From assembly GCA_014728085.1 (NCBI GenBank), contig WJMF01000153.1:38988-102987 (forward strand): DNA of 64,000 nt, given 5' to 3'. The notes beneath the pieces are model-generated. The model searched no databases and was not told the DNA's origin. It was given only the letters and a program-made list of their open reading frames with translations. This stretch comes from Candidatus Zhuqueibacterota bacterium. GTDB taxonomy: Bacteria; Zhuqueibacterota; Zhuqueibacteria; Residuimicrobiales; Oceaniaggregativiventaceae. The translations under genes were made by a program, and so were the position numbers. Shown here piece after piece: positions 1 through 64,000 of this stretch (position 1 is the first letter of the stretch; each line of letters opens with the position of its first letter).

Positions 1-3000
1 GCTGCCTGCATATCCCCTCCGGCCTTGGATAAATGATAAGGACTATCGGCATCTGATGAAGCCGTAAAGACAATTTCCGTACCGAGCTCATTAATCGACG
101 CCGCCACGCTGTGATTGTTGACGCCGGCCCGTTCTCCCAGCGTTAAAACGATAGAGGCTTTGCCATCACTATCGGTACTGATACTTTTTTGTTTGGCATT
201 CGATATCAATCCTTCCGTACTGGTAACGGAAAATTGTATTGGATAGCCGGAACAGGGCAAACCGCTTTCATCCAAAAGCTGGACAACAAAAGGATCATCC
301 AGCTCGGAACCCACAGTACCACTCTGACCATCGCCGCTCACTTTGATGATTTGAGCAGGCGGACCGGACGTGGATGTTGCATAAAAAACCACCCCCGGAC
401 CCGCATCGGTCACACTTGCTCCCAGACTATGGGCCCGAACGCCACTGTTTGGACCGAGAGTCCAGTCTACAGCTGCAATACCAGCCGAGTTGGTGAATAC
501 CGTTTTTTGAGAAGCACCGTCAATATTTCCACCCCCACCGAGCACCTGGTAAACAACAGAAAGATTCTCATGCGGATTACCAAATCCATCATGAACAAAT
601 ACCTTTACTGAATCTGAAAGCGGACGGTTTCCGGTACCGGTTTGATCTTCCGGCGATCTTCGCTCCACTACTTTTTCCGGACCCACATTAACAAATGCAG
701 AGAACAAAATCGGTGAACCACTTAATTCATTTTGCAGATGAAACGCCTCGGCTTTAGCCGACTCGGTTCTACCCGCTATTGTACCCATCGTCCATTCTGT
801 TTCAGCATACCCGTCCTCATTTGTGGTTACATATACCGAAGATAAATTATCCGGACCAAGAGAACCATTTCCCTGGAGGATCGAAAATTTAACAGAAAAA
901 CCAGGGAGCGGGTTGTCTCTGTCATCAAAGACACGAACCCGTAGGAGTGCATCCAGAGGCTGGCCGGCCTGACCCTGTTGACTGGCTGATGAAATACGCA
1001 CTATTCGTGCGGGTTCGGATTTTTTTTCAACAATCGAAACTATTTGATCCGCATCTACACCCGTATATTGAGATATCAAGCCGTTATCAAATTGTACCTT
1101 CATATCGCAAAGGGCAAACTCGCCCAAACCAAAATGCTGCAAGCAAGAGCTCTGGCTGTTATATCCCTGACTGGCCGAAATAGACCGGAATCCCAAAATA
1201 TGATCGCTGCTGTTGAGATGACCGGGTTGGTAGATCCAAATCTTGCTCCCCAAACCGGTTCGGCGATTCTGATCGTCGACAATTTCAACCAGCAAATAAT
1301 GGTTGTTGTTTTGACTATTATTGACCAGGAGGTGGTTTCTGCCATACTCACGTCTGTTGGTGCCATAATATCCCCCATTGGCGACACCGACCAAATCAAT
1401 CCACCCATCCTTGTTCAGGTCTGCAGCTGCGCCTCCCCGGCCATCAGCGAAAATGACTTCTGCACCCGTACCCGGCTCCGGGGTAAAAGAACCATCACCG
1501 TTATTCAAATAGATCTGCGAATAATTATTATTATAATTTTGATCACTCTTTAAAATATAAATATCGACAAAAGAATCATTATTAAAATCTCCCGGATAGA
1601 CGGCATAAGCATCGGTGACAATACCGATTTCCTGACTCTTATTGACAAAAGTTTGATTATTTTGATTTTCATAAACAAGCAGGTGTGGCGCCGGTTCGGT
1701 AACATCATAACCTTGTGGTAAAAAGAGATCCAGGTCACCATCGTTATCATAGTCTGCAAAAACGGGGCTGTTCACTTTGGCCGTAATATCTAAATTAAAT
1801 GCTTCCGCCTGGTCCGTGAATTCACCCAGACCATTATTAACAAGAAGAACACAAGGGGCATTGCGTCGGGCCAGGAAGAGATCGGTGGCACCATCCTGAT
1901 TGACATCAACATCTGTAACCGAGGTAAAATACTGACTACTGGTAGCGCGAATTGAGCTGGTGCCGCGATCCTCGAGTACGAATTGAGCATCTCCCTGGTT
2001 GATATAATACTCGGGCGCATAGACAGCATTCAAAACAAAAATATCCGTATCGCCATCGCGATCGGAATCAAAAGCCACAACACCCTGGCTTAGATTGTTC
2101 TGTTGTGAGATACCCCGTTGGGAAGATTCATCATTAAAACGTTTATCGAATTGCTGAATCATCAGTTGATTCGAGGCATCTTTTCGACTTCGAAATAGAT
2201 CAAGAAGGCCATCCTGATTGAAATCCGCAAAAACAGCGGCGCCCGAACAGTCTGAATTTTGCAGATTCAGCGCTTGTGATTGTTCTGTAAAGGTTCCTTC
2301 ACCGCTCTGTACAAAGAGAAGGTCAGAGTGGTTCCGGATAGAGTTACAATAGGAAACATAAATATCATCCCGTCCATCGGCGTTGACGTCGGCGATAGAA
2401 ACCGATTGTGCACCCGCCAGGGTATCGACATCAAAATATGAAGAACGCGACCGGCTCTGGAACGAGACCTGCGCATCCGGGATATAAAGCTTTAAATCCG
2501 AAAATTTTGCCCCGTACAGGGATTTATATGCATTGGTATGATCATCTCCGATCAAAATGTAATAATATGGCTCTACCCAGCCGGGATTGCCTTTGTTGCT
2601 CAACTCACCCACGTAATTATCCAGAATCATATAAACTTTTCCCTGTGTCCAGACGATTTTAAAGGTGTAGGTTTGTTGCGGATCATAAGCCTGTTCGGCA
2701 AAACCGGATTCAGTGCGCATGTATCCCAACCCACCACCCGGTTCAAAGGCAAACGGAGTGGATACAATTTTCCAGAAGAGCTGGCCGTTTTCGATATATT
2801 TCGGTTCTGTTTTAAAGGTGGCATAAGCTGAAGAGGTGCCATCTACATTGTAGTAAAATCCTCCCGGATCAGACCAAATCGAAACCGGAACCCAGTCATT
2901 ATCCAGATTGGATATACGAACATTGGTCACTTTTACTTCAAGCGTGCCTTCAAAGGGAAGATAATCCTTCATCTTCACAAGCAAGCGGCTATCAATGGCC

Positions 3001-3191
3001 CTGGACTGCCAGCCCTGACCTGAGATAAAATCACCATTCAGATTTTCTATTTTGACGATATCCGTATCGATTTCACCATCCAGTTTGTGCTGAAAAATCA
3101 ATTTCTGATGGACAGGATAGTCAGCGGCAAATCCCTGTGAACACAATAGAAAAAGAGTAATGACAGCTATGAGATATTTTTTTACAGACAC
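1..3191 (-). CDS. Secreted CRTAC1-like VCBS/FG-GAP protein with ASPIC/UnbV and Ig-like repeats (3' end beyond window)
   Basis: About 1,063 residues are visible and the frame is still open at base 1, so the C-terminus is missing. The start is GTG at 3191, with GGAG 8 bases upstream and an in-frame stop just before it. A signal peptide covers about residues 1-22. A lectin-like N-terminal region is followed by VCBS/FG-GAP repeats (about 250-600) with Asp-rich loops such as DVNADGRDD and DYDNDGDLD, which in this family bind calcium. An ASPIC/UnbV-type domain (about 610-700) ends in QHFGLG. From about residue 720 come at least three invasin-like Ig repeats of roughly 110 residues. Family knowledge places such proteins on the cell surface or outside, in adhesion or carbohydrate binding; the ligand is unknown. 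It is encoded alone, downstream of another exported protein on the same strand. Confidence 0.85.
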   Translation of the reverse strand, partial: MSVKKYLIAVITLFLLCSQGFAADYPVHQKLIFQHKLDGEIDTDIVKIENLNGDFISGQGWQSRAIDSRLLVKMKDYLPFEGTLEVKVTNVRISNLDNDWVPVSIWSDPGGFYYNVDGTSSAYATFKTEPKYIENGQLFWKIVSTPFAFEPGGGLGYMRTESGFAEQAYDPQQTYTFKIVWTQGKVYMILDNYVGELSNKGNPGWVEPYYYILIGDDHTNAYKSLYGAKFSDLKLYIPDAQVSFQSRSRSSYFDVDTLAGAQSVSIADVNADGRDDIYVSYCNSIRNHSDLLFVQSGEGTFTEQSQALNLQNSDCSGAAVFADFNQDGLLDLFRSRKDASNQLMIQQFDKRFNDESSQRGISQQNNLSQGVVAFDSDRDGDTDIFVLNAVYAPEYYINQGDAQFVLEDRGTSSIRATSSQYFTSVTDVDVNQDGATDLFLARRNAPCVLLVNNGLGEFTDQAEAFNLDITAKVNSPVFADYDNDGDLDLFLPQGYDVTEPAPHLLVYENQNNQTFVNKSQEIGIVTDAYAVYPGDFNNDSFVDIYILKSDQNYNNNYSQIYLNNGDGSFTPEPGTGAEVIFADGRGGAAADLNKDGWIDLVGVANGGYYGTNRREYGRNHLLVNNSQNNNHYLLVEIVDDQNRRTGLGSKIWIYQPGHLNSSDHILGFRSISASQGYNSQSSCLQHFGLGEFALCDMKVQFDNGLISQYTGVDADQIVSIVEKKSEPARIVRISSASQQGQAGQPLDALLRVRVFDDRDNPLPGFSVKFSILQGNGSLGPDNLSSVYVTTNEDGYAETEWTMGTIAGRTESAKAEAFHLQNELSGSPILFSAFVNVGPEKVVERRSPEDQTGTGNRPLSDSVKVFVHDGFGNPHENLSVVYQVLGGGGNIDGASQKTVFTNSAGIAAVDWTLGPNSGVRAHSLGASVTDAGPGVVFYATSTSGPPAQIIKVSGDGQSGTVGSELDDPFVVQLLDESGLPCSGYPIQFSVTSTEGLISNAKQKSISTDSDGKASIVLTLGERAGVNNHSVAASINELGTEIVFTASSDADSPYHLSKAGGDMQA

Positions 3192-3637
3192 TCCCGGGAC
3201 TCCATTCGTTCAGATTAATCACTTAAATTGGGCACATCCATTGATAGAATTCTCCGACGCCTATGTTGCAATAACCAGGCCGGGAGCAGAAAAAGCAGGA
3301 GAGAAAAAAAGCAGTAAAATTCTTCTTAAAAGCGAACAATAAATACAATAAAAACAGCCTGGCATCTTGTGGCCTGTTTTCCGTTTTTCGGGCAAATCCC
3401 GATAGCCGCTGTACAACTGTTCCAACATTTAACATGTTGTATCAAAACGAAATTAAAAGTGGTTCGTTCGTTGGGATGCGGTCCTAACGCATAAGCTACA
3501 GGAGTTGAGTGTTAAAAAAACGGAAGGAAAAATAAAGGACCTATCAACCCAGATTTCGCCAACTACAATTCAGTTTCGAAATCTGCGGATGACAGGTTAA
3601 ATTCAGAGATACAGTACGGGGATTTTTGTTTATTTGT
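3192..3637. other. Intergenic region between two exported-protein genes
   Basis: No credible gene is seen in these 446 bases. The region holds the ribosome-binding site of the VCBS protein (GGAG just above 3191). At about 3350-3376 there is an imperfect GC-rich inverted repeat which on the minus strand is followed by TTTTTATT, a possible weak terminator for the gene at 3638-4666. A cleaner inverted repeat lies at 3550-3585 and is listed separately. No convincing promoter was identified. Confidence 0.5.
3550..3585. repeat. Inverted repeat, 9-bp perfect arms
   Basis: CAGATTTCG (3550-3558) and CGAAATCTG (3577-3585) are perfect inverted arms. Inside them AACT and AGTT can extend the stem after a short mismatch. 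It lies about 50 bases past the stop of the minus-strand gene ending at 3638. It could be a terminator-like hairpin or an operator; a T-rich stretch on the minus strand lies only about 15 bases further on, so termination is not certain. Confidence 0.45.
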
Positions 3638-4666
3638 TTATTTCTCTTTTTCCAATAAACGTGCGTTCTGACGCTCGAGCTCTTTAATGCGCTTGTTGAG
3701 GCCAAGAATTTGCAATTGGAGATTTTCCACAGTTTCGAGGGTCTCGAATGACATTCTGGTCATATCGATAAGATTTTTATCTTCCTCGTCTGCGGGCGTT
3801 GCCCAGGGCAGGTGATGGTTCTTCTCTATGAATTTTTCAATTTCATCCAGCCCGAGTTTATCATAACCTTCGGAAAAAACATAATCAGGTTTGGTATACG
3901 GTGTCCCGGCACCCGCACCATAGTAAACGCTGCCGGTAGCACGGATATCACCATCGACATCGAGTTCAAATTGCGGAGACCAACTCCAGCTGTTACCAAT
4001 TCCGACTTTATCCATAAAAAGGGATTTTGCTCCCAGGGCCGCAAAAGCAAATACATTATCAAATGGACCATAGGGTTCCTTGTTGCCGTTAACGGTTGCC
4101 ATCATAGCAACAGCCTTACCATCGGATAAGGACCCGATATCGATTTGTATTTCATCAGCATCCAGCACAGATTGAGCCCCGTAAAGATTTTTTTGCATCA
4201 TCAGCGGATTTTCATTATTGGGTTCCCAATTGTAGACGCCGAGCTGCGACCGCATCGCCAGATGATTGGAACCGGATCTATAGATATGCGCAGTCATTGC
4301 AGCATTGTTCATGTAGAGATCATTCACATCCGGAGCTTCAACAGTGGCATAGACCCCCGTGTGCGTATCGATAAAGTAACCGATATTTTGGCTCATGGTG
4401 ATGGTCGGTACCCTGACGGCAATACCGGCTCTGGTGATGATTTCGCTCTCACTGCTGCCATAAAATCCACCCACATGAAGAGAATCATTTGTTCCATATA
4501 TTTGTAAGGTTGCACCGGGTTCTGTTACGCCAATGCCAACATTACCTGCTTTGGTTACGCGCATGTATTCTTTTGAGGGATTATCGCCATCTCGCACAAT
4601 CATTTGTGCTGATACCAGGCCTGCCCAAACAAGATAAATGACCAAAAGAGTTGCTGTCTTTCCCAT
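3638..4666 (-). CDS. Exported tail-fibre-like protein with C-terminal endosialidase-chaperone-like region
   Basis: 342 residues with an N-terminal signal peptide ending near VSAQ (about residue 21), so exported. The early motif 'GNVGIGVTEPGATLQIYG' is typical of fibre-like proteins of FCB bacteria. The C-terminal part has the arrangement KPDYVFSEGYDKL, then KNHHLPWA, then a predicted coiled coil (about 290-342), which resembles the tail-fibre/endosialidase chaperone-like endings common in Bacteroidota-type surface proteins. The start is ATG 4666, preceded by AGAGGAGAT. It is divergent from the J-domain gene. The precise role is unknown; surface or extracellular fibre is the best guess. Confidence 0.7.
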   Translation of the reverse strand: MGKTATLLVIYLVWAGLVSAQMIVRDGDNPSKEYMRVTKAGNVGIGVTEPGATLQIYGTNDSLHVGGFYGSSESEIITRAGIAVRVPTITMSQNIGYFIDTHTGVYATVEAPDVNDLYMNNAAMTAHIYRSGSNHLAMRSQLGVYNWEPNNENPLMMQKNLYGAQSVLDADEIQIDIGSLSDGKAVAMMATVNGNKEPYGPFDNVFAFAALGAKSLFMDKVGIGNSWSWSPQFELDVDGDIRATGSVYYGAGAGTPYTKPDYVFSEGYDKLGLDEIEKFIEKNHHLPWATPADEEDKNLIDMTRMSFETLETVENLQLQILGLNKRIKELERQNARLLEKEK

Positions 4667-4849
4667 GAATTTTATCTCCTCTGTTTACATCACCTGATAA
4701 ATTATGGCATATAACGGCCAATTTGGTGATCTCATCATAAACCGATGTTGTTTTTTAATGTTTTAACAACTTTCCAGGTCGCCTGACAGCAAATATGCAA
4801 TATTTATACCAGCAATTAACCAATCGGTATAAAGCAACAAGAAATAAAC

Positions 4850-4878
4850 TTGACAAAAAAAGAAATGCTTGGTATTTT
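4850..4878 (+). promoter_or_regulatory. Sigma-70-type promoter for the J-domain gene
   Basis: TTGACA (4850-4855) is separated by exactly 17 bases from TATTTT (4873-4878). It lies about 30 bases upstream of the ATG at 4910, which gives a short leader containing the GGAG ribosome-binding site. Confidence 0.7.
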
Positions 4879-4909
4879 AATAATCAGAAAATGATCCAAC
4901 GGAGTTGTA

Positions 4910-5311
4910 ATGCCCAAAAATTATTATGTTATACTCGGGATTCCGAGAAATGCAACCCAGGAGCAAATAAAGGCTGCATATCGTCATCGTGCAAAAATTT
5001 TACACCCCGATCACTATGGCGAGGATCGCAATCCCTTTCTAGAGGTTCAGGACGCCTATCAAACGCTGAGCTGCCCGGAAAAACGCAAGGCGTATGACCA
5101 CCAGCTCGATGAAGCCAAAACGCAACCGACGGTTACCCTTTCAACTCACCGCTCTACCAGATCACCTATTGAACCCAATGAACCTTACCGCGGACGACAA
5201 CAATCAAAAGTAGACTCGCCATTTGATCAGTTAGAAGATTTTGTTTTCAGCTGGCTCACAAATATTTACTATTTTTCCGATCAGCCCTTTTCCCGGGGGG
5301 AATCAAAATAA
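4910..5311 (+). CDS. Short J-domain (DnaJ-like) protein
   Basis: 133 residues. Residues 3-66 form a J domain: YYVILGIPRNAT, helix II, the HPD signature (HPDHYGED) and the helix IV region EVQDAYQTLSCPEKRKAYD. J domains stimulate the ATPase of DnaK/Hsp70. There is no glycine/phenylalanine region, zinc-finger or peptide-binding domain, so this is not a full DnaJ but a type III J protein with a polar tail of about 65 residues. The start is ATG 4910 with GGAG 5 bases upstream and a promoter at 4850-4878. The FTHFS remnant follows 23 bases later on the same strand. The client is unknown. Confidence 0.85.
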   Translation: MPKNYYVILGIPRNATQEQIKAAYRHRAKILHPDHYGEDRNPFLEVQDAYQTLSCPEKRKAYDHQLDEAKTQPTVTLSTHRSTRSPIEPNEPYRGRQQSKVDSPFDQLEDFVFSWLTNIYYFSDQPFSRGESK

Positions 5312-5334
5312 TTTATTTCGAGCGGGAGGTTATG

Positions 5335-5502
5335 ATGAACAAGACACCGAGTGACCTGGATATTGCCCAGCGGGCCAGCCTGAATGCTATCGAAACCCTC
5401 GCAGACAAAATTGGTCTGGACGAACGCTATCTGAACCTCTACGGAACATATATGGATGTCAATATTGATATGGAAAGCGGTGAGATTAAGGGATTATTCT
5501 AA
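5335..5502 (+). pseudogene. Formate-tetrahydrofolate ligase remnant: N-terminus joined in frame to C-terminus
   Basis: A 55-codon reading frame preceded by GGGAGG. Residues 1-40 (SDLDIAQRASL, then LADKIGL, then LNLYGTY) match the conserved N-terminus of formate-tetrahydrofolate ligase (family SDIEIAQ ... LGL ... LELYGKY). The last 13 residues, NIDMESGEIKGLF, match the conserved C-terminal end (NIDID..G.I.GLF). The roughly 500 intervening residues, with the P-loop and all catalytic parts, are absent. The full enzyme is about 555 residues. I infer a large in-frame internal deletion that left both ends, the ribosome-binding site and the stop codon. It cannot be an active ligase; whether the mini-protein is made is unknown. 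Its TAA overlaps the TAG of the convergent dgt gene. An assembly collapse is the main alternative. Confidence 0.75.
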
Positions 5503-6752
5503 ACAAAATCAATAATAGAGCCATAGTCTGGATCCATCAGGCGCTTGTAGGTGCGGATGGCAAAACCATCGCTCATAGCTGATATATAATCGCATATAGT
5601 TCTTGCAATCTGGCCCTTGTCTGATAGGCCGGAAAAAATTTTTTCGTAAACAGAGGGTAACAAAACGCGCCTCGTGGACGTTTTATCACAATAATTATCG
5701 AAATAAATAGTAAACAGTTCCCGCAATATACGGTCTTCTTTATGTTCGAGTTGATAAATTTGCGGCGAGGTAAAAACGAGATCATAGGATAATTTTTTAT
5801 ACATTTTACATCGTTGCTGAATTTCCGGGTCTATGCAAAGTTTGTAGGAATAGCGGTTGCTCAGATCGCTCATAAAGTTTTGCCATTTTTCCAAATGGCA
5901 GGCACGGATAAATTCACCGATTTGAAAGGCAAAAGCCCGGCTTACCCGATTTTCCCTGATAAAACGGGTGATATTGATCAGATGTTCACTCTGATCGCGG
6001 CTCAACGCCTGATCTTGTCCCCATCGTTCGATATTTTCCAGTGTCAAAAAGCCGGCGCTGATTCCATCGACAATATCGTTTATGGAATAGGCAGTGTCAT
6101 CCGCCCAATCCATGATCTGGCATTCGATGCTGCGAAACGTGTCGCGGTCTTTGTCTTTGGGAAAAACCCTTCCGGAAAAAATAAAATCAAGATAAGCCTC
6201 TTGATCATCGTATAAAAAATGATTGGAGGGGTTGACGAGGGCCGAAAATAACGATTTATATTTCATAATACCATCTAAAAAAGCTCGCGTTGGATTCATT
6301 CCCTTTCGGTTGACGGTATCGCTGTAGATGATTTCGCTGATAATGCGCAAGGTTTGTGCGTTGCCTTCAAAACCGCCAAACGCGTTCATGAGGCCATGGA
6401 GACTCTTCTCGCCCGCATGCCCAAAAGGCGGATGCCCTAAATCATGTGAGAGACAGACCGCTTCAACGAGATCCGAGTCGACATAAAAATGGACACCGAG
6501 AAAGTCGCTCTCGTGCTGTAAATAATGGCAAATCGATCTGCCGATCTGGGCCACCTCGAGGGAATGGGTCAGCCGGGTTCGGTAAAAATCATATTCCCCC
6601 GAAATAAATACCTGCGTTTTCGCCTGCAGACGTCTAAAGGCCGAGGTGTAAAGAATCCTGTCCCGATCCTTCTGAAAAGGCGTACGAATTTCATCAAGCC
6701 GCTGACGTTCGAGGCATGCGAAATCAAAACCATTGTAAAAATCATTCATCAT
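5499..6752 (-). CDS. dgt: Deoxyguanosinetriphosphate triphosphohydrolase-like protein (HD domain)
   Basis: 417 residues. Hydrolyses dNTPs (classically dGTP) to the nucleoside and tripolyphosphate, in the cytoplasm. HD-domain metal ligands are visible: H in RLTHSLEVAQIGR, the HD pair in CLSHDLGHPPFGHAGE, and a later aspartate in MDWADDTAYSINDI. The N-terminal RLQAKTQVF and the C-terminal region fit the dNTPase family and length. The start is taken as ATG 6752, whose A is the last base of the upstream gene's TGA (TGATG), implying translational coupling; a TTG at 6755 and a second ATG at 6749 are alternatives. It is convergent with the FTHFS remnant. Confidence 0.9.
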   Translation of the reverse strand: MMNDFYNGFDFACLERQRLDEIRTPFQKDRDRILYTSAFRRLQAKTQVFISGEYDFYRTRLTHSLEVAQIGRSICHYLQHESDFLGVHFYVDSDLVEAVCLSHDLGHPPFGHAGEKSLHGLMNAFGGFEGNAQTLRIISEIIYSDTVNRKGMNPTRAFLDGIMKYKSLFSALVNPSNHFLYDDQEAYLDFIFSGRVFPKDKDRDTFRSIECQIMDWADDTAYSINDIVDGISAGFLTLENIERWGQDQALSRDQSEHLINITRFIRENRVSRAFAFQIGEFIRACHLEKWQNFMSDLSNRYSYKLCIDPEIQQRCKMYKKLSYDLVFTSPQIYQLEHKEDRILRELFTIYFDNYCDKTSTRRVLLPSVYEKIFSGLSDKGQIARTICDYISAMSDGFAIRTYKRLMDPDYGSIIDFV

Positions 6753-7468
6753 CAAAACGCAAAAGAAACACCAACATTCACTTGAATTAAATCCGTTGTC
6801 GATTTATAGACCTGCCAGTTCACTCTATTATTCTCATCAACCCAGCGGGAGCCTTTTTTGAGATACTCCGCTTCATTTCCCCGAATATATTGGACACCGG
6901 CGTCAACAAAGACGGCTGCAAGGGTTGTATTCTTCTTCTTATCCACCTCATGCCAGACACGGATCATAACGCCGCCGCCGGCACCATAACTGAACGCCAT
7001 ATCGGACTGATTGGTGGAACTGGCTATGCGGCTGTCGTTGTCGTTATCGATCCAGTCTTCACTCTCGATATCAGTGGTAGTGGAAAAATAATTAAATCCC
7101 AGTAAACCATCCAGATAGGGTCGAACAGAACCGACGGGAGATTGCACCCGCAACATCAGATGACCCAAAAGAATACTGTAATTGGTATTGACATCCACAG
7201 TCACATCCGGAATCGTACTGCTAAACGCTTCTTTACGTGCTTCATGCCCATAAATTAAAAAACCGACCTGGCCACCTAACCAAAAGGGGGTTCGGGGCAG
7301 GTTATAGGCAAAATGTCCCTTCATGCCGTAACCATTATTATCAATGTTGTCTCTGAAATCATTCTGCGGAACACCCACCGCAAAAGAAGCGCCGAATTGA
7401 AAACGGGGTTGCGCAAATGCCAGACTCGCAAAAAAAAGCAGGATGAAAACACAGGCATAGTTTTTCAT
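6752..7468 (-). CDS. Outer-membrane beta-barrel protein
   Basis: 238 residues. A signal peptide (about 1-19, ending LAFAQP) is followed by alternating hydrophobic and polar strands with aromatic residues and a C-terminal phenylalanine (GVSFAF), typical of an outer-membrane barrel of about 8 strands (OmpA/PF13505-like). AGGAGA lies about 10 bases before ATG 7468. The stop overlaps the dgt start, so the two are co-translated; there is no obvious functional link. It supports a diderm host. Specific function unknown. Confidence 0.75.
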   Translation of the reverse strand: MKNYACVFILLFFASLAFAQPRFQFGASFAVGVPQNDFRDNIDNNGYGMKGHFAYNLPRTPFWLGGQVGFLIYGHEARKEAFSSTIPDVTVDVNTNYSILLGHLMLRVQSPVGSVRPYLDGLLGFNYFSTTTDIESEDWIDNDNDSRIASSTNQSDMAFSYGAGGGVMIRVWHEVDKKKNTTLAAVFVDAGVQYIRGNEAEYLKKGSRWVDENNRVNWQVYKSTTDLIQVNVGVSFAF

Positions 7469-7546
7469 TTGTCAGTTTCTCCTGTTGAAAGACATGCTGT
7501 TGAGGGTGCAAAATAATCAAATATCGGCAAACTTGCAAGTGCTGCC

Positions 7547-8020
7547 TTAGAGTTTCTCCAACAACTGATTCAACTGATTGACATGAGCTTCTTCTTCTTC
7601 AATGGTCAAATCGACGTATTGAACCTCGCCTTTATCTATATGCCGGCGTAATTCTCGCAGTAATTTCAGGGTGGCATATTCGGTTTTTAACGCCAACTGT
7701 AGTGCATCGACATCAGAAACATTTTTGGCGGTTTCTTCAGCATGGGCGGGATCATTAAAAATCCGGTTGCCTTTCAGGGCATCGATATAGGCATTAAATT
7801 CACCGGGATACTGCTCTTCCGATTCCCGGTGCTCAACACGGCCAAGAAGGTCTTGAAAACGCTTTTCATGCATTTTTTCCTGGCTGGCAATATCTTCTGC
7901 GGTTGATTTTACGAGCTTGTTCTTGCTTTTTTCCGCCAGAGCCGTATAGAAAGCAGCACCATTGCGTTCTTCTTCTACATTGATTTCAAGTATTTCGCTT
8001 GCGAGGAATAAATTAGCCAT
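7547..8020 (-). CDS. Rubrerythrin-like ferritin-family di-iron protein
   Basis: 157 residues, an all-helical four-helix-bundle protein. The helix motifs EERNGAAFY and SQEKMHEKRF in the first half, and KTEYATLKLLREL and EEEEAHVNQLNQLL in the second, carry the Glu/His residues used for a di-iron site. There is no C-terminal rubredoxin domain, so it is an 'erythrin' type rather than classical rubrerythrin. Such proteins reduce peroxide or handle iron in anaerobes. ATG 8020 is preceded by AAGGAG. It follows hypE by 27 bases and may be the last gene of the hyp operon, consistent with protecting oxygen-sensitive enzymes. Confidence 0.85.
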   Translation of the reverse strand: MANLFLASEILEINVEEERNGAAFYTALAEKSKNKLVKSTAEDIASQEKMHEKRFQDLLGRVEHRESEEQYPGEFNAYIDALKGNRIFNDPAHAEETAKNVSDVDALQLALKTEYATLKLLRELRRHIDKGEVQYVDLTIEEEEAHVNQLNQLLEKL

Positions 8021-8047
8021 TTTTTGACTCCTTTTTTTATGAATGCG

Positions 8048-9058
8048 TTAACATATACGCGGTAATAATTCACCGAGCGGCATATCAATCAGGCGGTTGC
8101 CCCCGATTCGGGTATTTAAAACGACCTGGCCGTTACCGGCTCTTACAGTACCTATTCTTGCTGCATGCACACCCAAAGGCTGTGATCCAAGTATCTGTAA
8201 AAGCCGCCCACAATCATCCGGGGCGACAAAAAACAACGCCTTGCCTTCATTGGCAATGGAGAAAGGATCCAATCCCAATAACTGGCAAACAGATTCAACT
8301 GTATCTGAAATCGGGATATGATCTTCGTCGATGTACATATCCACGCTCCGGAGCTGCGCTATCTCATTCAAAGTCGAAGCCAAACCTCCGCGCGTTGGAT
8401 CCCTCATGGCATGGAGTTTTACATCTGCATCCAGCACCTTGCGAATCAAGGACGATAACGGATTTACATCCGATTCGATATCGGTTATCAGTCCAAAATC
8501 TTCCCTGGCCAGCAATACGGCCAGCCCATGGTCGCCGATATTACCGTTGATGATGATCTCGTCTCCGGGTTCGATATACTTTGCACCCAGTTTCAAATTT
8601 TCCGGCACCGAACCGATACCGGCAGTATTGATGAACAGTTTGTCAGCCGATCCTCTGGAAACCACCTTTGTATCGCCGGCGACGATTTTTACGCCGCTCT
8701 GTTTCGACGTTTCAGCCATAGACCGGACGATATTGTCCAAAACAGATATTTCCAATCCTTCTTCCAAAATAAAACCAGCGGTAAGGTACAATGGTTTCGC
8801 TCCCCGAACCGCCAGGTCATTGATGGTACCGGAGACAGCGAGTTTACCAATATCCCCGCCGGGAAACTGCAACGGATCTACAACATAGGAATCGGTTGTA
8901 AAAGCAATATTTCCGTTCCACCCTTCTAAAACAGCACTGTCTTCGAGATCACTCAAATATGAATTGCGAAAGTGAGGAATAAAAACATTCTCCAGCAAAT
9001 CATGACTTTGTTGCCCGCCACTACCATGGCTTTTTCTTATTTTGGTGTTATTTTTCAT
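8048..9058 (-). CDS. hypE: Hydrogenase maturation protein HypE (carbamoyl dehydratase)
   Basis: 336 residues. With HypF, HypE turns its C-terminal cysteine thiocarbamate into a thiocyanate using ATP, providing the CN ligands of the [NiFe] site. Visible signatures are the N-terminal SHGSGGQQSHDL, the ATP-binding DSYVVDPLQFPGGDIG and MRDPTRGGLAST of the PurM/AIR-synthase fold, and the essential C-terminal PRIC ending exactly at the stop. Length is normal. It is the last hyp gene, 51 bases after hypD. No strong ribosome-binding site is seen before ATG 9058. Confidence 0.97.
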   Translation of the reverse strand: MKNNTKIRKSHGSGGQQSHDLLENVFIPHFRNSYLSDLEDSAVLEGWNGNIAFTTDSYVVDPLQFPGGDIGKLAVSGTINDLAVRGAKPLYLTAGFILEEGLEISVLDNIVRSMAETSKQSGVKIVAGDTKVVSRGSADKLFINTAGIGSVPENLKLGAKYIEPGDEIIINGNIGDHGLAVLLAREDFGLITDIESDVNPLSSLIRKVLDADVKLHAMRDPTRGGLASTLNEIAQLRSVDMYIDEDHIPISDTVESVCQLLGLDPFSIANEGKALFFVAPDDCGRLLQILGSQPLGVHAARIGTVRAGNGQVVLNTRIGGNRLIDMPLGELLPRIC

Positions 9059-9109
9059 GTAACCATTTAAACCGTTAAAATCGTTTTAAAATTCCATTCA
9101 GGATAGCCG

Positions 9110-10186
9110 TTAAGCACAAGATTTCACAACCTGATATTTAAAAAAAGCGGCACATGTACCTTCGCTCGATACCATACAAGCTCCGATGGGTGAGTCGGGC
9201 CGGCACTCTTTGGCAAACAAACCGCATTGCAGGGGTGTTTTTATACCCTTCAGAATATCTCCGCAAATACAACCGGAAGGGGTCGGGGATTTTTTCACTT
9301 TAACCGGAAATCGGTAAAGAGCATCAAAACGCCTGAACCCGGATTTGATTGCCAGGCCACTGGCAGGAATCATGCCCAAACCACGCCACTCTGAATCACA
9401 CGGTTCAAAGACCCGATGCATTAGTGCCAGAGCTTTTGTATTTCCTATCGCTTTAACCACGCGGTCGTATTGTATCCCGGCAACACATTCGTTTCTCTTG
9501 ATTTGCCGACAAAGCATCAAGACGGAAACAAGTATATCACCCGGATCAAAACCGGAAACCACACAGGCAATATTATGATGCTTGGCCAGCCATTCATAAG
9601 CCTGAATGCCAATGATAGCACTGACATGCCCCGGACAGATCAAACCCTGAATTTGTATCTGACGGTCCGCGGCCAGGCGCTTCAATGCTTCCGGCATGGT
9701 TTTATGGGCACAAGCCACCGAAAAATTGGTTACCTTGTTTTCCCTGGCCATTTCAATGACAGCAGCAACAGCCGGAGCAGTGGTTTCGAATCCAACACCG
9801 ATAAAAATATAATGAAGATGCTTGTCTCTTATTGCCATTCTCAACGCATCAACCGGAGAGTAAACCACACGCACCTGATGTCCGTTCATTTTTTCACTCT
9901 CAAGGCTGGCTGAGCTTCCCGGAACCCGTATCAAGTCTCCAAAGGTGCAAATTACGGTATCATCCCGAGTGGCCAGCTGTAAAACCGCATCGATGAAATG
10001 AATCGGCGTCACGCATACAGGGCAGCCGGGACCGGAGACCAGTTGCAGATTCGATGGCAGCATTGACCGCAACCCGTACCGGTGTATAGCCATGGTATGG
10101 GTTCCGCATACCTCCATCAGGCGGATGGGCTCCTCTCCGCATTCGGTATGAATCTCATCTACAATTTTTTGAATTTCAGCCTTCAT
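9110..10186 (-). CDS. hypD: Hydrogenase maturation protein HypD
   Basis: 358 residues. HypD is the [4Fe-4S] scaffold that, with HypC, assembles the Fe(CN)2CO unit. Conserved elements: MEVCGTHTMAIH, SGPGCPVCVTP and GFETTAPA, and the C-terminal cysteine cluster (GCICGDIL ... QCGLFAKEC ... GTCAAFF) that binds the iron-sulfur cluster. Length is normal. It begins 8 bases after the hypC stop without a clear ribosome-binding site, suggesting coupling. Confidence 0.97.
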   Translation of the reverse strand: MKAEIQKIVDEIHTECGEEPIRLMEVCGTHTMAIHRYGLRSMLPSNLQLVSGPGCPVCVTPIHFIDAVLQLATRDDTVICTFGDLIRVPGSSASLESEKMNGHQVRVVYSPVDALRMAIRDKHLHYIFIGVGFETTAPAVAAVIEMARENKVTNFSVACAHKTMPEALKRLAADRQIQIQGLICPGHVSAIIGIQAYEWLAKHHNIACVVSGFDPGDILVSVLMLCRQIKRNECVAGIQYDRVVKAIGNTKALALMHRVFEPCDSEWRGLGMIPASGLAIKSGFRRFDALYRFPVKVKKSPTPSGCICGDILKGIKTPLQCGLFAKECRPDSPIGACMVSSEGTCAAFFKYQVVKSCA

Positions 10187-10194
10187 TTATTCGA

Positions 10195-10416
10195 TCACAA
10201 GGTAGAAATACCGTAATCCTTTCTCAATTTGATAGATTCCTGCGCTGCCGTGGCATCCATTTTCTCAATCGCAAATCCTGCATGCACAAGAACATAATCA
10301 CCAACGCCTATATTATCGATTAGATTAAGCTGGACTGTGCGTTTCACACCTTCCACTTGTGCAACAGCTTCATCACCGTCGATGGAGATGATTTTCATGG
10401 GGATTCCTAGACACAT
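10195..10416 (-). CDS. hypC: Hydrogenase maturation chaperone HypC
   Basis: 73 residues. It begins MCLGIPMKI; the cysteine at position 2 is the iron-binding residue of HypC/HybG chaperones. The small OB-fold pattern continues with VGDYVLVHAGFAIEKMD, which is diagnostic. It carries the Fe(CN)2CO moiety from HypD to the hydrogenase large-subunit precursor. It lies between hypF (8 bases) and hypD (8 bases), with AGAGG before the ATG. Only one hypC-type gene is seen in the window, so it probably serves the group 4 large subunit encoded at 25607-27292. Confidence 0.97.
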   Translation of the reverse strand: MCLGIPMKIISIDGDEAVAQVEGVKRTVQLNLIDNIGVGDYVLVHAGFAIEKMDATAAQESIKLRKDYGISTL

Positions 10417-10424
10417 AAAGGCCT

Positions 10425-12755
10425 CTAATTATCAAGGTTCATCGCTGCGACCACAGCTTGCCCGAGCGATATGCCCCCGTCATTTGGAGGCACAATCCGA
10501 TGGTTCAGGACGGTAAAACCATGTTGTCGCAGTTTTTGGTTAAACATTTTATTCAAATAATAATTTTGAAAACAACCACCACTCAGGACGACTTTGTTGA
10601 TATGGTATTTTTCTCGCAATATTTCAGCCAGTTGAGTAAAAATCATGACCAGCGACCGGTGAAATCCGAAGGCTATTTCCGCCACGGGCTGTTTGTTCAA
10701 CAGATGTTCAACAATCGAATTCATGACATCCCGGGTCCTGACCCGGTAATCCCGGCCGCCATCATCAATACAAAAGGGAAGGGACAGTGAAGAAATTGAT
10801 TTTTCCGACTCGAGAATATCCGGAAAAAAACGGTACATAGATTTTTCGAGATCTATTGCAGCCTGTCCTTCATAGTTATTGAATTTGCACACATTAAGCA
10901 ACGCCGCAACAGCATCGAACAATCGCCCCATGCTTGAAGTGGGGATGCAGTTGAATCCGGATTGTACCATGCGCCAGACCGCATTTATCTTCATTTCGTT
11001 CATCCCCAGAATCTGTGCCAGCATTGTTTCGTTGACCGGACCGTTTTCCTGGGCGGCAAAATGGGAAACCGCCATTCTCCAGGGCTCCTTTACGCCGCTA
11101 TCCCCTCCCGGCAGGGGTGTATAATCGAGATGCGCGATGCGCTGAAAGCGGGAACAATCGGCCAGCAAAACTTCTCCTCCCCATATCGCTCCATCCGTAC
11201 CAAATCCGGTTCCATCAAAAGCAAAACCGATAACCCGTTCATCGGCCTGATTTTCCGCCAGACAAGAAGCGATGTGGGCATGATGATGCTGGACACCGAA
11301 TGACTTTGGTTGTTTTCGCGCCCAGCGACTCGAAAAGTAGCCGGGATGCATATCATGTGCAATCACAAGAGGCTCTGTTTTCAGCATCTGTTTTGTCTGA
11401 TGAATGGTTTCTCGAAAAAAAATCTGGCTGGAGACAGCATCCAGATCGCCGACATGTTGACTCGGATAGGCTTTATTTCCCTGTATCATACAGACTGTGT
11501 TTTTCAGGTCGGCACCAACAGCAAGGATAGCAGGCCATTTTGCGGTCAGAGGAACAGCTTGAGGCACATACCCCCGGGCACGACGGATGTACAAGGGAGT
11601 TTTATCGATTAGGCGCACCACCGAATCATCACAGCGGCTTAGAATTTCTCTGTCATGTAATAAAATATAATCTGCAATCTTTCCCAGACGGTCGAGAGCC
11701 TGTTGATTATCAATGACAATTGGCTCGTCAGACAAGTTTCCCGAGGTCATTACCAGGGCATCCAGGTGGCGCAGAAGCAAATGATGTAAAGGGGTATAGG
11801 GCAGCATAACGCCGCAAAAAAGATCCTGTGGCGAGACGGCATCTGCAAGAAAATCGTTTTGTTTCATTTTGACGATAAGAATGGGGCGTGCCTTGCTTTC
11901 GAGATAATTCTGTTCATCCTCACTGAGCACACAAAACTTGAGGATTGTATTTATATCTCGCAGCATTACTGCAAACGGCTTTTTCCAGCGATGCTTCCTC
12001 GTCCGCAATCTTTCCACCGCTTGCTGATTTTTAGCATCCACAACCAGTTGAAATCCACCAAGGGCGCGAATGGCCAAAATCTTACCTTCGTTCAACAAAG
12101 CAGCGATAACAGTCAACGAGTGATCGATATCTACTCTGTTGCCCCCGGCGTCGACGAGCTTGAGCCCCGGACCGCAAAGCGGACAGGCATTCGGCTGGGC
12201 ATGGAATCGTCTGCTCAATGGATCATCATATTCCCGTTGGCACTGCGGACACATTTGGAAAGAGTTCATCGAAGTGTTGCAGCGATCATATGGTAACCGG
12301 GCGGTAATGGTAAAACGGGGCCCGCAATTTGTACAATTAATGAAAGGATAGAGATATCGTCTGTCAGAAGGTGTAAACAATTCCCGCAGGCAGTCCTCGC
12401 AAAGAGTAATATCCGGAGGAATATTGGGAGCAAAGGATTTCGTTAGGGCACTCTCGCGAATTATAAAATCCGTATAACCAAGCGGCTGTAGAGATTGAAT
12501 GTCCAAACTCGAGATATGAGCCACTGCCGGAAGTTCTTCGCGCAAAGCCAGGAGAAATTTTTCACTACCGCCGTTTTTACTTTCTATATCTATGATTACA
12601 TCAGAGGAACGGTTGGCAATAAATCCACAGAGATTGTATCGCTTTGCCAGGCGGTAAACAAACGGACGAAAGCCGACACCCTGTACCGTGCCGGATATGA
12701 TCAACCGTTTTCGTTCAATCGTTTCTCTCTTGCCGTTTTGAGGTAATTTATCCAC
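10425..12755 (-). CDS. hypF: Carbamoyltransferase HypF
   Basis: 776 residues, the full family length. HypF converts carbamoyl phosphate to carbamoyl-AMP and passes the group to HypE. Domains in order: acylphosphatase (about 15-105, SGTVQGVGFRPFVYRLA); two zinc fingers (CEDCLRELF ... CTNCGPRF; CPQCQREY ... CPLCG); YrdC-like carbamoyl-adenylate domain (about 205-390); Kae1-like transfer domain with the metal-binding HHHAHIASC and a C-terminal VLSGGCFQN. The start is taken as GTG 12755, giving a 55-base overlap with hypB; a TTG at about 12704, at the hypB stop, is an alternative that would remove the extra 17 residues. Confidence 0.95.
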   Translation of the reverse strand: MDKLPQNGKRETIERKRLIISGTVQGVGFRPFVYRLAKRYNLCGFIANRSSDVIIDIESKNGGSEKFLLALREELPAVAHISSLDIQSLQPLGYTDFIIRESALTKSFAPNIPPDITLCEDCLRELFTPSDRRYLYPFINCTNCGPRFTITARLPYDRCNTSMNSFQMCPQCQREYDDPLSRRFHAQPNACPLCGPGLKLVDAGGNRVDIDHSLTVIAALLNEGKILAIRALGGFQLVVDAKNQQAVERLRTRKHRWKKPFAVMLRDINTILKFCVLSEDEQNYLESKARPILIVKMKQNDFLADAVSPQDLFCGVMLPYTPLHHLLLRHLDALVMTSGNLSDEPIVIDNQQALDRLGKIADYILLHDREILSRCDDSVVRLIDKTPLYIRRARGYVPQAVPLTAKWPAILAVGADLKNTVCMIQGNKAYPSQHVGDLDAVSSQIFFRETIHQTKQMLKTEPLVIAHDMHPGYFSSRWARKQPKSFGVQHHHAHIASCLAENQADERVIGFAFDGTGFGTDGAIWGGEVLLADCSRFQRIAHLDYTPLPGGDSGVKEPWRMAVSHFAAQENGPVNETMLAQILGMNEMKINAVWRMVQSGFNCIPTSSMGRLFDAVAALLNVCKFNNYEGQAAIDLEKSMYRFFPDILESEKSISSLSLPFCIDDGGRDYRVRTRDVMNSIVEHLLNKQPVAEIAFGFHRSLVMIFTQLAEILREKYHINKVVLSGGCFQNYYLNKMFNQKLRQHGFTVLNHRIVPPNDGGISLGQAVVAAMNLDN

Positions 12756-13369
12756 TCTTCAATACCTTCTCCGGTAGCACATGAACAATTTATCCAAACA
12801 AGATCAGGATTTAATGCATATGCCTCTCGTTTCGGTTTTTCAACATCAAACGACTGCAATGTCAAATAATCGATCTTGTTTAAAATTATACAATCGGCTT
12901 TCTGAAATGTTGCAGGATATTTTTCCACTTTCTCATCACCTTCCGGAATGCTAAAGACTACCGTGCGGATATGCTCACCCAATTTGAATCCGGTTGGACA
13001 GACAAGATTACCGACATTTTCAATAAAAAGAATATCAATGGTTTTAAGATCAAAATCCTTCAAGGCCTTATTGACTTGTTGCGCCTCCAGATGACAGGCT
13101 CCCCCGGTCGTCAGTTGGGCACAGGGAATGCCATGCTGCTGTATGCGTTCGGCATCACGCGACGTAGCGAGATCTCCAACCAGAACAGCCGGGCGAAGAT
13201 TTACATTCTTCAAAGCGGAAATTGTTTTTTCCAACAAGGTGGTTTTCCCTGCTCCCGGTGATCCCAGGATCCCAACCACAAAAACCCGTTCCCGGTTAAA
13301 AAGGTCTTGATTCTCCTCAGCCAGGTAATCATTTGACTTTAATATATTCTCATAAATCGGAACTTGCAA
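12701..13369 (-). CDS. hypB: Hydrogenase nickel incorporation GTPase HypB
   Basis: 222 residues. The GTPase delivers nickel to the large subunit with HypA. P-loop GSPGAGKTTLLEKT (about 34-47), then VGDLATSRDAERI, the metal-site CHLEAQQV, FIENVGNLVCP, the base-recognition NKID, and CATGEGIEEW. There is no N-terminal histidine stretch and no high-affinity CxxCGC site, so nickel storage is not its role. The start is TTG 13369, with GGAGG 6-7 bases upstream inside the end of hypA (20-base overlap). The stop is TGA, showing that UGA normally terminates here. Confidence 0.95.
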   Translation of the reverse strand: MQVPIYENILKSNDYLAEENQDLFNRERVFVVGILGSPGAGKTTLLEKTISALKNVNLRPAVLVGDLATSRDAERIQQHGIPCAQLTTGGACHLEAQQVNKALKDFDLKTIDILFIENVGNLVCPTGFKLGEHIRTVVFSIPEGDEKVEKYPATFQKADCIILNKIDYLTLQSFDVEKPKREAYALNPDLVWINCSCATGEGIEEWINYLKTAREKRLNENG

Positions 13370-13712
13370 TTTCTACCTCCATATTCTCCACCATTAGGTC
13401 ATCATCTGGTTCGACCTGAACATCCTTGCTGCCGCATTCCGGGCACTCGAATAAAAGTCTGTCACTGCTTTTGAACAAAGCGTTGCATTGTTTGCATTTG
13501 ATTTGAAAAGGACTGGTGACAACTTTTAACTCTGCCCCCTCAGCCATCGTCTCTTTTGAAACCACCTGAAATGCCGTGGATAGCAAATCCGCCTCAATGC
13601 CGGATAATCTGCCGATTCGAAGGGTAACAGAACGAATCCTCTGCGCTTTTGCCGCTTTTGCTTTTTCAACGAGGATCTTGAACAAACTCTGCATAATAGA
13701 CATTTCGTGCAA
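13350..13712 (-). CDS. hypA: Hydrogenase nickel metallochaperone HypA
   Basis: 120 residues. The start is TTG 13712 with GGGAGAG just upstream; this non-ATG start is fixed by the family's conserved N-terminus MHEMSI, whose His2 binds nickel. The zinc site is formed by CKQCNALF and CPECGS. HypA hands nickel to HypB and the large subunit. First gene of the hyp run, 12 bases after the HATPase gene, so hyp genes and signalling genes may be co-transcribed. Confidence 0.95.
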   Translation of the reverse strand: MHEMSIMQSLFKILVEKAKAAKAQRIRSVTLRIGRLSGIEADLLSTAFQVVSKETMAEGAELKVVTSPFQIKCKQCNALFKSSDRLLFECPECGSKDVQVEPDDDLMVENMEVEIASSDL

Positions 13713-13724
13713 ACGTACTCTCCC

Positions 13725-14273
13725 TTAAATTTCCGATTGAATGCGTTTTAGCTCTTGCTGCAAGTATTCCTTAAGGGGACGACCGAGCTGATATTTTACA
13801 CATTCGTTATCCTCCATGCGGGCAAAAATCCAGTAGGAATCAAATAATAAACGGGCAAAGTCCGTTTGGTGTAAATATGCCAGATGAATATCGGTTGAAC
13901 AAATAGCGATATTGACGATGGTATCCTCAATATCTCCCATTGGAGCGCGGTTCACATGATTCATTACAAATCCTATATCCAGTTCGGTTCCTCTGCCCCG
14001 TATCGACTGTATATTAAAGTGCCCGTTACACGAAATGGCAGCCTGCTTTAAAAGCGGAATTCCAAGCCCCACGGTTCTCTCCTTACGAGAGGTGGTAAAA
14101 GGATCGGAAATGGTTTCTAAAAGATCTTTGGGTATACCTTTACCGTTATCTCTCAACCGTATACGTAAATAATTTTCGCTCTTCCGTTCCTCTATCGATA
14201 TAACAAGCCTGCTTGCTTGGGCTTCAATGGCATTCATAGCTATATCCAGGATATGAAGTGAAAGTTCACGCAT
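13725..14273 (-). CDS. Stand-alone histidine-kinase-type ATPase domain protein
   Basis: 182 residues. A HATPase_c fold occupies about residues 1-115: N box (LDIAMNAIEA), G1 box (DNGKGIP), F/G2 region (DPFTTSRKERTVGLGIPLL) and RGRGTELDIGF. There is no HisKA dimerisation domain and no phosphorylatable histidine. The opening MRELSLHILDIA resembles the small ATP-binding proteins that accompany [FeFe] hydrogenase and NADH-module gene clusters in anaerobes. The C-terminal about 65 residues are not recognised. It may act as an anti-sigma-like or partner kinase for the neighbouring receivers; that is inference. Confidence 0.75.
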   Translation of the reverse strand: MRELSLHILDIAMNAIEAQASRLVISIEERKSENYLRIRLRDNGKGIPKDLLETISDPFTTSRKERTVGLGIPLLKQAAISCNGHFNIQSIRGRGTELDIGFVMNHVNRAPMGDIEDTIVNIAICSTDIHLAYLHQTDFARLLFDSYWIFARMEDNECVKYQLGRPLKEYLQQELKRIQSEI

Positions 14274-14286
14274 GGCAGACTCTTGA

Positions 14287-15759
14287 TTAATCTTTTTTTA
14301 CAGGCAGGAATACGCGAAAGGTCGATCCCTTTCCCTCTTCACTTAACAGTTCCAGGTATCCGTTGTGATTATCCGCAATCTTTTTGGCAATCGATAATCC
14401 AAGACCGGTTCCGGAAATTTTTCTCGTTACAGCATTATTGGAACGATAAAATTCTTCAAAAATATTTTTCTGATCTTCTTGGGAAATACCTATTCCCGTG
14501 TCTTGTACAGCAACCGCAAGATAGCCGTCATTCATTTTTGCCGACACAGAAACAACTCCTCCTTCCGGCGTATATTTGATGGCATTGCTGATAAGATTGG
14601 AAAAAAGACGGGAGATTTCCTCATCGATGCCCTGAATAGCAGGAAGATTTTTATCACAGCCGAACTGCAAATCCAGTTTTTTTTCTTTAGCTTCATTTTC
14701 AAAAAAATTCACCGTTTCATGTAGAATGGTACAGATATCAATCGTTGTTTTGGTTTTGGATATTTCAGTCTTTTCTGTTCGGGATAAATCCAGTAAATCA
14801 TTTATCAGATTCAGCAATGCTTTGGCTTTATTGCGGGACTTGCGAATCATGTCATCTACCTGTAACGTATCGCTGATATAGCCTTCAAGAATCAGATTCA
14901 AATAGCCATCTATAGCACCCAGCGGTGCTTTGAGTTCATGGGCAACAAGGCGAACAAATTCTGATTTTAGTTTTTCCACCTTTTTTTCTTCTGTAATATC
15001 GCGTAACACCGTCACCGTGCCCAGGCAATTATGATTCTCATCCAGAAGAGGCGTAATATTGGAATGCAAAAAACGCTCGTCTCTAGTCTGTATCTGCATC
15101 GTGGTGGAATTTGTAGACTTTTGCACTTTTTCCAAGGTTTCCGAGATTTGATTTTTTAGTCCGTCATTATGAATGAGATCATCAACTGTTTTACCGATGA
15201 CTGCTTTTTGATTCAATCGCATCATTTTCAAAGCGACCGGATTGATCAGCACGACCTGGCCGGAACAATTGGTTACAATCAGGCCGTCGCTCATGGAATT
15301 GACAATTGTATGAGTACGGGTTTTCTCATTGGATAATTCCAACAGATTTCTATCACGCTCACGGCGCAGTTCGCGGGCTTCGAGGATCAAACGGCGCTTT
15401 TCCAGCCCTCTGTTCACCTTAACGCGAAACTCTTCCGGGGTAAACGGCTTGGGGAGATAATCATAGGCGCCTTTTGTCATTGCCTCTACAGCACTCTCTA
15501 TGGTGGCAAAACCGGTGACAATGATGGCTACAATATCAGGATCATGAGCCTGTATTTTTTCCAAAAGTTTCATCCCGTCCAATTCGGGCATGATTAGGTC
15601 GAGCAGCACGAGATCATATGGGTTTTCCCTGATCTTTTCCAGCCCAATTCGGCCGTTCTCTGCACCGTCCACTTGAAGGTCCATATCGGAAAGAATTCTC
15701 TGGCAACCGACTCGGATAATTTCTTCATCATCAACAACTAGTACTCTGGTGTTTCGCAT
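14287..15759 (-). CDS. Hybrid signalling protein: receiver-PAS-histidine kinase
   Basis: 490 residues, no membrane segment. Receiver domain 1-120 (VVDDEE, phospho-acceptor Asp in LLDLIMPELDG, Lys in YLPKPF), a linker coiled coil, PAS domain about 150-265, HisKA about 275-340 with the H box FVRLVAHELKAPLGAIDGY, and HATPase about 375-490 (N box LISNAIKYTPEGG, DTGIGI, GTGLGLSIAKKI). The receiver comes first, so the kinase is itself a response-regulator output. It is encoded with two lone receivers upstream, which are plausible phosphorelay partners. Confidence 0.88.
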   Translation of the reverse strand: MRNTRVLVVDDEEIIRVGCQRILSDMDLQVDGAENGRIGLEKIRENPYDLVLLDLIMPELDGMKLLEKIQAHDPDIVAIIVTGFATIESAVEAMTKGAYDYLPKPFTPEEFRVKVNRGLEKRRLILEARELRRERDRNLLELSNEKTRTHTIVNSMSDGLIVTNCSGQVVLINPVALKMMRLNQKAVIGKTVDDLIHNDGLKNQISETLEKVQKSTNSTTMQIQTRDERFLHSNITPLLDENHNCLGTVTVLRDITEEKKVEKLKSEFVRLVAHELKAPLGAIDGYLNLILEGYISDTLQVDDMIRKSRNKAKALLNLINDLLDLSRTEKTEISKTKTTIDICTILHETVNFFENEAKEKKLDLQFGCDKNLPAIQGIDEEISRLFSNLISNAIKYTPEGGVVSVSAKMNDGYLAVAVQDTGIGISQEDQKNIFEEFYRSNNAVTRKISGTGLGLSIAKKIADNHNGYLELLSEEGKGSTFRVFLPVKKD

Positions 15760-15771
15760 GAAAAGGGGCCT

Positions 15772-16161
15772 TTATTTAAGCAATTTATGTACTCTGTCCA
15801 ACAATTCCCGGGGATCCAGCGGTTTGGTTGCATAGGAATCGACTTTCATCCAGTCCTTGTCTTCGGAAAATCTAAAGTTAAATCCTGTTTTTTGCGGTGC
15901 AGAGGTCAACATCAAAATCGGCAATTCCTTCAAGTTTTGGTCCTCTTTTAAAGCGTATGCGACCCTGAATCCGGAATCCCGGTCCTCCATCATCAAATCC
16001 AGTACAAGCAAATCAAAATGTTCGCTTTTCAATTTCCTCAATGCCGCATCCGCACTATCCGCCTCGTCAACGAGGTAACCATTCGATTCCAGAATGATTC
16101 GGTTTATTTCCCGAAATGCAGCATCATCATCTGCTAAAAGTATTTTTTTCCTCTCGCTCAT
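15772..16161 (-). CDS. Single-domain response regulator
   Basis: 129 residues made only of a receiver domain. LLADDDAAFREINR supplies the acidic pocket, the phospho-acceptor Asp is in LLVLDLMMEDRDSG, Thr/Ser in LMLTSAP and Lys in YATKPLDP. Compared with canonical receivers there is an insertion between beta4 and beta5 (about residues 90-110). No DNA-binding output, so it acts as a phosphate shuttle or by protein contact. The same architecture and insertion recur in the next upstream gene. Confidence 0.85.
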   Translation of the reverse strand: MSERKKILLADDDAAFREINRIILESNGYLVDEADSADAALRKLKSEHFDLLVLDLMMEDRDSGFRVAYALKEDQNLKELPILMLTSAPQKTGFNFRFSEDKDWMKVDSYATKPLDPRELLDRVHKLLK

Positions 16162-16192
16162 AGTTGTTTACATTCCGTGTTAGATAAAAAAA

Positions 16193-16633
16193 TCAACTTT
16201 TTTTCATTCCGATACCTCTGTCATTCTTTGGTTTTTGCTTTTGCATCGGGTCTTTCTTCAACAGGGCATCTACTCTGTCCAATAATTCCTGGGGCTGTAT
16301 TGGTTTTTCAACAAACTCCTGCACCGGCAAAAAGTCTCCGTCCTCTTCCGGTGAAAAACGAAAATCACTCTTGTCATGAATGGACGTAATCATCAGAACC
16401 GGAATGCTTTTTGAAATTTCATTTCGTCTCAGTTTATAGGCAAAATGAAAACCTTCTGTGCCGGTGGGCATCATCACATCCAAACAGATCAGATCGGGCT
16501 TGTACGTTTCAATTTTTTCCCATGCTGTCTCCGGATTGTTGGCTTCTTCTACCTCATAACCGTTTTTTTCAAGGACGATTCTGTTGATGGTTCTAAAATC
16601 CTGATCATCATCTACCAGTAATATTTTCGCCAT
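16193..16633 (-). CDS. Single-domain response regulator, paralogue of its neighbour
   Basis: 146 residues. Receiver domain with LLVDDDQDFRTINR, phospho-acceptor in LICLDVMMPTGTEG, LMITSIHDKSDFRFSPEEDGDFLPV (an insertion like that in the adjacent receiver) and FVEKPIQP. The basic tail (about 125-146, rich in Lys) lacks a recognisable output domain. AAGGAGGG precedes ATG 16633. It appears to be a tandem duplicate of the gene at 15772-16161. 136 bases separate it from the upstream sensor kinase gene, leaving room for a promoter. Confidence 0.85.
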   Translation of the reverse strand: MAKILLVDDDQDFRTINRIVLEKNGYEVEEANNPETAWEKIETYKPDLICLDVMMPTGTEGFHFAYKLRRNEISKSIPVLMITSIHDKSDFRFSPEEDGDFLPVQEFVEKPIQPQELLDRVDALLKKDPMQKQKPKNDRGIGMKKS

Positions 16634-16769
16634 GGTTACCCTCCTTACGCATTATAGGGTTGTATCGAGTTTTATTAATATAATTGAAATTTTAATAAAC
16701 GACAAGTATTTACCAATTTCCTGTGCCTGTCCTGGTAGTAAACCGGAATCTTTTTTAAACCTTCAGAGG

Positions 16770-18797
16770 CTATACGACCTGGTTATCACCCGCCTTGCGA
16801 TCATACTCTTCTGCGCCGGGTAACACGATCTGGAATTCAGCGCCCTTTTCGGGTTGAGATTTAACCTGAATTTTACCTCTGTGTTTTTGAACAATGCCAT
16901 ACGCAATGGCCAATCCCAACCCCGTTCCTTTTCCCTGGGGACGTGTGGTAAAGAAGGGATCAAAAATTTTTTTAATCACATCTGCGGTCATGCCCGGTCC
17001 GCTGTCTCTGATGGAAGCGAAAACCTCTCCCTGCCGGTTTTTGGTGGTTAAGGTTAAGGTTCCCTTTCCCTTCATGGCTTCAACAGCATTGAGTATAATA
17101 TTTAAAAACACCTGTTGCATCTGACCAACATCAGCGTACACTTTGGAAATGGACGGATCTAGATCCTTGATGATCTCGATGTGGTGAAACATGGACTGAT
17201 GCACGACCAGCGACAGGGTACTTTTGATGATGTTGTTGAGATCAACCATGGCCACTTTGATACGGGTTTGGCGGGCAAAATCCAGCAATCCCTGTACAAT
17301 CTTTCGGCATCTCTCGGTTTCGTCCCGGATTTGGCTGATATCCTGGAAATAACCATGATTTTTATCCATCTTTTCCAATAAAAGACTGGAATAGAGCAGA
17401 ATACCGCCCAAAGGATTGTTCAATTCATGTGCCACACCCGCTGCAAGCTGCCCCAGTGAGGCCAGCTTTTCCGCCTGAATCAGTTGATCCTGTGTTTTGG
17501 ATAATTGTAAAAGCGAATCGGACAATTCCTCATTTGAATGCAGCAATTCCGCTTTTATGTTCTCTAATTTATCAATCATATAAGGCAGACACATCTCCGC
17601 CTCCGCCAAACCCTGAAAGACGGCAACCGCTTTTTCGCGGCACGTACCATATCCACAGGCCCCACAATTCAATTCATCTTCGGGTGAAAATTTGCCAATA
17701 CGGTGCAGGATTTTTTCAATATCCCGTTCCGTCGGCTCGGCAGCCGAAAGAGCCCGGTCGGAAAAAGAGCGCTGCAGATTTGTTTTGTCATAGCGTGCAT
17801 GATCAGCCGCAGCTTTCTGATGATCGAGATCCTTTTTGATGATATGTAAATAGTTAACAATTTTTTCTTTTCTGGCAAACATGGTAAGTTCATTTACCAT
17901 CTTGGGACCATTGATACAGCCTTTGCAGAACAAAAGGTCGAGAAATTTGGCACTGATATGATGGTCGGTAACCTCGGATAATATCTCCCGGACGCGATCC
18001 TGTCCCTCGGTAATAACGATGTCATTTTCCAGCAAGTCTCCCTGCATCTCTCCTGTTCTCAACAAGCCACCCGAGACAGGAAATATTCTGCCAACATCGG
18101 CTATCGGCCCGGTCGGAAATTTTTCCTTCAGTTTTGATAGTACAATATGTCGCCGCTGAAAAAGCGTATCCAGCTCTTCAAAAGTTAAAACTTCATCGAT
18201 CACCAGCCCTGTATCAGGATCATCTTTTTCATGTTTTTTGGCAATACAGGGTCCGATAAAAACCAACTTCGCCTTCGGATCATATTTTTCCCTGATTGCC
18301 CGCCCCAACGCGACCATTGGGGAAACGATAGGAGCCAGATAGGACATTAGCTCAGGATGGTATTTTTCAATATAATTAACAACAGCAGGACAGGGACTGC
18401 TGATCACAAGATTTTTCTGTTTTTGAAGATATAATTTATAAGCATTGGCCACCAAATCAGCACCAAATGCTACTTCATGAACCTCTGAAAAACCCAGTTC
18501 AATCAAACCGGCAATGATTTGCAGAGGTTTGGCAGAAAAGGCAGCCGGAAAGGAGGGGGCCAGAAGCGCAATCGTTTTTACCGGGGCTCCCAAAAATGCT
18601 TCTGTCTGTTCGACACCATCTTTGATTTGTTTCGCATTTTGAGGACATACCTTAACGCAATATCCGCATGCAATACATCTTTCGGCAATAACATGAGCCT
18701 GCTCGTTCTCCACCCGTATCGCCTTCACCGGGCAATTGCGGATGCAGGAATAGCAGCGTTTACATTTTGTTTCAATTGTTTTTACAATCTGATCCAT
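16770..18797 (-). CDS. Sensor histidine kinase with ferredoxin and [FeFe]-hydrogenase-like domain (copy 1)
   Basis: 675 residues, soluble. In order: two [4Fe-4S] motifs (CKRCYSCIRNCP, CIACGYCVKVCP; about 12-55); an [FeFe]-hydrogenase large-subunit C-terminal-like domain (about 75-330) with ISSPCPAVV, FIGPCIAKK and FCKGCINGP; a single [4Fe-4S] domain NCGACGYGTC (about 380-415); HisKA with AAGVAHELNNPLGG and HATPase with NAVEAMKG and GTGLGLAIAYGI. The first cysteine of the hydrogenase L1 motif (TSCCP) is replaced by proline and L3 is CxxC rather than CxxxC, so H2 catalysis is unlikely; I infer redox or H2 sensing. The start is ATG 18797 (TTG 18803 possible). A close paralogue lies at 19319-21274. 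Confidence 0.87.
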   Translation of the reverse strand: MDQIVKTIETKCKRCYSCIRNCPVKAIRVENEQAHVIAERCIACGYCVKVCPQNAKQIKDGVEQTEAFLGAPVKTIALLAPSFPAAFSAKPLQIIAGLIELGFSEVHEVAFGADLVANAYKLYLQKQKNLVISSPCPAVVNYIEKYHPELMSYLAPIVSPMVALGRAIREKYDPKAKLVFIGPCIAKKHEKDDPDTGLVIDEVLTFEELDTLFQRRHIVLSKLKEKFPTGPIADVGRIFPVSGGLLRTGEMQGDLLENDIVITEGQDRVREILSEVTDHHISAKFLDLLFCKGCINGPKMVNELTMFARKEKIVNYLHIIKKDLDHQKAAADHARYDKTNLQRSFSDRALSAAEPTERDIEKILHRIGKFSPEDELNCGACGYGTCREKAVAVFQGLAEAEMCLPYMIDKLENIKAELLHSNEELSDSLLQLSKTQDQLIQAEKLASLGQLAAGVAHELNNPLGGILLYSSLLLEKMDKNHGYFQDISQIRDETERCRKIVQGLLDFARQTRIKVAMVDLNNIIKSTLSLVVHQSMFHHIEIIKDLDPSISKVYADVGQMQQVFLNIILNAVEAMKGKGTLTLTTKNRQGEVFASIRDSGPGMTADVIKKIFDPFFTTRPQGKGTGLGLAIAYGIVQKHRGKIQVKSQPEKGAEFQIVLPGAEEYDRKAGDNQVV

Positions 18798-18806
18798 ATG
18801 CAATTA

Positions 18807-19298
18807 TCATCGAATGGCCAACAGATAAATCAATACCATAAGCACCATAAAACTTACCAGGGCGGTAATCGCAATGTGCAGGATATGTTTTCTCTCTTTT
18901 TGTAACTTTACATTTTCCCGCTGTAAATCCTGGTGTTCCAAAATATGACTGAGCAAATTGGATAATTTCTCAGGAGGAAATGGTTTACAAATAAAATCAT
19001 AGGCACCATCTTTCATAGATTGTACCGCATTTTCAACTGTTGCAAAAGCTGTCATTATAATGACGGGCAATTCCCTGTTTTTTTCCTTTAATTTCTTGAG
19101 CAAGGTAACGCCATCCATTCCCGGCATTTTAATATCGACAACAGCAACGACAGGCTGTTCGGTATCATACTTTTTCAACGCTTCCATACCATTTTCCGCC
19201 GTTATGACGGAAAATCCGTCACTTTCCAGCCACTCCGACAAAGAGTCACGTATAATTTCCTCATCATCTACAAGTAAAACTTTACTTTTAAAAGCCAT
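18807..19298 (-). CDS. Response regulator receiver with C-terminal transmembrane helix
   Basis: 163 residues. Canonical receiver (about 1-120): LLVDDEEIIRDSL, phospho-acceptor in VAVVDIKMPGMDG, MTAFATVENA, FICKPF. A short coiled coil (about 122-142) then leads into a single strongly hydrophobic helix (ALVSFMVLMVLIYLLAI) at the very C-terminus. No DNA-binding domain. A receiver tethered to the membrane by its own tail is unusual. The start is taken as ATG 19298 because AAGGAGG sits 9 bases upstream; an earlier ATG at 19319 overlaps the upstream gene. It lies between the two [FeFe]-like sensor kinases and is likely their partner. Confidence 0.85.
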   Translation of the reverse strand: MAFKSKVLLVDDEEIIRDSLSEWLESDGFSVITAENGMEALKKYDTEQPVVAVVDIKMPGMDGVTLLKKLKEKNRELPVIIMTAFATVENAVQSMKDGAYDFICKPFPPEKLSNLLSHILEHQDLQRENVKLQKERKHILHIAITALVSFMVLMVLIYLLAIR

Positions 19299-19318
19299 AA
19301 GGCTATATCCTCCTTGCA

Positions 19319-21274
19319 TTATCGGTCATGAAATTCTGGAATTTTAAGAATAAAACACGTTCCTTTTCCGACTTGCGACTTTACTTCAATATCACCGTCA
19401 TGCATCAGAATGATGCTATATGCCGTAGATAAGCCCAGGCCGATGTTTGAATCATGGTCTCTGGTCGTAAAAAAGGGTTCGAAAATTTTATCCTTGTGCT
19501 CCGGTGAAATGCCGACACCCGTATCCTCTATTTGGATCTGAACAAATCCCGTATCGGCAACCTTTTTAACCCGAAAAATAATGGAACCACCATTCGGCAT
19601 GGCTTGAGCAGAGTTTATGATCATATTGATCAAAATCTGCTGTAACTGGGTAAAATCCGCTTTGATATAAAGATCCTGATTCGGAAACTCCTTTTCAATT
19701 TTAATATTTTGCAACGAAACCTGATGTGAAACGATGAAAAGAGTTTTCTCAATTATCGCTATTGCAGAGACCTTTTGAATCTGTGGCTCGGCCGGTTTGG
19801 CAAAATCCAGCAATCCCTTGACAAATTCGGATACTCTCGTGGTCTCTTTTTCCATTGTGACGAGATATTTTTTGAATCTTTCCAAATCAAGGGTATCAGA
19901 ATCGATCAGCTTTTGCATAAATTTGAGATAATTTAAAACGCCGCTTAACGGATTATTGATCTCATGGGCAATATTGGCGGCCATCTTACCCATCGTGGCG
20001 AGCTGTGCTGATCTGACCACCCGCTGCTGGGCATTCATAAGCTCTTTGTTTACCTTTTCCAGCCTCTCGATGAGGTAGGGAAAACACATTTCAACTTCTG
20101 CTATGCCCTGGTAAACAGCGATCGCCTTTTCCCGACAGGTGGAATAGCCACAGGCACCACAATTGAGCTCATCTTCAGGTTTAAATTTATTGATTTGGGC
20201 AAATATCTTTTGAATTTCCTCTTCACTTGGCTGTTCCGCGGATATTGCTTCCACCTCATAATCTCGCTGTAAGGAAACTTTATAGACAGAAGGTTTACCG
20301 GGAGGGTCCACCTGCAAATATTTTTTGACAAAATTGATGATAATATCCTTACGGGTAAAAACCGATAAATCATTTACCATGCCGGGGCCGTTGATACACC
20401 CCTCGCAAAAGAGGAGATCAAAAAAATGTTCCTCCAGTTCTCCTTCCTGCAATCGCTGCAGGATATTTAAGACCCGTTCACTTCCCTCAGTGACAATAAT
20501 ATCATTTTGCAGCACATCTTTTTCCAGGCCGGCAGCTCGCAAAAGCCCGCCGGAAATCGGAAAAATCGCTCCCAACCGGGGCCGGGGATCGTCAAATTGT
20601 CTCTCCAAAGAGTCATTGATCGCGATCTGTTGATCATCAAATATCTGATAAAGCTCTTCAAAGGTTAAGACCTGATCGATCAGGTCTTTCACATTTCTGT
20701 CGTCTTTTTCCTTCTTTTTTGCAATGCATGGGCCGATAAATACGACCCTGGCATTTTTGTCGTAGAAGGAACGAACGATTTTGGCAGTGGCGATCATGGG
20801 AGAGACCAGCGGAGCCAGATATGGCAAAAGATCGGGATGATATTTTTCTATAAAGTAGACCACTGCCGGACAGGGTGTAGAGATGACCGGTTTCTTTTCT
20901 ATAGCCAGCTCTGCGTATTTAGCGGCCAATGCATCAGCACCAACAGCGACCTGCACAACGCGGTCGAATCCCAGCCGATGCAACGCGCCAACCACCCGTA
21001 ATGGATTCTGATCGTGAAAAGCAGCTGGAAAAGAGGGCGCCAGCAGGGCAATAGTGTTCTCCCTGGAAGAAAGATAATCCAGGGTTTCCCGAACACCGCT
21101 TTCAATTTTTTTGGCTTTTTGAGTACAAACCCGGACACAATTGCCACAACCGATACACCTCTCTTCGATCACCATGGCCTGACCTTGTTCGATACGAATC
21201 GCTTTCGAAGGACAATGCCTGACACATGCATAACACCGTCTGCAACGATCTTTTATGGTCTCAACCACTGCCAT
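19319..21274 (-). CDS. Sensor histidine kinase with ferredoxin and [FeFe]-hydrogenase-like domain (copy 2)
   Basis: 651 residues with the same domain order as its neighbour: two ferredoxin motifs (CRRCYACVRHCP, CIGCGNCVRVCT), an [FeFe]-hydrogenase-like domain with ISTPCPAVV, FIGPCIAKKKEK and FCEGCINGPG, the NCGACGYSTC iron-sulfur domain, then HisKA (ANIAHEINNPLSG) and HATPase (NMIINSAQAMPNGG, DTGVGI, IGLGLSTAYSI). The same proline substitution in L1 and the CxxC form of L3 are present. A soluble kinase that probably reads redox state or hydrogen. It starts 130 bases after the hydrogenase operon, so it may sense that enzyme's activity. Confidence 0.87.
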   Translation of the reverse strand: MAVVETIKDRCRRCYACVRHCPSKAIRIEQGQAMVIEERCIGCGNCVRVCTQKAKKIESGVRETLDYLSSRENTIALLAPSFPAAFHDQNPLRVVGALHRLGFDRVVQVAVGADALAAKYAELAIEKKPVISTPCPAVVYFIEKYHPDLLPYLAPLVSPMIATAKIVRSFYDKNARVVFIGPCIAKKKEKDDRNVKDLIDQVLTFEELYQIFDDQQIAINDSLERQFDDPRPRLGAIFPISGGLLRAAGLEKDVLQNDIIVTEGSERVLNILQRLQEGELEEHFFDLLFCEGCINGPGMVNDLSVFTRKDIIINFVKKYLQVDPPGKPSVYKVSLQRDYEVEAISAEQPSEEEIQKIFAQINKFKPEDELNCGACGYSTCREKAIAVYQGIAEVEMCFPYLIERLEKVNKELMNAQQRVVRSAQLATMGKMAANIAHEINNPLSGVLNYLKFMQKLIDSDTLDLERFKKYLVTMEKETTRVSEFVKGLLDFAKPAEPQIQKVSAIAIIEKTLFIVSHQVSLQNIKIEKEFPNQDLYIKADFTQLQQILINMIINSAQAMPNGGSIIFRVKKVADTGFVQIQIEDTGVGISPEHKDKIFEPFFTTRDHDSNIGLGLSTAYSIILMHDGDIEVKSQVGKGTCFILKIPEFHDR

Positions 21275-21403
21275 TTTAAAACCAGTTTATTATAAAAAAA
21301 AACGAGCCCTGCAATATCCGGCTGCAAATCGTGTTTGCAATATACGAGATGGGATAATGCAGAGCTTGGGCCACCTGAAACTGATGAATTAAAAAAGATA
21401 CTC

Positions 21404-21907
21404 TCAATGTTCTTTGGGCAATATCATCGGCTCGTCAAGTTCCTGAAACTCGGGAAAGTCACTCTTGACTTTTTTGCTTACTTTTTTGGGCAACAAACCC
21501 AATGCAACTCCGACACCATACAAAATAGCTTCTGGTCTGGGTGGGCAACCGGGAACATAATAATCTACTGGTATCGCCTTGTCCACTGCACCGTACATGT
21601 TATAGCTGTCAAAAAAAACATCGCCACCACAGGCACAGGAGCCGATCGCAAATACCAGTTTGGGATTCGGCGTGGCATTGTAAAGCCGTTTAACAGCCGG
21701 AGCAATTTGCCGGCTTACGCCTCCGGTTACCAGGAGTACATCGGCATGGCGCGGTGAACCTACCAGCTTGATACCAAAACGCTCTGCATCATAATAAGGT
21801 GTGAGTACATTGATAATTTCAATATCACAGCCGTTACAGGCGGCACAGTTTGTATGATAAACCCAAAGTGCTTTGGGAAAGGCCTTTTTACATAGTTTTT
21901 TTAACAT
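21404..21907 (-). CDS. hyfI: Group 4 [NiFe] hydrogenase small subunit (HyfI/HycG, NuoB-like)
   Basis: 167 residues. It binds one [4Fe-4S] cluster and passes electrons to the [NiFe] site. Cluster cysteines: NCAACNGCDIEI (two used), GSCACGGD and VPGCPPRPEA. No signal peptide, so it faces the cytoplasm, as in complex-I-like hydrogenases. ATG 21907 has GAGGAAG at ideal spacing; ATG 21919 is an alternative. Last gene of the twelve-gene hydrogenase operon, 11-23 bases after hyfF. Confidence 0.92.
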   Translation of the reverse strand: MLKKLCKKAFPKALWVYHTNCAACNGCDIEIINVLTPYYDAERFGIKLVGSPRHADVLLVTGGVSRQIAPAVKRLYNATPNPKLVFAIGSCACGGDVFFDSYNMYGAVDKAIPVDYYVPGCPPRPEAILYGVGVALGLLPKKVSKKVKSDFPEFQELDEPMILPKEH

Positions 21908-21930
21908 AATCTTCCTCATTACCTTTCAGA

Positions 21931-23457
21931 TTATACACTACCGAGAGACCAGATAGATAAAACAGCTCTGGTTGCATTGTCCAGAATGGGATACAGGATT
22001 TGCGGATAGACGCCGATCAATATACACAAAAGAGCCAGTAGAACGATACTGAAATACATTAAGAAAGGAACTTCTTTTAGTTCGCCGTTTTCAAGATCGT
22101 TTATCGCTTTTGACGGGGCGCGCCAGAAAACCCGATAAGCCGCTGAGACCAGACAGGCAAGCGTCAGCAGACCGGTAAGAATCGAAATAACCATCGCCCA
22201 ATAAATACCCTGCTCACCAACAGCGAAAAAAAGTGTAAATTTACTCATAAATCCATTAAAAGGCGGTAACCCGCCAATGGCAAGGGCGCCGACGACGAAA
22301 CAGAATGCGGTTATTGGCATTTTCTTCGCCAGCCCTCCCAACTGGGAAATTTTACGCAGCCCCCCGGTAGCATACATGATCGCGCCCACACTCATAAAGA
22401 GCAATCCTTTTATCAATGTATGGTTGACCAGGTGAAAGAGACCGCCGTAAATTCCCAGATAGGTGCCAAGACCGAGACCTTCAAAGACATAGGCAATCTG
22501 ACTAACACTTGAATACGCCAGCATTCGCTTCAGATCATCCTGCACCAGAGCCAGAAAGATACCGATGAGCATACTCGCTGAACTGAGAATAGCAATAAAA
22601 ATAACGATGGAATTATAGGTCGGAGCGAAAATAGTCACGGTTCGGGCCAGCGCATAAGCGCCGATATTAATAATCAAACCGGACAACAGAGCACTGATGG
22701 GTGAGGGCGCTTCAGAGTGAGCATCAGGCAGCCAGGCATGAAACGGTACAAGGCCCGCCTTGGTGGCAAAACCGACCGTCATAAAAGCGACACCCAACAA
22801 AGCGATATTTTTCGGTATGAGTTGAGCGATTCGCCCGATTTCGGTAAGCAAAAGCGCGTGGGCTCCCACTTTGAGATGTGGATATGCTGCGGAAAAAATC
22901 AGAACGATACCCAGCAGGGCAAAGGTTATACCGACCACCACCAGTAAGACATATTTGTACCCGGCTTCGAGCGAAGCGCGTTTTCGATAAAAAGCCACCA
23001 ACAAGGCTGTTGCCAGCGTCGTGCCTTCCATCGCCACGTACAACATCACCATATGGTTGGTGCTAACCGTCCAATTCATGGTACCGGTAAAAAGCAAAAT
23101 GAGCGCGTAATAGAGGGTAAGACGCCCGTCGGTAACCAGGCCGAGCTCCCGCTCGTGTTTCATGTAGCGGATGGATTGCAGGGTTATCAGAATAACCATT
23201 CCATCAACAAGCAAAATGATCAATGCGCTCAATCCATCAACAAAAATACCCTGCCCCAATGCGGTTACCGTATTGCCGGCAAAGACAATCGCGGCCAAAC
23301 GAATGGCAACGAAAAATTCCACCACCAGAATGATCAGGGTGGTAATTTCACGTGCATTTTTAAATTTGCTAAAGCCAAACAGGACCGTAAAGATCGCCCC
23401 TAAAATAGGCAATAGGATTAAAATCAATGGTAAAAATGACTGGATGGGTTCTGCCAT
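21931..23457 (-). CDS. hyfF: Hydrogenase-4-type antiporter-like membrane subunit (HyfF-like)
   Basis: 508 residues, about 14 hydrophobic helices, complex-I NuoL/M/N and Mrp antiporter family. Key ion-path residues are present: Glu in MLYVAMEGTTLATAL, Lys in FATKAGLVPFHAWLPDAHSEAP, and Lys/His residues in the second half (VNHTLIKGLLFMSVG). The motif SEAPSPISALLSG fits HyfF. Function: proton or sodium translocation coupled to hydrogenase electron transfer. AAAGAGGT precedes ATG 23457. It is one of three antiporter-like subunits in this operon. Confidence 0.9.
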   Translation of the reverse strand: MAEPIQSFLPLILILLPILGAIFTVLFGFSKFKNAREITTLIILVVEFFVAIRLAAIVFAGNTVTALGQGIFVDGLSALIILLVDGMVILITLQSIRYMKHERELGLVTDGRLTLYYALILLFTGTMNWTVSTNHMVMLYVAMEGTTLATALLVAFYRKRASLEAGYKYVLLVVVGITFALLGIVLIFSAAYPHLKVGAHALLLTEIGRIAQLIPKNIALLGVAFMTVGFATKAGLVPFHAWLPDAHSEAPSPISALLSGLIINIGAYALARTVTIFAPTYNSIVIFIAILSSASMLIGIFLALVQDDLKRMLAYSSVSQIAYVFEGLGLGTYLGIYGGLFHLVNHTLIKGLLFMSVGAIMYATGGLRKISQLGGLAKKMPITAFCFVVGALAIGGLPPFNGFMSKFTLFFAVGEQGIYWAMVISILTGLLTLACLVSAAYRVFWRAPSKAINDLENGELKEVPFLMYFSIVLLALLCILIGVYPQILYPILDNATRAVLSIWSLGSV

Positions 23458-23469
23458 GAGTTTACCTCT

Positions 23470-24135
23470 TTATCTCTTCAATTCAGAGAGCTTGACTGTG
23501 TCTGTTGATCCGAATACTTGATAAATATTTGAACTAAGAAATAGCAGCAAAAACACTACAGCCACAACATTTGTGAGAATGCCGATCATTGTTGTTTCGC
23601 GCAGAGTCGGTGTCAAAGCAAGAAGAACAAGATGTACACCATTTTCCAAAAGCGCCAATCCGATTACTGTTTTGACTGCATCCCGCCGGGTCAGCAGGGT
23701 CCAGATACCCAATGCAAAAATAGTAAAAGCACCGGCAAGCAGACTGCGGACTGGCTCCTGCATGGCTGCTTCCGTTGGTGCCAGTAAAAAAAGATATTTT
23801 TTGAATAAATAAAAGAAAACAACCAAAATAATCGATACCAGGGTTAGAGAGATTCCAAATCCGATAATTGGACGATGTTCAACGGGAGGCAAAATTCTTA
23901 CAAACCTGAGAATCATATAGGGGAGAACAACGACCTTGGTAATAAAGCAGGTAATGGCCCAAAGATAAAGGCTTGGGTTATCCTTTATATAGGCATAGCT
24001 GATGATGATTGCACATAAAAAGATCGAATGCAGCATATAGGCCAATGCAGTGTTTTTTAAATTCCGTATCTCTGCGGCGGCAATCGAGGCAATTAATATC
24101 GCCAGGGTCAGTGTGACCAGCGTTTGTTCTGTCAT
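23470..24135 (-). CDS. hyfE: Hydrogenase-4 membrane subunit HyfE-like
   Basis: 221 residues with about 6 hydrophobic helices. The second half (VIGLALLENGVHLVLLAL) resembles the NuoK/MrpC fold with its conserved glutamate, which is how HyfE proteins are built. It forms part of the membrane arm. The start ATG 24135 overlaps the upstream gene's TGA (ATGA), indicating translational coupling. Its place between hyfH and hyfF matches hydrogenase-4 gene sets. Confidence 0.87.
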   Translation of the reverse strand: MTEQTLVTLTLAILIASIAAAEIRNLKNTALAYMLHSIFLCAIIISYAYIKDNPSLYLWAITCFITKVVVLPYMILRFVRILPPVEHRPIIGFGISLTLVSIILVVFFYLFKKYLFLLAPTEAAMQEPVRSLLAGAFTIFALGIWTLLTRRDAVKTVIGLALLENGVHLVLLALTPTLRETTMIGILTNVVAVVFLLLFLSSNIYQVFGSTDTVKLSELKR

Positions 24136-24629
24136 TTTTTATCCTCCTCCCTCTGCGGTGGTGCTCCGGAAGGCATACAATCTCCCAAAAAATTACGCCC
24201 CTGCCGCAGACGCCTGGTCGGAATTTTATCGATACTATTCTCGATTTCAAAACAACGGCCACAGCGAGCGCAGGTCGCCATATAGAGATCCTGTTCAATG
24301 TACAAATCGGTTTTATCATTGGTTGAGGTTTCAAATTCAATCGTCATATTTATTGCTTCTTCCGGACAAACCTCCTCGCAGCGGCCGCAATATGTACAGC
24401 GATCGAGGATAAATTCCATACGGGTTTGGTCGCCGTCATCATAAAACCGGATCAGCCGGGAAGGACATACATTGGCACAGCCACCGCAGCCGATACATTT
24501 GGTTTCATCAATGTCCAGTTTGCCGCGAAACCCCTCCGGAATTTCAGCGCCGTTACCAAACGGATAAGGAAGCGTAACCCGCAAATTCGAGAAACAAATT
24601 GCCGCTTCTTTGATTTTAGATTTGAACAT
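24132..24629 (-). CDS. hyfH: Hydrogenase iron-sulfur subunit (HyfH/HycF, NuoI-like)
   Basis: 165 residues. Two [4Fe-4S] ferredoxin motifs, CIGCGGCANVCP and CTYCGRCEEVCP (about 45-95), as in NuoI. A third cysteine group further on (CARCGRCFEIE) is incomplete for a cluster. It carries electrons between the soluble input subunits and the hydrogenase small subunit. AGAGGATAT precedes ATG 24629. It ends in TGA, overlapping hyfE. Confidence 0.92.
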   Translation of the reverse strand: MFKSKIKEAAICFSNLRVTLPYPFGNGAEIPEGFRGKLDIDETKCIGCGGCANVCPSRLIRFYDDGDQTRMEFILDRCTYCGRCEEVCPEEAINMTIEFETSTNDKTDLYIEQDLYMATCARCGRCFEIENSIDKIPTRRLRQGRNFLGDCMPSGAPPQREEDKK

Positions 24630-24666
24630 TCTATATCCTCTTTAGACTCTAGACTTTTTTTCAAGA

Positions 24667-25581
24667 TCAGGATCCGGCCAAGGCAAAAGCCAATCCAATG
24701 ATGGTGATAAAAATCAGAACAGCAAAATACCTGACCGCCTGGTCAATGCGCAACCGGGGATTAACAACATGAACAACGCCGACAACGACAAGCATCACCA
24801 GGATTTTGACCAGGGTATAGAGAAAATTTACAATAAAAACCTCTGAATGAAACCAGGGTATGAAAATGGAAACAAAAACCGCCGCAAATATGAGCTCTTT
24901 GGCGTAAAACATCCATTTGAACAATGCCAGTTTGGGGCCGCTTTGCTCAACAAAGGGTCCCTCCATAATTTCCTGATCCGCTTCGACAATATCAAAGGGT
25001 AGACGGGCCAGTTGGGCCACAATAGAAATAAAAAGTACAATACCGACAATAACCATCGAAAGCGGGAAGGGGTTGTTCTGAAAATGGGCAATAATGGCAC
25101 CGAACTGAAGCGAGTCGGCGTTGACTGCAGCAACAATCAACGCAATGACAATGACCGGTTCCACCGTTAAAACCATCATCATCTCGCGGGCAGCACCCAA
25201 AACGCCGTATGGGCTCTCGGAGGTCACACCACTGAGCATAATCATTACCGCTGAAAAGGAGAGCATATAAATAAAAACAATAATATCCCCACCTGCATTC
25301 AGCGGCGGAGCAGCAGCTATCGGTGACAAAAGAGCGACCAGCAAAATCGCACCAAAGCCCAGAACAGCGCTATACCGAAAGAAAAAATTGTTCGAAGAAA
25401 CAATTTCCTCCTTACCCAACAATTTGAGTAAATCGAGATAAGGCTGGTATAATGGCGGACCGATTCGTGAATGCACAATCGCAACCAGCTTTCGTATGAT
25501 CCCCTCCAGTAATGGTGAAAGTAAAATCACAAGCAGGAGGTTGAATAAAGCCAATCCCAGATTTTCCATGGACAAACTCAT
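24667..25581 (-). CDS. hyfC: Hydrogenase membrane anchor subunit (HyfC/HycD, NuoH-like)
   Basis: 304 residues, about 8 hydrophobic helices. Signatures of the NuoH/HyfC family: RIGPPLYQPYLDLLKLLGKEE near the N-terminus and RLPFDIVEADQEIMEGPFVE in the middle, which line the quinone-like/ion pathway next to the large subunit. TGGAG precedes ATG 25581. It joins the hydrogenase core to the antiporter-like arm. Length matches HycD (about 307). Confidence 0.93.
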   Translation of the reverse strand: MSLSMENLGLALFNLLLVILLSPLLEGIIRKLVAIVHSRIGPPLYQPYLDLLKLLGKEEIVSSNNFFFRYSAVLGFGAILLVALLSPIAAAPPLNAGGDIIVFIYMLSFSAVMIMLSGVTSESPYGVLGAAREMMMVLTVEPVIVIALIVAAVNADSLQFGAIIAHFQNNPFPLSMVIVGIVLFISIVAQLARLPFDIVEADQEIMEGPFVEQSGPKLALFKWMFYAKELIFAAVFVSIFIPWFHSEVFIVNFLYTLVKILVMLVVVGVVHVVNPRLRIDQAVRYFAVLIFITIIGLAFALAGS

Positions 25582-25606
25582 TATTGCTCCAGACGCTTAT
25601 TTTTTT

Positions 25607-27292
25607 CTATTTCTTTTTGAACCTGTTTTTAGCAAGTTCAAAAAGTTCCTTTTTAGAATAAACCTTTAGCTTACCGGTTCGCACATCTACAACCTCGAGG
25701 CGTTCGGTACACGAAAAACAGGGGTCCATACTACCGAGACCGATCGGTACATCCGCCACATTGTCTCCGAGCACCATGATAGGAACACCCTGAAGATTCT
25801 GAAAAGTCGGGGCGCGAGCTTTCCACCTGTAGGGACGGTTATCTTCGCCGGTAATAACAAAATGATGTGTTTCACCACGGGGCGCTTCGACTGAAGATAA
25901 CCCCACTTTACCAGGAGGGATCTTTTCATCCATTTTGGCAATAATAGGACCGTCAGTCATCATCTTGAGAGAGTCGCGGATAATACGAACGGCTTCGAGA
26001 GTTTCCTTGATGCGGACCACCACCCTCCCCCATATATCTTCGCTGGTTTCGACAATGACTTCGCAACCGGTTTCCGGATAAGCCGCATAAGGATGGTCGA
26101 TTCGAATGTCAATTGCAACGCCCGATGCACGCGCAGTCGGTCCCAGCAGGGCATAGTCGAGGGCTTGTTTGTTGGTAATGACGCCGACATTTTTACAACG
26201 CATATGCAACGTGGTATCGTTCACTACTGCATTGAGGACGGCTTTCGTCTCCTTGAAAACCCTGTCCAATATCTCATTGACTTCCGGGTGAATCGATTTG
26301 GGTATGTCTCTGCGCACACCACCAACCAGGTTCACTCCGAGAAGTTTGCGGTTTCCGGTAAGTTTCTCGCAAAGCCACATCACCGGTTCCCGAATTCTCC
26401 ACGCCTGCATCAGAACCGTATCAAAACCGAGAATGTGACCTGCAATTCCGAGCCACAACAAGTGACTTTGTATCCGCTCCAACTCCAGACAAATGGTGCG
26501 GATATAACGCCCTCTGGTCGGAACTTCAATATCTGCTGCTTTTTCAACTGCTTGACAGTACCCCGTACTGTGTACTGTCCCTCATATACCGCAGATACGT
26601 TCGGCCAGGAAGGGAACCTGGTTGTAATTCAGCTGACTATCAGCGATCTTTTCAATACCGCGGTGATTGTAAAAGCCGCGATAATCGCCGCCAACCACCT
26701 CCTCACCCTCGACAAAAAGGCGAAAATAGGCGGGTTCTTCAAGTACGGGAAAAAAGGGTCCGATAGGGACAACCGTACTTCCTTCGGGCGGCTCTTTCAT
26801 TTTGACTTTATTTTCAAAAAAACTCGGCGGATTGATATCGTGTTTGACATCTCGCCTCAAAGGATGCAGGTCTTCGGGCCAGTCATCCGAAAGAACCAGC
26901 CTCCTGGGATCCGGATGATTCTGTAGTTTGATGCCCAGTAAATCCTGAATTTCCCGTTCCGCCCAGTTTACCGCCGGCAAATCCGATTCGGTCATTACCG
27001 AGTTGAACCATAAATCCTTTTCCGGAATTTGTTGCCGAACAGTTACGAAGAGATGGTCGGCTGCGAAGGAAAAGACATAATCGATTAAATAGTCTCTACC
27101 CAGTTCACGGCCATCTGTTCCCACTGTAACAACGAAGCGGCCTCCCATATCATGAAAAAGATGACGGACAATCGCAGCGGCATCATCGCGATCAATGGTA
27201 ACCATTACCATATCAGCCACCGGAATCTCTGCTTTGATAATCTTGTCCTTGAATCGTTCCTGGAGATGCTCAAAGAGTTCTTGAGTGGTCAT
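25607..27292 (-). CDS. hyfG: Group 4 [NiFe] hydrogenase large subunit with in-frame UGA (predicted selenocysteine)
   Basis: Read through one UGA (26582-26584) this gives 561 residues, matching HycE/HyfG (about 570). A NuoC-like domain (1-150) precedes the NuoD-like catalytic domain with HRGIEK. The N-terminal nickel motif reads RICGI-UGA-GTVHS, where HycE has RVCGICGFAHS, so UGA (codon 237) replaces exactly the second cysteine; Cys234 is kept. Homology continues in the same frame without gap (LERIQSHLLWLG, NLVGGVRRD) to the C-terminal DPCFSC (525/528). TER before LEVV is the likely HycI cleavage site, removing 30 residues. A SECIS-like hairpin follows the UGA. I infer Sec237; a nonsense mutation is the alternative. 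The start is ATG 27292 with GGAGG 8-9 bases upstream (TTG 27310 unlikely). Confidence 0.88.
26554..26579 (-). promoter_or_regulatory. Putative bacterial SECIS element in the hydrogenase large-subunit mRNA
   Basis: Starting 2 bases after the UGA, the minus strand reads GACAGTAC ACAGTAC GGG GTACTGTC. ACAGTAC (26571-26565) pairs perfectly with GTACTGT (26561-26555), leaving a GGG tri-loop that begins 17 bases after the UGA. A guanine at the first loop position and a loop 16-37 bases after UGA are the reported bacterial SECIS features, and the distance is close to that in E. coli fdhF. A competing 8-bp stem (26579-26572 with 26561-26554, 10-base loop) is also possible. The structure is predicted by eye only. 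Confidence 0.65.
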
Positions 27293-27325
27293 GCTATTAT
27301 TCGCCTCCAAATAGTAAAAAATATA

Positions 27326-29404
27326 TTACAAATGACCGCTATGCCCCGCGAGCAAAAAGAGGACAACAACGGCCAATACAGTTCCAATGATAAGCCATAA
27401 CAGATATAGATGGGGCACACCACTGTGGGTGGCGCTAAAACGTTTCATCAGAGCCATAAAACGATTTACCAGCGGATCATAGAACCACTTGTCTATATCT
27501 GTTATGCGTTTGAATAAATTATTGCCAAAAGTTATTTTGGGATATCCGATAGAAGGGTAGACGCCTTCACGTTCATATTTTCCGATGCGAATGCGAAACA
27601 TCTTCTTAAACGGCAGATAAAAACTATGGGCCCGATATCTTACCTCTTCATCGCTATGCTCTTCACCGCAATACCAGGTCGTATCCGCACGGCGCGGTGC
27701 GGACCCGGAACGATAGAATGCATAGGCGATTAAAATACAAAAGAGCCCCACAAGGGTAAGCAGTAGCGGATTCCATACCGCAAAAACGCCTTCTCCATAA
27801 TTGGTCATCAAACCACCCAAACTATCTGTCCCATAAATGGATTGCATCGGCGGAAAAAAATCAGCTTCCAGCAATGAAGCGATTGATTTGTGGACATATT
27901 TTAAAGGTAGAATAGGGACAATACCAAAAATAATGCTGAGCAATGCCATTACGATTTGCGGTATCATCATGGTCAGTGGCACTTCCTTGCGTTTCGCTTT
28001 AGTATTGTTATCCGCATATTTACCATAAAAAAGAGTGCTGGTAAACTTGACAAACGATGCCAGCGTTACAATGGAAATAAAAAGAGCGATAATGCCAAAT
28101 CCGAGAATCAGAGGATTGGTTATCGCCGCCCGTATCGAACTTTGATAAATGAGCCATTTGCTTGAAAAACCGCTTAGAGGAGGAACGCCTGAAATCGATA
28201 ATGAAGCAATGACAGCAATAACAGCAGTCATTGGCAAAACGCGGTGCAAACCACCCACCAGATTAAAGTTTGTGGTACCGGTCTTCCAAACAACCGAACC
28301 CGCATTGAAAAAGAGACAGGATTTATAACACACATTGTTAATCAAGTGGAAAACACCGGCGGACAGAGCAACAATAGCTAAAACCGGTTGAACATTGAGA
28401 AAATAAACCCCCATACCCACACCGAGAAAAATATATCCCATCTGTCCGATAACGTGGAAGGAAAGCAATCTTTTGGTTTCTTCCTGAACTAGTGCAGTGA
28501 GGGTACCGACAAAAATCGAAATCGTTCCCATCAGGGCAATAATAATACCCCAGGTTTGGCTAAAATCGGAAACCGGTAAAATATCCACAAATATTCTTAT
28601 CACTCCATAAACGCCAAGCTTGGTCATGCTTCCGGCAAATGCGCTGCTTGCCGGTATGGGAGCAGATGAATATGCATCCGGCAGCCAGTCACCCATGGGC
28701 AGGATACCGGCTTTGGTGGCAAAAGCGAGAAATAAGAACAGCAGCGCCAGATGTAAAAGTCCGGGATTGGAAACGGACATGCTCTGCATCGCCTGTTCCA
28801 GGGCGTCGAAGGAGAACGAACCACCCTGCAAATAAATTATAATAACAGCGATAAACATGAGAGCTGTTGCGATATGGGTGATAAGAAAATACTTGAATCC
28901 GGCCCGCAAGGTATCTTTATCGCGTTTGTTGAATATGACCAGGAAATAGGAAGCGAGCGTCATGATTTCCCAAAAGATAAAAAAGAAAAACATATCCACA
29001 ACAACCACAACATACATGACGCTGGCGAAAAAAATCATCAGCACCGGAAAAAATGCGCGCAAACTCAAATCCGCAAATATCTTAAGATTCATATACCTGA
29101 CTGCATACAAGGCAACCATAAAACTGACCAGCGCGATTATGCCGAGGAAAAGGGCACTGAGCAAATCAATCCTGAGGAGAAGACCTGAATCAATGCCGGG
29201 GACCTCGATCAAGGGGGCATTTAGCTGGGCGGTACCGCTGCTGAAAACGGTGAACACCACACTTAGAACCCCTATAGAACTCAACGCAAAGAAAACGGTG
29301 CTCAATTTGCTTGTCAATTCGCGACGATTACCGAGTATCCAGGTAACAATTGCACCCAGTACGAGTAAGAGAGTAGAAATTATAAATAACTGGATGGGAT
29401 TCAT
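27326..29404 (-). CDS. hyfB: Hydrogenase-4-type antiporter-like subunit with C-terminal extension (HyfB/HycC-like)
   Basis: 692 residues, about 16 hydrophobic helices, NuoL/HyfB family. Ion-path residues: Glu in FFFFIFWEIMTLASYF, Lys in FATKAGILPMGDWLPDAYSSAP, and residues in HLINNVCYKSCLFF. Beyond about residue 520 comes a further domain: more helices, a cytoplasmic stretch (TTWYCGEEHSDEEVRYRAHSF) and a last transmembrane helix, as in HycC/HyfB where the tail anchors the subunit against the core. It overlaps no neighbour; hyfG starts 33 bases later. Confidence 0.9.
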   Translation of the reverse strand: MNPIQLFIISTLLLVLGAIVTWILGNRRELTSKLSTVFFALSSIGVLSVVFTVFSSGTAQLNAPLIEVPGIDSGLLLRIDLLSALFLGIIALVSFMVALYAVRYMNLKIFADLSLRAFFPVLMIFFASVMYVVVVVDMFFFFIFWEIMTLASYFLVIFNKRDKDTLRAGFKYFLITHIATALMFIAVIIIYLQGGSFSFDALEQAMQSMSVSNPGLLHLALLFLFLAFATKAGILPMGDWLPDAYSSAPIPASSAFAGSMTKLGVYGVIRIFVDILPVSDFSQTWGIIIALMGTISIFVGTLTALVQEETKRLLSFHVIGQMGYIFLGVGMGVYFLNVQPVLAIVALSAGVFHLINNVCYKSCLFFNAGSVVWKTGTTNFNLVGGLHRVLPMTAVIAVIASLSISGVPPLSGFSSKWLIYQSSIRAAITNPLILGFGIIALFISIVTLASFVKFTSTLFYGKYADNNTKAKRKEVPLTMMIPQIVMALLSIIFGIVPILPLKYVHKSIASLLEADFFPPMQSIYGTDSLGGLMTNYGEGVFAVWNPLLLTLVGLFCILIAYAFYRSGSAPRRADTTWYCGEEHSDEEVRYRAHSFYLPFKKMFRIRIGKYEREGVYPSIGYPKITFGNNLFKRITDIDKWFYDPLVNRFMALMKRFSATHSGVPHLYLLWLIIGTVLAVVVLFLLAGHSGHL

Positions 29405-29463
29405 CTATCATTCTCCCTTTTACAGATCATCCACAGTCCGTCAAATACCGCAATCTTGTTTTA

Positions 29464-30921
29464 TTATATAAAAATCAACTTTACCAAAAATAATGCCACC
29501 ACCGGAGCAACCAGGGTCAACACAGACATAACCACCAATGCAAACGAAATTGCAAAGGGTAGTTTCCCCGCATTTGAAGCAGTGGTTGAAACACGACCGA
29601 AAAAGACCTTGTGACCGACATGCAAAAACCAGGCAAAAGCAATAATAATCTCCAGTAAAAAAGGTATCAGCAATAGAATACCCACCGTTCCTCCGACATC
29701 AAGGGTTCCGATCAGGAGATAAAATTTACTCCAAAAACCGGAGAAGGGCGGTATTCCGAGTATTGCAAACATACCTGTAAAAAAGGCAACGGCAATTAAA
29801 GGTGACGTTTTTGCCAGACCGCTTAATTGCTTAATGCTTCGGCTGCCACTCACATAAGAGATGGCACCGACACAGAGAAACAGCAATCCTTTACCGACAC
29901 CATGGTTCATAATGTGCATCAGACCGCCCATCAGACCCGTGGTGGAGCCCATGATTCCCAAACCGATACCAAAAAAAACATAGCCCAGATGCGCGATGGT
30001 GGAATAGGCCAGTAATCGCTTGAGATCGTCCTGGTAAAAGAACAAGTAAAGCGCAACCAACATGGTCACCACCGCCATAATCCCGACCAGGAGACCGGAT
30101 CCGAAAGCCAGGTCGCTGTTTGCAACCGCGAGTCTCGATATCAGAAATACGCCCGCTTTAACCATCGCAGCAGCGTGCAAGTACATGCTCACCGTTGTCG
30201 GAGCGGCCATTGCATCCGGAAGCCAGGTAAAGAACGGAACCTGCGCTGATTTTGCCCAGGCAGCGACGAGAAAAAAGAAAAAGACCCAGCCTTTTAGCTC
30301 AGGTGAGAGCTGACTGACGGCAGAAAACTCGAAACTGCCCGTTGATACAAACAAAATGACCAGCCCAATAGCAAAAAAGATACCACCGGAAAATGTCATA
30401 AGCAGAGCCTTGAATCCCGCTTTTAGTGAATCTTCATTTCGGTAATGCGAAATCAATGCCCACGAACAGAGCGTTGTCATTTCCCAGAAAATGTAGAGCT
30501 GAAACAGATTGGGGGACATGGCCACGCCAATCATCGAAGCGACGAATAAAAGCATCCAAAAGTGATGTCTCTGCCTGCCTTCTTCAGTGGGATGTTCCTT
30601 GTTGCCCCTGGATAGATAAGCCGTACTGTAGACGATATTCAGAAATCCAAGTACAACCACCACCAAAAGCATGATCAAGCCGAGCGGATCAATTTGAAAC
30701 CCAAACAAACCATCAACGAGATGGTCCTGCAGCCATTGCAGCTGAACGGGAACGGTACGAAACGAAAGGTCCGGCGGAAGATTCAAAAAAAGAGCAGCGG
30801 TTAAAAGCAATGCCCCTGTGCCCGCAATAACGGCAATGACATTCGTTCCTTTCTTTACCATCCCGGCAATAACAGCACCCAAGATCGGAAAAAGCAGTAA
30901 CAAAATAAGTATTGTTCCCAT
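29464..30921 (-). CDS. Additional NuoL/MrpA-like antiporter subunit of the hydrogenase
   Basis: 485 residues, about 14 hydrophobic helices. Ion-path residues: Glu in YIFWEMTTLCSWALISHY and Lys in WAKSAQVPFFTWLPDAMAAP, followed by TTVSMYLHAAAMVKAGVFL with its conserved His/Lys, and a later MHIMNHGVGKGLLFL. The MYLHAA..VKAG form is closer to NuoL/MrpA-type subunits than to HyfF. E. coli Hyc has one such subunit and Hyf three, so this complex is built on the larger plan. It sits between the maturation protease and hyfB. The exact equivalent (HyfD or other) is not clear, so no symbol is given. Confidence 0.87.
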   Translation of the reverse strand: MGTILILLLLFPILGAVIAGMVKKGTNVIAVIAGTGALLLTAALFLNLPPDLSFRTVPVQLQWLQDHLVDGLFGFQIDPLGLIMLLVVVVLGFLNIVYSTAYLSRGNKEHPTEEGRQRHHFWMLLFVASMIGVAMSPNLFQLYIFWEMTTLCSWALISHYRNEDSLKAGFKALLMTFSGGIFFAIGLVILFVSTGSFEFSAVSQLSPELKGWVFFFFLVAAWAKSAQVPFFTWLPDAMAAPTTVSMYLHAAAMVKAGVFLISRLAVANSDLAFGSGLLVGIMAVVTMLVALYLFFYQDDLKRLLAYSTIAHLGYVFFGIGLGIMGSTTGLMGGLMHIMNHGVGKGLLFLCVGAISYVSGSRSIKQLSGLAKTSPLIAVAFFTGMFAILGIPPFSGFWSKFYLLIGTLDVGGTVGILLLIPFLLEIIIAFAWFLHVGHKVFFGRVSTTASNAGKLPFAISFALVVMSVLTLVAPVVALFLVKLIFI

Positions 30922-30931
30922 GCGTATTCAC

Positions 30932-31408
30932 CTATGTCCGTGTTTTCGACAGACCTTTGAAAATTTTTTCTAATTTTAATAGCGTTTCTTTTACTTCATT
31001 ACTTAATGGCGAATGGTAATCCGTCCGTTTGGGCTGGATACCCAACAAAAGAACCTTGGCTTTGATTTCTGTTGATAAATAGTGCATCAACAAACCCAGG
31101 GACGGTCGATGAGATGAAAATCGATTTTCAAATTCCACCGTCTCCATCAGAACCACATCGCCGGGTTCTCCGCTAAAATCGATCGCATCGACCAGAATTA
31201 TAGTTTGAGGATTTTTATCGCGAACCACTCCTGTAAAATTTTCAGGCATCTCTTCTGTGGCAACACCGGTAAAATTTTTCTCTTTGCTCAATCTCTCGGC
31301 CAGCATGGTTCCGACAGCATCATCCCCGCGTAAGGGATTACCGATTCCGAGCACCACCGTTCGGCCGCTGATATATTGCTGCAGCTCTTTAGCAAGCGTT
31401 TCCGACAT
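30932..31408 (-). CDS. hycI: Hydrogenase maturation protease, HycI type
   Basis: 158 residues. A nickel-dependent endopeptidase that trims the C-terminal peptide of the large subunit after nickel insertion. Conserved elements: LGIGNPLRGDDAVG near the N-terminus with the metal-binding acidic residue, LVDAIDFSGEPGD in the middle, and LLLGIQPKRTDYHSPLS, which is close to HycI. Length matches HycI (156). Its substrate is most likely the product of 25607-27292, which retains a cleavable tail after DPCFSCTER. Confidence 0.92.
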   Translation of the reverse strand: MSETLAKELQQYISGRTVVLGIGNPLRGDDAVGTMLAERLSKEKNFTGVATEEMPENFTGVVRDKNPQTIILVDAIDFSGEPGDVVLMETVEFENRFSSHRPSLGLLMHYLSTEIKAKVLLLGIQPKRTDYHSPLSNEVKETLLKLEKIFKGLSKTRT

Positions 31409-31414
31409 TGATCA

Positions 31415-32239
31415 TTATTTTTCCGGTAACCGTTTCATTTGTTTATAGGAGAATACGGGGCCATCGACACAGACATATTTATGCCCAATGGCGCAATGCC
31501 CGCATTTGCCCACACCGCATTTCATATAGCGTTCAAGCGTTGAAATAATTCTATCTTCGGGAAATCCCATCGTCAGGAGATCCTGAATCACAAATCGAAT
31601 CATGATGGGAGGTCCGCAAGTAAAGGCAACAGTGGTCTTGCTGTCAATTTTGACGTTTTCGAACAGTGTGGTCACAACACCGACATGTTCATCCCAGTTA
31701 TCATCCGCCTGATCCACGGTCTGCATGATCGTTACATCTTTGCGTTGGGACCACGCTTCAAGCTCTTTGGTGTGTATCCGGTCTTTCGGTGTGCGGGCAC
31801 CGTATAAAATCGTAAATTCACCATAATCATCCCGTGCATCCAGCATGGGTTCGATAAGTGATTTCAACGGCGGCAATCCGATACCGCCGGCAACAATAAG
31901 AATATCAAATCCTTTTGATTCCTCAAGGGGAAAAGAATTTCCCAATGGCGCCCGAATACCCATCGTATCGCCGACTTTTAATCGATGCATGGCTTCGGTC
32001 ACTCTGCCGACTACCCGTACGGTAATATCAAAAGTACCTTTGTGGTTGGGATTGGATGAAAAGCCAAACGGTGCTTCCCCAACGCCGAACAGGGATGCCT
32101 CGACAAATTGTCCTGATTTGTAAGAAAATTTCTCATTGTACGCTTTATCCTCGAAAGAAAGCGTGAAGGTTTTTGCATCATAGGTTTCATCAATGATATC
32201 TTGAATAACCGCCACTTGAGGTAGATAAATATTTTCCAT
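31415..32239 (-). CDS. FAD/NAD(P)-binding electron-transfer subunit (sulfhydrogenase gamma/AsrB-like)
   Basis: 274 residues. FAD-binding barrel (about 1-110, GQFVEASLFGVGEAPFGFSS), NAD(P)-binding domain (about 115-225, VAGGIGLPPLKSLI and TCGPPIM) and a C-terminal [2Fe-2S] motif, CGVGKCGHCAIGHKYVC (about 240-256). This is the ferredoxin-NADP reductase-like subunit seen in archaeal sulfhydrogenase (HydG) and anaerobic sulfite reductase (AsrB). It would exchange electrons between NAD(P)H and iron-sulfur clusters. GGAGAAGG precedes ATG 32239. With the AsrA-like subunit upstream it forms a diaphorase module for the membrane hydrogenase. Confidence 0.88.
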   Translation of the reverse strand: MENIYLPQVAVIQDIIDETYDAKTFTLSFEDKAYNEKFSYKSGQFVEASLFGVGEAPFGFSSNPNHKGTFDITVRVVGRVTEAMHRLKVGDTMGIRAPLGNSFPLEESKGFDILIVAGGIGLPPLKSLIEPMLDARDDYGEFTILYGARTPKDRIHTKELEAWSQRKDVTIMQTVDQADDNWDEHVGVVTTLFENVKIDSKTTVAFTCGPPIMIRFVIQDLLTMGFPEDRIISTLERYMKCGVGKCGHCAIGHKYVCVDGPVFSYKQMKRLPEK

Positions 32240-32263
32240 TATTCACCTTCTCCAAAAACCTTA

Positions 32264-33346
32264 TTAGGATTGTGCTTGCGCGTTGTCGGTTTGTTTTTCC
32301 ATATAGCCATCCCGCCGAATGCGTTTAACCACTGCCGCCATATCCAATAATCCGAATGCCTCACAAACGGTTATACAGCGCCCGCATCCGACACATCCCG
32401 GATGACCGTCCTGATTAATATAAGCATAACTTAACTTATGATAAAAACGTCTCTTAACGCGTTCTTTTGTTTTGCCTCGCGGGTTGTGACCCGACGCCTC
32501 GTGAGTAAATCCGCAATATTGACAGGAATCCCAAAAACGGAAACGCACTCCATTCTTCTCATCCGTCATGGTGTCCTGAACATCATAACAGGTACAAAGA
32601 GGACAAACATGGGTACATCCGCCGCAACTAAAGCATTCGGCGCCAAACTGTTCCCACAGCTCTTCCTTTACCCTGTTGTTGCTGATCTGAATGATCGCTT
32701 TCGCCAGATAAGCAACCGGTACCATTTTTTCATCGCATGCTTGCATCAACTGCTGGCGTAAATCCTCATCTTTTGCGGTAGCTTTGTTGGTCGTTATTTT
32801 GCTCAGAATATCGATGCCTTTTTGCGTACCAACATCGACAAGAAAGCGATCGCCGAAATCGGTCAATTGCAGATCAAAACCAGAGTCCAGCCAGGGACCG
32901 CCATTACAGCAAATGCAAAAACAGGTGTCCAGAGGCACGTTACAAGCCATTGAAATAACCACCATCTTGTTGCGTCTGGCCCAGTAATAATTGTCCACAT
33001 AGGCTCCGCTGAAAAAGCCATCCTGATGGGCAAATCCCTGTACATCGCAGGATCGAACCCCAAAAAGAATAAACGGATTGATATCTTTTGGCGGCGTAAG
33101 GTTGAAATTGTTTGTTTGACCTGAGAATTGAAACAATTCCTCCCGGGTTGGGGTTAGAAAACGCTTCAGAGGTTCATATTCATTGACATAATCAAAGGTA
33201 ATCTCATCCGTAGATGATATTTCATCGAACGTGACTTCCCCGTCCGCCATTTTTTTGGGACCGATGATATCATAATCGCTTTTTAGAGAAATCAATAGAT
33301 CGAGAAATTGTTTTTTATCAACGATATATTTTTCACCAACCTTCAT
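32264..33346 (-). CDS. Iron-sulfur electron-transfer subunit (sulfhydrogenase beta/AsrA-like)
   Basis: 360 residues from ATG 33346; GGAGAG lies just upstream and the FDH-like gene's stop is 1 base before. An N-terminal domain with cysteine stretches (GVRSCDVQGF, CFCICCNGGPW) is followed by two [4Fe-4S] motifs, CGGCTHVCPLCTC (about 245) and CVGCGRCITVC (about 325). This matches the beta subunit of cytoplasmic sulfhydrogenases and AsrA, which wire NAD(P)H-oxidising flavoproteins to the catalytic unit. It is the middle gene of the three-gene input module. An in-frame extension to 33403 lies inside the upstream gene and is unlikely. Confidence 0.88.
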   Translation of the reverse strand: MKVGEKYIVDKKQFLDLLISLKSDYDIIGPKKMADGEVTFDEISSTDEITFDYVNEYEPLKRFLTPTREELFQFSGQTNNFNLTPPKDINPFILFGVRSCDVQGFAHQDGFFSGAYVDNYYWARRNKMVVISMACNVPLDTCFCICCNGGPWLDSGFDLQLTDFGDRFLVDVGTQKGIDILSKITTNKATAKDEDLRQQLMQACDEKMVPVAYLAKAIIQISNNRVKEELWEQFGAECFSCGGCTHVCPLCTCYDVQDTMTDEKNGVRFRFWDSCQYCGFTHEASGHNPRGKTKERVKRRFYHKLSYAYINQDGHPGCVGCGRCITVCEAFGLLDMAAVVKRIRRDGYMEKQTDNAQAQS

Positions 33347-33347
33347 A

Positions 33348-35315
33348 TCAACTCTCCAATTTCGCTGCACAGATCTTGGTGGGGGTCTTGGATCTGGGCT
33401 CATATTTAAAAGAAAGCAATTCCTGGGTCAACCCATTCTTGTCATGAACAGGAACCACGATAGTCTTTTTGGGAATAGTGGAATCAGCCAGCACCCTCCG
33501 CACCACCTCTCCTCTTCTGGTTTTGACTTTGATTTGCCATCCCGTTCGTACTTTTAATTCCCGTGCATCTTCGTTGTTGATATAAACTGCACCTTGCAGA
33601 TATTCCTTTTCAAGTGTATATGAACGGTTAACCTGAGTTCCGGTAATACGGTGGAAAGGCATGCGGTCAACAATCAGAGTAAATGGGTATTCATCATTCG
33701 GCGCTTCAACCGGCTCTGCGACCTTGCCATCGAGGAGAAAGGATAATGGCTGTTCAATCGCAGGTTTGGGTAGTATTACGCCACCCTTGACGCTGATCTG
33801 TCCAAAGTCGATACCGCTATAGCGATCGACCGTTTCAGTTATCTTGGTGAATATATCTGCCGCTCCCTCAACGGACAAATTTTTACCCATTTCTTTGGCA
33901 AGCAGAGAAATAATTTCATCATCGGGTTTACAGCTACCTACAGGCTCAATGGCCTTGTAAATCCTTTGCAGACGGCTTTCCGTGCTTGTATACGTTCCGT
34001 TCTTTTCAGCAAAACTCGCCGCCGGCAAAACCACATCCGCCAGTGCAGCCGTCTCGGTTAAAAACAAATCCTGCACCACCAAAAGATCCAGCTTTGCCAA
34101 TGCTTTTTCGACCGCCTTGCAATCGGGTGCGCTCCAGGCCAAATTTTCCCCAACGATAAAAAGAGCACGGATATCCCTACCGATTTGATTGATCATTTCA
34201 GGAAGAGTGAGGCCGGGGCTCTCCGGCAAGGTGCACTGCCAGGCTTTTTCAAAGCGCGTGCGGTTCTCTTCCCGGCTAATGGAGAGCTGCCCCGGAAGCT
34301 TGTCCGGCAATACCCCCATGTCCCAGCTGCCTTGCAGATTGTTTGAAATCATCAGAGGGAGAATACCGTTTCCCTCACCTTCAACATGACCTGTCAGGAC
34401 AGCTAAATTCCAGAGAGCCTGTACGGCAGCCGTGCCATTCATGGATTGAGTGACACTGTGTCCATATAATATCATGCTTTTTTCGGCAGCTGCATGCATT
34501 TCTGCAGCACGGATGATTTCCTTTGCAGGAACTCTGGTTTTTTGTTCACACGCTTTGGGAGTAAACTCTTTTACCTTGCTTTCCAGTTTTTCAACCTGCG
34601 CATCTTCAACCCTGTACTTTCCGGAATCAATGATATGATTGATCATCCCATTGATTACCCAAAGAATAGTCTCTGCCGAGGGTTGAAGATGCATCGTGAA
34701 AAAACGGGTCAACTCGTGCCGAATATAGTCGACCTCAATACAAGCGGTGCCTCTGTTTACGGATTGTAAGCAGAGTGAACCGATGGCAGCCAATTGATCT
34801 TTGACGTTACAACCAACCAGCAGCACATTATCCGTTTTTTCGAGGTCCAAAATAGACGCGGTTGCTGCAACCGGAAAGAGCTTGCTCTCCAGTGCTGTCA
34901 GCGTTGGTGCCTGATAAAAACGGGCGGAGGTATCGATATTGTTGGTACCAATAACCGAACGGGCAAATTGTCCGAGGAGATAATTTTCCTCATTGGTACA
35001 TTTAATCGATCCAATGAAACCGATACTATCAGGTCCATATTTGGATTTGATCTCGGATAGGGAATTTGAAACGGATTGAATTGCTTTTTGCCAGGGAATT
35101 GTTTTGAAAGAGTTGTCTTGTTTGAAAAGAGGTTGGTCGAGTCGCTGTTGATGGTGAATCATCTGGTGGCCGTTCCAGCCTTTGATACAGAGCGTGCCCC
35201 TGCTCATAGGGTGAGCTCTTTGCGGCAACGTTGAAAGCGCCTGACCCTCGACTGCTTCCAAATACATACCACATCCACTACCGCAAAAGGGGCAGGACGT
35301 AAGAACCTTGCTCAC
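33348..35315 (-). CDS. Formate-dehydrogenase-H-like molybdopterin subunit lacking the Sec/Cys ligand
   Basis: 655 residues, molybdopterin oxidoreductase family. N-terminal [4Fe-4S] ligands Cys8, 11, 15 and 43 (CPFCGSGC, LCIKG) with the conserved Lys45, then the cofactor domains (GTNNID; WDMGVLPD, which matches FdhF CDMGALPD; DIFMT-like LFLTETA) and the C-terminal cofactor-binding domain (HRITGTQVNRS). At the active site FdhF has DCCARV-Sec-H-G-P; here it is DTSARF-Tyr134-Gln135-A-P. With neither Sec/Cys nor the catalytic His, formate oxidation is unlikely; an electron-relay role like NuoG is my inference. GTG start with AGGAGG upstream. First gene of the operon. Confidence 0.85.
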   Translation of the reverse strand: MSKVLTSCPFCGSGCGMYLEAVEGQALSTLPQRAHPMSRGTLCIKGWNGHQMIHHQQRLDQPLFKQDNSFKTIPWQKAIQSVSNSLSEIKSKYGPDSIGFIGSIKCTNEENYLLGQFARSVIGTNNIDTSARFYQAPTLTALESKLFPVAATASILDLEKTDNVLLVGCNVKDQLAAIGSLCLQSVNRGTACIEVDYIRHELTRFFTMHLQPSAETILWVINGMINHIIDSGKYRVEDAQVEKLESKVKEFTPKACEQKTRVPAKEIIRAAEMHAAAEKSMILYGHSVTQSMNGTAAVQALWNLAVLTGHVEGEGNGILPLMISNNLQGSWDMGVLPDKLPGQLSISREENRTRFEKAWQCTLPESPGLTLPEMINQIGRDIRALFIVGENLAWSAPDCKAVEKALAKLDLLVVQDLFLTETAALADVVLPAASFAEKNGTYTSTESRLQRIYKAIEPVGSCKPDDEIISLLAKEMGKNLSVEGAADIFTKITETVDRYSGIDFGQISVKGGVILPKPAIEQPLSFLLDGKVAEPVEAPNDEYPFTLIVDRMPFHRITGTQVNRSYTLEKEYLQGAVYINNEDARELKVRTGWQIKVKTRRGEVVRRVLADSTIPKKTIVVPVHDKNGLTQELLSFKYEPRSKTPTKICAAKLES

Positions 35316-35648
35316 AAGCCTGCGCCTCCTAATTTATTCTCGCTTCCGTCTCAGTTGTATGCCTAGATATTTTTAGAACAAACGATCAAGCTGTCCAGAA
35401 TCATAACCATAGCAGTATGTAACGGTATGAGGCCTATTTTAATTTAACCATTGAATGCCGGGGCCTGATATCCTGTGAAATCTGTGTAAGAACAAGGGTC
35501 CAGAAGAGTTTCTGGAGGGTTTGTCGTTATGACACGATAAGAAAAATGAAAATAATACGCAAGCAATTTTTTTTACTCTGAAAATTTATTCAATCCCGGA
35601 AAAGCTGATTCCGAAACAGATTTTATTTATGCCGTATCCTTTTTTTCT
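35316..35648. other. Leader and promoter region of the hydrogenase operon
   Basis: No gene is seen in these 333 bases. AGGAGG for the FDH-like gene lies at about 35325-35330 (minus strand). No high-scoring -35/-10 or -24/-12 promoter was found on the minus strand, although the operon must be transcribed from here or from further right. A 7-bp inverted repeat at 35499-35516 is listed separately. Confidence 0.5.
35499..35516. repeat. Short palindrome upstream of the hydrogenase operon
   Basis: TCCAGAA (35499-35505), a 4-base spacer and TTCTGGA (35510-35516) form a perfect 7-bp inverted repeat. It lies about 185 bases before the first gene of the operon and could be a regulator-binding site or a leader hairpin. 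No regulator can be named. Confidence 0.4.
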
Positions 35649-36008
35649 TTACAAAGCAAAGAAAGAAATAATCACCATGGCGACAGCCATGGTGGCAAAC
35701 ATCCAGACAGCATTTTGTATATTTACACCCTGACCGAAAAAAGAGGGCAAGACTTGAAAAATCAATAAAATAAAAACAGGTAAAAGACTGACATAGTGGT
35801 GCCGGGGCGGGACCCGGATTTCCAGATTCATCGACATAATCAGTCCGGTCAAATAGATAAGCAACAGTAAGAGCCGTGCAGCCTGAGCCAGAGCAGTATC
35901 AAGTGGTTTTAAATCGTTTTGTCTTTTCAGGCGAACAGCAAGAGCGAGGTATAAAAAAAACAATACAAGCGAAAAAAGCGGATGTGCTGTTTTAATCCAC
36001 ATCGTCAT
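35649..36008 (-). CDS. Small four-helix membrane protein of unknown function
   Basis: 119 residues with four hydrophobic segments (about 9-27, 43-60, 72-90 and 97-118) and the motif VPPRHHYVSLLP in the loop before helix 3. Not recognised as a known family; His residues near the membrane (HPLF, RHHY) might bind a metal or heme, but that is speculation. AAGGAA precedes ATG 36008. It follows the DUF1611 gene by 26 bases on the same strand, so the two are probably co-transcribed. Confidence 0.6.
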   Translation of the reverse strand: MTMWIKTAHPLFSLVLFFLYLALAVRLKRQNDLKPLDTALAQAARLLLLLIYLTGLIMSMNLEIRVPPRHHYVSLLPVFILLIFQVLPSFFGQGVNIQNAVWMFATMAVAMVIISFFAL

Positions 36009-36034
36009 GGTCTATATTCCTTTTGTTGTTGCTG

Positions 36035-37081
36035 TCAATTTTCGAATTCGATGATGGCATTGACGAGCTTTTCAGCGCCAAAGCGAATTACATCCGTGGT
36101 TGGCAGGCCGGTTTCGTTTTCCACCTTCTCCACCGTCTCTCTGGCAAGCTTTTCCGATTTCAATTGATAGCAATTTAATGCCACACCGATAACCTTTGCC
36201 GGAAACACAGGTTTTGCCATTCGCTCATACAGATCGATCATCTCTCTGATGCCGGGAACAGGCGTGTCAACGGATCCGCGCATAATTTTGCGGCCGACCT
36301 GGTGACAGAGGATCAAAGCCTGGGGAGCAAAACCGTGCAGCATACTCAGCGTAACACCGGAATAGAGCGGATGGGTCAAAGCGCCCTGACCTTCAATCAG
36401 CTGATAGTCGCAATCACGGTTGTCCAGAACCAGGGATTCTGCCGCTCCGGAAACAAAGTCGGAAATAACATGATCCATGGCAATACCTCTGCCGGAAATG
36501 GCTATTCCGGTTTGCCCTGTGGCCAGAAAAACAGTACGCTTGCCCAGCTGTTCCAGCGATTTGTTTACCTCAAGCGCAGTCACTTTTTTCCCGCAATTGC
36601 AATCGGTGCCGACCGTGTGTATTCGCAGGCAGGCACAGTTTTTCGCCTGGCAGGTATTAACACTGATATGTTCAGGTACCCTGCGCAAATCAACGAGTTG
36701 AACACCGTGCTCTTTCGCCAAAACGACAAATTCCGGCATATCGCTTAGCAGGGTATGCATTCCGGCAACAATATCGAGTTTGGCACGGATAGCGTCGGTG
36801 ATCAGTTGTCGCCAGGATGAGGGGAACTGACCTCCCGGTGGTGTGATTCCAATCAACAAGGCACTGGGCTTGTAAAAAAGCCCCTCTTGAATAGATCCCA
36901 CAATTGGGATATTACGGCCGACGCCCAAACAGGAAAAAGCATCTTTCCCCCCCTGTTCAGAATCCAGCAACGCGACGACCCGTCCAGGACGATAGCGTAC
37001 CACTCCGGTTGCCAATTTTGCTGATGAGGGGTGGGTTTGTCCCTGCGTGAGAATAAGATATTTGTGTCGAGTAAAATTCAT
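36035..37081 (-). CDS. DUF1611 family protein (DgcN-like, P-loop)
   Basis: 348 residues. The N-terminal Rossmann-like part (about 1-140) and the P-loop part with GTDCNCGKKVTA (about 158-169), a Walker-A variant, are characteristic of DUF1611. A cysteine-rich stretch (TCQAKNCACLRIHTVG) precedes it. One family member, DgcN, N-acetylates D-glutamate and works with an enolase-superfamily racemase, DgcA. An enolase-superfamily epimerase-like gene is present at 54477-55613, 17 kb away, so a similar pair is possible but unproven. No clear ribosome-binding site before ATG 37081. Confidence 0.75.
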   Translation of the reverse strand: MNFTRHKYLILTQGQTHPSSAKLATGVVRYRPGRVVALLDSEQGGKDAFSCLGVGRNIPIVGSIQEGLFYKPSALLIGITPPGGQFPSSWRQLITDAIRAKLDIVAGMHTLLSDMPEFVVLAKEHGVQLVDLRRVPEHISVNTCQAKNCACLRIHTVGTDCNCGKKVTALEVNKSLEQLGKRTVFLATGQTGIAISGRGIAMDHVISDFVSGAAESLVLDNRDCDYQLIEGQGALTHPLYSGVTLSMLHGFAPQALILCHQVGRKIMRGSVDTPVPGIREMIDLYERMAKPVFPAKVIGVALNCYQLKSEKLARETVEKVENETGLPTTDVIRFGAEKLVNAIIEFEN

Positions 37082-37263
37082 TTACAAACATACTTTAATA
37101 AATGCTGATATTCAAGCATAAAAAATATTGGCGCAATATTTGTACTATATTACCATAGCAACTGAACGCAATTTCTATTCCTTGTATTTATTAGACTTGG
37201 TGTGATCAAAAAACACCTTTTTTATAACAGTGTAAAATAAATAGGACATAATCGGTAAAGCAA

Positions 37264-37345
37264 GGCAAAAACAGGAAGAGATCGAGGTTCATCTCTTTGA
37301 AATAGAATCCAATCGTCAAATCTATTCGCCGATCTCGATCTCTTC
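37264..37345 (-). terminator. Rho-independent terminator-like structure after the YitT-family gene
   Basis: GAAGAGATCGAG (37275-37286) and CTCGATCTCTTC (37334-37345) are perfect 12-bp inverted arms. The 47-base loop contains a smaller stem (ATAGA/TCTAT). On the minus strand the right arm starts 3 bases after the YitT gene's stop, and the left arm is followed by CTGTTTTTGCC. The large loop is unusual for a simple terminator. Confidence 0.6.
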
Positions 37346-37348
37346 TTT

Positions 37349-38311
37349 CTAAACCCTCTTTCGGAATCCCTCCCCCAATACCTCGTGAACATTATTGATA
37401 ATAATAAAAGCAGAAGGATCGATTTGTTTGACTTTTTTCGTCAGCGTTGCGATCTCTTTGCGACTGAGCACTGTATACAAAACATTTCGCTTTTCTCCCG
37501 TATACAATCCACTGCCTTCAAGCAGGGTCGCACCCCTTCCCATCGTACTGGTAATAATTCTGCTTACCGCTTCTGTCTTCGAGGTGACGATCAAAGCGGA
37601 TTTGGCATAATCAAAACCTTCAATAATCACATCGACAATGCGACTTGACACAAAAAGCAAAAACAATGCGTAAAGCGTCAAGACGATAGCGGGCCGGTCA
37701 GAGGCAAGTCCTTTAAAATATATGATAATTCCGGCAAAAATGACTACGCAAAAATCGACAACCATAATAGCCATGCCGGGTTTCACACCCCATCGTTTTT
37801 GAGCAACGGCCGCGACTATATCCGAACCGGCTGTGGAGCCCTGGAATTTAAAAATAAGACCCAATCCCAGGCCAAGCAAAACCGCGCCAATCAAAATGAG
37901 AAACAAGAAATCACTCTCCTGTAACTGCAGGATCGCCGGGTGTTCGTGCAACCGGATAAATCCAAATGCAGGAACAGCACCGCGTAATAAATCAATAAAA
38001 AAAGAGGAGAAACTAAATCCCAAAAATGTGCGCAGGCCAAACTGTTTTCCCAACTCGGAAACGCCCCAAATAAATAACGGTATATTGAATATCCAGATCA
38101 TCAAACCAATGGGTATCCTGTTCCCCGAAAGATAATGCAGGGCCATAGACAACCCGCTTACACCGCCGGGAACAACCCTGGCGTTGACCAAAAAGACACC
38201 AATACCGGCTGCCATAAAAAAAGAGCCAGTGATAATAACCGGAATATCCAGCCAGATTCCTTTCTCATCCAAGCCGATTGTTTCTTTAAATTTATGCCAC
38301 TTTTTTCTCAT
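37349..38311 (-). CDS. YitT family membrane protein (DUF2179)
   Basis: 320 residues. Five to six hydrophobic helices fill about residues 20-215 (NARVVPGGVSGLSMALHYL is the family signature, followed by FKFQGSTAGSDIVAAV), and a soluble DUF2179 domain forms the C-terminus (about 225-315, GRGATLLEGSGLYTGEKRNVLYTVLS). The transported substrate of this family is not established. AGGAGG precedes ATG 38311. It stands alone, divergent from the GH38-like gene, and is followed by a terminator-like hairpin. Confidence 0.9.
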   Translation of the reverse strand: MRKKWHKFKETIGLDEKGIWLDIPVIITGSFFMAAGIGVFLVNARVVPGGVSGLSMALHYLSGNRIPIGLMIWIFNIPLFIWGVSELGKQFGLRTFLGFSFSSFFIDLLRGAVPAFGFIRLHEHPAILQLQESDFLFLILIGAVLLGLGLGLIFKFQGSTAGSDIVAAVAQKRWGVKPGMAIMVVDFCVVIFAGIIIYFKGLASDRPAIVLTLYALFLLFVSSRIVDVIIEGFDYAKSALIVTSKTEAVSRIITSTMGRGATLLEGSGLYTGEKRNVLYTVLSRKEIATLTKKVKQIDPSAFIIINNVHEVLGEGFRKRV

Positions 38312-38384
38312 ACGATTTTACCTCCTGCTGAAAATTATGAATTATACGATATTTTTTACTAAAACTCAAGTCAATATAAAGCGC

Positions 38385-38413
38385 TTGGTTATATTAGGAC
38401 AAGTGTATATATT
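38385..38413 (+). promoter_or_regulatory. Sigma-70-type promoter for the GH38-like gene
   Basis: TTGGTT (38385-38390), 17 bases, TATATT (38408-38413), about 38 bases before the ATG at 38452, which has GGAGG just upstream. The region also separates the divergent YitT gene. Confidence 0.6.
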
Positions 38414-38451
38414 AGTAACCGAGTCTGTGACTATTTCTTCCGGAGGCCCTC

Positions 38452-41400
38452 ATGCTGCGCATTTTATATGCTCTTTTTTTGTCCCTTGTTTTCTGTTTTT
38501 TTGGCGCTTTAGCCCAAGATAAAAGTATAACCCAAGACCGGACAGAGTTAAAAACCAGTAAAGTTCAAGGACCCCATATCGATGAGACCTCTCTGGATAC
38601 CAGCTATGACACCAACTCTGGTCGGATCTATCCCCTTTCGGTTAAAATCACGAATAGCCTGGATGCGCGAACATTCCGGGGAGTCTGCACACTCGATGCC
38701 CGCCGAATGGAGCCAGTCAAACAGGAATTCAACCTTAACCAGCATACAGTTGTGACCTTTCTCCTTTCAATCGAACAGATGCATCACCTGCTCAACAAAC
38801 CGGCAGGTATAATGCTTGTGTGCAACGGACACTTGTATCACGACACGATTATCACACTTGACCCGTTGATGATTTTAAACAGTCTTTTTACGGCAAAGGA
38901 TCTGCCGATTGAACTAGCAGCCCTAAAACCGATAATTGATAATTATCTTGAAAATATAAAATGGTATGAATATTTTAGCAGCGATTCGCTCGCCGGCTCG
39001 AAAAAGGTACTGACAGAGGCGGTGAAACACGCTTTGAATGAAGAATGGAAATCCTTTATCGATGTGATGAAAAATGGGTTTGTTTTCCTGCAAAACGCTT
39101 CAAAAGAGTTCAAAAGCGATACCTTACATCTGATCGCCTGTTTTAACACCTGCAGCAGCGTTACCGACATGATTTTTGATGATACGTTTACCCCTGAACT
39201 ATCTTTCTTATCTCATACAACCGAAAAAAAAAATTATCCAATAACCCTGTCAACCTGTGCTGCCTTTCTCGCCGCAATTGAAAAAAACAGTCCTGATAAA
39301 TTTGCAACCCTCAAAGACGCTGCGCAGGAAAATCGTTTGCTTATCACCGGCGGTATGTGGAGTCCCGCAGATCTCAATCTGCCTTCCGGTGAAGCTCTGC
39401 TAAGACAATTCCTTTACGGACAGCGCTATTTTAAACATAAACTGCATATGACCTGTCCTGCCGTCATTGCCCCGAGCCGGTGTTTCTACGCGAAAACACT
39501 TCCCCAGATACTCAACCAAATGAGCTTTAAGTATATTATAATCAAAGAATTAACCAAAAACAATTTTGCCAGGGTCCCGCCTTTGTTTACCTGGAAATCA
39601 CCGCACGGTTCTGAAATAACGGCCGCCCGGGTTAAGCATCTCGGATCCAATTGCAACCCGGCAAAGATAGTGGCAGAGCTTTTATCTGGTCGAGAAAACG
39701 GATACCATCGGCATGCTTTGCTGTATGACCCTGTGAGATACTCGGGAAAGAACACAAATCCGTCAGGATGTCTGGAAAAAATAAAGAATCTTGTGGCATT
39801 CCCGGCAGTAATAGAAAGTGATTTTGACCGCTTTATAAGCGGTTCGCCACCAAAGCATCTTCTAAAACCATGTTATGAGGATAGTTTATCTTTCCAATCA
39901 CCGGATTATACCACTCAGGGAGAGTTAAAAGCATGGAACCGAAAAAATGAGGTCGCTCTGGAAAATGCGGAAAAATTTGCCATTTTATCGGGCATTGACT
40001 ATCCCGAGAAGGAATTAAAAGAGGCCTGGCAAAATTTGCTGATCATGCAAAGCCATGATATTGTAACCCGTCCATTGCGGAAATCGCTATTCGTTACACT
40101 CCTTGAGAAACAGAAAAAAATCGGAAAAACAGCGGATAATATTTTAAAAAAATCCTTGGACACACTTGGCAACAACATCAGGATATCAGACCAAAATAAT
40201 GCCCCGGCAATAATCGTTTTGAATCCATCGAGTTGGAAGAGAAGTGACCTCGTTGAACTGACTCTCAGGGAAAACGAGCGGATAAAATATATAAAAAACA
40301 AAGATCAAGTTCATCTGCCCGTGCAGAAAAAAGATAATCGAATACTGTTTTATGCAAAAGAGATACCGCCCCTGGGATATAAAACATTCTGGCTGAAAAG
40401 TGAAAACATGGTTCCCGTTCAAAACGAGCTTGATATCAGCGAAACACATTTGGAAAATAAATTTTTCAAAATCCGGCTCAATCCATCGACCGGGAATATT
40501 TATTCATTCTTTGACAAAATGGCTCAACGCCAGCTGTTGCAAAAAGGGCAAGAGGCAAACCGCCTGCAACGAATCGAAAATAATGGAAATAAGAAGAGTG
40601 CTAAAACTTATTTTTACCGCGATCAGCCGCTGGTATTTGACAGCGTGGAGCGGCTGGAAATTCTCGAACGAGGGCCCTTGCGGGCAATATTGCGAATGGT
40701 ACGACTCTATGGTGACTCGAAATTAATTCAGGATTATGTGATCTATGCCGATCTTGCCCGTCTTGATATCCACACGATTGCCGACTGGCATGAAAAAAAC
40801 TGTACGCTGGTCGCTGCTTTTCCGCTCTCTGTCGATGCCGATAGCCTGACCTGCGGAATCGCTTATGGTATGCGCAAAATCCCTCTTCCGGCAGATACAG
40901 TTCATCACTGCAATCCGTCCGTTATTTTCGCCCAGCGTTATGTCGATCTTGCCGACCCGGTGTTCGGCATCGCTTTTTTTAATCCGGCGAAATATGAATA
41001 CAGACATGTCAACAAAACACTATATATCACCCTTTTGCGCAGCGTGCCAATTCCCAATGGCACCTACCCTCATGATGAATCTCCGCGACTCTATTCCGAT
41101 CAGGGCAGACATGAATTCACCTACTCTGTATATCCCCACGCGCTCACAACCGAACAGGCAAAAGTGGATAAAAAAAGTATGGAATTTAACACTCCCCTTA
41201 TCTCCGCGAGGATTTCCCCGCAGCCCGAAGGTCTTGATACTGTTCACAGCTTTTTCTCGGTGAACTGTGATCATATCATTATCTCCGCAATCAAAAAGGC
41301 CGAAGAGGGTGACGATTTGATTCTACGGTTATATGAAACACAAGGCAAAGCAAGCCAAAGCCGCTTGTCAATGTCCATTCCAGTAAGCCGGGGGTGGAGA

Positions 41401-41565
41401 TGCAATATGCTGGAAGAAAAAATAGAATCCTTAAATCTTTTGGATCAGTCAACATGGATAACCATAGAACCCTATGAAATCCTCACTCTGCGTTTTGAGA
41501 AAAAATCCAAAACGTCATCTGCATCTACATGCTTAAACCTTATCAACGATAGTTACATTCCCTGA
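38452..41565 (+). CDS. Secreted GH38 alpha-mannosidase-like protein with degenerate active site
   Basis: 1,037 residues with a signal peptide (about 1-21, ending ALAQ). The GH38 layout is clear: GGMWSPADLNLPSGEALLRQ (about 300-319), LPQIL (about 350), YTTQGELKAWNRKNE (about 486-500), and HD in MQSHDIV (535-536), followed by the all-beta C-terminal domains. The catalytic centre is lost: the zinc motif HxHxD near the start of the domain reads CFNTCS (230-235), and the nucleophile motif PDSFG reads PSRCF with Ser342 for the Asp. I infer a non-catalytic glycan-binding or structural relative. The frame is intact over 3.1 kb, which argues against simple decay. The next gene on the same strand is a secreted phosphoesterase-like protein. 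Confidence 0.82.
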   Translation: MLRILYALFLSLVFCFFGALAQDKSITQDRTELKTSKVQGPHIDETSLDTSYDTNSGRIYPLSVKITNSLDARTFRGVCTLDARRMEPVKQEFNLNQHTVVTFLLSIEQMHHLLNKPAGIMLVCNGHLYHDTIITLDPLMILNSLFTAKDLPIELAALKPIIDNYLENIKWYEYFSSDSLAGSKKVLTEAVKHALNEEWKSFIDVMKNGFVFLQNASKEFKSDTLHLIACFNTCSSVTDMIFDDTFTPELSFLSHTTEKKNYPITLSTCAAFLAAIEKNSPDKFATLKDAAQENRLLITGGMWSPADLNLPSGEALLRQFLYGQRYFKHKLHMTCPAVIAPSRCFYAKTLPQILNQMSFKYIIIKELTKNNFARVPPLFTWKSPHGSEITAARVKHLGSNCNPAKIVAELLSGRENGYHRHALLYDPVRYSGKNTNPSGCLEKIKNLVAFPAVIESDFDRFISGSPPKHLLKPCYEDSLSFQSPDYTTQGELKAWNRKNEVALENAEKFAILSGIDYPEKELKEAWQNLLIMQSHDIVTRPLRKSLFVTLLEKQKKIGKTADNILKKSLDTLGNNIRISDQNNAPAIIVLNPSSWKRSDLVELTLRENERIKYIKNKDQVHLPVQKKDNRILFYAKEIPPLGYKTFWLKSENMVPVQNELDISETHLENKFFKIRLNPSTGNIYSFFDKMAQRQLLQKGQEANRLQRIENNGNKKSAKTYFYRDQPLVFDSVERLEILERGPLRAILRMVRLYGDSKLIQDYVIYADLARLDIHTIADWHEKNCTLVAAFPLSVDADSLTCGIAYGMRKIPLPADTVHHCNPSVIFAQRYVDLADPVFGIAFFNPAKYEYRHVNKTLYITLLRSVPIPNGTYPHDESPRLYSDQGRHEFTYSVYPHALTTEQAKVDKKSMEFNTPLISARISPQPEGLDTVHSFFSVNCDHIIISAIKKAEEGDDLILRLYETQGKASQSRLSMSIPVSRGWRCNMLEEKIESLNLLDQSTWITIEPYEILTLRFEKKSKTSSASTCLNLINDSYIP

Positions 41566-41819
41566 ATATTTCCTGCCACGGCTTTGCACCACTGATATTG
41601 AAAGTTTTTGTTTCTATTCAGGTTGTTCCTGCATCAAAACAAGAATGGCTGGCTCTTTTTTGGTTTTTCCGGACGGGCATATTTATTGCATACTTGAACC
41701 TGTAAAAAGAGAGCTTGCGGATCTATCGTTATATCCGCAATAATTACAATTCATCATCACGGTGCGATTCGTATCAGATGTATACTTTGTGCCACAAACC
41801 GGAACAGGTCAGTGCAAAT

Positions 41820-44753
41820 ATGAATGTAAAGAACAATCGGCTAAACAAAAGATTCATTCTTTCAACCGTCTATCTTTTAATTATGTGGATGACAGCACTC
41901 TACTCCCAATCGCGCTTTTCCTTCACCATAGCAGGAGACTTTCGTCAGCATACCTATCCACAATACACTTCTCGCGACTATTTCGCCGGCGCTTGTGAAG
42001 CGATTGCCGATATCAAAGTAGGGGATTTTATGATTCTAACCGGAGATATTGACCCGCCGAAAAATGCAATCGAAACGGTTAAAACCTTTTTCGGAAAAGA
42101 GCTTCCGGTTTATGCTGTGGTGGGTAATCACGATATTCCAGGTTCCAGCATAGAATCCTATCCCGGCGAAAATATTGAATTCCTGCGTTCCTATAATCAG
42201 GGAGGCAATACACTTCCCAATATCATCCGATCCGGCCCGGGCGGCTGCGAGGAAACAACCTACGCTTTTGATTATAAAAACGCCCATTTCGTTATACTGA
42301 ACGTCTATTACGATGGCCAAAGCGATCATGGTATTAACGGAGATATCAGCGACTCGCTCTATCTCTGGCTGGAAAATGATCTCGCCCAAACCGATAAACA
42401 GCATATCTTTGTTATCGGGCATGAACCTGCTTTTTTTCACCCTGACTATGATAAAGGCTATTTCCCTATAATAGATGACAATACACCTCTATCATCCGGT
42501 AATGACCTGAGCAAATATCCGTATCACCGAAATCGATTTTGGGACCTTCTGGTTCAGTATGAGGTAACAGCATATTTTTGCGGACACTACCACTCTTTTA
42601 GTGCTTACCGGCATAGAGGCGTTTGGCAAATCGCCTGCGGCCATGCCAGAGGTATCGTAGAGCATTTCAGGAGTACCTTTATTAAAATCAACGTTGATCA
42701 GGATTCCGTCGAATATCAGGCTTTTCGCGATAATCATAATGGCTGGCCATATTCATTGGCCTATAGCGGCACTCTTGATTCACGAGTGACCAATTATTCA
42801 ATAAAAGGATATGCATGGAACGACAATGACGGAGATGGCGAACGTGCGGATATCGAGGTGTCAATGCCAGACATTCGTATTCTTTTAACCACATCCGCAG
42901 GAAATACCATTTCGCATGTTATCAGCGATGATAATGGTATGTTCACATTTGATTCGCTCGCTCCGGGCCGGTATCATCTGGCAGTAGATTATTCTACCCT
43001 GGAAGACGATTTCATCTGTTCAACAGCGAATCTTCCGATGCAAATTGAGATTGTAAAAAATGAACTCAATCCAGTCCTGGAATTTGGTTTCAAACGAACC
43101 TGGAATTCCTCCTTTACAGTAGCGTTAACATCGGATATGCGAATGTTTTCGGGGCAGGGTGCTTATGATACCCCGTTATATTTCCGCGGGGTATGCGAGG
43201 CCATCAGAGATCTAAAGAAGACAGCGTTTATGATCACGCCCGGCGATGAAGATCCACCGAGTTTTGTACGATGGACCCTCGATAAATATCTGGGAGAATC
43301 CTATCTGTGGTACCCGGCAGTCGGTAACCATGAATTGCCGGCAGAGACCTTTGAGTTTTATCCTGAAATGAATATGGATTATCTGCGTCAGTACAACCGT
43401 AACGGCAACAGCCTGCCTTATATTGTAAACACAGGCCCTCCCGGATGTGAAGAGACCACATACTCTTTCGATTACAAAAATGCCCATTTTGCTGTTATCA
43501 ACGAATATTATGATGGCAGCAGCGACATGGGAACTGATGGAGATGTCATCGATCCGCTCTATCATTGGCTTAAAGCTGATCTCGGTGCGAGCGATAAACC
43601 ATTCAAATTTGTCATTGGCCATGAACCCGCATTTCCACAGCCGGATGCCGATAATGGGTTGTTGCGACATGTTAATGTTTGTCTGGACAAATATCCGCAA
43701 AACCGGGACCGGTTTTGGAATTTATTGGTGGAAGAAGAGGTTGTCGCTTATTTGACGGCTCATACGCATTGCTATAGTCTCTACAACCACCGCGGTGTTT
43801 GGCAGATGGATTGCGGGCATGCCCGCGGTCTTACTCCAAAAAAAAATGTCAAGAGCACATTTATTTTAATGACGATAAGTGAAAACCAGGTCTCTTATCA
43901 AACCTATCGAGACAATTATGATGGTGGGCCTTATCATCTGACCTATAGCGGTGTGTTGGCATCAACCGAGCCCAGCGGCAATATAGGAAATCTCGTCTGG
44001 CATGATAAAGATGGAAATAATATTCAAAGCGAAGATGAAAAGGGATTACCGGGTATTAAACTTGTACTCCTCAATGCATTCGGGGATACGGTCGCCCAAT
44101 CACGTACCAATCAGAAAGGGTATTATCTGCTCGAAAACATTCCCGCGGACAGCTACTGGCTCTATATTGCCGAGAACTCCCTGAGCGATGATATCGCCAA
44201 TCCCGATGCAGAGCACCTCATGCATCAATTGACCCTGATCGGCAATGAAGATTACCTCGAAGCTGATTTTGGACTAGCGAAAAAAACAGATTTTGTTCAA
44301 AAAATTACCTATACATTTGAGCGTACCGGTTGGAATCTGATCTCCCTTCCGGGTAAAACAGATGATATGCGGGTTATAAGCATATTTCCCAATGCAAATC
44401 CAAAACTGACGCTGACTTTTGAACAAAACGAGTATGTTGCAGCGGACACGCTGGAAACCGGTAAAGCATATTGGCTTTTCATCGAGCGTCCTGCACAGGT
44501 CACCGTCGAACTTGAACCGGCGGAATCGATTCATCGCCAGTTCAATCTGGTGGGTTGGCACTTGCTGGGAAGTCCTATTCATAAATCGAATCTGTCGGAT
44601 AGCATTTTCCCTGCAAATTCGATACATCCGATAATAATGAGTTATGACAATACGATCGGCCAAATCGAGCCGTCAAATGAGCTCGAACCGACAAAAGGCT
44701 ACTGGATTTTGGTTAGAAAAGCTTGTGACCTGGTCATTCAAAACAATAAATAA
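41820..44753 (+). CDS. Secreted protein with two tandem metallophosphoesterase and SdrD-B-like units
   Basis: 977 residues from ATG 41820, chosen because it gives a signal peptide (basic start, then YLLIMWMTALYSQ); the frame extends up to 41715 but that part is not signal-like. Unit 1: calcineurin-like phosphoesterase (about 30-300) with TGDIDPP, VGNHD, IGHEPAF and CGHYH, then a collagen-binding B-like domain (IKGYAWNDNDGDGERADIE). Unit 2 repeats both: TPGDEDPP, VGNHE, IGHEPAF, TAHTH, then IGNLVWHDKDGNN. A C-terminal region has two 'GWNLISLP/GWHLLGSP' repeats typical of FCB surface proteins. Unit 2 departs at metal ligands (GNHE for GNHD, AHTH for GHxH) and may be inactive. Substrate unknown. 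Confidence 0.85.
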   Translation: MNVKNNRLNKRFILSTVYLLIMWMTALYSQSRFSFTIAGDFRQHTYPQYTSRDYFAGACEAIADIKVGDFMILTGDIDPPKNAIETVKTFFGKELPVYAVVGNHDIPGSSIESYPGENIEFLRSYNQGGNTLPNIIRSGPGGCEETTYAFDYKNAHFVILNVYYDGQSDHGINGDISDSLYLWLENDLAQTDKQHIFVIGHEPAFFHPDYDKGYFPIIDDNTPLSSGNDLSKYPYHRNRFWDLLVQYEVTAYFCGHYHSFSAYRHRGVWQIACGHARGIVEHFRSTFIKINVDQDSVEYQAFRDNHNGWPYSLAYSGTLDSRVTNYSIKGYAWNDNDGDGERADIEVSMPDIRILLTTSAGNTISHVISDDNGMFTFDSLAPGRYHLAVDYSTLEDDFICSTANLPMQIEIVKNELNPVLEFGFKRTWNSSFTVALTSDMRMFSGQGAYDTPLYFRGVCEAIRDLKKTAFMITPGDEDPPSFVRWTLDKYLGESYLWYPAVGNHELPAETFEFYPEMNMDYLRQYNRNGNSLPYIVNTGPPGCEETTYSFDYKNAHFAVINEYYDGSSDMGTDGDVIDPLYHWLKADLGASDKPFKFVIGHEPAFPQPDADNGLLRHVNVCLDKYPQNRDRFWNLLVEEEVVAYLTAHTHCYSLYNHRGVWQMDCGHARGLTPKKNVKSTFILMTISENQVSYQTYRDNYDGGPYHLTYSGVLASTEPSGNIGNLVWHDKDGNNIQSEDEKGLPGIKLVLLNAFGDTVAQSRTNQKGYYLLENIPADSYWLYIAENSLSDDIANPDAEHLMHQLTLIGNEDYLEADFGLAKKTDFVQKITYTFERTGWNLISLPGKTDDMRVISIFPNANPKLTLTFEQNEYVAADTLETGKAYWLFIERPAQVTVELEPAESIHRQFNLVGWHLLGSPIHKSNLSDSIFPANSIHPIIMSYDNTIGQIEPSNELEPTKGYWILVRKACDLVIQNNK

Positions 44754-45349
44754 AGCGTATTCTCCATCTCTTCGTGAAGTTTCGCACAACAATCCTCAAC
44801 TGTGATCAAATACCCTTCCTGTCGCAGGCTGGTTAAAAACTGTAAATGATTCCTTCCCTGGCGATAATCGGGCTCGCGCCCCGGATGCATTAAATAGCGG
44901 TCTATTTTGCCAAAATCAGGATCCACCAGCAAGGAACCCTGATAAAGGAAATGCTTTCTGCTTTTAAACATAGAACAGCCGAGGATTTTCTTGTTGCCAA
45001 TGGCCAGGTCGCTTATACCCTCTTGTACCACGCCATGGATCAACATACGGGAAAGTAGATGTATGATATATTGATTAATTTGTTTAAAAAAATAATAGGG
45101 TGAATCGCTCTTTTCAGAATGGAAAGCGATGGTTATGCACAAAACACCGGGCATCAAAACCACAGCTCCCCCTCCTCCCCTTCGCTTCAGCACAGGTATC
45201 TGTTCGGCACGACACTGAAGGATATCGACCTCTTGTTCTGCCTTTTGTGAACGTCCCAATACGACAACTGTTGATTCCGGCTGCCATAGCTCATAACGCA
45301 GGCGATCTGTCTCGTTAATCTCTTTGATCAATTCATCTCGTACATTCAT
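44738..45349 (-). CDS. Lipoate-protein ligase A family protein
   Basis: 203 residues. BPL/LplA/LipB fold: VVLGRSQKAEQEV, RRGGGGAVVLMPG (the substrate-binding loop), and GNKKILGCSMFKSRKHFLYQGSLLV with the conserved lysine. The family attaches lipoate or octanoate to carrier proteins. It is shorter than full LplA (about 340) because the C-terminal accessory domain is missing, so it may be a transferase or need a partner. It is convergent with the phosphoesterase gene, overlapping its end by 16 bases. No lipoylated enzyme is encoded nearby. Confidence 0.82.
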   Translation of the reverse strand: MNVRDELIKEINETDRLRYELWQPESTVVVLGRSQKAEQEVDILQCRAEQIPVLKRRGGGGAVVLMPGVLCITIAFHSEKSDSPYYFFKQINQYIIHLLSRMLIHGVVQEGISDLAIGNKKILGCSMFKSRKHFLYQGSLLVDPDFGKIDRYLMHPGREPDYRQGRNHLQFLTSLRQEGYLITVEDCCAKLHEEMENTLYLLF

Positions 45350-45504
45350 CTAAACATTCCAATAGCGAAATTTCGAGGCGGAATATTAATATATACTAAA
45401 TACGATTCGGTTTATCAATACCTATTATGAATTTTTATTTACGCCTCGCCATAATGAACGGGATTATTGCTATCGATCGAGTAACAACGTTACAAAGGTT
45501 TAGC

Positions 45505-45533
45505 TTGCCTTATGTCAAAAGATTTGTTATAAT
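45505..45533 (+). promoter_or_regulatory. Promoter of the mevalonate operon
   Basis: TTGCCT (45505-45510), 17 bases, and a perfect TATAAT (45528-45533). Initiation would fall near 45540, only about 16 bases before the ATG at 45556. This excludes the longer in-frame start at 45427 and implies a very short leader without a clear ribosome-binding site. Confidence 0.65.
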
Positions 45534-45555
45534 AGGATATCAAAACACAAACAAA

Positions 45556-46602
45556 ATGATGAAACCATCCCTCGACAAAGACAATCACCTTACCGTACCA
45601 TTAGAATGGATCGGTCCAATAGCGATCACCGGTCCGGTGGTGAACGAAGAAATATCTGTTCCATTGGCAACCTTCGAGACGCCGCTCTGGCCATCGGTAA
45701 ACCGGGGGGCAAGAGTGACGGTTCGGTCCGGCGGTATTCATGCCATTGTTGCCGACGATCGAATGACCCGGTCGATTCTATTACAGACATCCTCTGTTGC
45801 AGAGACAGCTGAAACGAAATCATGGTTGGAATCCAAACGACGCGAACTCGATGAGATTGTAAAAAAAACCAGTCGGTTTGCCCGCCTGCTGGATTTGCAT
45901 TTTAACCAGACGGCCAACTTGCTCTTCATTCGCTTTGAATTTTCAACCGGTGATGCTTCAGGGCACAATATGGCCACCAAAGCCGCTGATAAAATATTCA
46001 GCTGGATCCTGCAAAATAAACCTCAGGCTAAATATGTTTCCATCTCCGGCAACTATTGCACGGACAAAAAAAACAGCTCGGTCAATGCCATTTTAGGTAG
46101 AGGCAAAAAGGTGATAGCGGAAATCCTGATTTCGGAAAAAATATGCAAGCGCTACCTGAAAACGGACCCTTCCAGAGTTGTAGACCTCAACATCAAAAAA
46201 AATCTCATCGGCAGCATTATATCCGGTGCCGTACAAAGCGCAAATGCGCATTATGCCAACATGCTGCTCGCCTTTTATCTCGCAACCGGACAGGATGCCG
46301 CCAATATCGTGGAAGCTTCACAGGGCATAACGCATGCAGAAAAAATTGGAAATGATTTGTATTTTACCGTATCCTTGTCAAATATCATCGTGGGAACGGT
46401 TGGAAGTGGTAAAAATCTTGATATCGTAAAAAAAAATCTGCATAGGCTGGGTTGCCTGGAATCCAGAGATGAAGGTGAAAATGCCAAACGACTGGCCGTT
46501 TTAGCCGCTTGCACGGTTTTATGCGGCGAACTCTCCCTGCTATCAGCTCAAACCAATCCGGGCGAGCTTATGAATGCACATGAACGGTTGGAAAGAGGAT
46601 GA
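45556..46602 (+). CDS. mvaA: Hydroxymethylglutaryl-CoA reductase
   Basis: 348 residues from ATG 45556. Reduces HMG-CoA to mevalonate. Motifs: EWIGPIAITGP, VPLATFETPLWPSVNRG (catalytic Glu), DASGHNM, GNYCTDKKNSSVN (catalytic Lys), SANAHYANM, ATGQDAANIVEAS (catalytic Asp), VGTVGSG and a C-terminal LMNAHERLERG with the catalytic His. The N-terminal helical region before ENxIG, usually 50-70 residues, is almost absent, and the ENxIG motif is degenerate (EWIG). A frame extension upstream to 45427 exists but starts before the promoter. The gene's end overlaps the next start (ATGA). First of six mevalonate genes. Confidence 0.88.
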   Translation: MMKPSLDKDNHLTVPLEWIGPIAITGPVVNEEISVPLATFETPLWPSVNRGARVTVRSGGIHAIVADDRMTRSILLQTSSVAETAETKSWLESKRRELDEIVKKTSRFARLLDLHFNQTANLLFIRFEFSTGDASGHNMATKAADKIFSWILQNKPQAKYVSISGNYCTDKKNSSVNAILGRGKKVIAEILISEKICKRYLKTDPSRVVDLNIKKNLIGSIISGAVQSANAHYANMLLAFYLATGQDAANIVEASQGITHAEKIGNDLYFTVSLSNIIVGTVGSGKNLDIVKKNLHRLGCLESRDEGENAKRLAVLAACTVLCGELSLLSAQTNPGELMNAHERLERG

Positions 46603-47630
46603 GCAAACAAATAAACAAGCGAAAAATTGAACATATCGAAATCATCAATTCTGACGAGCTGGTTGAAAGAAACCGGCGTTATTTTGATACCATACATCTT
46701 GTGCACCGCGCTTTACCCGAGATAAACAGAGATGATATTGATCCGTCAATCACATTTATGGATAAAAAGTTATCTTTCCCTCTGCTCATATCATCGATGA
46801 CAGGGGGAGATCATGACTTGTTGAAAAAAATCAATCGTAACCTGGCAATCGCCGCTGAAACCACAGGCGTGGCCATGGGAGTGGGGTCGCAACGTATCAT
46901 GTTTACACAGCCGAAAGCGTCGCATAGCTTTGCGATCAGAAAACACGCCCCCACCACGCTGCTGTGTGCCAACCTGGGTGCTGTTCAATTCAACTATGGC
47001 TTTACCCTTGAACATTGTCAAAAGGCTATTGATGTACTCGACGCCGATGCGCTTTATCTTCATCTCAATCCGCTACAGGAAGCCGTACAGCCGGAAGGCG
47101 ATACGAATTTTTCCGGATTGAGCAAAAAAATCAGTTGCATCGGAAAACAACTTGTCGTTCCCCTTATCCTCAAAGAAGTCGGAAGCGGTGTATCATTACC
47201 AGATGTTCAAACCATTATTGACCACGGCATACAATTTATCGATGTAGCGGGTACCGGCGGAACCTCCTGGAGTAGAATCGAACACCATCGTTCTCAACGT
47301 CTAAAAAAAGATAATTTAGGTATCGTCTTTCAAGACTGGGGCATTCCAACTCCGGTTGCTCTCCGGCAACTCGAACCGTTTTTACCCCGTATTACCCTGA
47401 TCGCGTCCGGAGGAATCCGCAATGGCATCGATATGATAAAGGCGGTTATTCTCGGCGCCTCTCTATGCGGAATGGCATCTCCTTTTCTAAAACCAGCTAT
47501 GGACTCTTCGCAAGCCATAATACAGGTCATTGAAGCGCTAAAAAAAGAATTCATTACGGCTATGTTTTTATTGGGAATAGACAAAGTCGAAAAATTAAAA
47601 CAGAATGAAGAACTGCTACTGAATTTATAG
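46599..47630 (+). CDS. fni: Type 2 isopentenyl-diphosphate delta-isomerase (FMN)
   Basis: 343 residues. Interconverts IPP and DMAPP using reduced FMN. Motifs: RKIEHIEI at the N-terminus, FPLLISSMTGGDHD, GVGSQRIMF, ANLGAVQFNYGF, HLNPLQEAVQPEGDTNFSG, KEVGSGVS, DVAGTGGTSWSRIE and IASGGIRNGIDMIKA, in family order and length. ATGA overlap with the HMG-CoA reductase gene implies coupled translation. Type 2 isomerase is the usual partner of bacterial mevalonate operons. Confidence 0.95.
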   Translation: MSKQINKRKIEHIEIINSDELVERNRRYFDTIHLVHRALPEINRDDIDPSITFMDKKLSFPLLISSMTGGDHDLLKKINRNLAIAAETTGVAMGVGSQRIMFTQPKASHSFAIRKHAPTTLLCANLGAVQFNYGFTLEHCQKAIDVLDADALYLHLNPLQEAVQPEGDTNFSGLSKKISCIGKQLVVPLILKEVGSGVSLPDVQTIIDHGIQFIDVAGTGGTSWSRIEHHRSQRLKKDNLGIVFQDWGIPTPVALRQLEPFLPRITLIASGGIRNGIDMIKAVILGASLCGMASPFLKPAMDSSQAIIQVIEALKKEFITAMFLLGIDKVEKLKQNEELLLNL

Positions 47631-47648
47631 GCAAAAAGTGGGGTAATT

Positions 47649-48809
47649 ATGCAAATCGGTATTGAATCGCTTTCCTTTTACATTCCACACCTATTTATTG
47701 ATTTAAAAGCCATTGCAGAAAAAAAGAACGCCCCGGCAAAAGTATTTTACCGCGGTATTGGTCAGGAAAAGATGGCTGTTGCCCCTCCGGATGAAGATAT
47801 TATCAGCATGGGAGCCAATGCCGCATGGCAGGCATGCCAAACGGTTGATACGGCCAAAATAGACACTCTGTTTTTTGCAACCGAATCAGGCGTTGATCAG
47901 TCCAAAGCTGCCGGTGTTTATGTTCACAGATTGCTACAACTTTCACCCAACTGCCGAACGGTTGAATTAAAGCAGGCATGTTACAGCGGCACCGCGGCGC
48001 TTCAAATGGCCACAGGCTGGATTCGGCAGCATCCCGACTCTAAAGTATTGATCGTCATGTCGGATATTGCCCGCTATGGTCTCTCCTCAGCCGGTGAACC
48101 AACACAGGGTGCCGGTTCTGTGGCAATGGTCATCTCTGCTGAAGCAAAAATCCTCTACCTGGAACCCTTTTTTGGATTGTATTGTGAAGATGTGATGGAT
48201 TTCTGGCGGCCAAACTATCTCGACTATGCGCTGGTCGATGGCAAATACTCGATCAGCGTCTATATTAAAGCACTGCAAAGCTGCTGGAACCAATACAAAC
48301 AACAATCCGGCTATTCTTTTTCGGATTTCGCTCGTTTTTGTTACCACCTCCCCTTTAGCAAAATGGCGGAAAAGGCACATCACGAATTGGCAAAGCTCGA
48401 AAATCTCGCTTTGCCGGTCGCAGAACTGGACAAAAAAATTGAAAAAGGATTGCTTTACAACCGTATTATCGGTAACATATATACAGCCTCTCTTTATATG
48501 GGCCTGATTTCCATGTTGGAAAACAGTGATGAAGAGTTGAGTGATAAACGCCTGGCGTTTTTCAGTTATGGTTCCGGATGTGTTGCTGAATTCTTTTCCG
48601 GGATGGTGATGAAAAATTTCCAGTCCAATTTACCCATAGCCCGACACCGCGATCTGCTAAAAAACAGAATAGAACTGAACTATCAACAATACGCCGAATA
48701 TTATAATTTTTCTTTGCCCGTTGATGGCAGCACCCTGTCGCTCGATCGGATCAGCAGGGGAAAATTCAGACTCAAAGGTATACGGAATCATATGAGACTT
48801 TACGAATGA
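47649..48809 (+). CDS. mvaS: Hydroxymethylglutaryl-CoA synthase
   Basis: 386 residues. Condenses acetyl-CoA with acetoacetyl-CoA. The catalytic triad is visible: Glu in FFATESGVDQSKAAG, Cys in ELKQACYSGTAALQMA, and His in FCYHLPFSKMAEKAHHEL. YGLSSAGEPTQGAGSVAMVI and YFSYGSG-like FFSYGSGCVAEFF complete the thiolase-fold signature. Length is normal for bacterial MvaS. GGGGT precedes ATG 47649; it overlaps the next gene by 4 bases. Confidence 0.95.
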   Translation: MQIGIESLSFYIPHLFIDLKAIAEKKNAPAKVFYRGIGQEKMAVAPPDEDIISMGANAAWQACQTVDTAKIDTLFFATESGVDQSKAAGVYVHRLLQLSPNCRTVELKQACYSGTAALQMATGWIRQHPDSKVLIVMSDIARYGLSSAGEPTQGAGSVAMVISAEAKILYLEPFFGLYCEDVMDFWRPNYLDYALVDGKYSISVYIKALQSCWNQYKQQSGYSFSDFARFCYHLPFSKMAEKAHHELAKLENLALPVAELDKKIEKGLLYNRIIGNIYTASLYMGLISMLENSDEELSDKRLAFFSYGSGCVAEFFSGMVMKNFQSNLPIARHRDLLKNRIELNYQQYAEYYNFSLPVDGSTLSLDRISRGKFRLKGIRNHMRLYE

Positions 48810-49813
48810 TAAAAGCAATAGCCCCCGGAAAAATTATCCTCAGCGGTGAACACGCCGTTGTTTATGGTCAACCTGCTATTGTTCAGGCAGTGAGCCTCTA
48901 TAGTACCTCGCAGTTGATCGCCAATAATCAGAAAGGGTTTACCTTTGCGTTGCCGGATCTGAATCATCTGGCCACCCTGTCGATAACCGAGGTATTGCAC
49001 ATCAAGGAAAAATTGCACGAACGGTTTCAACGCTTTCGAATGAATAAACTCGCCATTGAAAAAGTTATTACAAACCCGGTACAACCCTTCGCCTATATTC
49101 TGGCAACCCACATTGCAAAAAGTGAAATCCAAAAAACGCATTACACCGCACTTACCACCTGTTCCGAAATTCCTGTGGGATGCGGACTGGGTTCATCTGC
49201 AGCCACGGTGGCCAGCTCAACGATGGCATTGTGTGCTTATTACCGCCTTAAAATTACGACAACAGAGCTCTTTAACCTGACGTTTGAAATCGAAAAATTC
49301 CATCACGGTTCACCCAGCGGTGTAGACCCTTATATTACCGTTCACGGCGGAACTGTAGAATTCCACAATAAAGGCGCAAAGCCCTTGCCTTCGCCGCCCT
49401 TGCCTCTTTTTCTTGTAAATACGGGCAAACCCCGATCCGGAACCGGCCAATGTGTCGCCCGGGTCAAAAAACGCTTTGGAAAGAGTAATATTTGGTCCGA
49501 GTTTGCAGATGTTAGTGGTAATATGGTTAAGGCAATTAAAACGAAAAATGAAAAGGCCTTTTGCACATCCATCAAAAACAATCATCGACTTTTGTCGAAG
49601 ATTGGAGTCGTGCCAGCCATTATCGAAAATTTTATCTCCGATATCGAAGCACTTGGAGGGACGGCCAAAATAACGGGTGCAGGCGCCATCAAAGGCGAGG
49701 CCGGGGGTATAGTATTGATCTGTATTGACGATCCGCCTTGTGATTTATTTAAAAAATATAATTTCGAATTGCTAACCGCTCATGAGGATTCAAGGGGTGT
49801 CAGAACGATATAA
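48806..49813 (+). CDS. mvk: Mevalonate kinase (GHMP family)
   Basis: 335 residues. Phosphorylates mevalonate with ATP. GHMP motifs: APGKIILSGEHAVVYGQPAI, VGCGLGSSAATVASS (ATP loop), GSPSGVDPYITVHGG (with the catalytic Asp) and TGAGAIKGEAGGIVLI. These match mevalonate kinase better than other GHMP enzymes. The start overlaps the mvaS stop (ATGA) and its end overlaps the next kinase by 32 bases, a tightly packed operon. Confidence 0.9.
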   Translation: MIKAIAPGKIILSGEHAVVYGQPAIVQAVSLYSTSQLIANNQKGFTFALPDLNHLATLSITEVLHIKEKLHERFQRFRMNKLAIEKVITNPVQPFAYILATHIAKSEIQKTHYTALTTCSEIPVGCGLGSSAATVASSTMALCAYYRLKITTTELFNLTFEIEKFHHGSPSGVDPYITVHGGTVEFHNKGAKPLPSPPLPLFLVNTGKPRSGTGQCVARVKKRFGKSNIWSEFADVSGNMVKAIKTKNEKAFCTSIKNNHRLLSKIGVVPAIIENFISDIEALGGTAKITGAGAIKGEAGGIVLICIDDPPCDLFKKYNFELLTAHEDSRGVRTI

Positions 49814-50726
49814 GACCAAAGTACCAGGCAAGTTGATGCTGTTTGGAGAACACGCAGTTCTACGGCAAAAAATGGCACTGGTTTGCTCGGTCAATAAATA
49901 TATGCAGATCACCCTGACGCCGCGTACGGATTCGATAGTCGATATCAGCTCCCAGCTTGGAAGTTTGCAAGCTGATTTGCATTCTCTGAAAACAGAGAAT
50001 GCTTTTCGTTTTGTGCTGCAAACAATACAGCACTACCGCCCCGCCATCGATAGCGGATTTAATCTGTCGATTCAATCTGAATTCCCGGAAAATCTGGGAC
50101 TGGGGTCTTCAGCCGCCGTGACCGCTGCAACGGCTGCAGCAATTTGTAGCTGGAAAGGCTTGAAAAAAAATAAGAAAGAGCTCTTTTGCGATTGCCTGGG
50201 GATTATTCAAACCGTACAGGGCAAAGGATCAGGGGCGGACCTTGCAGCCAGCATATATGGCGGTATTGTCGCCTATCAAATGAACCCATTGCACATAACA
50301 CCGCTACAGAAAAGGTACCCCCTCACAGCAATATATGCAGGCTATAAAACGTCCACTGTAAAAGTAATACAGCAGGTCGATCGGTTTGAAAAAAAATTTC
50401 CCAAATTAAGCAAGCGCATATTTGAGGACATGAATATCTGCACAATGCTGGCTACCGACGCTATTGAAAAGGAAGAATGGGAAAAGGTTGGCAAGCTGAT
50501 GAATATTCATCAGGGATTCCTGGATGCCATCGGTGTGAATGATGAAACACTCAGCCACATCATTTACGCCATACGCCGAAGCGAAGGAATACTCGGTGCC
50601 AAAATATCCGGTTCCGGTCTGGGCGATTGTGTCATCGCATTGGGGCGCCCGGGAAAAAGCACCCTCCCCTTTCAAACTATTTCACTCAAAACAAGCAGTC
50701 AAGGGCTCGTCGTTGAAAAAATCTGA
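49782..50726 (+). CDS. Second GHMP kinase, probable phosphomevalonate kinase
   Basis: 314 residues. GHMP motifs: VPGKLMLFGEHAVL, ENLGLGSSAAVTAATAAA, GKGSGADLAASIYGGIVAY and KISGSGLGDCVIAL. The first motif resembles mevalonate kinase, while GSGADLAASIYGG is closer to phosphomevalonate kinase. Since the preceding gene already supplies mevalonate kinase and the next supplies the decarboxylase, the pathway step left is phosphomevalonate kinase; that assignment rests on context. ATG 49782 lies inside the mvk end; a GTG at 49797 is an alternative. Confidence 0.8.
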   Translation: MRIQGVSERYKTKVPGKLMLFGEHAVLRQKMALVCSVNKYMQITLTPRTDSIVDISSQLGSLQADLHSLKTENAFRFVLQTIQHYRPAIDSGFNLSIQSEFPENLGLGSSAAVTAATAAAICSWKGLKKNKKELFCDCLGIIQTVQGKGSGADLAASIYGGIVAYQMNPLHITPLQKRYPLTAIYAGYKTSTVKVIQQVDRFEKKFPKLSKRIFEDMNICTMLATDAIEKEEWEKVGKLMNIHQGFLDAIGVNDETLSHIIYAIRRSEGILGAKISGSGLGDCVIALGRPGKSTLPFQTISLKTSSQGLVVEKI

Positions 50727-51705
50727 TCTTGTAACCTCGATTTTGAAAAATCAAAGCGCTAAAGCCGCAGCGCCGGCCGAAGCAGAGGCATATGCGAGTG
50801 CCAACATCGCCCTGATTAAATATTGGGGCAAACGGGATCAGGAGCTCAATCTTCCCAACACATCGAGTTTATCTATCTCTCTGAGTGTATTCGGAACCCG
50901 GACTCGGGTTAAACACACCAAAGGCTCTGATAAAATTTTTCTAAATAAAAAAAAATTGGCGGCTTCCGACGGATTTGTATTGCGTATTCGCCGTTTTCTC
51001 GATCTCTTTAGATCAAAAAACGAATATTATGAAATCAACACCCTGAACACGGTTCCGACCGCGGCTGGTCTGGCCTCCTCGGCATCGGGATTTGCGGCTC
51101 TGGTCAAGGCGCTAAACGACTTTTATGCATGGGGGCTGGGGCCAAGGGAACTGTCCATACTGGCCCGCCTGGGCAGCGGCAGCGCCTGCCGGTCTATAGA
51201 AGAAGGCTTTGTGCTGTGGAATTGTGGCATCCGGAAGGATGGAATGGATTCCTTTGCAGAAAAAATCGATATCAGATGGCCGGAACTGGCCATTGGCGTC
51301 ATCATGCTGTCAACAGAAAAGAAAAAAATTTCATCACGCGAGGGGATGCAGCGAACAGTGGAAACATCTGTTCTCTATCACTCCTGGCAACAAAAAGTCG
51401 AACAGGATTTGGCCCGTCTAAAACAGGCGCTGGAAAACAAAGACATTGCCCTCCTGGGGCAAACAGCCGAATCCAATGCCCTCTCCATGCATGCCACGGC
51501 ACTGGCAGCCTGGCCTCCCGTCTGCTACTGGCAGCCCAAATCACTGGAGATGATACAACGGGTTTGGGCGTTACGCCATCAGGGACTCGGTCTGTATCTG
51601 ACCATGGATGCCGGCGCAAATATCAAGCTATTATTCAAATCCGGTATCGAAAAAGTTGTCAAAAATCACTTCCCGACTGTAGAATGTATATATCCTTTTA
51701 AATAG
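50713..51705 (+). CDS. mvaD: Diphosphomevalonate decarboxylase
   Basis: 330 residues from TTG 50713, which has AAGGG 7 bases upstream and gives the usual family length; a frame extension to 50539 lies inside the previous gene. Converts mevalonate diphosphate to IPP with ATP. Motifs: ASANIALIKYWGKRDQELNLP, TAAGLASSASGFAAL (ATP loop), LARLGSGSACRSIEEGF and TMDAGANIKLL with the catalytic Asp. Ends the biosynthetic run. With the five genes upstream it completes acetoacetyl-CoA to IPP/DMAPP. Confidence 0.93.
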   Translation: MKKSDLVTSILKNQSAKAAAPAEAEAYASANIALIKYWGKRDQELNLPNTSSLSISLSVFGTRTRVKHTKGSDKIFLNKKKLAASDGFVLRIRRFLDLFRSKNEYYEINTLNTVPTAAGLASSASGFAALVKALNDFYAWGLGPRELSILARLGSGSACRSIEEGFVLWNCGIRKDGMDSFAEKIDIRWPELAIGVIMLSTEKKKISSREGMQRTVETSVLYHSWQQKVEQDLARLKQALENKDIALLGQTAESNALSMHATALAAWPPVCYWQPKSLEMIQRVWALRHQGLGLYLTMDAGANIKLLFKSGIEKVVKNHFPTVECIYPFK

Positions 51706-51721
51706 ACGGCAAGGAGTTACC

Positions 51722-52051
51722 ATGAATGAGGAACAATTACCCGGATCGTTTAATGATCTCATCACAAAGACAGGCAAACCCGTTCTGGTTGATTTTTGGG
51801 CAGAGTGGTGCAAACCCTGTCGTATAGTATCTCCCCTGATAGAAAAAATCGCACGGGAATATAAGGCCAAGATTCTCACGATCAAAGTCAATGTAGACAA
51901 AAAACAACACATTGCGGCGCAATATCAAATTAGCGGTATTCCCACTATTATGATGTTCTACAAAGGTGAATCGATCATGCGCCTAACCGGGGCCTTGCCC
52001 TATGAACAAATCAAAAGCAACGTCGACAATGCCCTGAAAAACCTGAAATGA
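51722..52051 (+). CDS. Thioredoxin with CKPC active site
   Basis: 109 residues, normal thioredoxin length and fold: VLVDFWAEWCKPCRIVSPLIE, then NVDKKQHIAAQYQISGIPTIMMFYKG with the cis-Pro. The redox pair is C-K-P-C rather than the classical C-G-P-C, which can shift the redox potential. No signal peptide, so cytoplasmic. AAGGAG precedes ATG 51722. It starts 16 bases after mvaD and may be read from the mevalonate promoter. Confidence 0.93.
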   Translation: MNEEQLPGSFNDLITKTGKPVLVDFWAEWCKPCRIVSPLIEKIAREYKAKILTIKVNVDKKQHIAAQYQISGIPTIMMFYKGESIMRLTGALPYEQIKSNVDNALKNLK

Positions 52052-52060
52052 GGAGATATT

Positions 52061-52981
52061 ATGGTGATGTATTTGAAAAAATTAATTTCGCTTCTGTTCT
52101 TGGGCGCTATTCTTTTATCCTCCTGCCGGCAACCGGGACTCGAAAAAGTCGTTGAAAACCTCGACTTTCCTGAAGGACCGGCCTGGGACGGTAAAGGCAA
52201 TTTATACCTTTCAAACTGCCATGGCGGCTGGATTGCAAAAATCAAAAAACAAAAAGCGATCGAATTTCTAAAAGCAAGCAAAGATCCTTTTACTTTCATT
52301 AAAACCAATGGCTTAACCATTGGTAAAGATGGCTTTATCTTTGCCTGTGAATATGGCATCGGGGCAATTCTAAGAATTCATCCAAAAGGCGAATCCGAAA
52401 TATATGTAAAAAGCTATCAGGATTCCGCTTTTAACCGGCCCAATGACCTTGCATTCGACGCCATGGGAGGTCTCTATTTTACGGATCCCAAATCCTATGA
52501 TCCCGATAACCCTGATGGTTACGTCTATTACATTGATACGGAAAAAAAGGTTAAACGCGTAGCCGGTCCTATGGCATTTCCGAACGGAATCGCCATCAAT
52601 CCGGATCATACAGAGTGTTTCATTTGTGAATCCGCAAAACACCGTATCGTGGTCATGAAGATTCAGGAGGATGGATATTTAAAATTCGATCGTATTCTTG
52701 TCGACTTTGACGCGGGTGATCCTGATGGGATAGCTTTTGATCGGGCGGGTTCATTATATGTAGCCCTTTATGGCGGCGGGGGGGTATTTATAATCAATCC
52801 GGCGGGTGAAATCGTCAATAAGATAGAAACCCCGGGCGCCAATCCCACAAATGTCGAGTTTGGCGAAACCGATTTAAAAACGCTTTTCATCACCGAGACA
52901 GAGACAAATGCGCTGTATAAAATAAAAGTAAAGATTGCAGGGCTGCCGCTCTATTTTTCACCCATGGTCAAAAGCCGATAA
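52061..52981 (+). CDS. SMP-30/gluconolactonase-like lipoprotein
   Basis: 306 residues. A lipoprotein signal (LFLGAILLSSC, Cys near residue 22) anchors it in a membrane. The remainder is a six-bladed propeller of the SMP-30/LRE family: LDFPEGPAWDGKGNLYLSN, FNRPNDLAFDAMGGLYFTDP, FPNGIAINPDHTECFICES and GDPDGIAFDRAGSLYVALYGGG carry the metal-binding Glu/Asn/Asp residues. Probable lactonase; substrate unknown. GAGGAGAT precedes ATG 52061, 9 bases after the thioredoxin gene. Confidence 0.88.
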   Translation: MVMYLKKLISLLFLGAILLSSCRQPGLEKVVENLDFPEGPAWDGKGNLYLSNCHGGWIAKIKKQKAIEFLKASKDPFTFIKTNGLTIGKDGFIFACEYGIGAILRIHPKGESEIYVKSYQDSAFNRPNDLAFDAMGGLYFTDPKSYDPDNPDGYVYYIDTEKKVKRVAGPMAFPNGIAINPDHTECFICESAKHRIVVMKIQEDGYLKFDRILVDFDAGDPDGIAFDRAGSLYVALYGGGGVFIINPAGEIVNKIETPGANPTNVEFGETDLKTLFITETETNALYKIKVKIAGLPLYFSPMVKSR

Positions 52982-53045
52982 TGGCATTCACTGAGCCCTG
53001 ATAAAAAAACAGCAGAAGACAGATAGAAATTCGGAAAACGATTCA

Positions 53046-53780
53046 ATGGAATACAAATTTGTATTGCTTTTTACCGTGGGATGCGTGGCAGGATTCATCA
53101 ACGTGATGGCCGGAGGCGGATCTGCTCTGACCTTGCCGGCACTCATTTTTCTGGGACTGGACGGCTCCATGGCCAATGGTACGAACAGGATTGCACTTTT
53201 TATCCAAAACATTTCAGCCGTCTCATCATTCAAAAAAAACAAAACCTCTGAATTCAGCAAAAGCCTCAAATACGCCGCGTTTACCCTGCCGGGAGCCATT
53301 CTCGGAGCGATTGTAGCCGTTACTATAAGCCACGCTCTGTTTCAGCGTATTCTGGGTGTGGTGATCATCGGAATCATGATCTCACTATTTGTCTCTCCGG
53401 CTAGCCATAAATCCATAACTGAAAAGAAAAATATTCTTATCTATCCGGCATTGGTTGGTATTGGACTTTATGGCGGATTCATCCAGGCCGGTGTGGGCTT
53501 TATCATAATTGCCTCGCTATACCATATCCTGCATATTCATCTGGTCAAGGTAAATATGCACAAGGTTTTTATCATCCTGGTGTACACCATCCCTGCATTG
53601 GCGATATTTATATACACCGGAAACGTACACTGGGTCTACGGCTTCTCGCTGGCAGCAGGAAATGCTGTTGGTGCCTGGTGGGGCGCCCATGTCGCCGTAA
53701 GAGGCGGTGACAGGGTAATTAAAATTTTTCTCGCCATCACCATGGTGATTATGGCGTTTAAACTGTTTGGCGCTTTTTAA
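53046..53780 (+). CDS. TauE/SafE family permease
   Basis: 244 residues, about 7-8 hydrophobic helices. The family signature GFINVMAGGGSALTLPAL at the N-terminus is repeated in the second half as YGGFIQAGVGFIIIASL, reflecting the internal duplication of TauE/SafE proteins. They export or import small organic sulfur compounds and carboxylates; the substrate here is unknown. It is convergent with the HAD gene (4-base overlap). A second family member lies at 55692-56471. Confidence 0.9.
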   Translation: MEYKFVLLFTVGCVAGFINVMAGGGSALTLPALIFLGLDGSMANGTNRIALFIQNISAVSSFKKNKTSEFSKSLKYAAFTLPGAILGAIVAVTISHALFQRILGVVIIGIMISLFVSPASHKSITEKKNILIYPALVGIGLYGGFIQAGVGFIIIASLYHILHIHLVKVNMHKVFIILVYTIPALAIFIYTGNVHWVYGFSLAAGNAVGAWWGAHVAVRGGDRVIKIFLAITMVIMAFKLFGAF

Positions 53781-54460
53781 GATTCTAGGATATCCATAAA
53801 GTCATCCGTCTTTTCAAGAGATGACAGCAAATGATCCGGTGAATATTGCGCCAGTTCATCTACCGAATAATGGGCCGCTCCGACAGCAACGGATTTTACG
53901 CCATGCGGTTTGGCGCACTTTATATCAAAAGGGGTATCTCCGATGATAAAGACATCTTCTACCTTGGGTTTTCGTTTATAGGATTTAACAAATCTTTGTA
54001 TGGCAAAGGGCAATAGCATATTGCGGTCGCCGGAATCATCGGCAAAGGCACCGAATTTGAATAAATGAGAAAGATTAAAATGAGCCAGCTTGATCCTGCC
54101 GCTCTTTTCCCAGTTTCCGCTCAGCAAGCCCAATATGATAGAATCCATGGCCTTGAGAATATCGAGCAGGTTTTCAACTCCCGGCATAATCCTCTTATTG
54201 TTACCCGGTTTCGAGATTTCTTCCGGTAGCAGTAAAAAATATCGCTCTTTAAAAGTATTCACAATGTTATCGTCAACCGGGATGCCGGCTCGTGTCATGG
54301 CGGTTTCAATAATCCACGTATCTGTTCGTCCGGACAGGCTTATGCCATCAAATGCATTCGGAACCTGATGAAGATCAAAAAAAGCGCGATTCATTGCCCG
54401 CAATCCTGCTCCACCCGATAAAATCAATGTACCATCAATATCAAACAGTAAAACTTTCAC
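53777..54460 (-). CDS. HAD-superfamily phosphatase (phosphoglycolate phosphatase-like)
   Basis: 227 residues from GTG 54460, with AGGTGG upstream and the nucleophile motif VLLFDIDGTLILSGG at the very N-terminus. Other HAD motifs: LLSGNWEKSG (Ser/Thr motif), Lys in FKFGAFADDS, and FIIGDTPFDIKCAKPHG (acidic motif IV). The helical cap between motifs I and II is typical of phosphoglycolate phosphatases. A longer frame up to 54523 overlaps the upstream epimerase gene and lacks a start site. Confidence 0.88.
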   Translation of the reverse strand: MKVLLFDIDGTLILSGGAGLRAMNRAFFDLHQVPNAFDGISLSGRTDTWIIETAMTRAGIPVDDNIVNTFKERYFLLLPEEISKPGNNKRIMPGVENLLDILKAMDSIILGLLSGNWEKSGRIKLAHFNLSHLFKFGAFADDSGDRNMLLPFAIQRFVKSYKRKPKVEDVFIIGDTPFDIKCAKPHGVKSVAVGAAHYSVDELAQYSPDHLLSSLEKTDDFMDILES

Positions 54461-54476
54461 CTTTCCACCTATAGAT

Positions 54477-55613
54477 TTAAAATTCTCCCTCGACACCGAT
54501 ACCAGGCTTATCAGGCAGAACAAGCCATCCTTCTTTTACCTTTGCACCCTGAAAAGGATCGTTGGATATCAATAAATGACCGTCCAGATCCGGGTAATCG
54601 ATTGCTGGTGATAAATGTGCGGCTGCTGTAATCGATAAGGAACTCGCAACCATACAGCCAAGCATGATTTTCATATTTAAAGAGCGGGCCATCCAGATCA
54701 TGCGCAGTGATTCCTGCAATCCGCCGGCTTTATCGATTTTAATATTAATGCCATCATAAGCCTGTGCCAAAACCGGTATGTCGCCGGCGGATTTGACCGC
54801 CTCATCTGCTATAATGGGAATGGATGCGCGTTCGCGTACCCATGCGGTTTCTTCCAGCATCTCTGCCGGCATCGGCTGTTCAACCAAATCAACGCCATTT
54901 TCCGCCAGCCATTCCACTTTACGAATCGCCATTTCTTTGTCCTTCCAGCCTTCATTGGCATCGACCCGCAATGTCTTATCCGTCACACTGCGTACCGTCT
55001 CGAGAATTTCTTTATCATTTTCTTTGCCCATCTTGATTTTCAACAACGGATAGGGTTCCGCCTCCTGAATCTTTTTTCTAATGATCTCAGGCGTATCTAT
55101 TCCAATGGAAAAAGTGGTTTGGGGAGCCTTTTGTTTATCCAGTCCCCAGAATTGATAAAGAGGTATACCCAATTTCTTTCCAATCCAATCGAGTATGGCC
55201 ATATCGAGAGCAGCTTTTGCAGCGGTTTGGCCTTTGCATAACACTTTTATTTTTAAGTGAATATCTACAAAATGCCAGGGATTGCAGGTTTTGAGAACAG
55301 GCTCTGCCAGCTTAATGGTTTCAATTGTAGACTCGAGCGATTCACCGTAGCGAACGTTATGTGCGGCCTCTCCCAGCCCAAAAACACCGTCTTTTTCGAG
55401 TCTGACAAAAACATTCTCCTTGTATTGACTCGTATTTCGTGCAATTGTCCAGGCATGTTTGAGTTCCAGCCGCTTTGATTTGTAAGCAAGACCGAATCCG
55501 CCAGGGGATGTTTTAATAGAGTCAGAATCCGCACACCCTGCAAAAGTCAAAGCACCGGCGGAAAGGGCGCCTTTTCCTGTTTTCTTGATAAATTCTTTTC
55601 GAGACATGAGCAT
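54477..55613 (-). CDS. Dipeptide epimerase-like enolase-superfamily lipoprotein
   Basis: 378 residues. A Tat-like signal (SRKEFIKKTGKGALSAGALTFAGC) with a lipobox Cys suggests export as a lipoprotein. The enolase-superfamily barrel follows: LKIKMGKENDKE (catalytic Lys pair), LRVDANEGW (metal Asp), LVEQPMP (metal Glu), IIADEAVKS (metal Asp) and INIKIDKAGGL (second catalytic Lys), matching L-Ala-D/L-Glu epimerases, although those are normally cytoplasmic. Possibly acts on peptidoglycan peptides, or as an N-acyl-amino-acid racemase. The start is ATG 55613, GGGAGGG upstream. The next gene is the HAD phosphatase, 17 bases on. Confidence 0.88.
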   Translation of the reverse strand: MLMSRKEFIKKTGKGALSAGALTFAGCADSDSIKTSPGGFGLAYKSKRLELKHAWTIARNTSQYKENVFVRLEKDGVFGLGEAAHNVRYGESLESTIETIKLAEPVLKTCNPWHFVDIHLKIKVLCKGQTAAKAALDMAILDWIGKKLGIPLYQFWGLDKQKAPQTTFSIGIDTPEIIRKKIQEAEPYPLLKIKMGKENDKEILETVRSVTDKTLRVDANEGWKDKEMAIRKVEWLAENGVDLVEQPMPAEMLEETAWVRERASIPIIADEAVKSAGDIPVLAQAYDGINIKIDKAGGLQESLRMIWMARSLNMKIMLGCMVASSLSITAAAHLSPAIDYPDLDGHLLISNDPFQGAKVKEGWLVLPDKPGIGVEGEF

Positions 55614-55691
55614 CAATCACCCTCCCAATAAATCTGTTTAAATAAGTTAAAATGATTTACCCATAACGAATATTGATATGAGGAACCTGCT

Positions 55692-56471
55692 TCAGCGAAG
55701 AAGCAATGTAAAGATATTTTTGTCAAGCAACAGCTGAATACCTGTTATCAAAACGAGAATCAATATAATTCTGGTAAAAGCCGCTTGCGAAATCCGCTTG
55801 TTCAGCCAGGCGCCTGTAAGCGTACCGAGAGGAATCAAGGGAATAAACCAAATCCCGGCTTTCAGAGACTCTATCGTGATCAGCTGAATCGAAATATAAG
55901 GAATCACCTTAAAGAGATTGACAAGAGCAAAGAAGAGAACCATTGTCGAAACAAAAACACGCTTGGACAATTTCTGCGGAAGCAGATACATGGCGATAAT
56001 AGCGCCGGCTGAGTGAGCGGCTGTGGAAACAAATCCGGCTGCAACGCCGACCAATCCACCTACCCATCCCCGGGGCTTGACTTGATTATCCTCAACGCTT
56101 TGAATCAGCCTGAACAAATGAACCATAACAAAGATTAAAACCACCACTCCGATAAACTTTTTTAAATAAAAATCTGAAATAGAGTGCATAAAAAAAGAAC
56201 CGGCCAAAATTCCGACGATCGATGCCGGAATCAAACGTTTGAGATTTGCAATATCCCAATGTCCGCGATGATGATAAAGCGTAAATACATCGGCCACAAT
56301 AAGCAAAGGCAGTAAAAACCCTACAGCAAACTTGGCGGGATAAATCAAACTCAATAACGGGGTCGTTAACAATCCCACGCCCCCACCAAAACCGGCCTTG
56401 GAAATACCGATTAAAAATACGGCAAAAAAAGTAATGGCCAAATTTATCACTACAGGAAATTCAGTCGTCAT
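55692..56471 (-). CDS. TauE/SafE family permease (second copy)
   Basis: 259 residues, about 8 hydrophobic helices. Family signature at the N-terminus (LIGISKAGFGGGVGLLTTPLLSL) and in the middle (GGLVGVAAGFVSTAAHSAGAIIAMYLLP). It is only distantly similar to the copy at 53046-53780 and is of the type often annotated as sulfite or small-anion exporter. It lies between the epimerase gene and a zinc-ribbon gene, all on the minus strand. The ribosome-binding site is weak. Confidence 0.88.
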   Translation of the reverse strand: MTTEFPVVINLAITFFAVFLIGISKAGFGGGVGLLTTPLLSLIYPAKFAVGFLLPLLIVADVFTLYHHRGHWDIANLKRLIPASIVGILAGSFFMHSISDFYLKKFIGVVVLIFVMVHLFRLIQSVEDNQVKPRGWVGGLVGVAAGFVSTAAHSAGAIIAMYLLPQKLSKRVFVSTMVLFFALVNLFKVIPYISIQLITIESLKAGIWFIPLIPLGTLTGAWLNKRISQAAFTRIILILVLITGIQLLLDKNIFTLLLR

Positions 56472-56484
56472 GCTTGTCCGTTTT

Positions 56485-56667
56485 TTAAAACGTTTCGATA
56501 AAATGCATAATGAGGCGGATCAATGGCCAGATAAATAATAGAATTAAAATAATAGCAATTGTCCGAAAACCGGATTTACGACGGGGAAATTCATAGCCGC
56601 AAATCGAACAAACTTCTGATGATGCATCAATATCAACCGCACAAGACGGGCATTCTCGTTTTTGCAT
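56485..56667 (-). CDS. Small zinc-ribbon membrane protein
   Basis: 60 residues. An N-terminal zinc ribbon (CPSCAVDIDASSEVCSICGYEF, two CxxC pairs) is followed by one hydrophobic helix (about 34-56). Such small proteins are common and uncharacterised. AAAGGT precedes ATG 56667. 13 bases separate it from the permease gene downstream, so they are probably one transcript. Confidence 0.75.
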   Translation of the reverse strand: MQKRECPSCAVDIDASSEVCSICGYEFPRRKSGFRTIAIILILLFIWPLIRLIMHFIETF

Positions 56668-56867
56668 TTAAAATACCTTTATAACCGTTGTGTGGATGAC
56701 ACTGCGGTCCGTACCGGATAAACGTGTCAACCTGCATTCTCTCAGGTGAAGGTAAACGCTTCAGATGTATCGTTATCCTGTCGCTAATGGCAATGCGATA
56801 CCCGTGATTATTGTATATAAATTGCCGCAAAATATCAAGGATAAAGATTTCAATGGAGGAAGAAAGG

Positions 56868-56896
56868 TTGACAAAAAAAAAATTGTTTCCTATATT
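56868..56896 (+). promoter_or_regulatory. Strong sigma-70-type promoter for the aminopeptidase gene
   Basis: TTGACA (56868-56873), exactly 17 bases, TATATT (56891-56896). Transcription would start near 56903, giving a leader of about 100 bases before ATG 57007. Confidence 0.75.
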
Positions 56897-56918
56897 AAAG
56901 CTATAACGAGATAAGATA

Positions 56919-56940
56919 AACCGTTTAATAACTTACGGTT
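56919..56940 (+). repeat. Inverted repeat in the aminopeptidase leader
   Basis: AACCGT (56919-56924) and ACGGTT (56935-56940) are perfect inverted arms with a 10-base loop. They lie in the predicted 5' leader about 65 bases before the start codon and could form a small hairpin or a regulator site. Confidence 0.35.
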
Positions 56941-57006
56941 AAAGCTTTGGCGGCTTTGATTATTTAATCAACAACAATAAATTGCTTTACAAACTGGAGT
57001 TGAAAA

Positions 57007-58146
57007 ATGCGAGATGATAGATTCAAAAATCTGGCTGATGTCATCATTAACCACTCTACCGAATTGAAAGCAGGAGAAAAAATTCTCATCGAAGCGATTG
57101 ATGTTCCCTATGAAATGGTTATTGAATTGATTAGAACGGCAAAAGCAAAGAATGCCTTGCCCTATGTAAGCATTAAACAGAACACGATCTTGCGCGAACT
57201 TTATAATATCGGCAGTGAACCGCTTATGAAAGACATCGGCACCTGGGAAGCCGAACGCATGCAATCCATGGATGCGTATGTTGCCTTGCGCGGAAGTTTT
57301 AATGCAACGGAATTATCTGATGTGAAGGCAGAAAATTTGGCGCTATATCAAAAATACTGGTGGGAACCGGTCCACATTAAACGACGCGTGCCCAAAACCA
57401 AATGGGTGGTCCTGCGCTGGCCCCATCCTTCAATGGCTCAGCAGGCACAGATGAGTACAGAAGCATTCGAGGATTTTTATTTCAATGTCTGTACTCTGGA
57501 TTATGGCAAAATGTCTCGGGCGATGGATGCCTTGAAAAGACGCCTTGAAAAGAGCGATAACATCACCATTAAAGGACCGGGAACGGATTTGCAATTCTCA
57601 GTTAAAGGGATGCCGGCCGTCAAGTGCGGCGGCAGACATAATTTACCGGATGGCGAAGTCTATACAGCACCGGTTCAAAACTCTGTTCATGGTAAACTGT
57701 GCTATTCGGCAAAAACCATTTATCAGGGCATTGTTCATGACAATATCTGTCTTACCTTTGAGCAGGGTAAAATCGTCGATGCAAAATCAAGCCGTACCGA
57801 TGTTTTGAATCAGGTTCTTGACACGGATGAAGGCGCCCGATATATCGGAGAATTTGCACTCGGACTGAATCCCATGATAAAAAATCCCATGCTCGATATC
57901 CTCTTTGACGAAAAAATCGCCGGCTCTTTTCATTTTACGCCGGGAAGTGCTTATGAAGAAGCTGATAACGGCAACGAGTCCAAAGTACACTGGGATATGG
58001 TTTGCATTCAGACCCCTGAATACGGAGGCGGAGAAATTTATTTTGACGGCAAACTCGTGCGAAAAGATGGACGTTTTGTCACAAGAGACCTGGAACCTTT
58101 AAATCCGGAAAATCTGACATCCGCCAAAGCGGACCAAACTCAATAA
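57007..58146 (+). CDS. M29 family aminopeptidase (aminopeptidase T/AmpS-like)
   Basis: 379 residues. Metal-dependent aminopeptidase. Family features: the N-terminal domain VIINHSTELKAGEKILIEA, a central metal-ligand motif NLPDGEVYTAP (Glu), GEFALGLNP (Glu), and HFTPGSAYEEADNGNESKVHWDMV with His and Asp ligands. Cytoplasmic. Length is normal for AmpS/PepS (about 370-410). Strong promoter upstream; followed 10 bases later by the TPR gene, so they are co-transcribed. Confidence 0.93.
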   Translation: MRDDRFKNLADVIINHSTELKAGEKILIEAIDVPYEMVIELIRTAKAKNALPYVSIKQNTILRELYNIGSEPLMKDIGTWEAERMQSMDAYVALRGSFNATELSDVKAENLALYQKYWWEPVHIKRRVPKTKWVVLRWPHPSMAQQAQMSTEAFEDFYFNVCTLDYGKMSRAMDALKRRLEKSDNITIKGPGTDLQFSVKGMPAVKCGGRHNLPDGEVYTAPVQNSVHGKLCYSAKTIYQGIVHDNICLTFEQGKIVDAKSSRTDVLNQVLDTDEGARYIGEFALGLNPMIKNPMLDILFDEKIAGSFHFTPGSAYEEADNGNESKVHWDMVCIQTPEYGGGEIYFDGKLVRKDGRFVTRDLEPLNPENLTSAKADQTQ

Positions 58147-58156
58147 GGAGAATCCA

Positions 58157-59194
58157 TTGTCCATGAATTCCGATCTCCAGACAGTGCTTGATCATATTAA
58201 AGCTGAATCCTACCAGCAAGCTATAAACGACCTAAACGTTCTGCTGAAAAAAAAAACCAACGATATTCAAGCTTTGAAAATCAAGGCCCGCTGTTTTCTT
58301 GCTCTGGATAAAAAACAAAAAGCAATTCAAACCTATGATACCCTCTTGGTGTTGCAAAAAGACGAGTCTCTGCAATACGAGAGTGCCCTGGTAAAAGGTC
58401 TGAATCCCGGTTTTCCTCCTTTTGAAAAACTGAAAAATGGTAATGCGTTATTCCTCAATGCTCTTTACATCTATATGCAGGGGAAAATCACCACAACCAT
58501 TAAAAGTCTGCAAAAAGCCATAGAGCTTCATTTTGACTGGGAGGCACAAGAATCCCTTGATTTGCTGGTAGGCTTTTTACTGCAAGAAAACGACTTTACA
58601 GATTTTGAACATATTTATCTGGATGCCGGGGAAGCAATCAGGGAAAATAATCCCCATCCGCAAAACCGTTGGTTTTCGCTCAGTTTACCGGTTCATGACT
58701 TTTTTGCCGCAACCAGCGATACAGGGCGGCAGGAAAAAGCAAAAAATTTCTTCAACCTTATCTCTCCCGCTGCGCTGCAGCACCAGCTCGATGGCCGTAA
58801 AGATCTTGAATCTATTCTTAAAGATTTTCTTCGCGATCAAGAAGATGCCCGGTTCGGGCTGGAAGCCTTGCGATGTTTGCAGAACAACGATATCGAAAAA
58901 TTAGCAGAATTATTACTGGCTTTGATGCTCGAACATCTGATGCGATTTTCGAGTTCGTTCGACCTCGAAAAGCAAGAGATGAAAAACAAACAACTGGCAG
59001 AGCTTGTGGTGTTGTTACCACGAAAATTATCTCTTGCCCTGCTTTTCATGTTTACCGTTTCCCGGCAAAAGGAAGCCTATCAGCAAAACTCGGGGAAAAA
59101 GCATCAAGACAAACTTTTAAATATGTTAACATTATGTTTTGTAACATTTTATCATCAAATTGGAATTTACGATCAACAAGATGATCACAGCTGA
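58157..59194 (+). CDS. TPR-like protein of unknown function
   Basis: 345 residues, all helical, no signal peptide. Tetratricopeptide-like pairs occupy about residues 7-75 (YQQAINDLNVLLKKKTNDIQALKIKARCFLALDK ...) and again near 100-125; the rest is helical without clear repeats. Likely a protein-protein interaction scaffold. The start is TTG 58157, because AAGGAG lies 6 bases upstream; ATG 58163 is the alternative. It lies between the aminopeptidase and P5C dehydrogenase genes in one transcript. Confidence 0.7.
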   Translation: MSMNSDLQTVLDHIKAESYQQAINDLNVLLKKKTNDIQALKIKARCFLALDKKQKAIQTYDTLLVLQKDESLQYESALVKGLNPGFPPFEKLKNGNALFLNALYIYMQGKITTTIKSLQKAIELHFDWEAQESLDLLVGFLLQENDFTDFEHIYLDAGEAIRENNPHPQNRWFSLSLPVHDFFAATSDTGRQEKAKNFFNLISPAALQHQLDGRKDLESILKDFLRDQEDARFGLEALRCLQNNDIEKLAELLLALMLEHLMRFSSSFDLEKQEMKNKQLAELVVLLPRKLSLALLFMFTVSRQKEAYQQNSGKKHQDKLLNMLTLCFVTFYHQIGIYDQQDDHS

Positions 59195-59221
59195 TAAACC
59201 TTAAAAAATAAGGAGGCCGTA

Positions 59222-60772
59222 ATGGTACATGAATTCGTTAATGAACCTTATAGCGATTTTTCTCTGCCGGAAAACAGAAAAAAGCAAGAAGAGGCATTGA
59301 AAAAGGCTTCTGAACAGTTTGACAAAGAATATCCCCTCTTCATCAACGGAAACGATGTAAAAAGCGACCGTACCATGAAAAGCATGAATCCCTCCCACAA
59401 GGATCAGGTGGTGGGCACGTTTTACAAGGCGGGAAAGCGAGAAGCTGATATGGCCATGAAAGCGGCATTGGATGCATTTGAAGAATGGCGCTGGGTTGAG
59501 CCCAAAGAACGGGCCATCGTCTTATTAAAAGCAGCGCAGATTATGAGAAAACGCAAAGCCGAGGTAAATGCCTGGCTGATCCATGAAGTGGGAAAAAACT
59601 GGCTGGAAGCGGAAGCCGGCACGTCAGAGGCAATCGACTTTTTGGAGTTCTACGGACGGGAGATGATCCGCTACAGCGAGATAAAGGGTGTTTATCCGTT
59701 TCCCATGGAATATCCGGAACTGCACTATATACCGTTGGGGGTTGGAGTGGTTATTCCACCGTGGAATTTCCCTGTCGCCATTTTAACAGGTATGACCTCA
59801 GCGGCAATCGTTACCGGCAATACTGTCCTGTTAAAACCTGCCAGCGATGCCCCGACAATCGGCTACCAGCTGGTGGAGATTTTTAAAGAAGCCGGCCTGC
59901 CGGACGGTGTGTTGAATTATATTCCCGGCAGCGGCAGCGAAATCGGAGATTATCTGGTTCAGCATCCCCGGAACCGGTTTATCTCCTTTACCGGCTCCAA
60001 AGAAGTGGGGTTGCGCATCAATGAGCTGGCGGCAAAGCCCTCACCCGGACAAATCTGGATCAAGCGGGTGATCGCAGAGATGGGCGGTAAAGACACCATC
60101 ATCGTCGATGAAACCGCAGATCTCGAAGATGCAGCCAAAAATGTGGTGGGTTCTGCCTTTGGCTACCAGGGACAAAAGTGCTCCGCCTGTTCGCGTCTGA
60201 TCCTCCTCGATGAAATTTATGATGACTTTATTGACATGGTGGTCGAAAAAAGCAAAAAATTAACCATTGGAGCGGCTGAAAATCCGGATCATTATATGGG
60301 TCCGGTGGTCAATCAGGCCTCTGAAGAAAAAATACTCTCTTATATTGATATCGGCCAGAAGGAAGGCAAACTCATCCTGGGGGGCGAAAAGGCGGAAGGT
60401 AACGGCTATTATATCAAACCGACGATTTTCAGGGATATTCAACCCGGCGCCAGAATGGATCAGGAAGAAATTTTCGGACCGGTTTTATCGATACTCAAAG
60501 CCAAAACCTTTGAAGAGGCTCTCGACATTGCCAACAGCACCGAATTCGGCTTGACCGGCTCGGTTTATAGCCGGGATCGATACCGAATTCCGGTAGCCAA
60601 GAAAAAATTCCATGTCGGCAACCTCTACATCAACCGAAAGTGCACCGGCGCCATGGTGGGTGCGCATCCTTTCGGCGGATTCAATATGAGCGGCACCGAC
60701 TCCAAAGCCGGCGGTGAAGATTATCTCGCTCTTTTTATGCAGGCAAAGTTGGTTTCGGAGAAACTGATATAA
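59222..60772 (+). CDS. 1-pyrroline-5-carboxylate dehydrogenase (glutamate semialdehyde dehydrogenase)
   Basis: 516 residues, single-domain aldehyde dehydrogenase. Oxidises glutamate-gamma-semialdehyde to glutamate with NAD, the second step of proline degradation. Motifs: VVIPPWNFPVAILTG, LLKPASDAP, FISFTGSKEVGLRI, the general base Glu in VIAEMGGKDTIIVDETADLE, the nucleophile Cys in GYQGQKCSACSRL, and DQEEIFGPVLSILK. The N-terminal segment and FGGFNMSGTDSKAGG fit the P5CDH (RocA) group. AGGAGG precedes ATG 59222. No proline dehydrogenase is in the window. A terminator follows. Confidence 0.93.
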   Translation: MVHEFVNEPYSDFSLPENRKKQEEALKKASEQFDKEYPLFINGNDVKSDRTMKSMNPSHKDQVVGTFYKAGKREADMAMKAALDAFEEWRWVEPKERAIVLLKAAQIMRKRKAEVNAWLIHEVGKNWLEAEAGTSEAIDFLEFYGREMIRYSEIKGVYPFPMEYPELHYIPLGVGVVIPPWNFPVAILTGMTSAAIVTGNTVLLKPASDAPTIGYQLVEIFKEAGLPDGVLNYIPGSGSEIGDYLVQHPRNRFISFTGSKEVGLRINELAAKPSPGQIWIKRVIAEMGGKDTIIVDETADLEDAAKNVVGSAFGYQGQKCSACSRLILLDEIYDDFIDMVVEKSKKLTIGAAENPDHYMGPVVNQASEEKILSYIDIGQKEGKLILGGEKAEGNGYYIKPTIFRDIQPGARMDQEEIFGPVLSILKAKTFEEALDIANSTEFGLTGSVYSRDRYRIPVAKKKFHVGNLYINRKCTGAMVGAHPFGGFNMSGTDSKAGGEDYLALFMQAKLVSEKLI

Positions 60773-60804
60773 CAAACACATTTTTAATCCCTATAACATT
60801 TTAT

Positions 60805-60840
60805 AAAGGCAAAAGCTTATCTCTTTTGCCTTTTTTTTTA
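60805..60840 (+). terminator. Rho-independent terminator after P5C dehydrogenase
   Basis: AAAGGCAAAAG (60805-60815), a 7-base loop, CTTTTGCCTTT (60823-60833), continuing into a run of nine T. A textbook intrinsic terminator, closing the aminopeptidase-TPR-P5CDH transcript about 33 bases after the stop codon. Confidence 0.9.
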
Positions 60841-61037
60841 TTACCCTCCTGTCTTTGGCATAGATATTGATTAAAGTAATGTAAGAGAAAACAAAAAACC
60901 TAAAAAGAATTATAACTATTAAAGTTAGATGAGTAAAACAGAAACCCTTGTCCCTTTAGCGCCTCATTTAAGGAAAAAATTGTGAGTAAAAAACCACATT
61001 TAATAACTTTGCCCAAAACAAACAGGAGGTAAATCTC

Positions 61038-64000
61038 ATGAAACTGTCGAATCTAGTATTACTGTGTTTGCTGGCGGTATTATTTTTTACCGCTCCAATC
61101 ATGGCCCAGGTTCAGGAAATCGATACAAGATTACGTCTGGAAGGCGTAACTTGTGATCCGGTTTCAGGAACCGGAATTTTAACCTTTTGGGTGCAATGCC
61201 GAACGGAATCCGGGACATCCTATACAATTGACAAATGGCAAAATGCACTCTTTTTTAATGCCGATTTTAGTTCGCAGGTAAATGATATTACTTTTTCCGA
61301 TCGGTTATTTCCCTTAGCAGATTACGCAGACTATGATCCTGGCGATGAAACGACCTGGCCTGAACGATATTCATTACTGGGTACTGATATGTGGATCCGT
61401 ATTATTTATCAAAACCGGACAGGTAATAGGGTAAATTCACCGGCGAATGATGAATGGTGGGATGTCGTAAAAGTAACTGTTGATTTCACTCTCTCTGCGG
61501 ACCTTGCCGAAGTCAACTGGAATCATTCTACCTATCCACCAACAACACCACCAATTTATGCAATATTTGATCCTGCTTTAAATCGTCTTGATCGAGATGA
61601 ACTTGATGAATTATCAAATATCCCCCTGGATTGTTTTGGAGAATATCATAGCGTCGGAAAATCCGAAGCGCGCTATGATTTCGACGCAGGTACGTATATT
61701 GGTTCGACTGTAGATGGCGAGAATATCACTGCAGCCCCGGATGACCCCTTTCCGGAAGGCGATGGTGTCAACATCTCAGGTCAGGCGGGGACGACCGTGA
61801 ATTTCGATCTCAACGTCACCATTCCCAGCGGTAGCGAAGCCTATCTCATGGCCTGGGTCGACTGGGATAATTCCAATACGCTGGATGCCGGCGAAGAGGT
61901 CTGGAGCGCTCCGCAACACATTACCGCTTCCGGTACCCAATCCTATTCAGTCGACATTCCGGGCGGTACAGCAGCGGGGAACTATTGGATCCGCTTCCGA
62001 CTGGCCAATTCCGACGATCCGGCAAATGCCAGTGAAGCCACCGGCTATTATCCAGTCATCGGAGAGATTCAGGACGAAGAACTGCTCGTACAAACACCGG
62101 ATGAAATCGATATTCAAGTCAGTAAAACAGTACAAGGCGGTGTTACCGATGTCTATGTGGATGAACACCTGACCTATGAAATCACTGCAACAAACAACGG
62201 TCCGGCAGCAGCGTCCAATGTCTATCTCTATGAAAACTGGCTCTATCACATGGATTATCACAGCCATTCCATAACAGCACCGACTGGAGCGACTTCAACC
62301 TATGATCCAGGTGGATATGAATGGTTTATCGACGCTCTCGGCGCCGGTGAGAGCGCCACGCTTGAAATCGAAGTCAGCTTTAATGAGCCTGGTGTCTATA
62401 CAAATTCAGCCGGATTTGATCACGCAGATCAACCCGATACAGACCCCACAAATGACATCGGCACAGCGCCGCCGGTCAATGTTGCACAGCTGGAAGCCGA
62501 TCTCGAGGTCATCAAGGGCGCTTCCCCGACTATTATGAGAGTGGGTGATCAAACGACCATGACCCTGACCTGTATCAACCATGGTCCGGAAGATGCAACC
62601 AACATTACGATTTGGGATGCAATACCCGCCGGATTTACTCTGGCCAGCCAATCCGGCGACGGATCTTTCGGCACAAATACCTGGACGATCCCCAGCCTTA
62701 CAGCCGGAAGTACAGCCCAAATCGACCTTGTTTTGGATGCGATTACAGCCGGTTATTACACCAACTGGGCTATCCGTCAGACCAGCACGCCCGATGATCC
62801 GAACTGGCGCAATGACCGCGATACAGAGACACTTGTTGTGCTTCCGCAACAACCGATCGATCTCGCGGTCAGCAAAAGCGTCTCTCCGGAATATGTCTTG
62901 GTTGGTGAAACTGCAACCTTTACAGTTACGGTATCCAGAACGAACATATCGGACCAGATCTACGATATTCAGGTACGGGATATACTGCCTGCCGGCGTTG
63001 TGCTGCAGAGCGCAAACCCGAGCCAGGGTAGTTATGATTCGGATCCGACCAGTACGACGTTTGGCATCTGGAGCGTCGGCGACTTTACCACGACCGGGTC
63101 TGCAACTCTGGAACTCGTTGTAACAGCCGGACACGAAGGCTCCTTCGCCAATTTGGCCGCACTCGAAAGCTCTGATCCGGCGGATGGTAATCAGCAAAAC
63201 AATAGTGATGTCGCAATACTCAATGTTGGGGCGAATGAAACCGATCTCACATTGACAAAAACCGCCAATCCGACAAGCGTTGCCACCGGTGAACAGGTCG
63301 TCTTTACCCTGCAGGTCAGCAATTCAGCAACCGGTGAAACGGTGGAAGGTGTACAGGTAACCGATTTTCCAAAGAACGGATTCACCTATCAAAGTCACTC
63401 AAGCTCCACAGGTCATAATGACTTTAACTGGAATCTTGATCAAAATAACTGGAATATCGGAACGCTTACACCTGGTGAAAGTGCAGTTATCGAAATAACC
63501 GTCATCGCTCCGGATGAAGAGGGCACTTATCGCAATTGTGGTGTGATCTCAAGAATGTCTCTGAGCGATCCCAACGCGCAGGATAATGTCGATTGTGTCG
63601 ATATTACAGTTGTTGATGCCGGTGATCCGAGCTTTCAAGATACCGAAAAAACCGATTCCTGGATCGATAACGACAGCGACGGAACCATCTCGGTAGGCGA
63701 TCAAATCGACTATACCATCGTTATCACCAATTCAGGTCCGGTTGAAGCAACCAATGTCGTCTTTACCGATCCGATTCCGACAAATACAACATTAATCGCC
63801 GGGTCACTGTCATCTACCCAGGGTACGGTCACCGAAGGTGACCCCCTGCAGGTCGATATCGGTACCATGGCAGCCGGTGCAACCGTCACCGTCACCTTTA
63901 GCGTCACGGTTACGGCAATACCATCAAACGGCGAAATCTCCAATCAGGGATCCGTCGATAGTGATGAAACCGAGCCCGAACCAACCGATGATCCGGATAC
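61038..64000 (+). CDS. Large secreted DUF11-repeat surface protein (3' end beyond window)
   Basis: 987 residues are visible and the frame is open at 64000. ATG 61038 is preceded by AGGAGGT. A signal peptide (about 1-24, ending PIMAQ) leads into a region of unknown fold (about 25-210), a GEVED-like domain (about 240-350: MAWVDWDNSNTLDAGEEVW ... GNYWIRFRLA), then five DUF11-type beta repeats beginning near residues 353, 484, 604, 732 and 864, each with a '(V/T)K...P..V..G(D/E)..(T/V)' opening and a 'NGGPxxATNV' or similar core. A surface or secreted adhesin-like protein, acidic and Thr-rich; function otherwise unknown. No promoter was identified with confidence in the preceding 200 bases. Confidence 0.85.
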   Translation, partial: MKLSNLVLLCLLAVLFFTAPIMAQVQEIDTRLRLEGVTCDPVSGTGILTFWVQCRTESGTSYTIDKWQNALFFNADFSSQVNDITFSDRLFPLADYADYDPGDETTWPERYSLLGTDMWIRIIYQNRTGNRVNSPANDEWWDVVKVTVDFTLSADLAEVNWNHSTYPPTTPPIYAIFDPALNRLDRDELDELSNIPLDCFGEYHSVGKSEARYDFDAGTYIGSTVDGENITAAPDDPFPEGDGVNISGQAGTTVNFDLNVTIPSGSEAYLMAWVDWDNSNTLDAGEEVWSAPQHITASGTQSYSVDIPGGTAAGNYWIRFRLANSDDPANASEATGYYPVIGEIQDEELLVQTPDEIDIQVSKTVQGGVTDVYVDEHLTYEITATNNGPAAASNVYLYENWLYHMDYHSHSITAPTGATSTYDPGGYEWFIDALGAGESATLEIEVSFNEPGVYTNSAGFDHADQPDTDPTNDIGTAPPVNVAQLEADLEVIKGASPTIMRVGDQTTMTLTCINHGPEDATNITIWDAIPAGFTLASQSGDGSFGTNTWTIPSLTAGSTAQIDLVLDAITAGYYTNWAIRQTSTPDDPNWRNDRDTETLVVLPQQPIDLAVSKSVSPEYVLVGETATFTVTVSRTNISDQIYDIQVRDILPAGVVLQSANPSQGSYDSDPTSTTFGIWSVGDFTTTGSATLELVVTAGHEGSFANLAALESSDPADGNQQNNSDVAILNVGANETDLTLTKTANPTSVATGEQVVFTLQVSNSATGETVEGVQVTDFPKNGFTYQSHSSSTGHNDFNWNLDQNNWNIGTLTPGESAVIEITVIAPDEEGTYRNCGVISRMSLSDPNAQDNVDCVDITVVDAGDPSFQDTEKTDSWIDNDSDGTISVGDQIDYTIVITNSGPVEATNVVFTDPIPTNTTLIAGSLSSTQGTVTEGDPLQVDIGTMAAGATVTVTFSVTVTAIPSNGEISNQGSVDSDETEPEPTDDPD

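Follow-up and report, generated by a model that had tools for sequence, protein, structure and literature searches.

A UGA codon predicted to encode selenocysteine at an N-terminal bridging ligand of group 4 [NiFe] hydrogenases

The 64-kb stretch of DNA analysed here (hereafter the window) contains a gene for the large subunit of a group 4 (Hyf/Hyc-type) [NiFe] hydrogenase whose frame is interrupted at codon 237 by a UGA, and in all likelihood this codon is read as selenocysteine (Sec) by means of a downstream hairpin, which would make selenium the N-terminal bridging ligand of the metal site. The combined evidence from coding, selection, the hairpin and the Sec machinery allows Sec to be predicted with high confidence. 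By kind, the gene is very probably a [NiFe] hydrogenase selenoprotein that lies outside the classical [NiFeSe] type, since the C-terminal Sec of that type was looked for and is absent. It also seems likely that energy-converting group 4 [NiFe] hydrogenases repeatedly evolved N-terminal selenium ligation, with a bridging Sec in KSB1/Calditrichota, a double-selenium RxUGxU motif (terminal plus bridging) in a Deltaproteobacteria/Myxococcota-labelled group and in Armatimonadota, and one hairpin for both UGAs; these enzymes would form a new natural [NiFeSe] class, the mirror image of the known one.

An earlier note on this DNA had described the frame as open save for one UGA that falls exactly at the second Cys of RxCGxC, in a protein that resembles HycE and HyfG in length and has only Cys in its C-terminal motif, and each of these points was borne out by our analysis (Table 1). 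The single internal stop is the TGA at codon 237, which lies in the peptide FLAERICGI-UGA-GTVHSTGY; the C-terminal motif, MDPCFSCTER, retains both of its Cys residues, and the product contains the Pfam domains PF00329, PF00374 and PF00346. The best solved relative is Escherichia coli HycE (7z0s chain E), which is alike in domain order and length, aligns over query residues 9-552, and has a Cys opposite the UGA (RVCGICGFAHS). The complex I-like large subunit, with its 30-kDa and 49-kDa parts, is that of a group 4 enzyme of the HycE/HyfG type, and its operon contains the NuoB-like small subunit and the NuoH-like and antiporter-like membrane subunits that go with it. Both metal-binding motifs are present, as RICGI-UGA and DPCFSC; in the first, UGA takes the place of the second ligand codon, so this motif is complete only if the UGA yields Sec or Cys.

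Table 1. Positions in the window of the hydrogenase large-subunit gene, its ligand codons and predicted hairpin, and neighbouring genes.
Feature	Position	Strand	Remarks
HyfG/HycE-like [NiFe] hydrogenase large subunit	25607..27292	-	561 codons, UGA counted as a sense codon; 30-kDa, NiFe and 49-kDa domains
UGA codon 237	26582..26584	-	predicted selenocysteine at second Cys of RxCGxC; aligns with second N-terminal Cys of HycE
Codon 234, first Cys of RxCGxC	26591..26593	-	TGC in the window gene; UGA in 7 of the 98 homologues
Codons 525 and 528, C-terminal ligands (DPCFSC)	25709..25720	-	TGT and TGT, both Cys
Predicted bacterial SECIS hairpin	26555..26571	-	arms 26571-26566 and 26560-26555; 5-nt loop 26565-26561 (CGGGG)
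HyfI/NuoB-like small subunit	21404..21919	-	PF01058
HyfF-like membrane subunit	21931..23457	-	
HyfE-like membrane subunit	23470..24135	-	
HyfH-like iron-sulfur subunit	24132..24629	-	
HyfC/NuoH-like membrane subunit	24667..25581	-	
HyfB-like membrane subunit	27326..29404	-	
HyfD-like membrane subunit	29464..30921	-	above NCBIfam cut-off
HycI-like hydrogenase maturation protease	30932..31408	-	
AsrB/HydG-like FAD/NAD(P)-binding electron-transfer subunit	31415..32239	-	
AsrA/HydB-like iron-sulfur subunit	32264..33403	-	
Formate-dehydrogenase-like molybdopterin subunit	33348..35315	-	Tyr at aligned Sec/Cys position (by eye)
Maturation genes hypE, hypD, hypF and HypB/CobW-type GTPase	8048..13369	-	downstream of the hydrogenase genes

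Global reassignment of UGA was rejected, since 7 of the 20 window genes that were checked end in TGA. The formate-dehydrogenase-like, HyfH-like and HypB-like genes all end in TGA, as had been claimed before, so UGA acts as an ordinary stop elsewhere in this DNA.

Scanning the contigs of named genomes gave 80 loci, some of them from genomes that also belong to the phylum set described below; the 153 loci pooled in all represent 119 distinct genes, of which 98 were kept at a threshold of at least 46% identity and 21 were dropped. UGA occupies codon 237 only in 15 of these 98 genes, codons 234 and 237 in six (L080, L082, L093, L106, L108 and L138) and codon 234 alone in one (L068), with Cys at both N-terminal ligand codons in the other 76. 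As in selenoprotein genes, an in-frame UGA is therefore aligned with the Cys of homologues (22 UGA genes versus 76 Cys genes). The aligned parts of the 98 genes contain 29 in-frame stops, 28 of which are TGA at codon 234 (7) or 237 (21); the one that remains is a TAA at codon 558, near the C-terminus, and all 22 UGA genes are free of any further stop. Both C-terminal ligand codons are TGC or TGT in 93 genes, with one or both missing or masked in the other five.

A similar pattern was found when whole phyla were surveyed. In the phylum set (82 genomes, one per species), 20 genomes have a match at E <= 1e-100, and all 15 orthologues at 65% identity or more, the window's gene and one partial match (L034) among them, contain exactly one TGA, always at codon 237; the other five matches, which are 44-46% identical and cover only the 3' two thirds of the gene, contain none. 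The phylum of L093 has a match at E <= 1e-120 in 8 of 395 genomes (two TGAs in five, one in one and none in two), and that of L106 has matches in 46 of 291 genomes, with two TGAs only in the genome of L106 itself. The lone TGA of another genome in that phylum (G519) was rejected as a ligand codon, its ligand codons being TGC. Neither of the two homologues found among 400 genomes of the phylum of a Chloroflexi locus (L100) contains an internal TGA.

A pseudogene or an error of sequencing or assembly could be suspected because the source genome (5.19 Mb, 244 contigs, 97.9% complete, one copy of the large-subunit gene) was examined here as an assembly. However, the identical codon is shared by 15 species of the phylum set and recurs in other lineages, a second in-frame stop is absent from all 22 UGA genes, and the sequence 3' of the UGA is under purifying selection, so virtually no chance is left to this explanation and we conclude that the UGA at codon 237 is real. 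Alignment of homologues at this codon, a check that the earlier note had put forward, in this way found UGA kept in relatives from separate records.

Selection on the two sides of the UGA also bears on whether it could be a true stop that divides the gene into two polypeptides, the second made by reinitiation. Databases hold the gene as fragments, some of them named Ni,Fe-hydrogenase III component G, and the 30-kDa and 49-kDa parts of complex I are often separate subunits, both of which would suit a split gene. But the break lies inside the metal motif, away from the domain border, and the first possible restart is codon 271, past the motif, yet pN/pS (14 full-length codon-237 genes, 91 pairs) is 0.225 in codons 238-271, compared with 0.31 before the UGA and 0.24 after it. 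Constraint on the RNA as well would be expected to lower pS, which is 0.51 over codons 238-271 and 0.67-0.71 elsewhere. Two polypeptides would also lose one metal ligand and would leave unexplained both the hairpin and the fact that UGA is the only type of stop at ligand codons. A split gene is thus exceedingly unlikely, and it was rejected, like a pseudogene or an assembly error, on conservation and selection; relatives with degraded downstream frames, which the earlier note had named as evidence against Sec, were sought, and the frames proved to be intact and under purifying selection.

Most of the fragments listed break at the positions where translation of the UGA as a stop would end. A search with the 236-residue N-terminal piece against a set of 5.8 billion proteins returned 371 at E <= 1e-20, and of the 120 matches listed, 79 end in RICGI, 35 in ERI, five continue with CGIC and one is of another kind. 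Hence 114 of these 120 fragment clusters, one entry being the window itself, end on the residue just ahead of one or the other N-terminal Cys codon. The search admitted proteins of 0.55-1.75 times the fragment length, which excludes full-length forms, and compared proteins rather than the codons that follow, so these counts indicate break points and not frequency. The source names of some fragments are NADH-quinone oxidoreductase subunit C and Ni,Fe-hydrogenase III component G.

Downstream of the UGA, every one of the 22 UGA genes can form a six-pair stem (G-U allowed) from bases 14-19 and 25-30, with the U of codon 237 as base 1; the same is true of 3 of the 76 Cys genes. According to the accessible text of a recent inventory, a bacterial SECIS element has a stem of 4-16 bp, a loop of 3-9 nt with a G in its first two positions, and a UGA-to-loop distance of 16-37 nt (PMC13188914), and the predicted hairpin has a 6-bp stem, a 5-nt loop with G second, and a loop that follows codon 237 by 16 nt and codon 234 by 25 nt. 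Since both spacings are within the model, a single hairpin could suffice for the two UGAs. When the peptides were recoded synonymously with the codon use of each gene, the UGA set had on average 3.48 of the six pairs, compared with 6.0 observed, and the Cys set 2.66, compared with 2.72 observed. The statistic treats related genes as independent, and the pairs were chosen after the sequences had been viewed; for this reason the weight is placed on the contrast between UGA and Cys genes. Among the 15 codon-237 genes the residue is invariant in 240 columns; a single codon is used throughout in eight of these, and five of the eight are codons 241, 242, 243, 245 and 246 (hypergeometric P 9e-9, relatedness ignored).

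Folding gave a similar contrast. All six pairs are present in the minimum-energy fold of 48 nt in 19 of the 22 UGA genes versus 2 of the 76 Cys genes, and in that of 54 nt in 18 of 22 versus 3 of 76. The UGA genes that fold in another register are L001, L021 and L022 at 48 nt, the window's own gene being among them, and also L093 at 54 nt. In the window, ACAGTAC occurs twice in tandem at 26579-26554, which creates a competing hairpin register of higher stability; this register is not used in most relatives. The six-pair hairpin alone has an energy of -4.4 to -6.6 kcal/mol, and the 48-nt stretches, 3 of 22 in the other register, have -7.6 to -16.0 kcal/mol, the published limit being -7.5. One compensatory pair was found (in L106), a degree of covariation that was equalled by 36 of 500 shuffles, and Rfam has no match at the hairpin. 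The three Cys-form genes with all six pairs (L055, L061 and L102) carry them after a TGT or TGC at codon 237; in these genes the hairpin could be left over from an earlier SECIS, could be on the way to becoming one, or could result from coding constraint.

The machinery for Sec insertion, which the earlier note had proposed as a further check, was found in full in the window's genome: selA (563 bits), selB (352 bits), a tRNA-Sec (68.5 bits) with anticodon UCA (ARAGORN), and three selD genes above the cut-off (on contigs C33, C53 and C27), one without an internal stop and two with an in-frame TGA. KSB1 genomes have been reported to contain selA, selB and selD, except in one clade, and no selC (accessible text of PMC9012183), so this tRNA-Sec fills the reported selC gap for the window's genome. 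Elsewhere, selA is above the cut-off in 20 and selD in 19 of the 21 UGA genomes tested, with selB sought in the window's genome only, and a tRNA-Sec of at least 60 bits is present in 16 of 22 UGA genomes; in the other six the best matches are tRNA-Ser or tRNA-Gly. Some of the misses fall in incomplete genomes, while one genome listed as 100% complete (G028) has no strong tRNA-Sec and a congener (G023) has one, and another (G060) has neither selA nor selD above the cut-off nor a strong tRNA-Sec. The presence of tRNA-Sec was rejected as a discriminator, since a match of at least 60 bits occurs in 25 of 52 Cys-form genomes as well as in 15 of 21 UGA genomes. One genome with the double-UGA form (G267) contains, in addition to a tRNA-Sec(UCA), a 98-nt tRNA (C18:22198-22289; L183 1499-1596) that scores 63.7 bits to the tRNA-Sec model and has the anticodon GCA, for Cys codons. 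Sec tRNAs with sense anticodons have precedent.

The coding evidence taken alone demands read-through and nothing more, and the amino acid at the UGA might for the most part be another one, either Cys (made from thiophosphate) or Trp or Ser inserted by suppression; Cys at UGA has precedent in other organisms. Against this, the spacing, loop and stem of the hairpin agree with the published SECIS model, selA, selB, selC and selD are in the genome, and UGA strikes only Cys ligand positions, so that a residue other than Sec appears very unlikely. The earlier prediction of Sec at the second N-terminal Cys is in this way supported by conservation of the UGA, by intact downstream frames and by the machinery in the genome. 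The hairpin shared among relatives, the recurrence in several lineages and the genes with UGA at both N-terminal ligands or at the first alone are additions to that note.

A quick tree, built without the motif columns from 97 of the 98 genes (L127 dropped as too short), places the genes with UGA only at codon 237 on one side of a branch with a support of 97. The double-UGA genes, of which L106 is on a long branch, need two changes on this tree, and the four states need four in all, versus a mean of 20 after shuffling. A second quick tree, short and partly unresolved, was built from 206 N-terminal pieces, including 114 database fragments, and requires 18 changes. Given these counts, our claim is held to the occurrence of UGA in at least three lineages, namely KSB1/Calditrichota, the Deltaproteobacteria/Myxococcota-labelled group and Armatimonadota, with the numbers of changes read without direction (gain or loss).

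The bridging ligands between Ni and Fe in [NiFe] sites are the second Cys residues of the two motifs. Codon 237 aligns with position 256 of the HycE chain, which is presumably native Cys244 once a 12-residue tag is subtracted. Codon 525, in turn, aligns with HycE Cys531, named as the terminal ligand in the proton path (accessible text of PMC9474812). An AlphaFold2 model of the large subunit (22-row alignment, residue 237 entered as Cys) has a mean pLDDT of 85.6, and the solved fold nearest to it is 7z0s_E (TM-score 0.89/0.93, 38% identity). It is conceivable that Sec is inserted and yet does not bridge Ni and Fe in the mature enzyme, as the confidence of the model is low (pLDDT below 50) around residues 526-533 and the solved structure used for comparison, HycE, is a Cys form. 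This is nonetheless very unlikely, because HycE aligns residue by residue through the motif and is the nearest fold, and because C234, C237, C525 and C528 are invariant in the 22-sequence alignment (with the window's residue 237 read as C). A bridging Sec is also chemically feasible, as indicated by E. coli Hyd-2 variants with Sec singly at Cys61, 64, 546 or 549, each of which was active in H2 oxidation, below the native level (accessible text of PMC11212049).

A plausible course of events begins with SelB, which would bind the hairpin together with Sec-tRNA(UCA), insert Sec and pre-empt termination by RF2, the required parts being present. The genes that accompany the hydrogenase suggest that the full-length chain would then receive Fe(CN)2CO and Ni from Hyp proteins and that a HycI-like protease would cut it. 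At the resulting site the Ni ligands would be three Cys and one Sec, whose selenium would form part of the bridge, and relatives with UGA at codons 234 and 237 would have two Sec, one terminal and one bridging. The operon also encodes NAD(P)/FAD and iron-sulfur subunits, to which the enzyme would be linked as a membrane-bound hydrogenase. The role of selenium is the least certain step; it would likely tune the enzyme towards H2 evolution and ease its recovery from oxidation. In Hyd-2, Sec at the proton-path Cys favoured H2 production (accessible text of PMC11212049).

Most of the 18 loci examined carry Hyf-type neighbours arranged as in the window, with L102 an exception and some contigs ending early; among these loci, no HycI match was found in L068, L082, L093 or L108. 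The formate-dehydrogenase-like neighbour has the motif TSARFYQAP, whose Tyr we take, from alignment by eye, to stand at the position of Sec or Cys in formate dehydrogenases; for this reason the subunit is probably no standard formate dehydrogenase. Elsewhere in the window lie two genes (16770-18803 and 19319-21274) whose products combine an N-terminal [FeFe]-hydrogenase-like domain and a histidine kinase domain; the gene that separates them (18807-19319) encodes a response regulator. The two proteins may act as H2 sensors for the hydrogenase cluster.

A standing question about hydrogenases is where selenium sits in the [NiFe] site and why known natural cases use a terminal C-terminal ligand. 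If our proposal is correct, natural bridging and double-Sec sites would provide evolved test cases beside the engineered ones, and these would fall in membrane-bound, energy-conserving hydrogenases related to complex I. It would also add a selenoprotein family whose members are now in databases as pieces of ~235 residues under other names.

Among known systems, the closest are E. coli HycE of formate hydrogenlyase and HyfG of hydrogenase 4, which share with the window gene the domain order, length, both metal motifs and a Hyf-type operon; HycE, however, has Cys at the aligned position, where the window gene has UGA. The selenoprotein of the E. coli system is its formate dehydrogenase, whereas the formate-dehydrogenase-like neighbour in the window has the Tyr described above.

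The [NiFeSe] hydrogenases of groups 1a, 3a and 3c (HysA, FrhA and Vhu) have, as predicted for the window gene, a Sec in place of a Ni-ligating Cys of the large subunit. Their Sec is the non-bridging proton-path ligand (accessible text of PMC11212049), whereas the window gene has its UGA in the N-terminal motif and only Cys in the C-terminal one. The DPUxxC motif of the classical type, with Sec at the first C-terminal Cys, was not found, as none of the 98 genes (93 of them fully readable at codons 525 and 528) has TGA at these positions. The classical enzymes also differ in group, since the accessible part of the HydDB table gives [NiFeSe] variants for groups 1a, 3a and 3c (PMC5037454) and the window hydrogenase belongs to group 4; its best NCBIfam matches are NuoD-type, with none above the cut-off among the 25 listed, and the scores to the HysA and VhuA models are far below their cut-offs.

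The earlier note knew of no described case of an N-terminal Sec, and our survey of the literature agrees. The accessible table of a 2026 inventory of 119 selenoprotein families or subfamilies includes the hydrogenase large subunits FrhA and MvhA/VhuA/VhuU with UxxC and has no HycE-type or N-terminal Sec case (PMC13188914), nor was one found in the accessible text of ten other papers (PMC1794560, PMC9312934, PMC11227280, PMC11291895, PMC9723677, PMC8318568, PMC2398784, PMC12013277, PMC9961374 and PMC13111528). In the literature accessible to this search, bridging Sec was found in laboratory-made enzymes only. The double-UGA relatives resemble bacterial UxxU selenoproteins, which have two Sec three residues apart, but the UxxU families in the accessible part of the inventory are Prx-like proteins, a metal-binding protein (putative mercuric reductase) and FmdB, and include no hydrogenases (PMC13188914).

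Engineered Sec variants of E. coli Hyd-1 and Hyd-2 offer a parallel for a bridging selenium: we regard Cys64 of HybC as the counterpart of the bridging residue, and the enzyme with Sec there was active (accessible text of PMC11212049). These variants were made in the laboratory via UAG, with one Sec each (PMC11212049), whereas the window gene would represent a natural, UGA-coded counterpart in another hydrogenase group, with double forms among its relatives.
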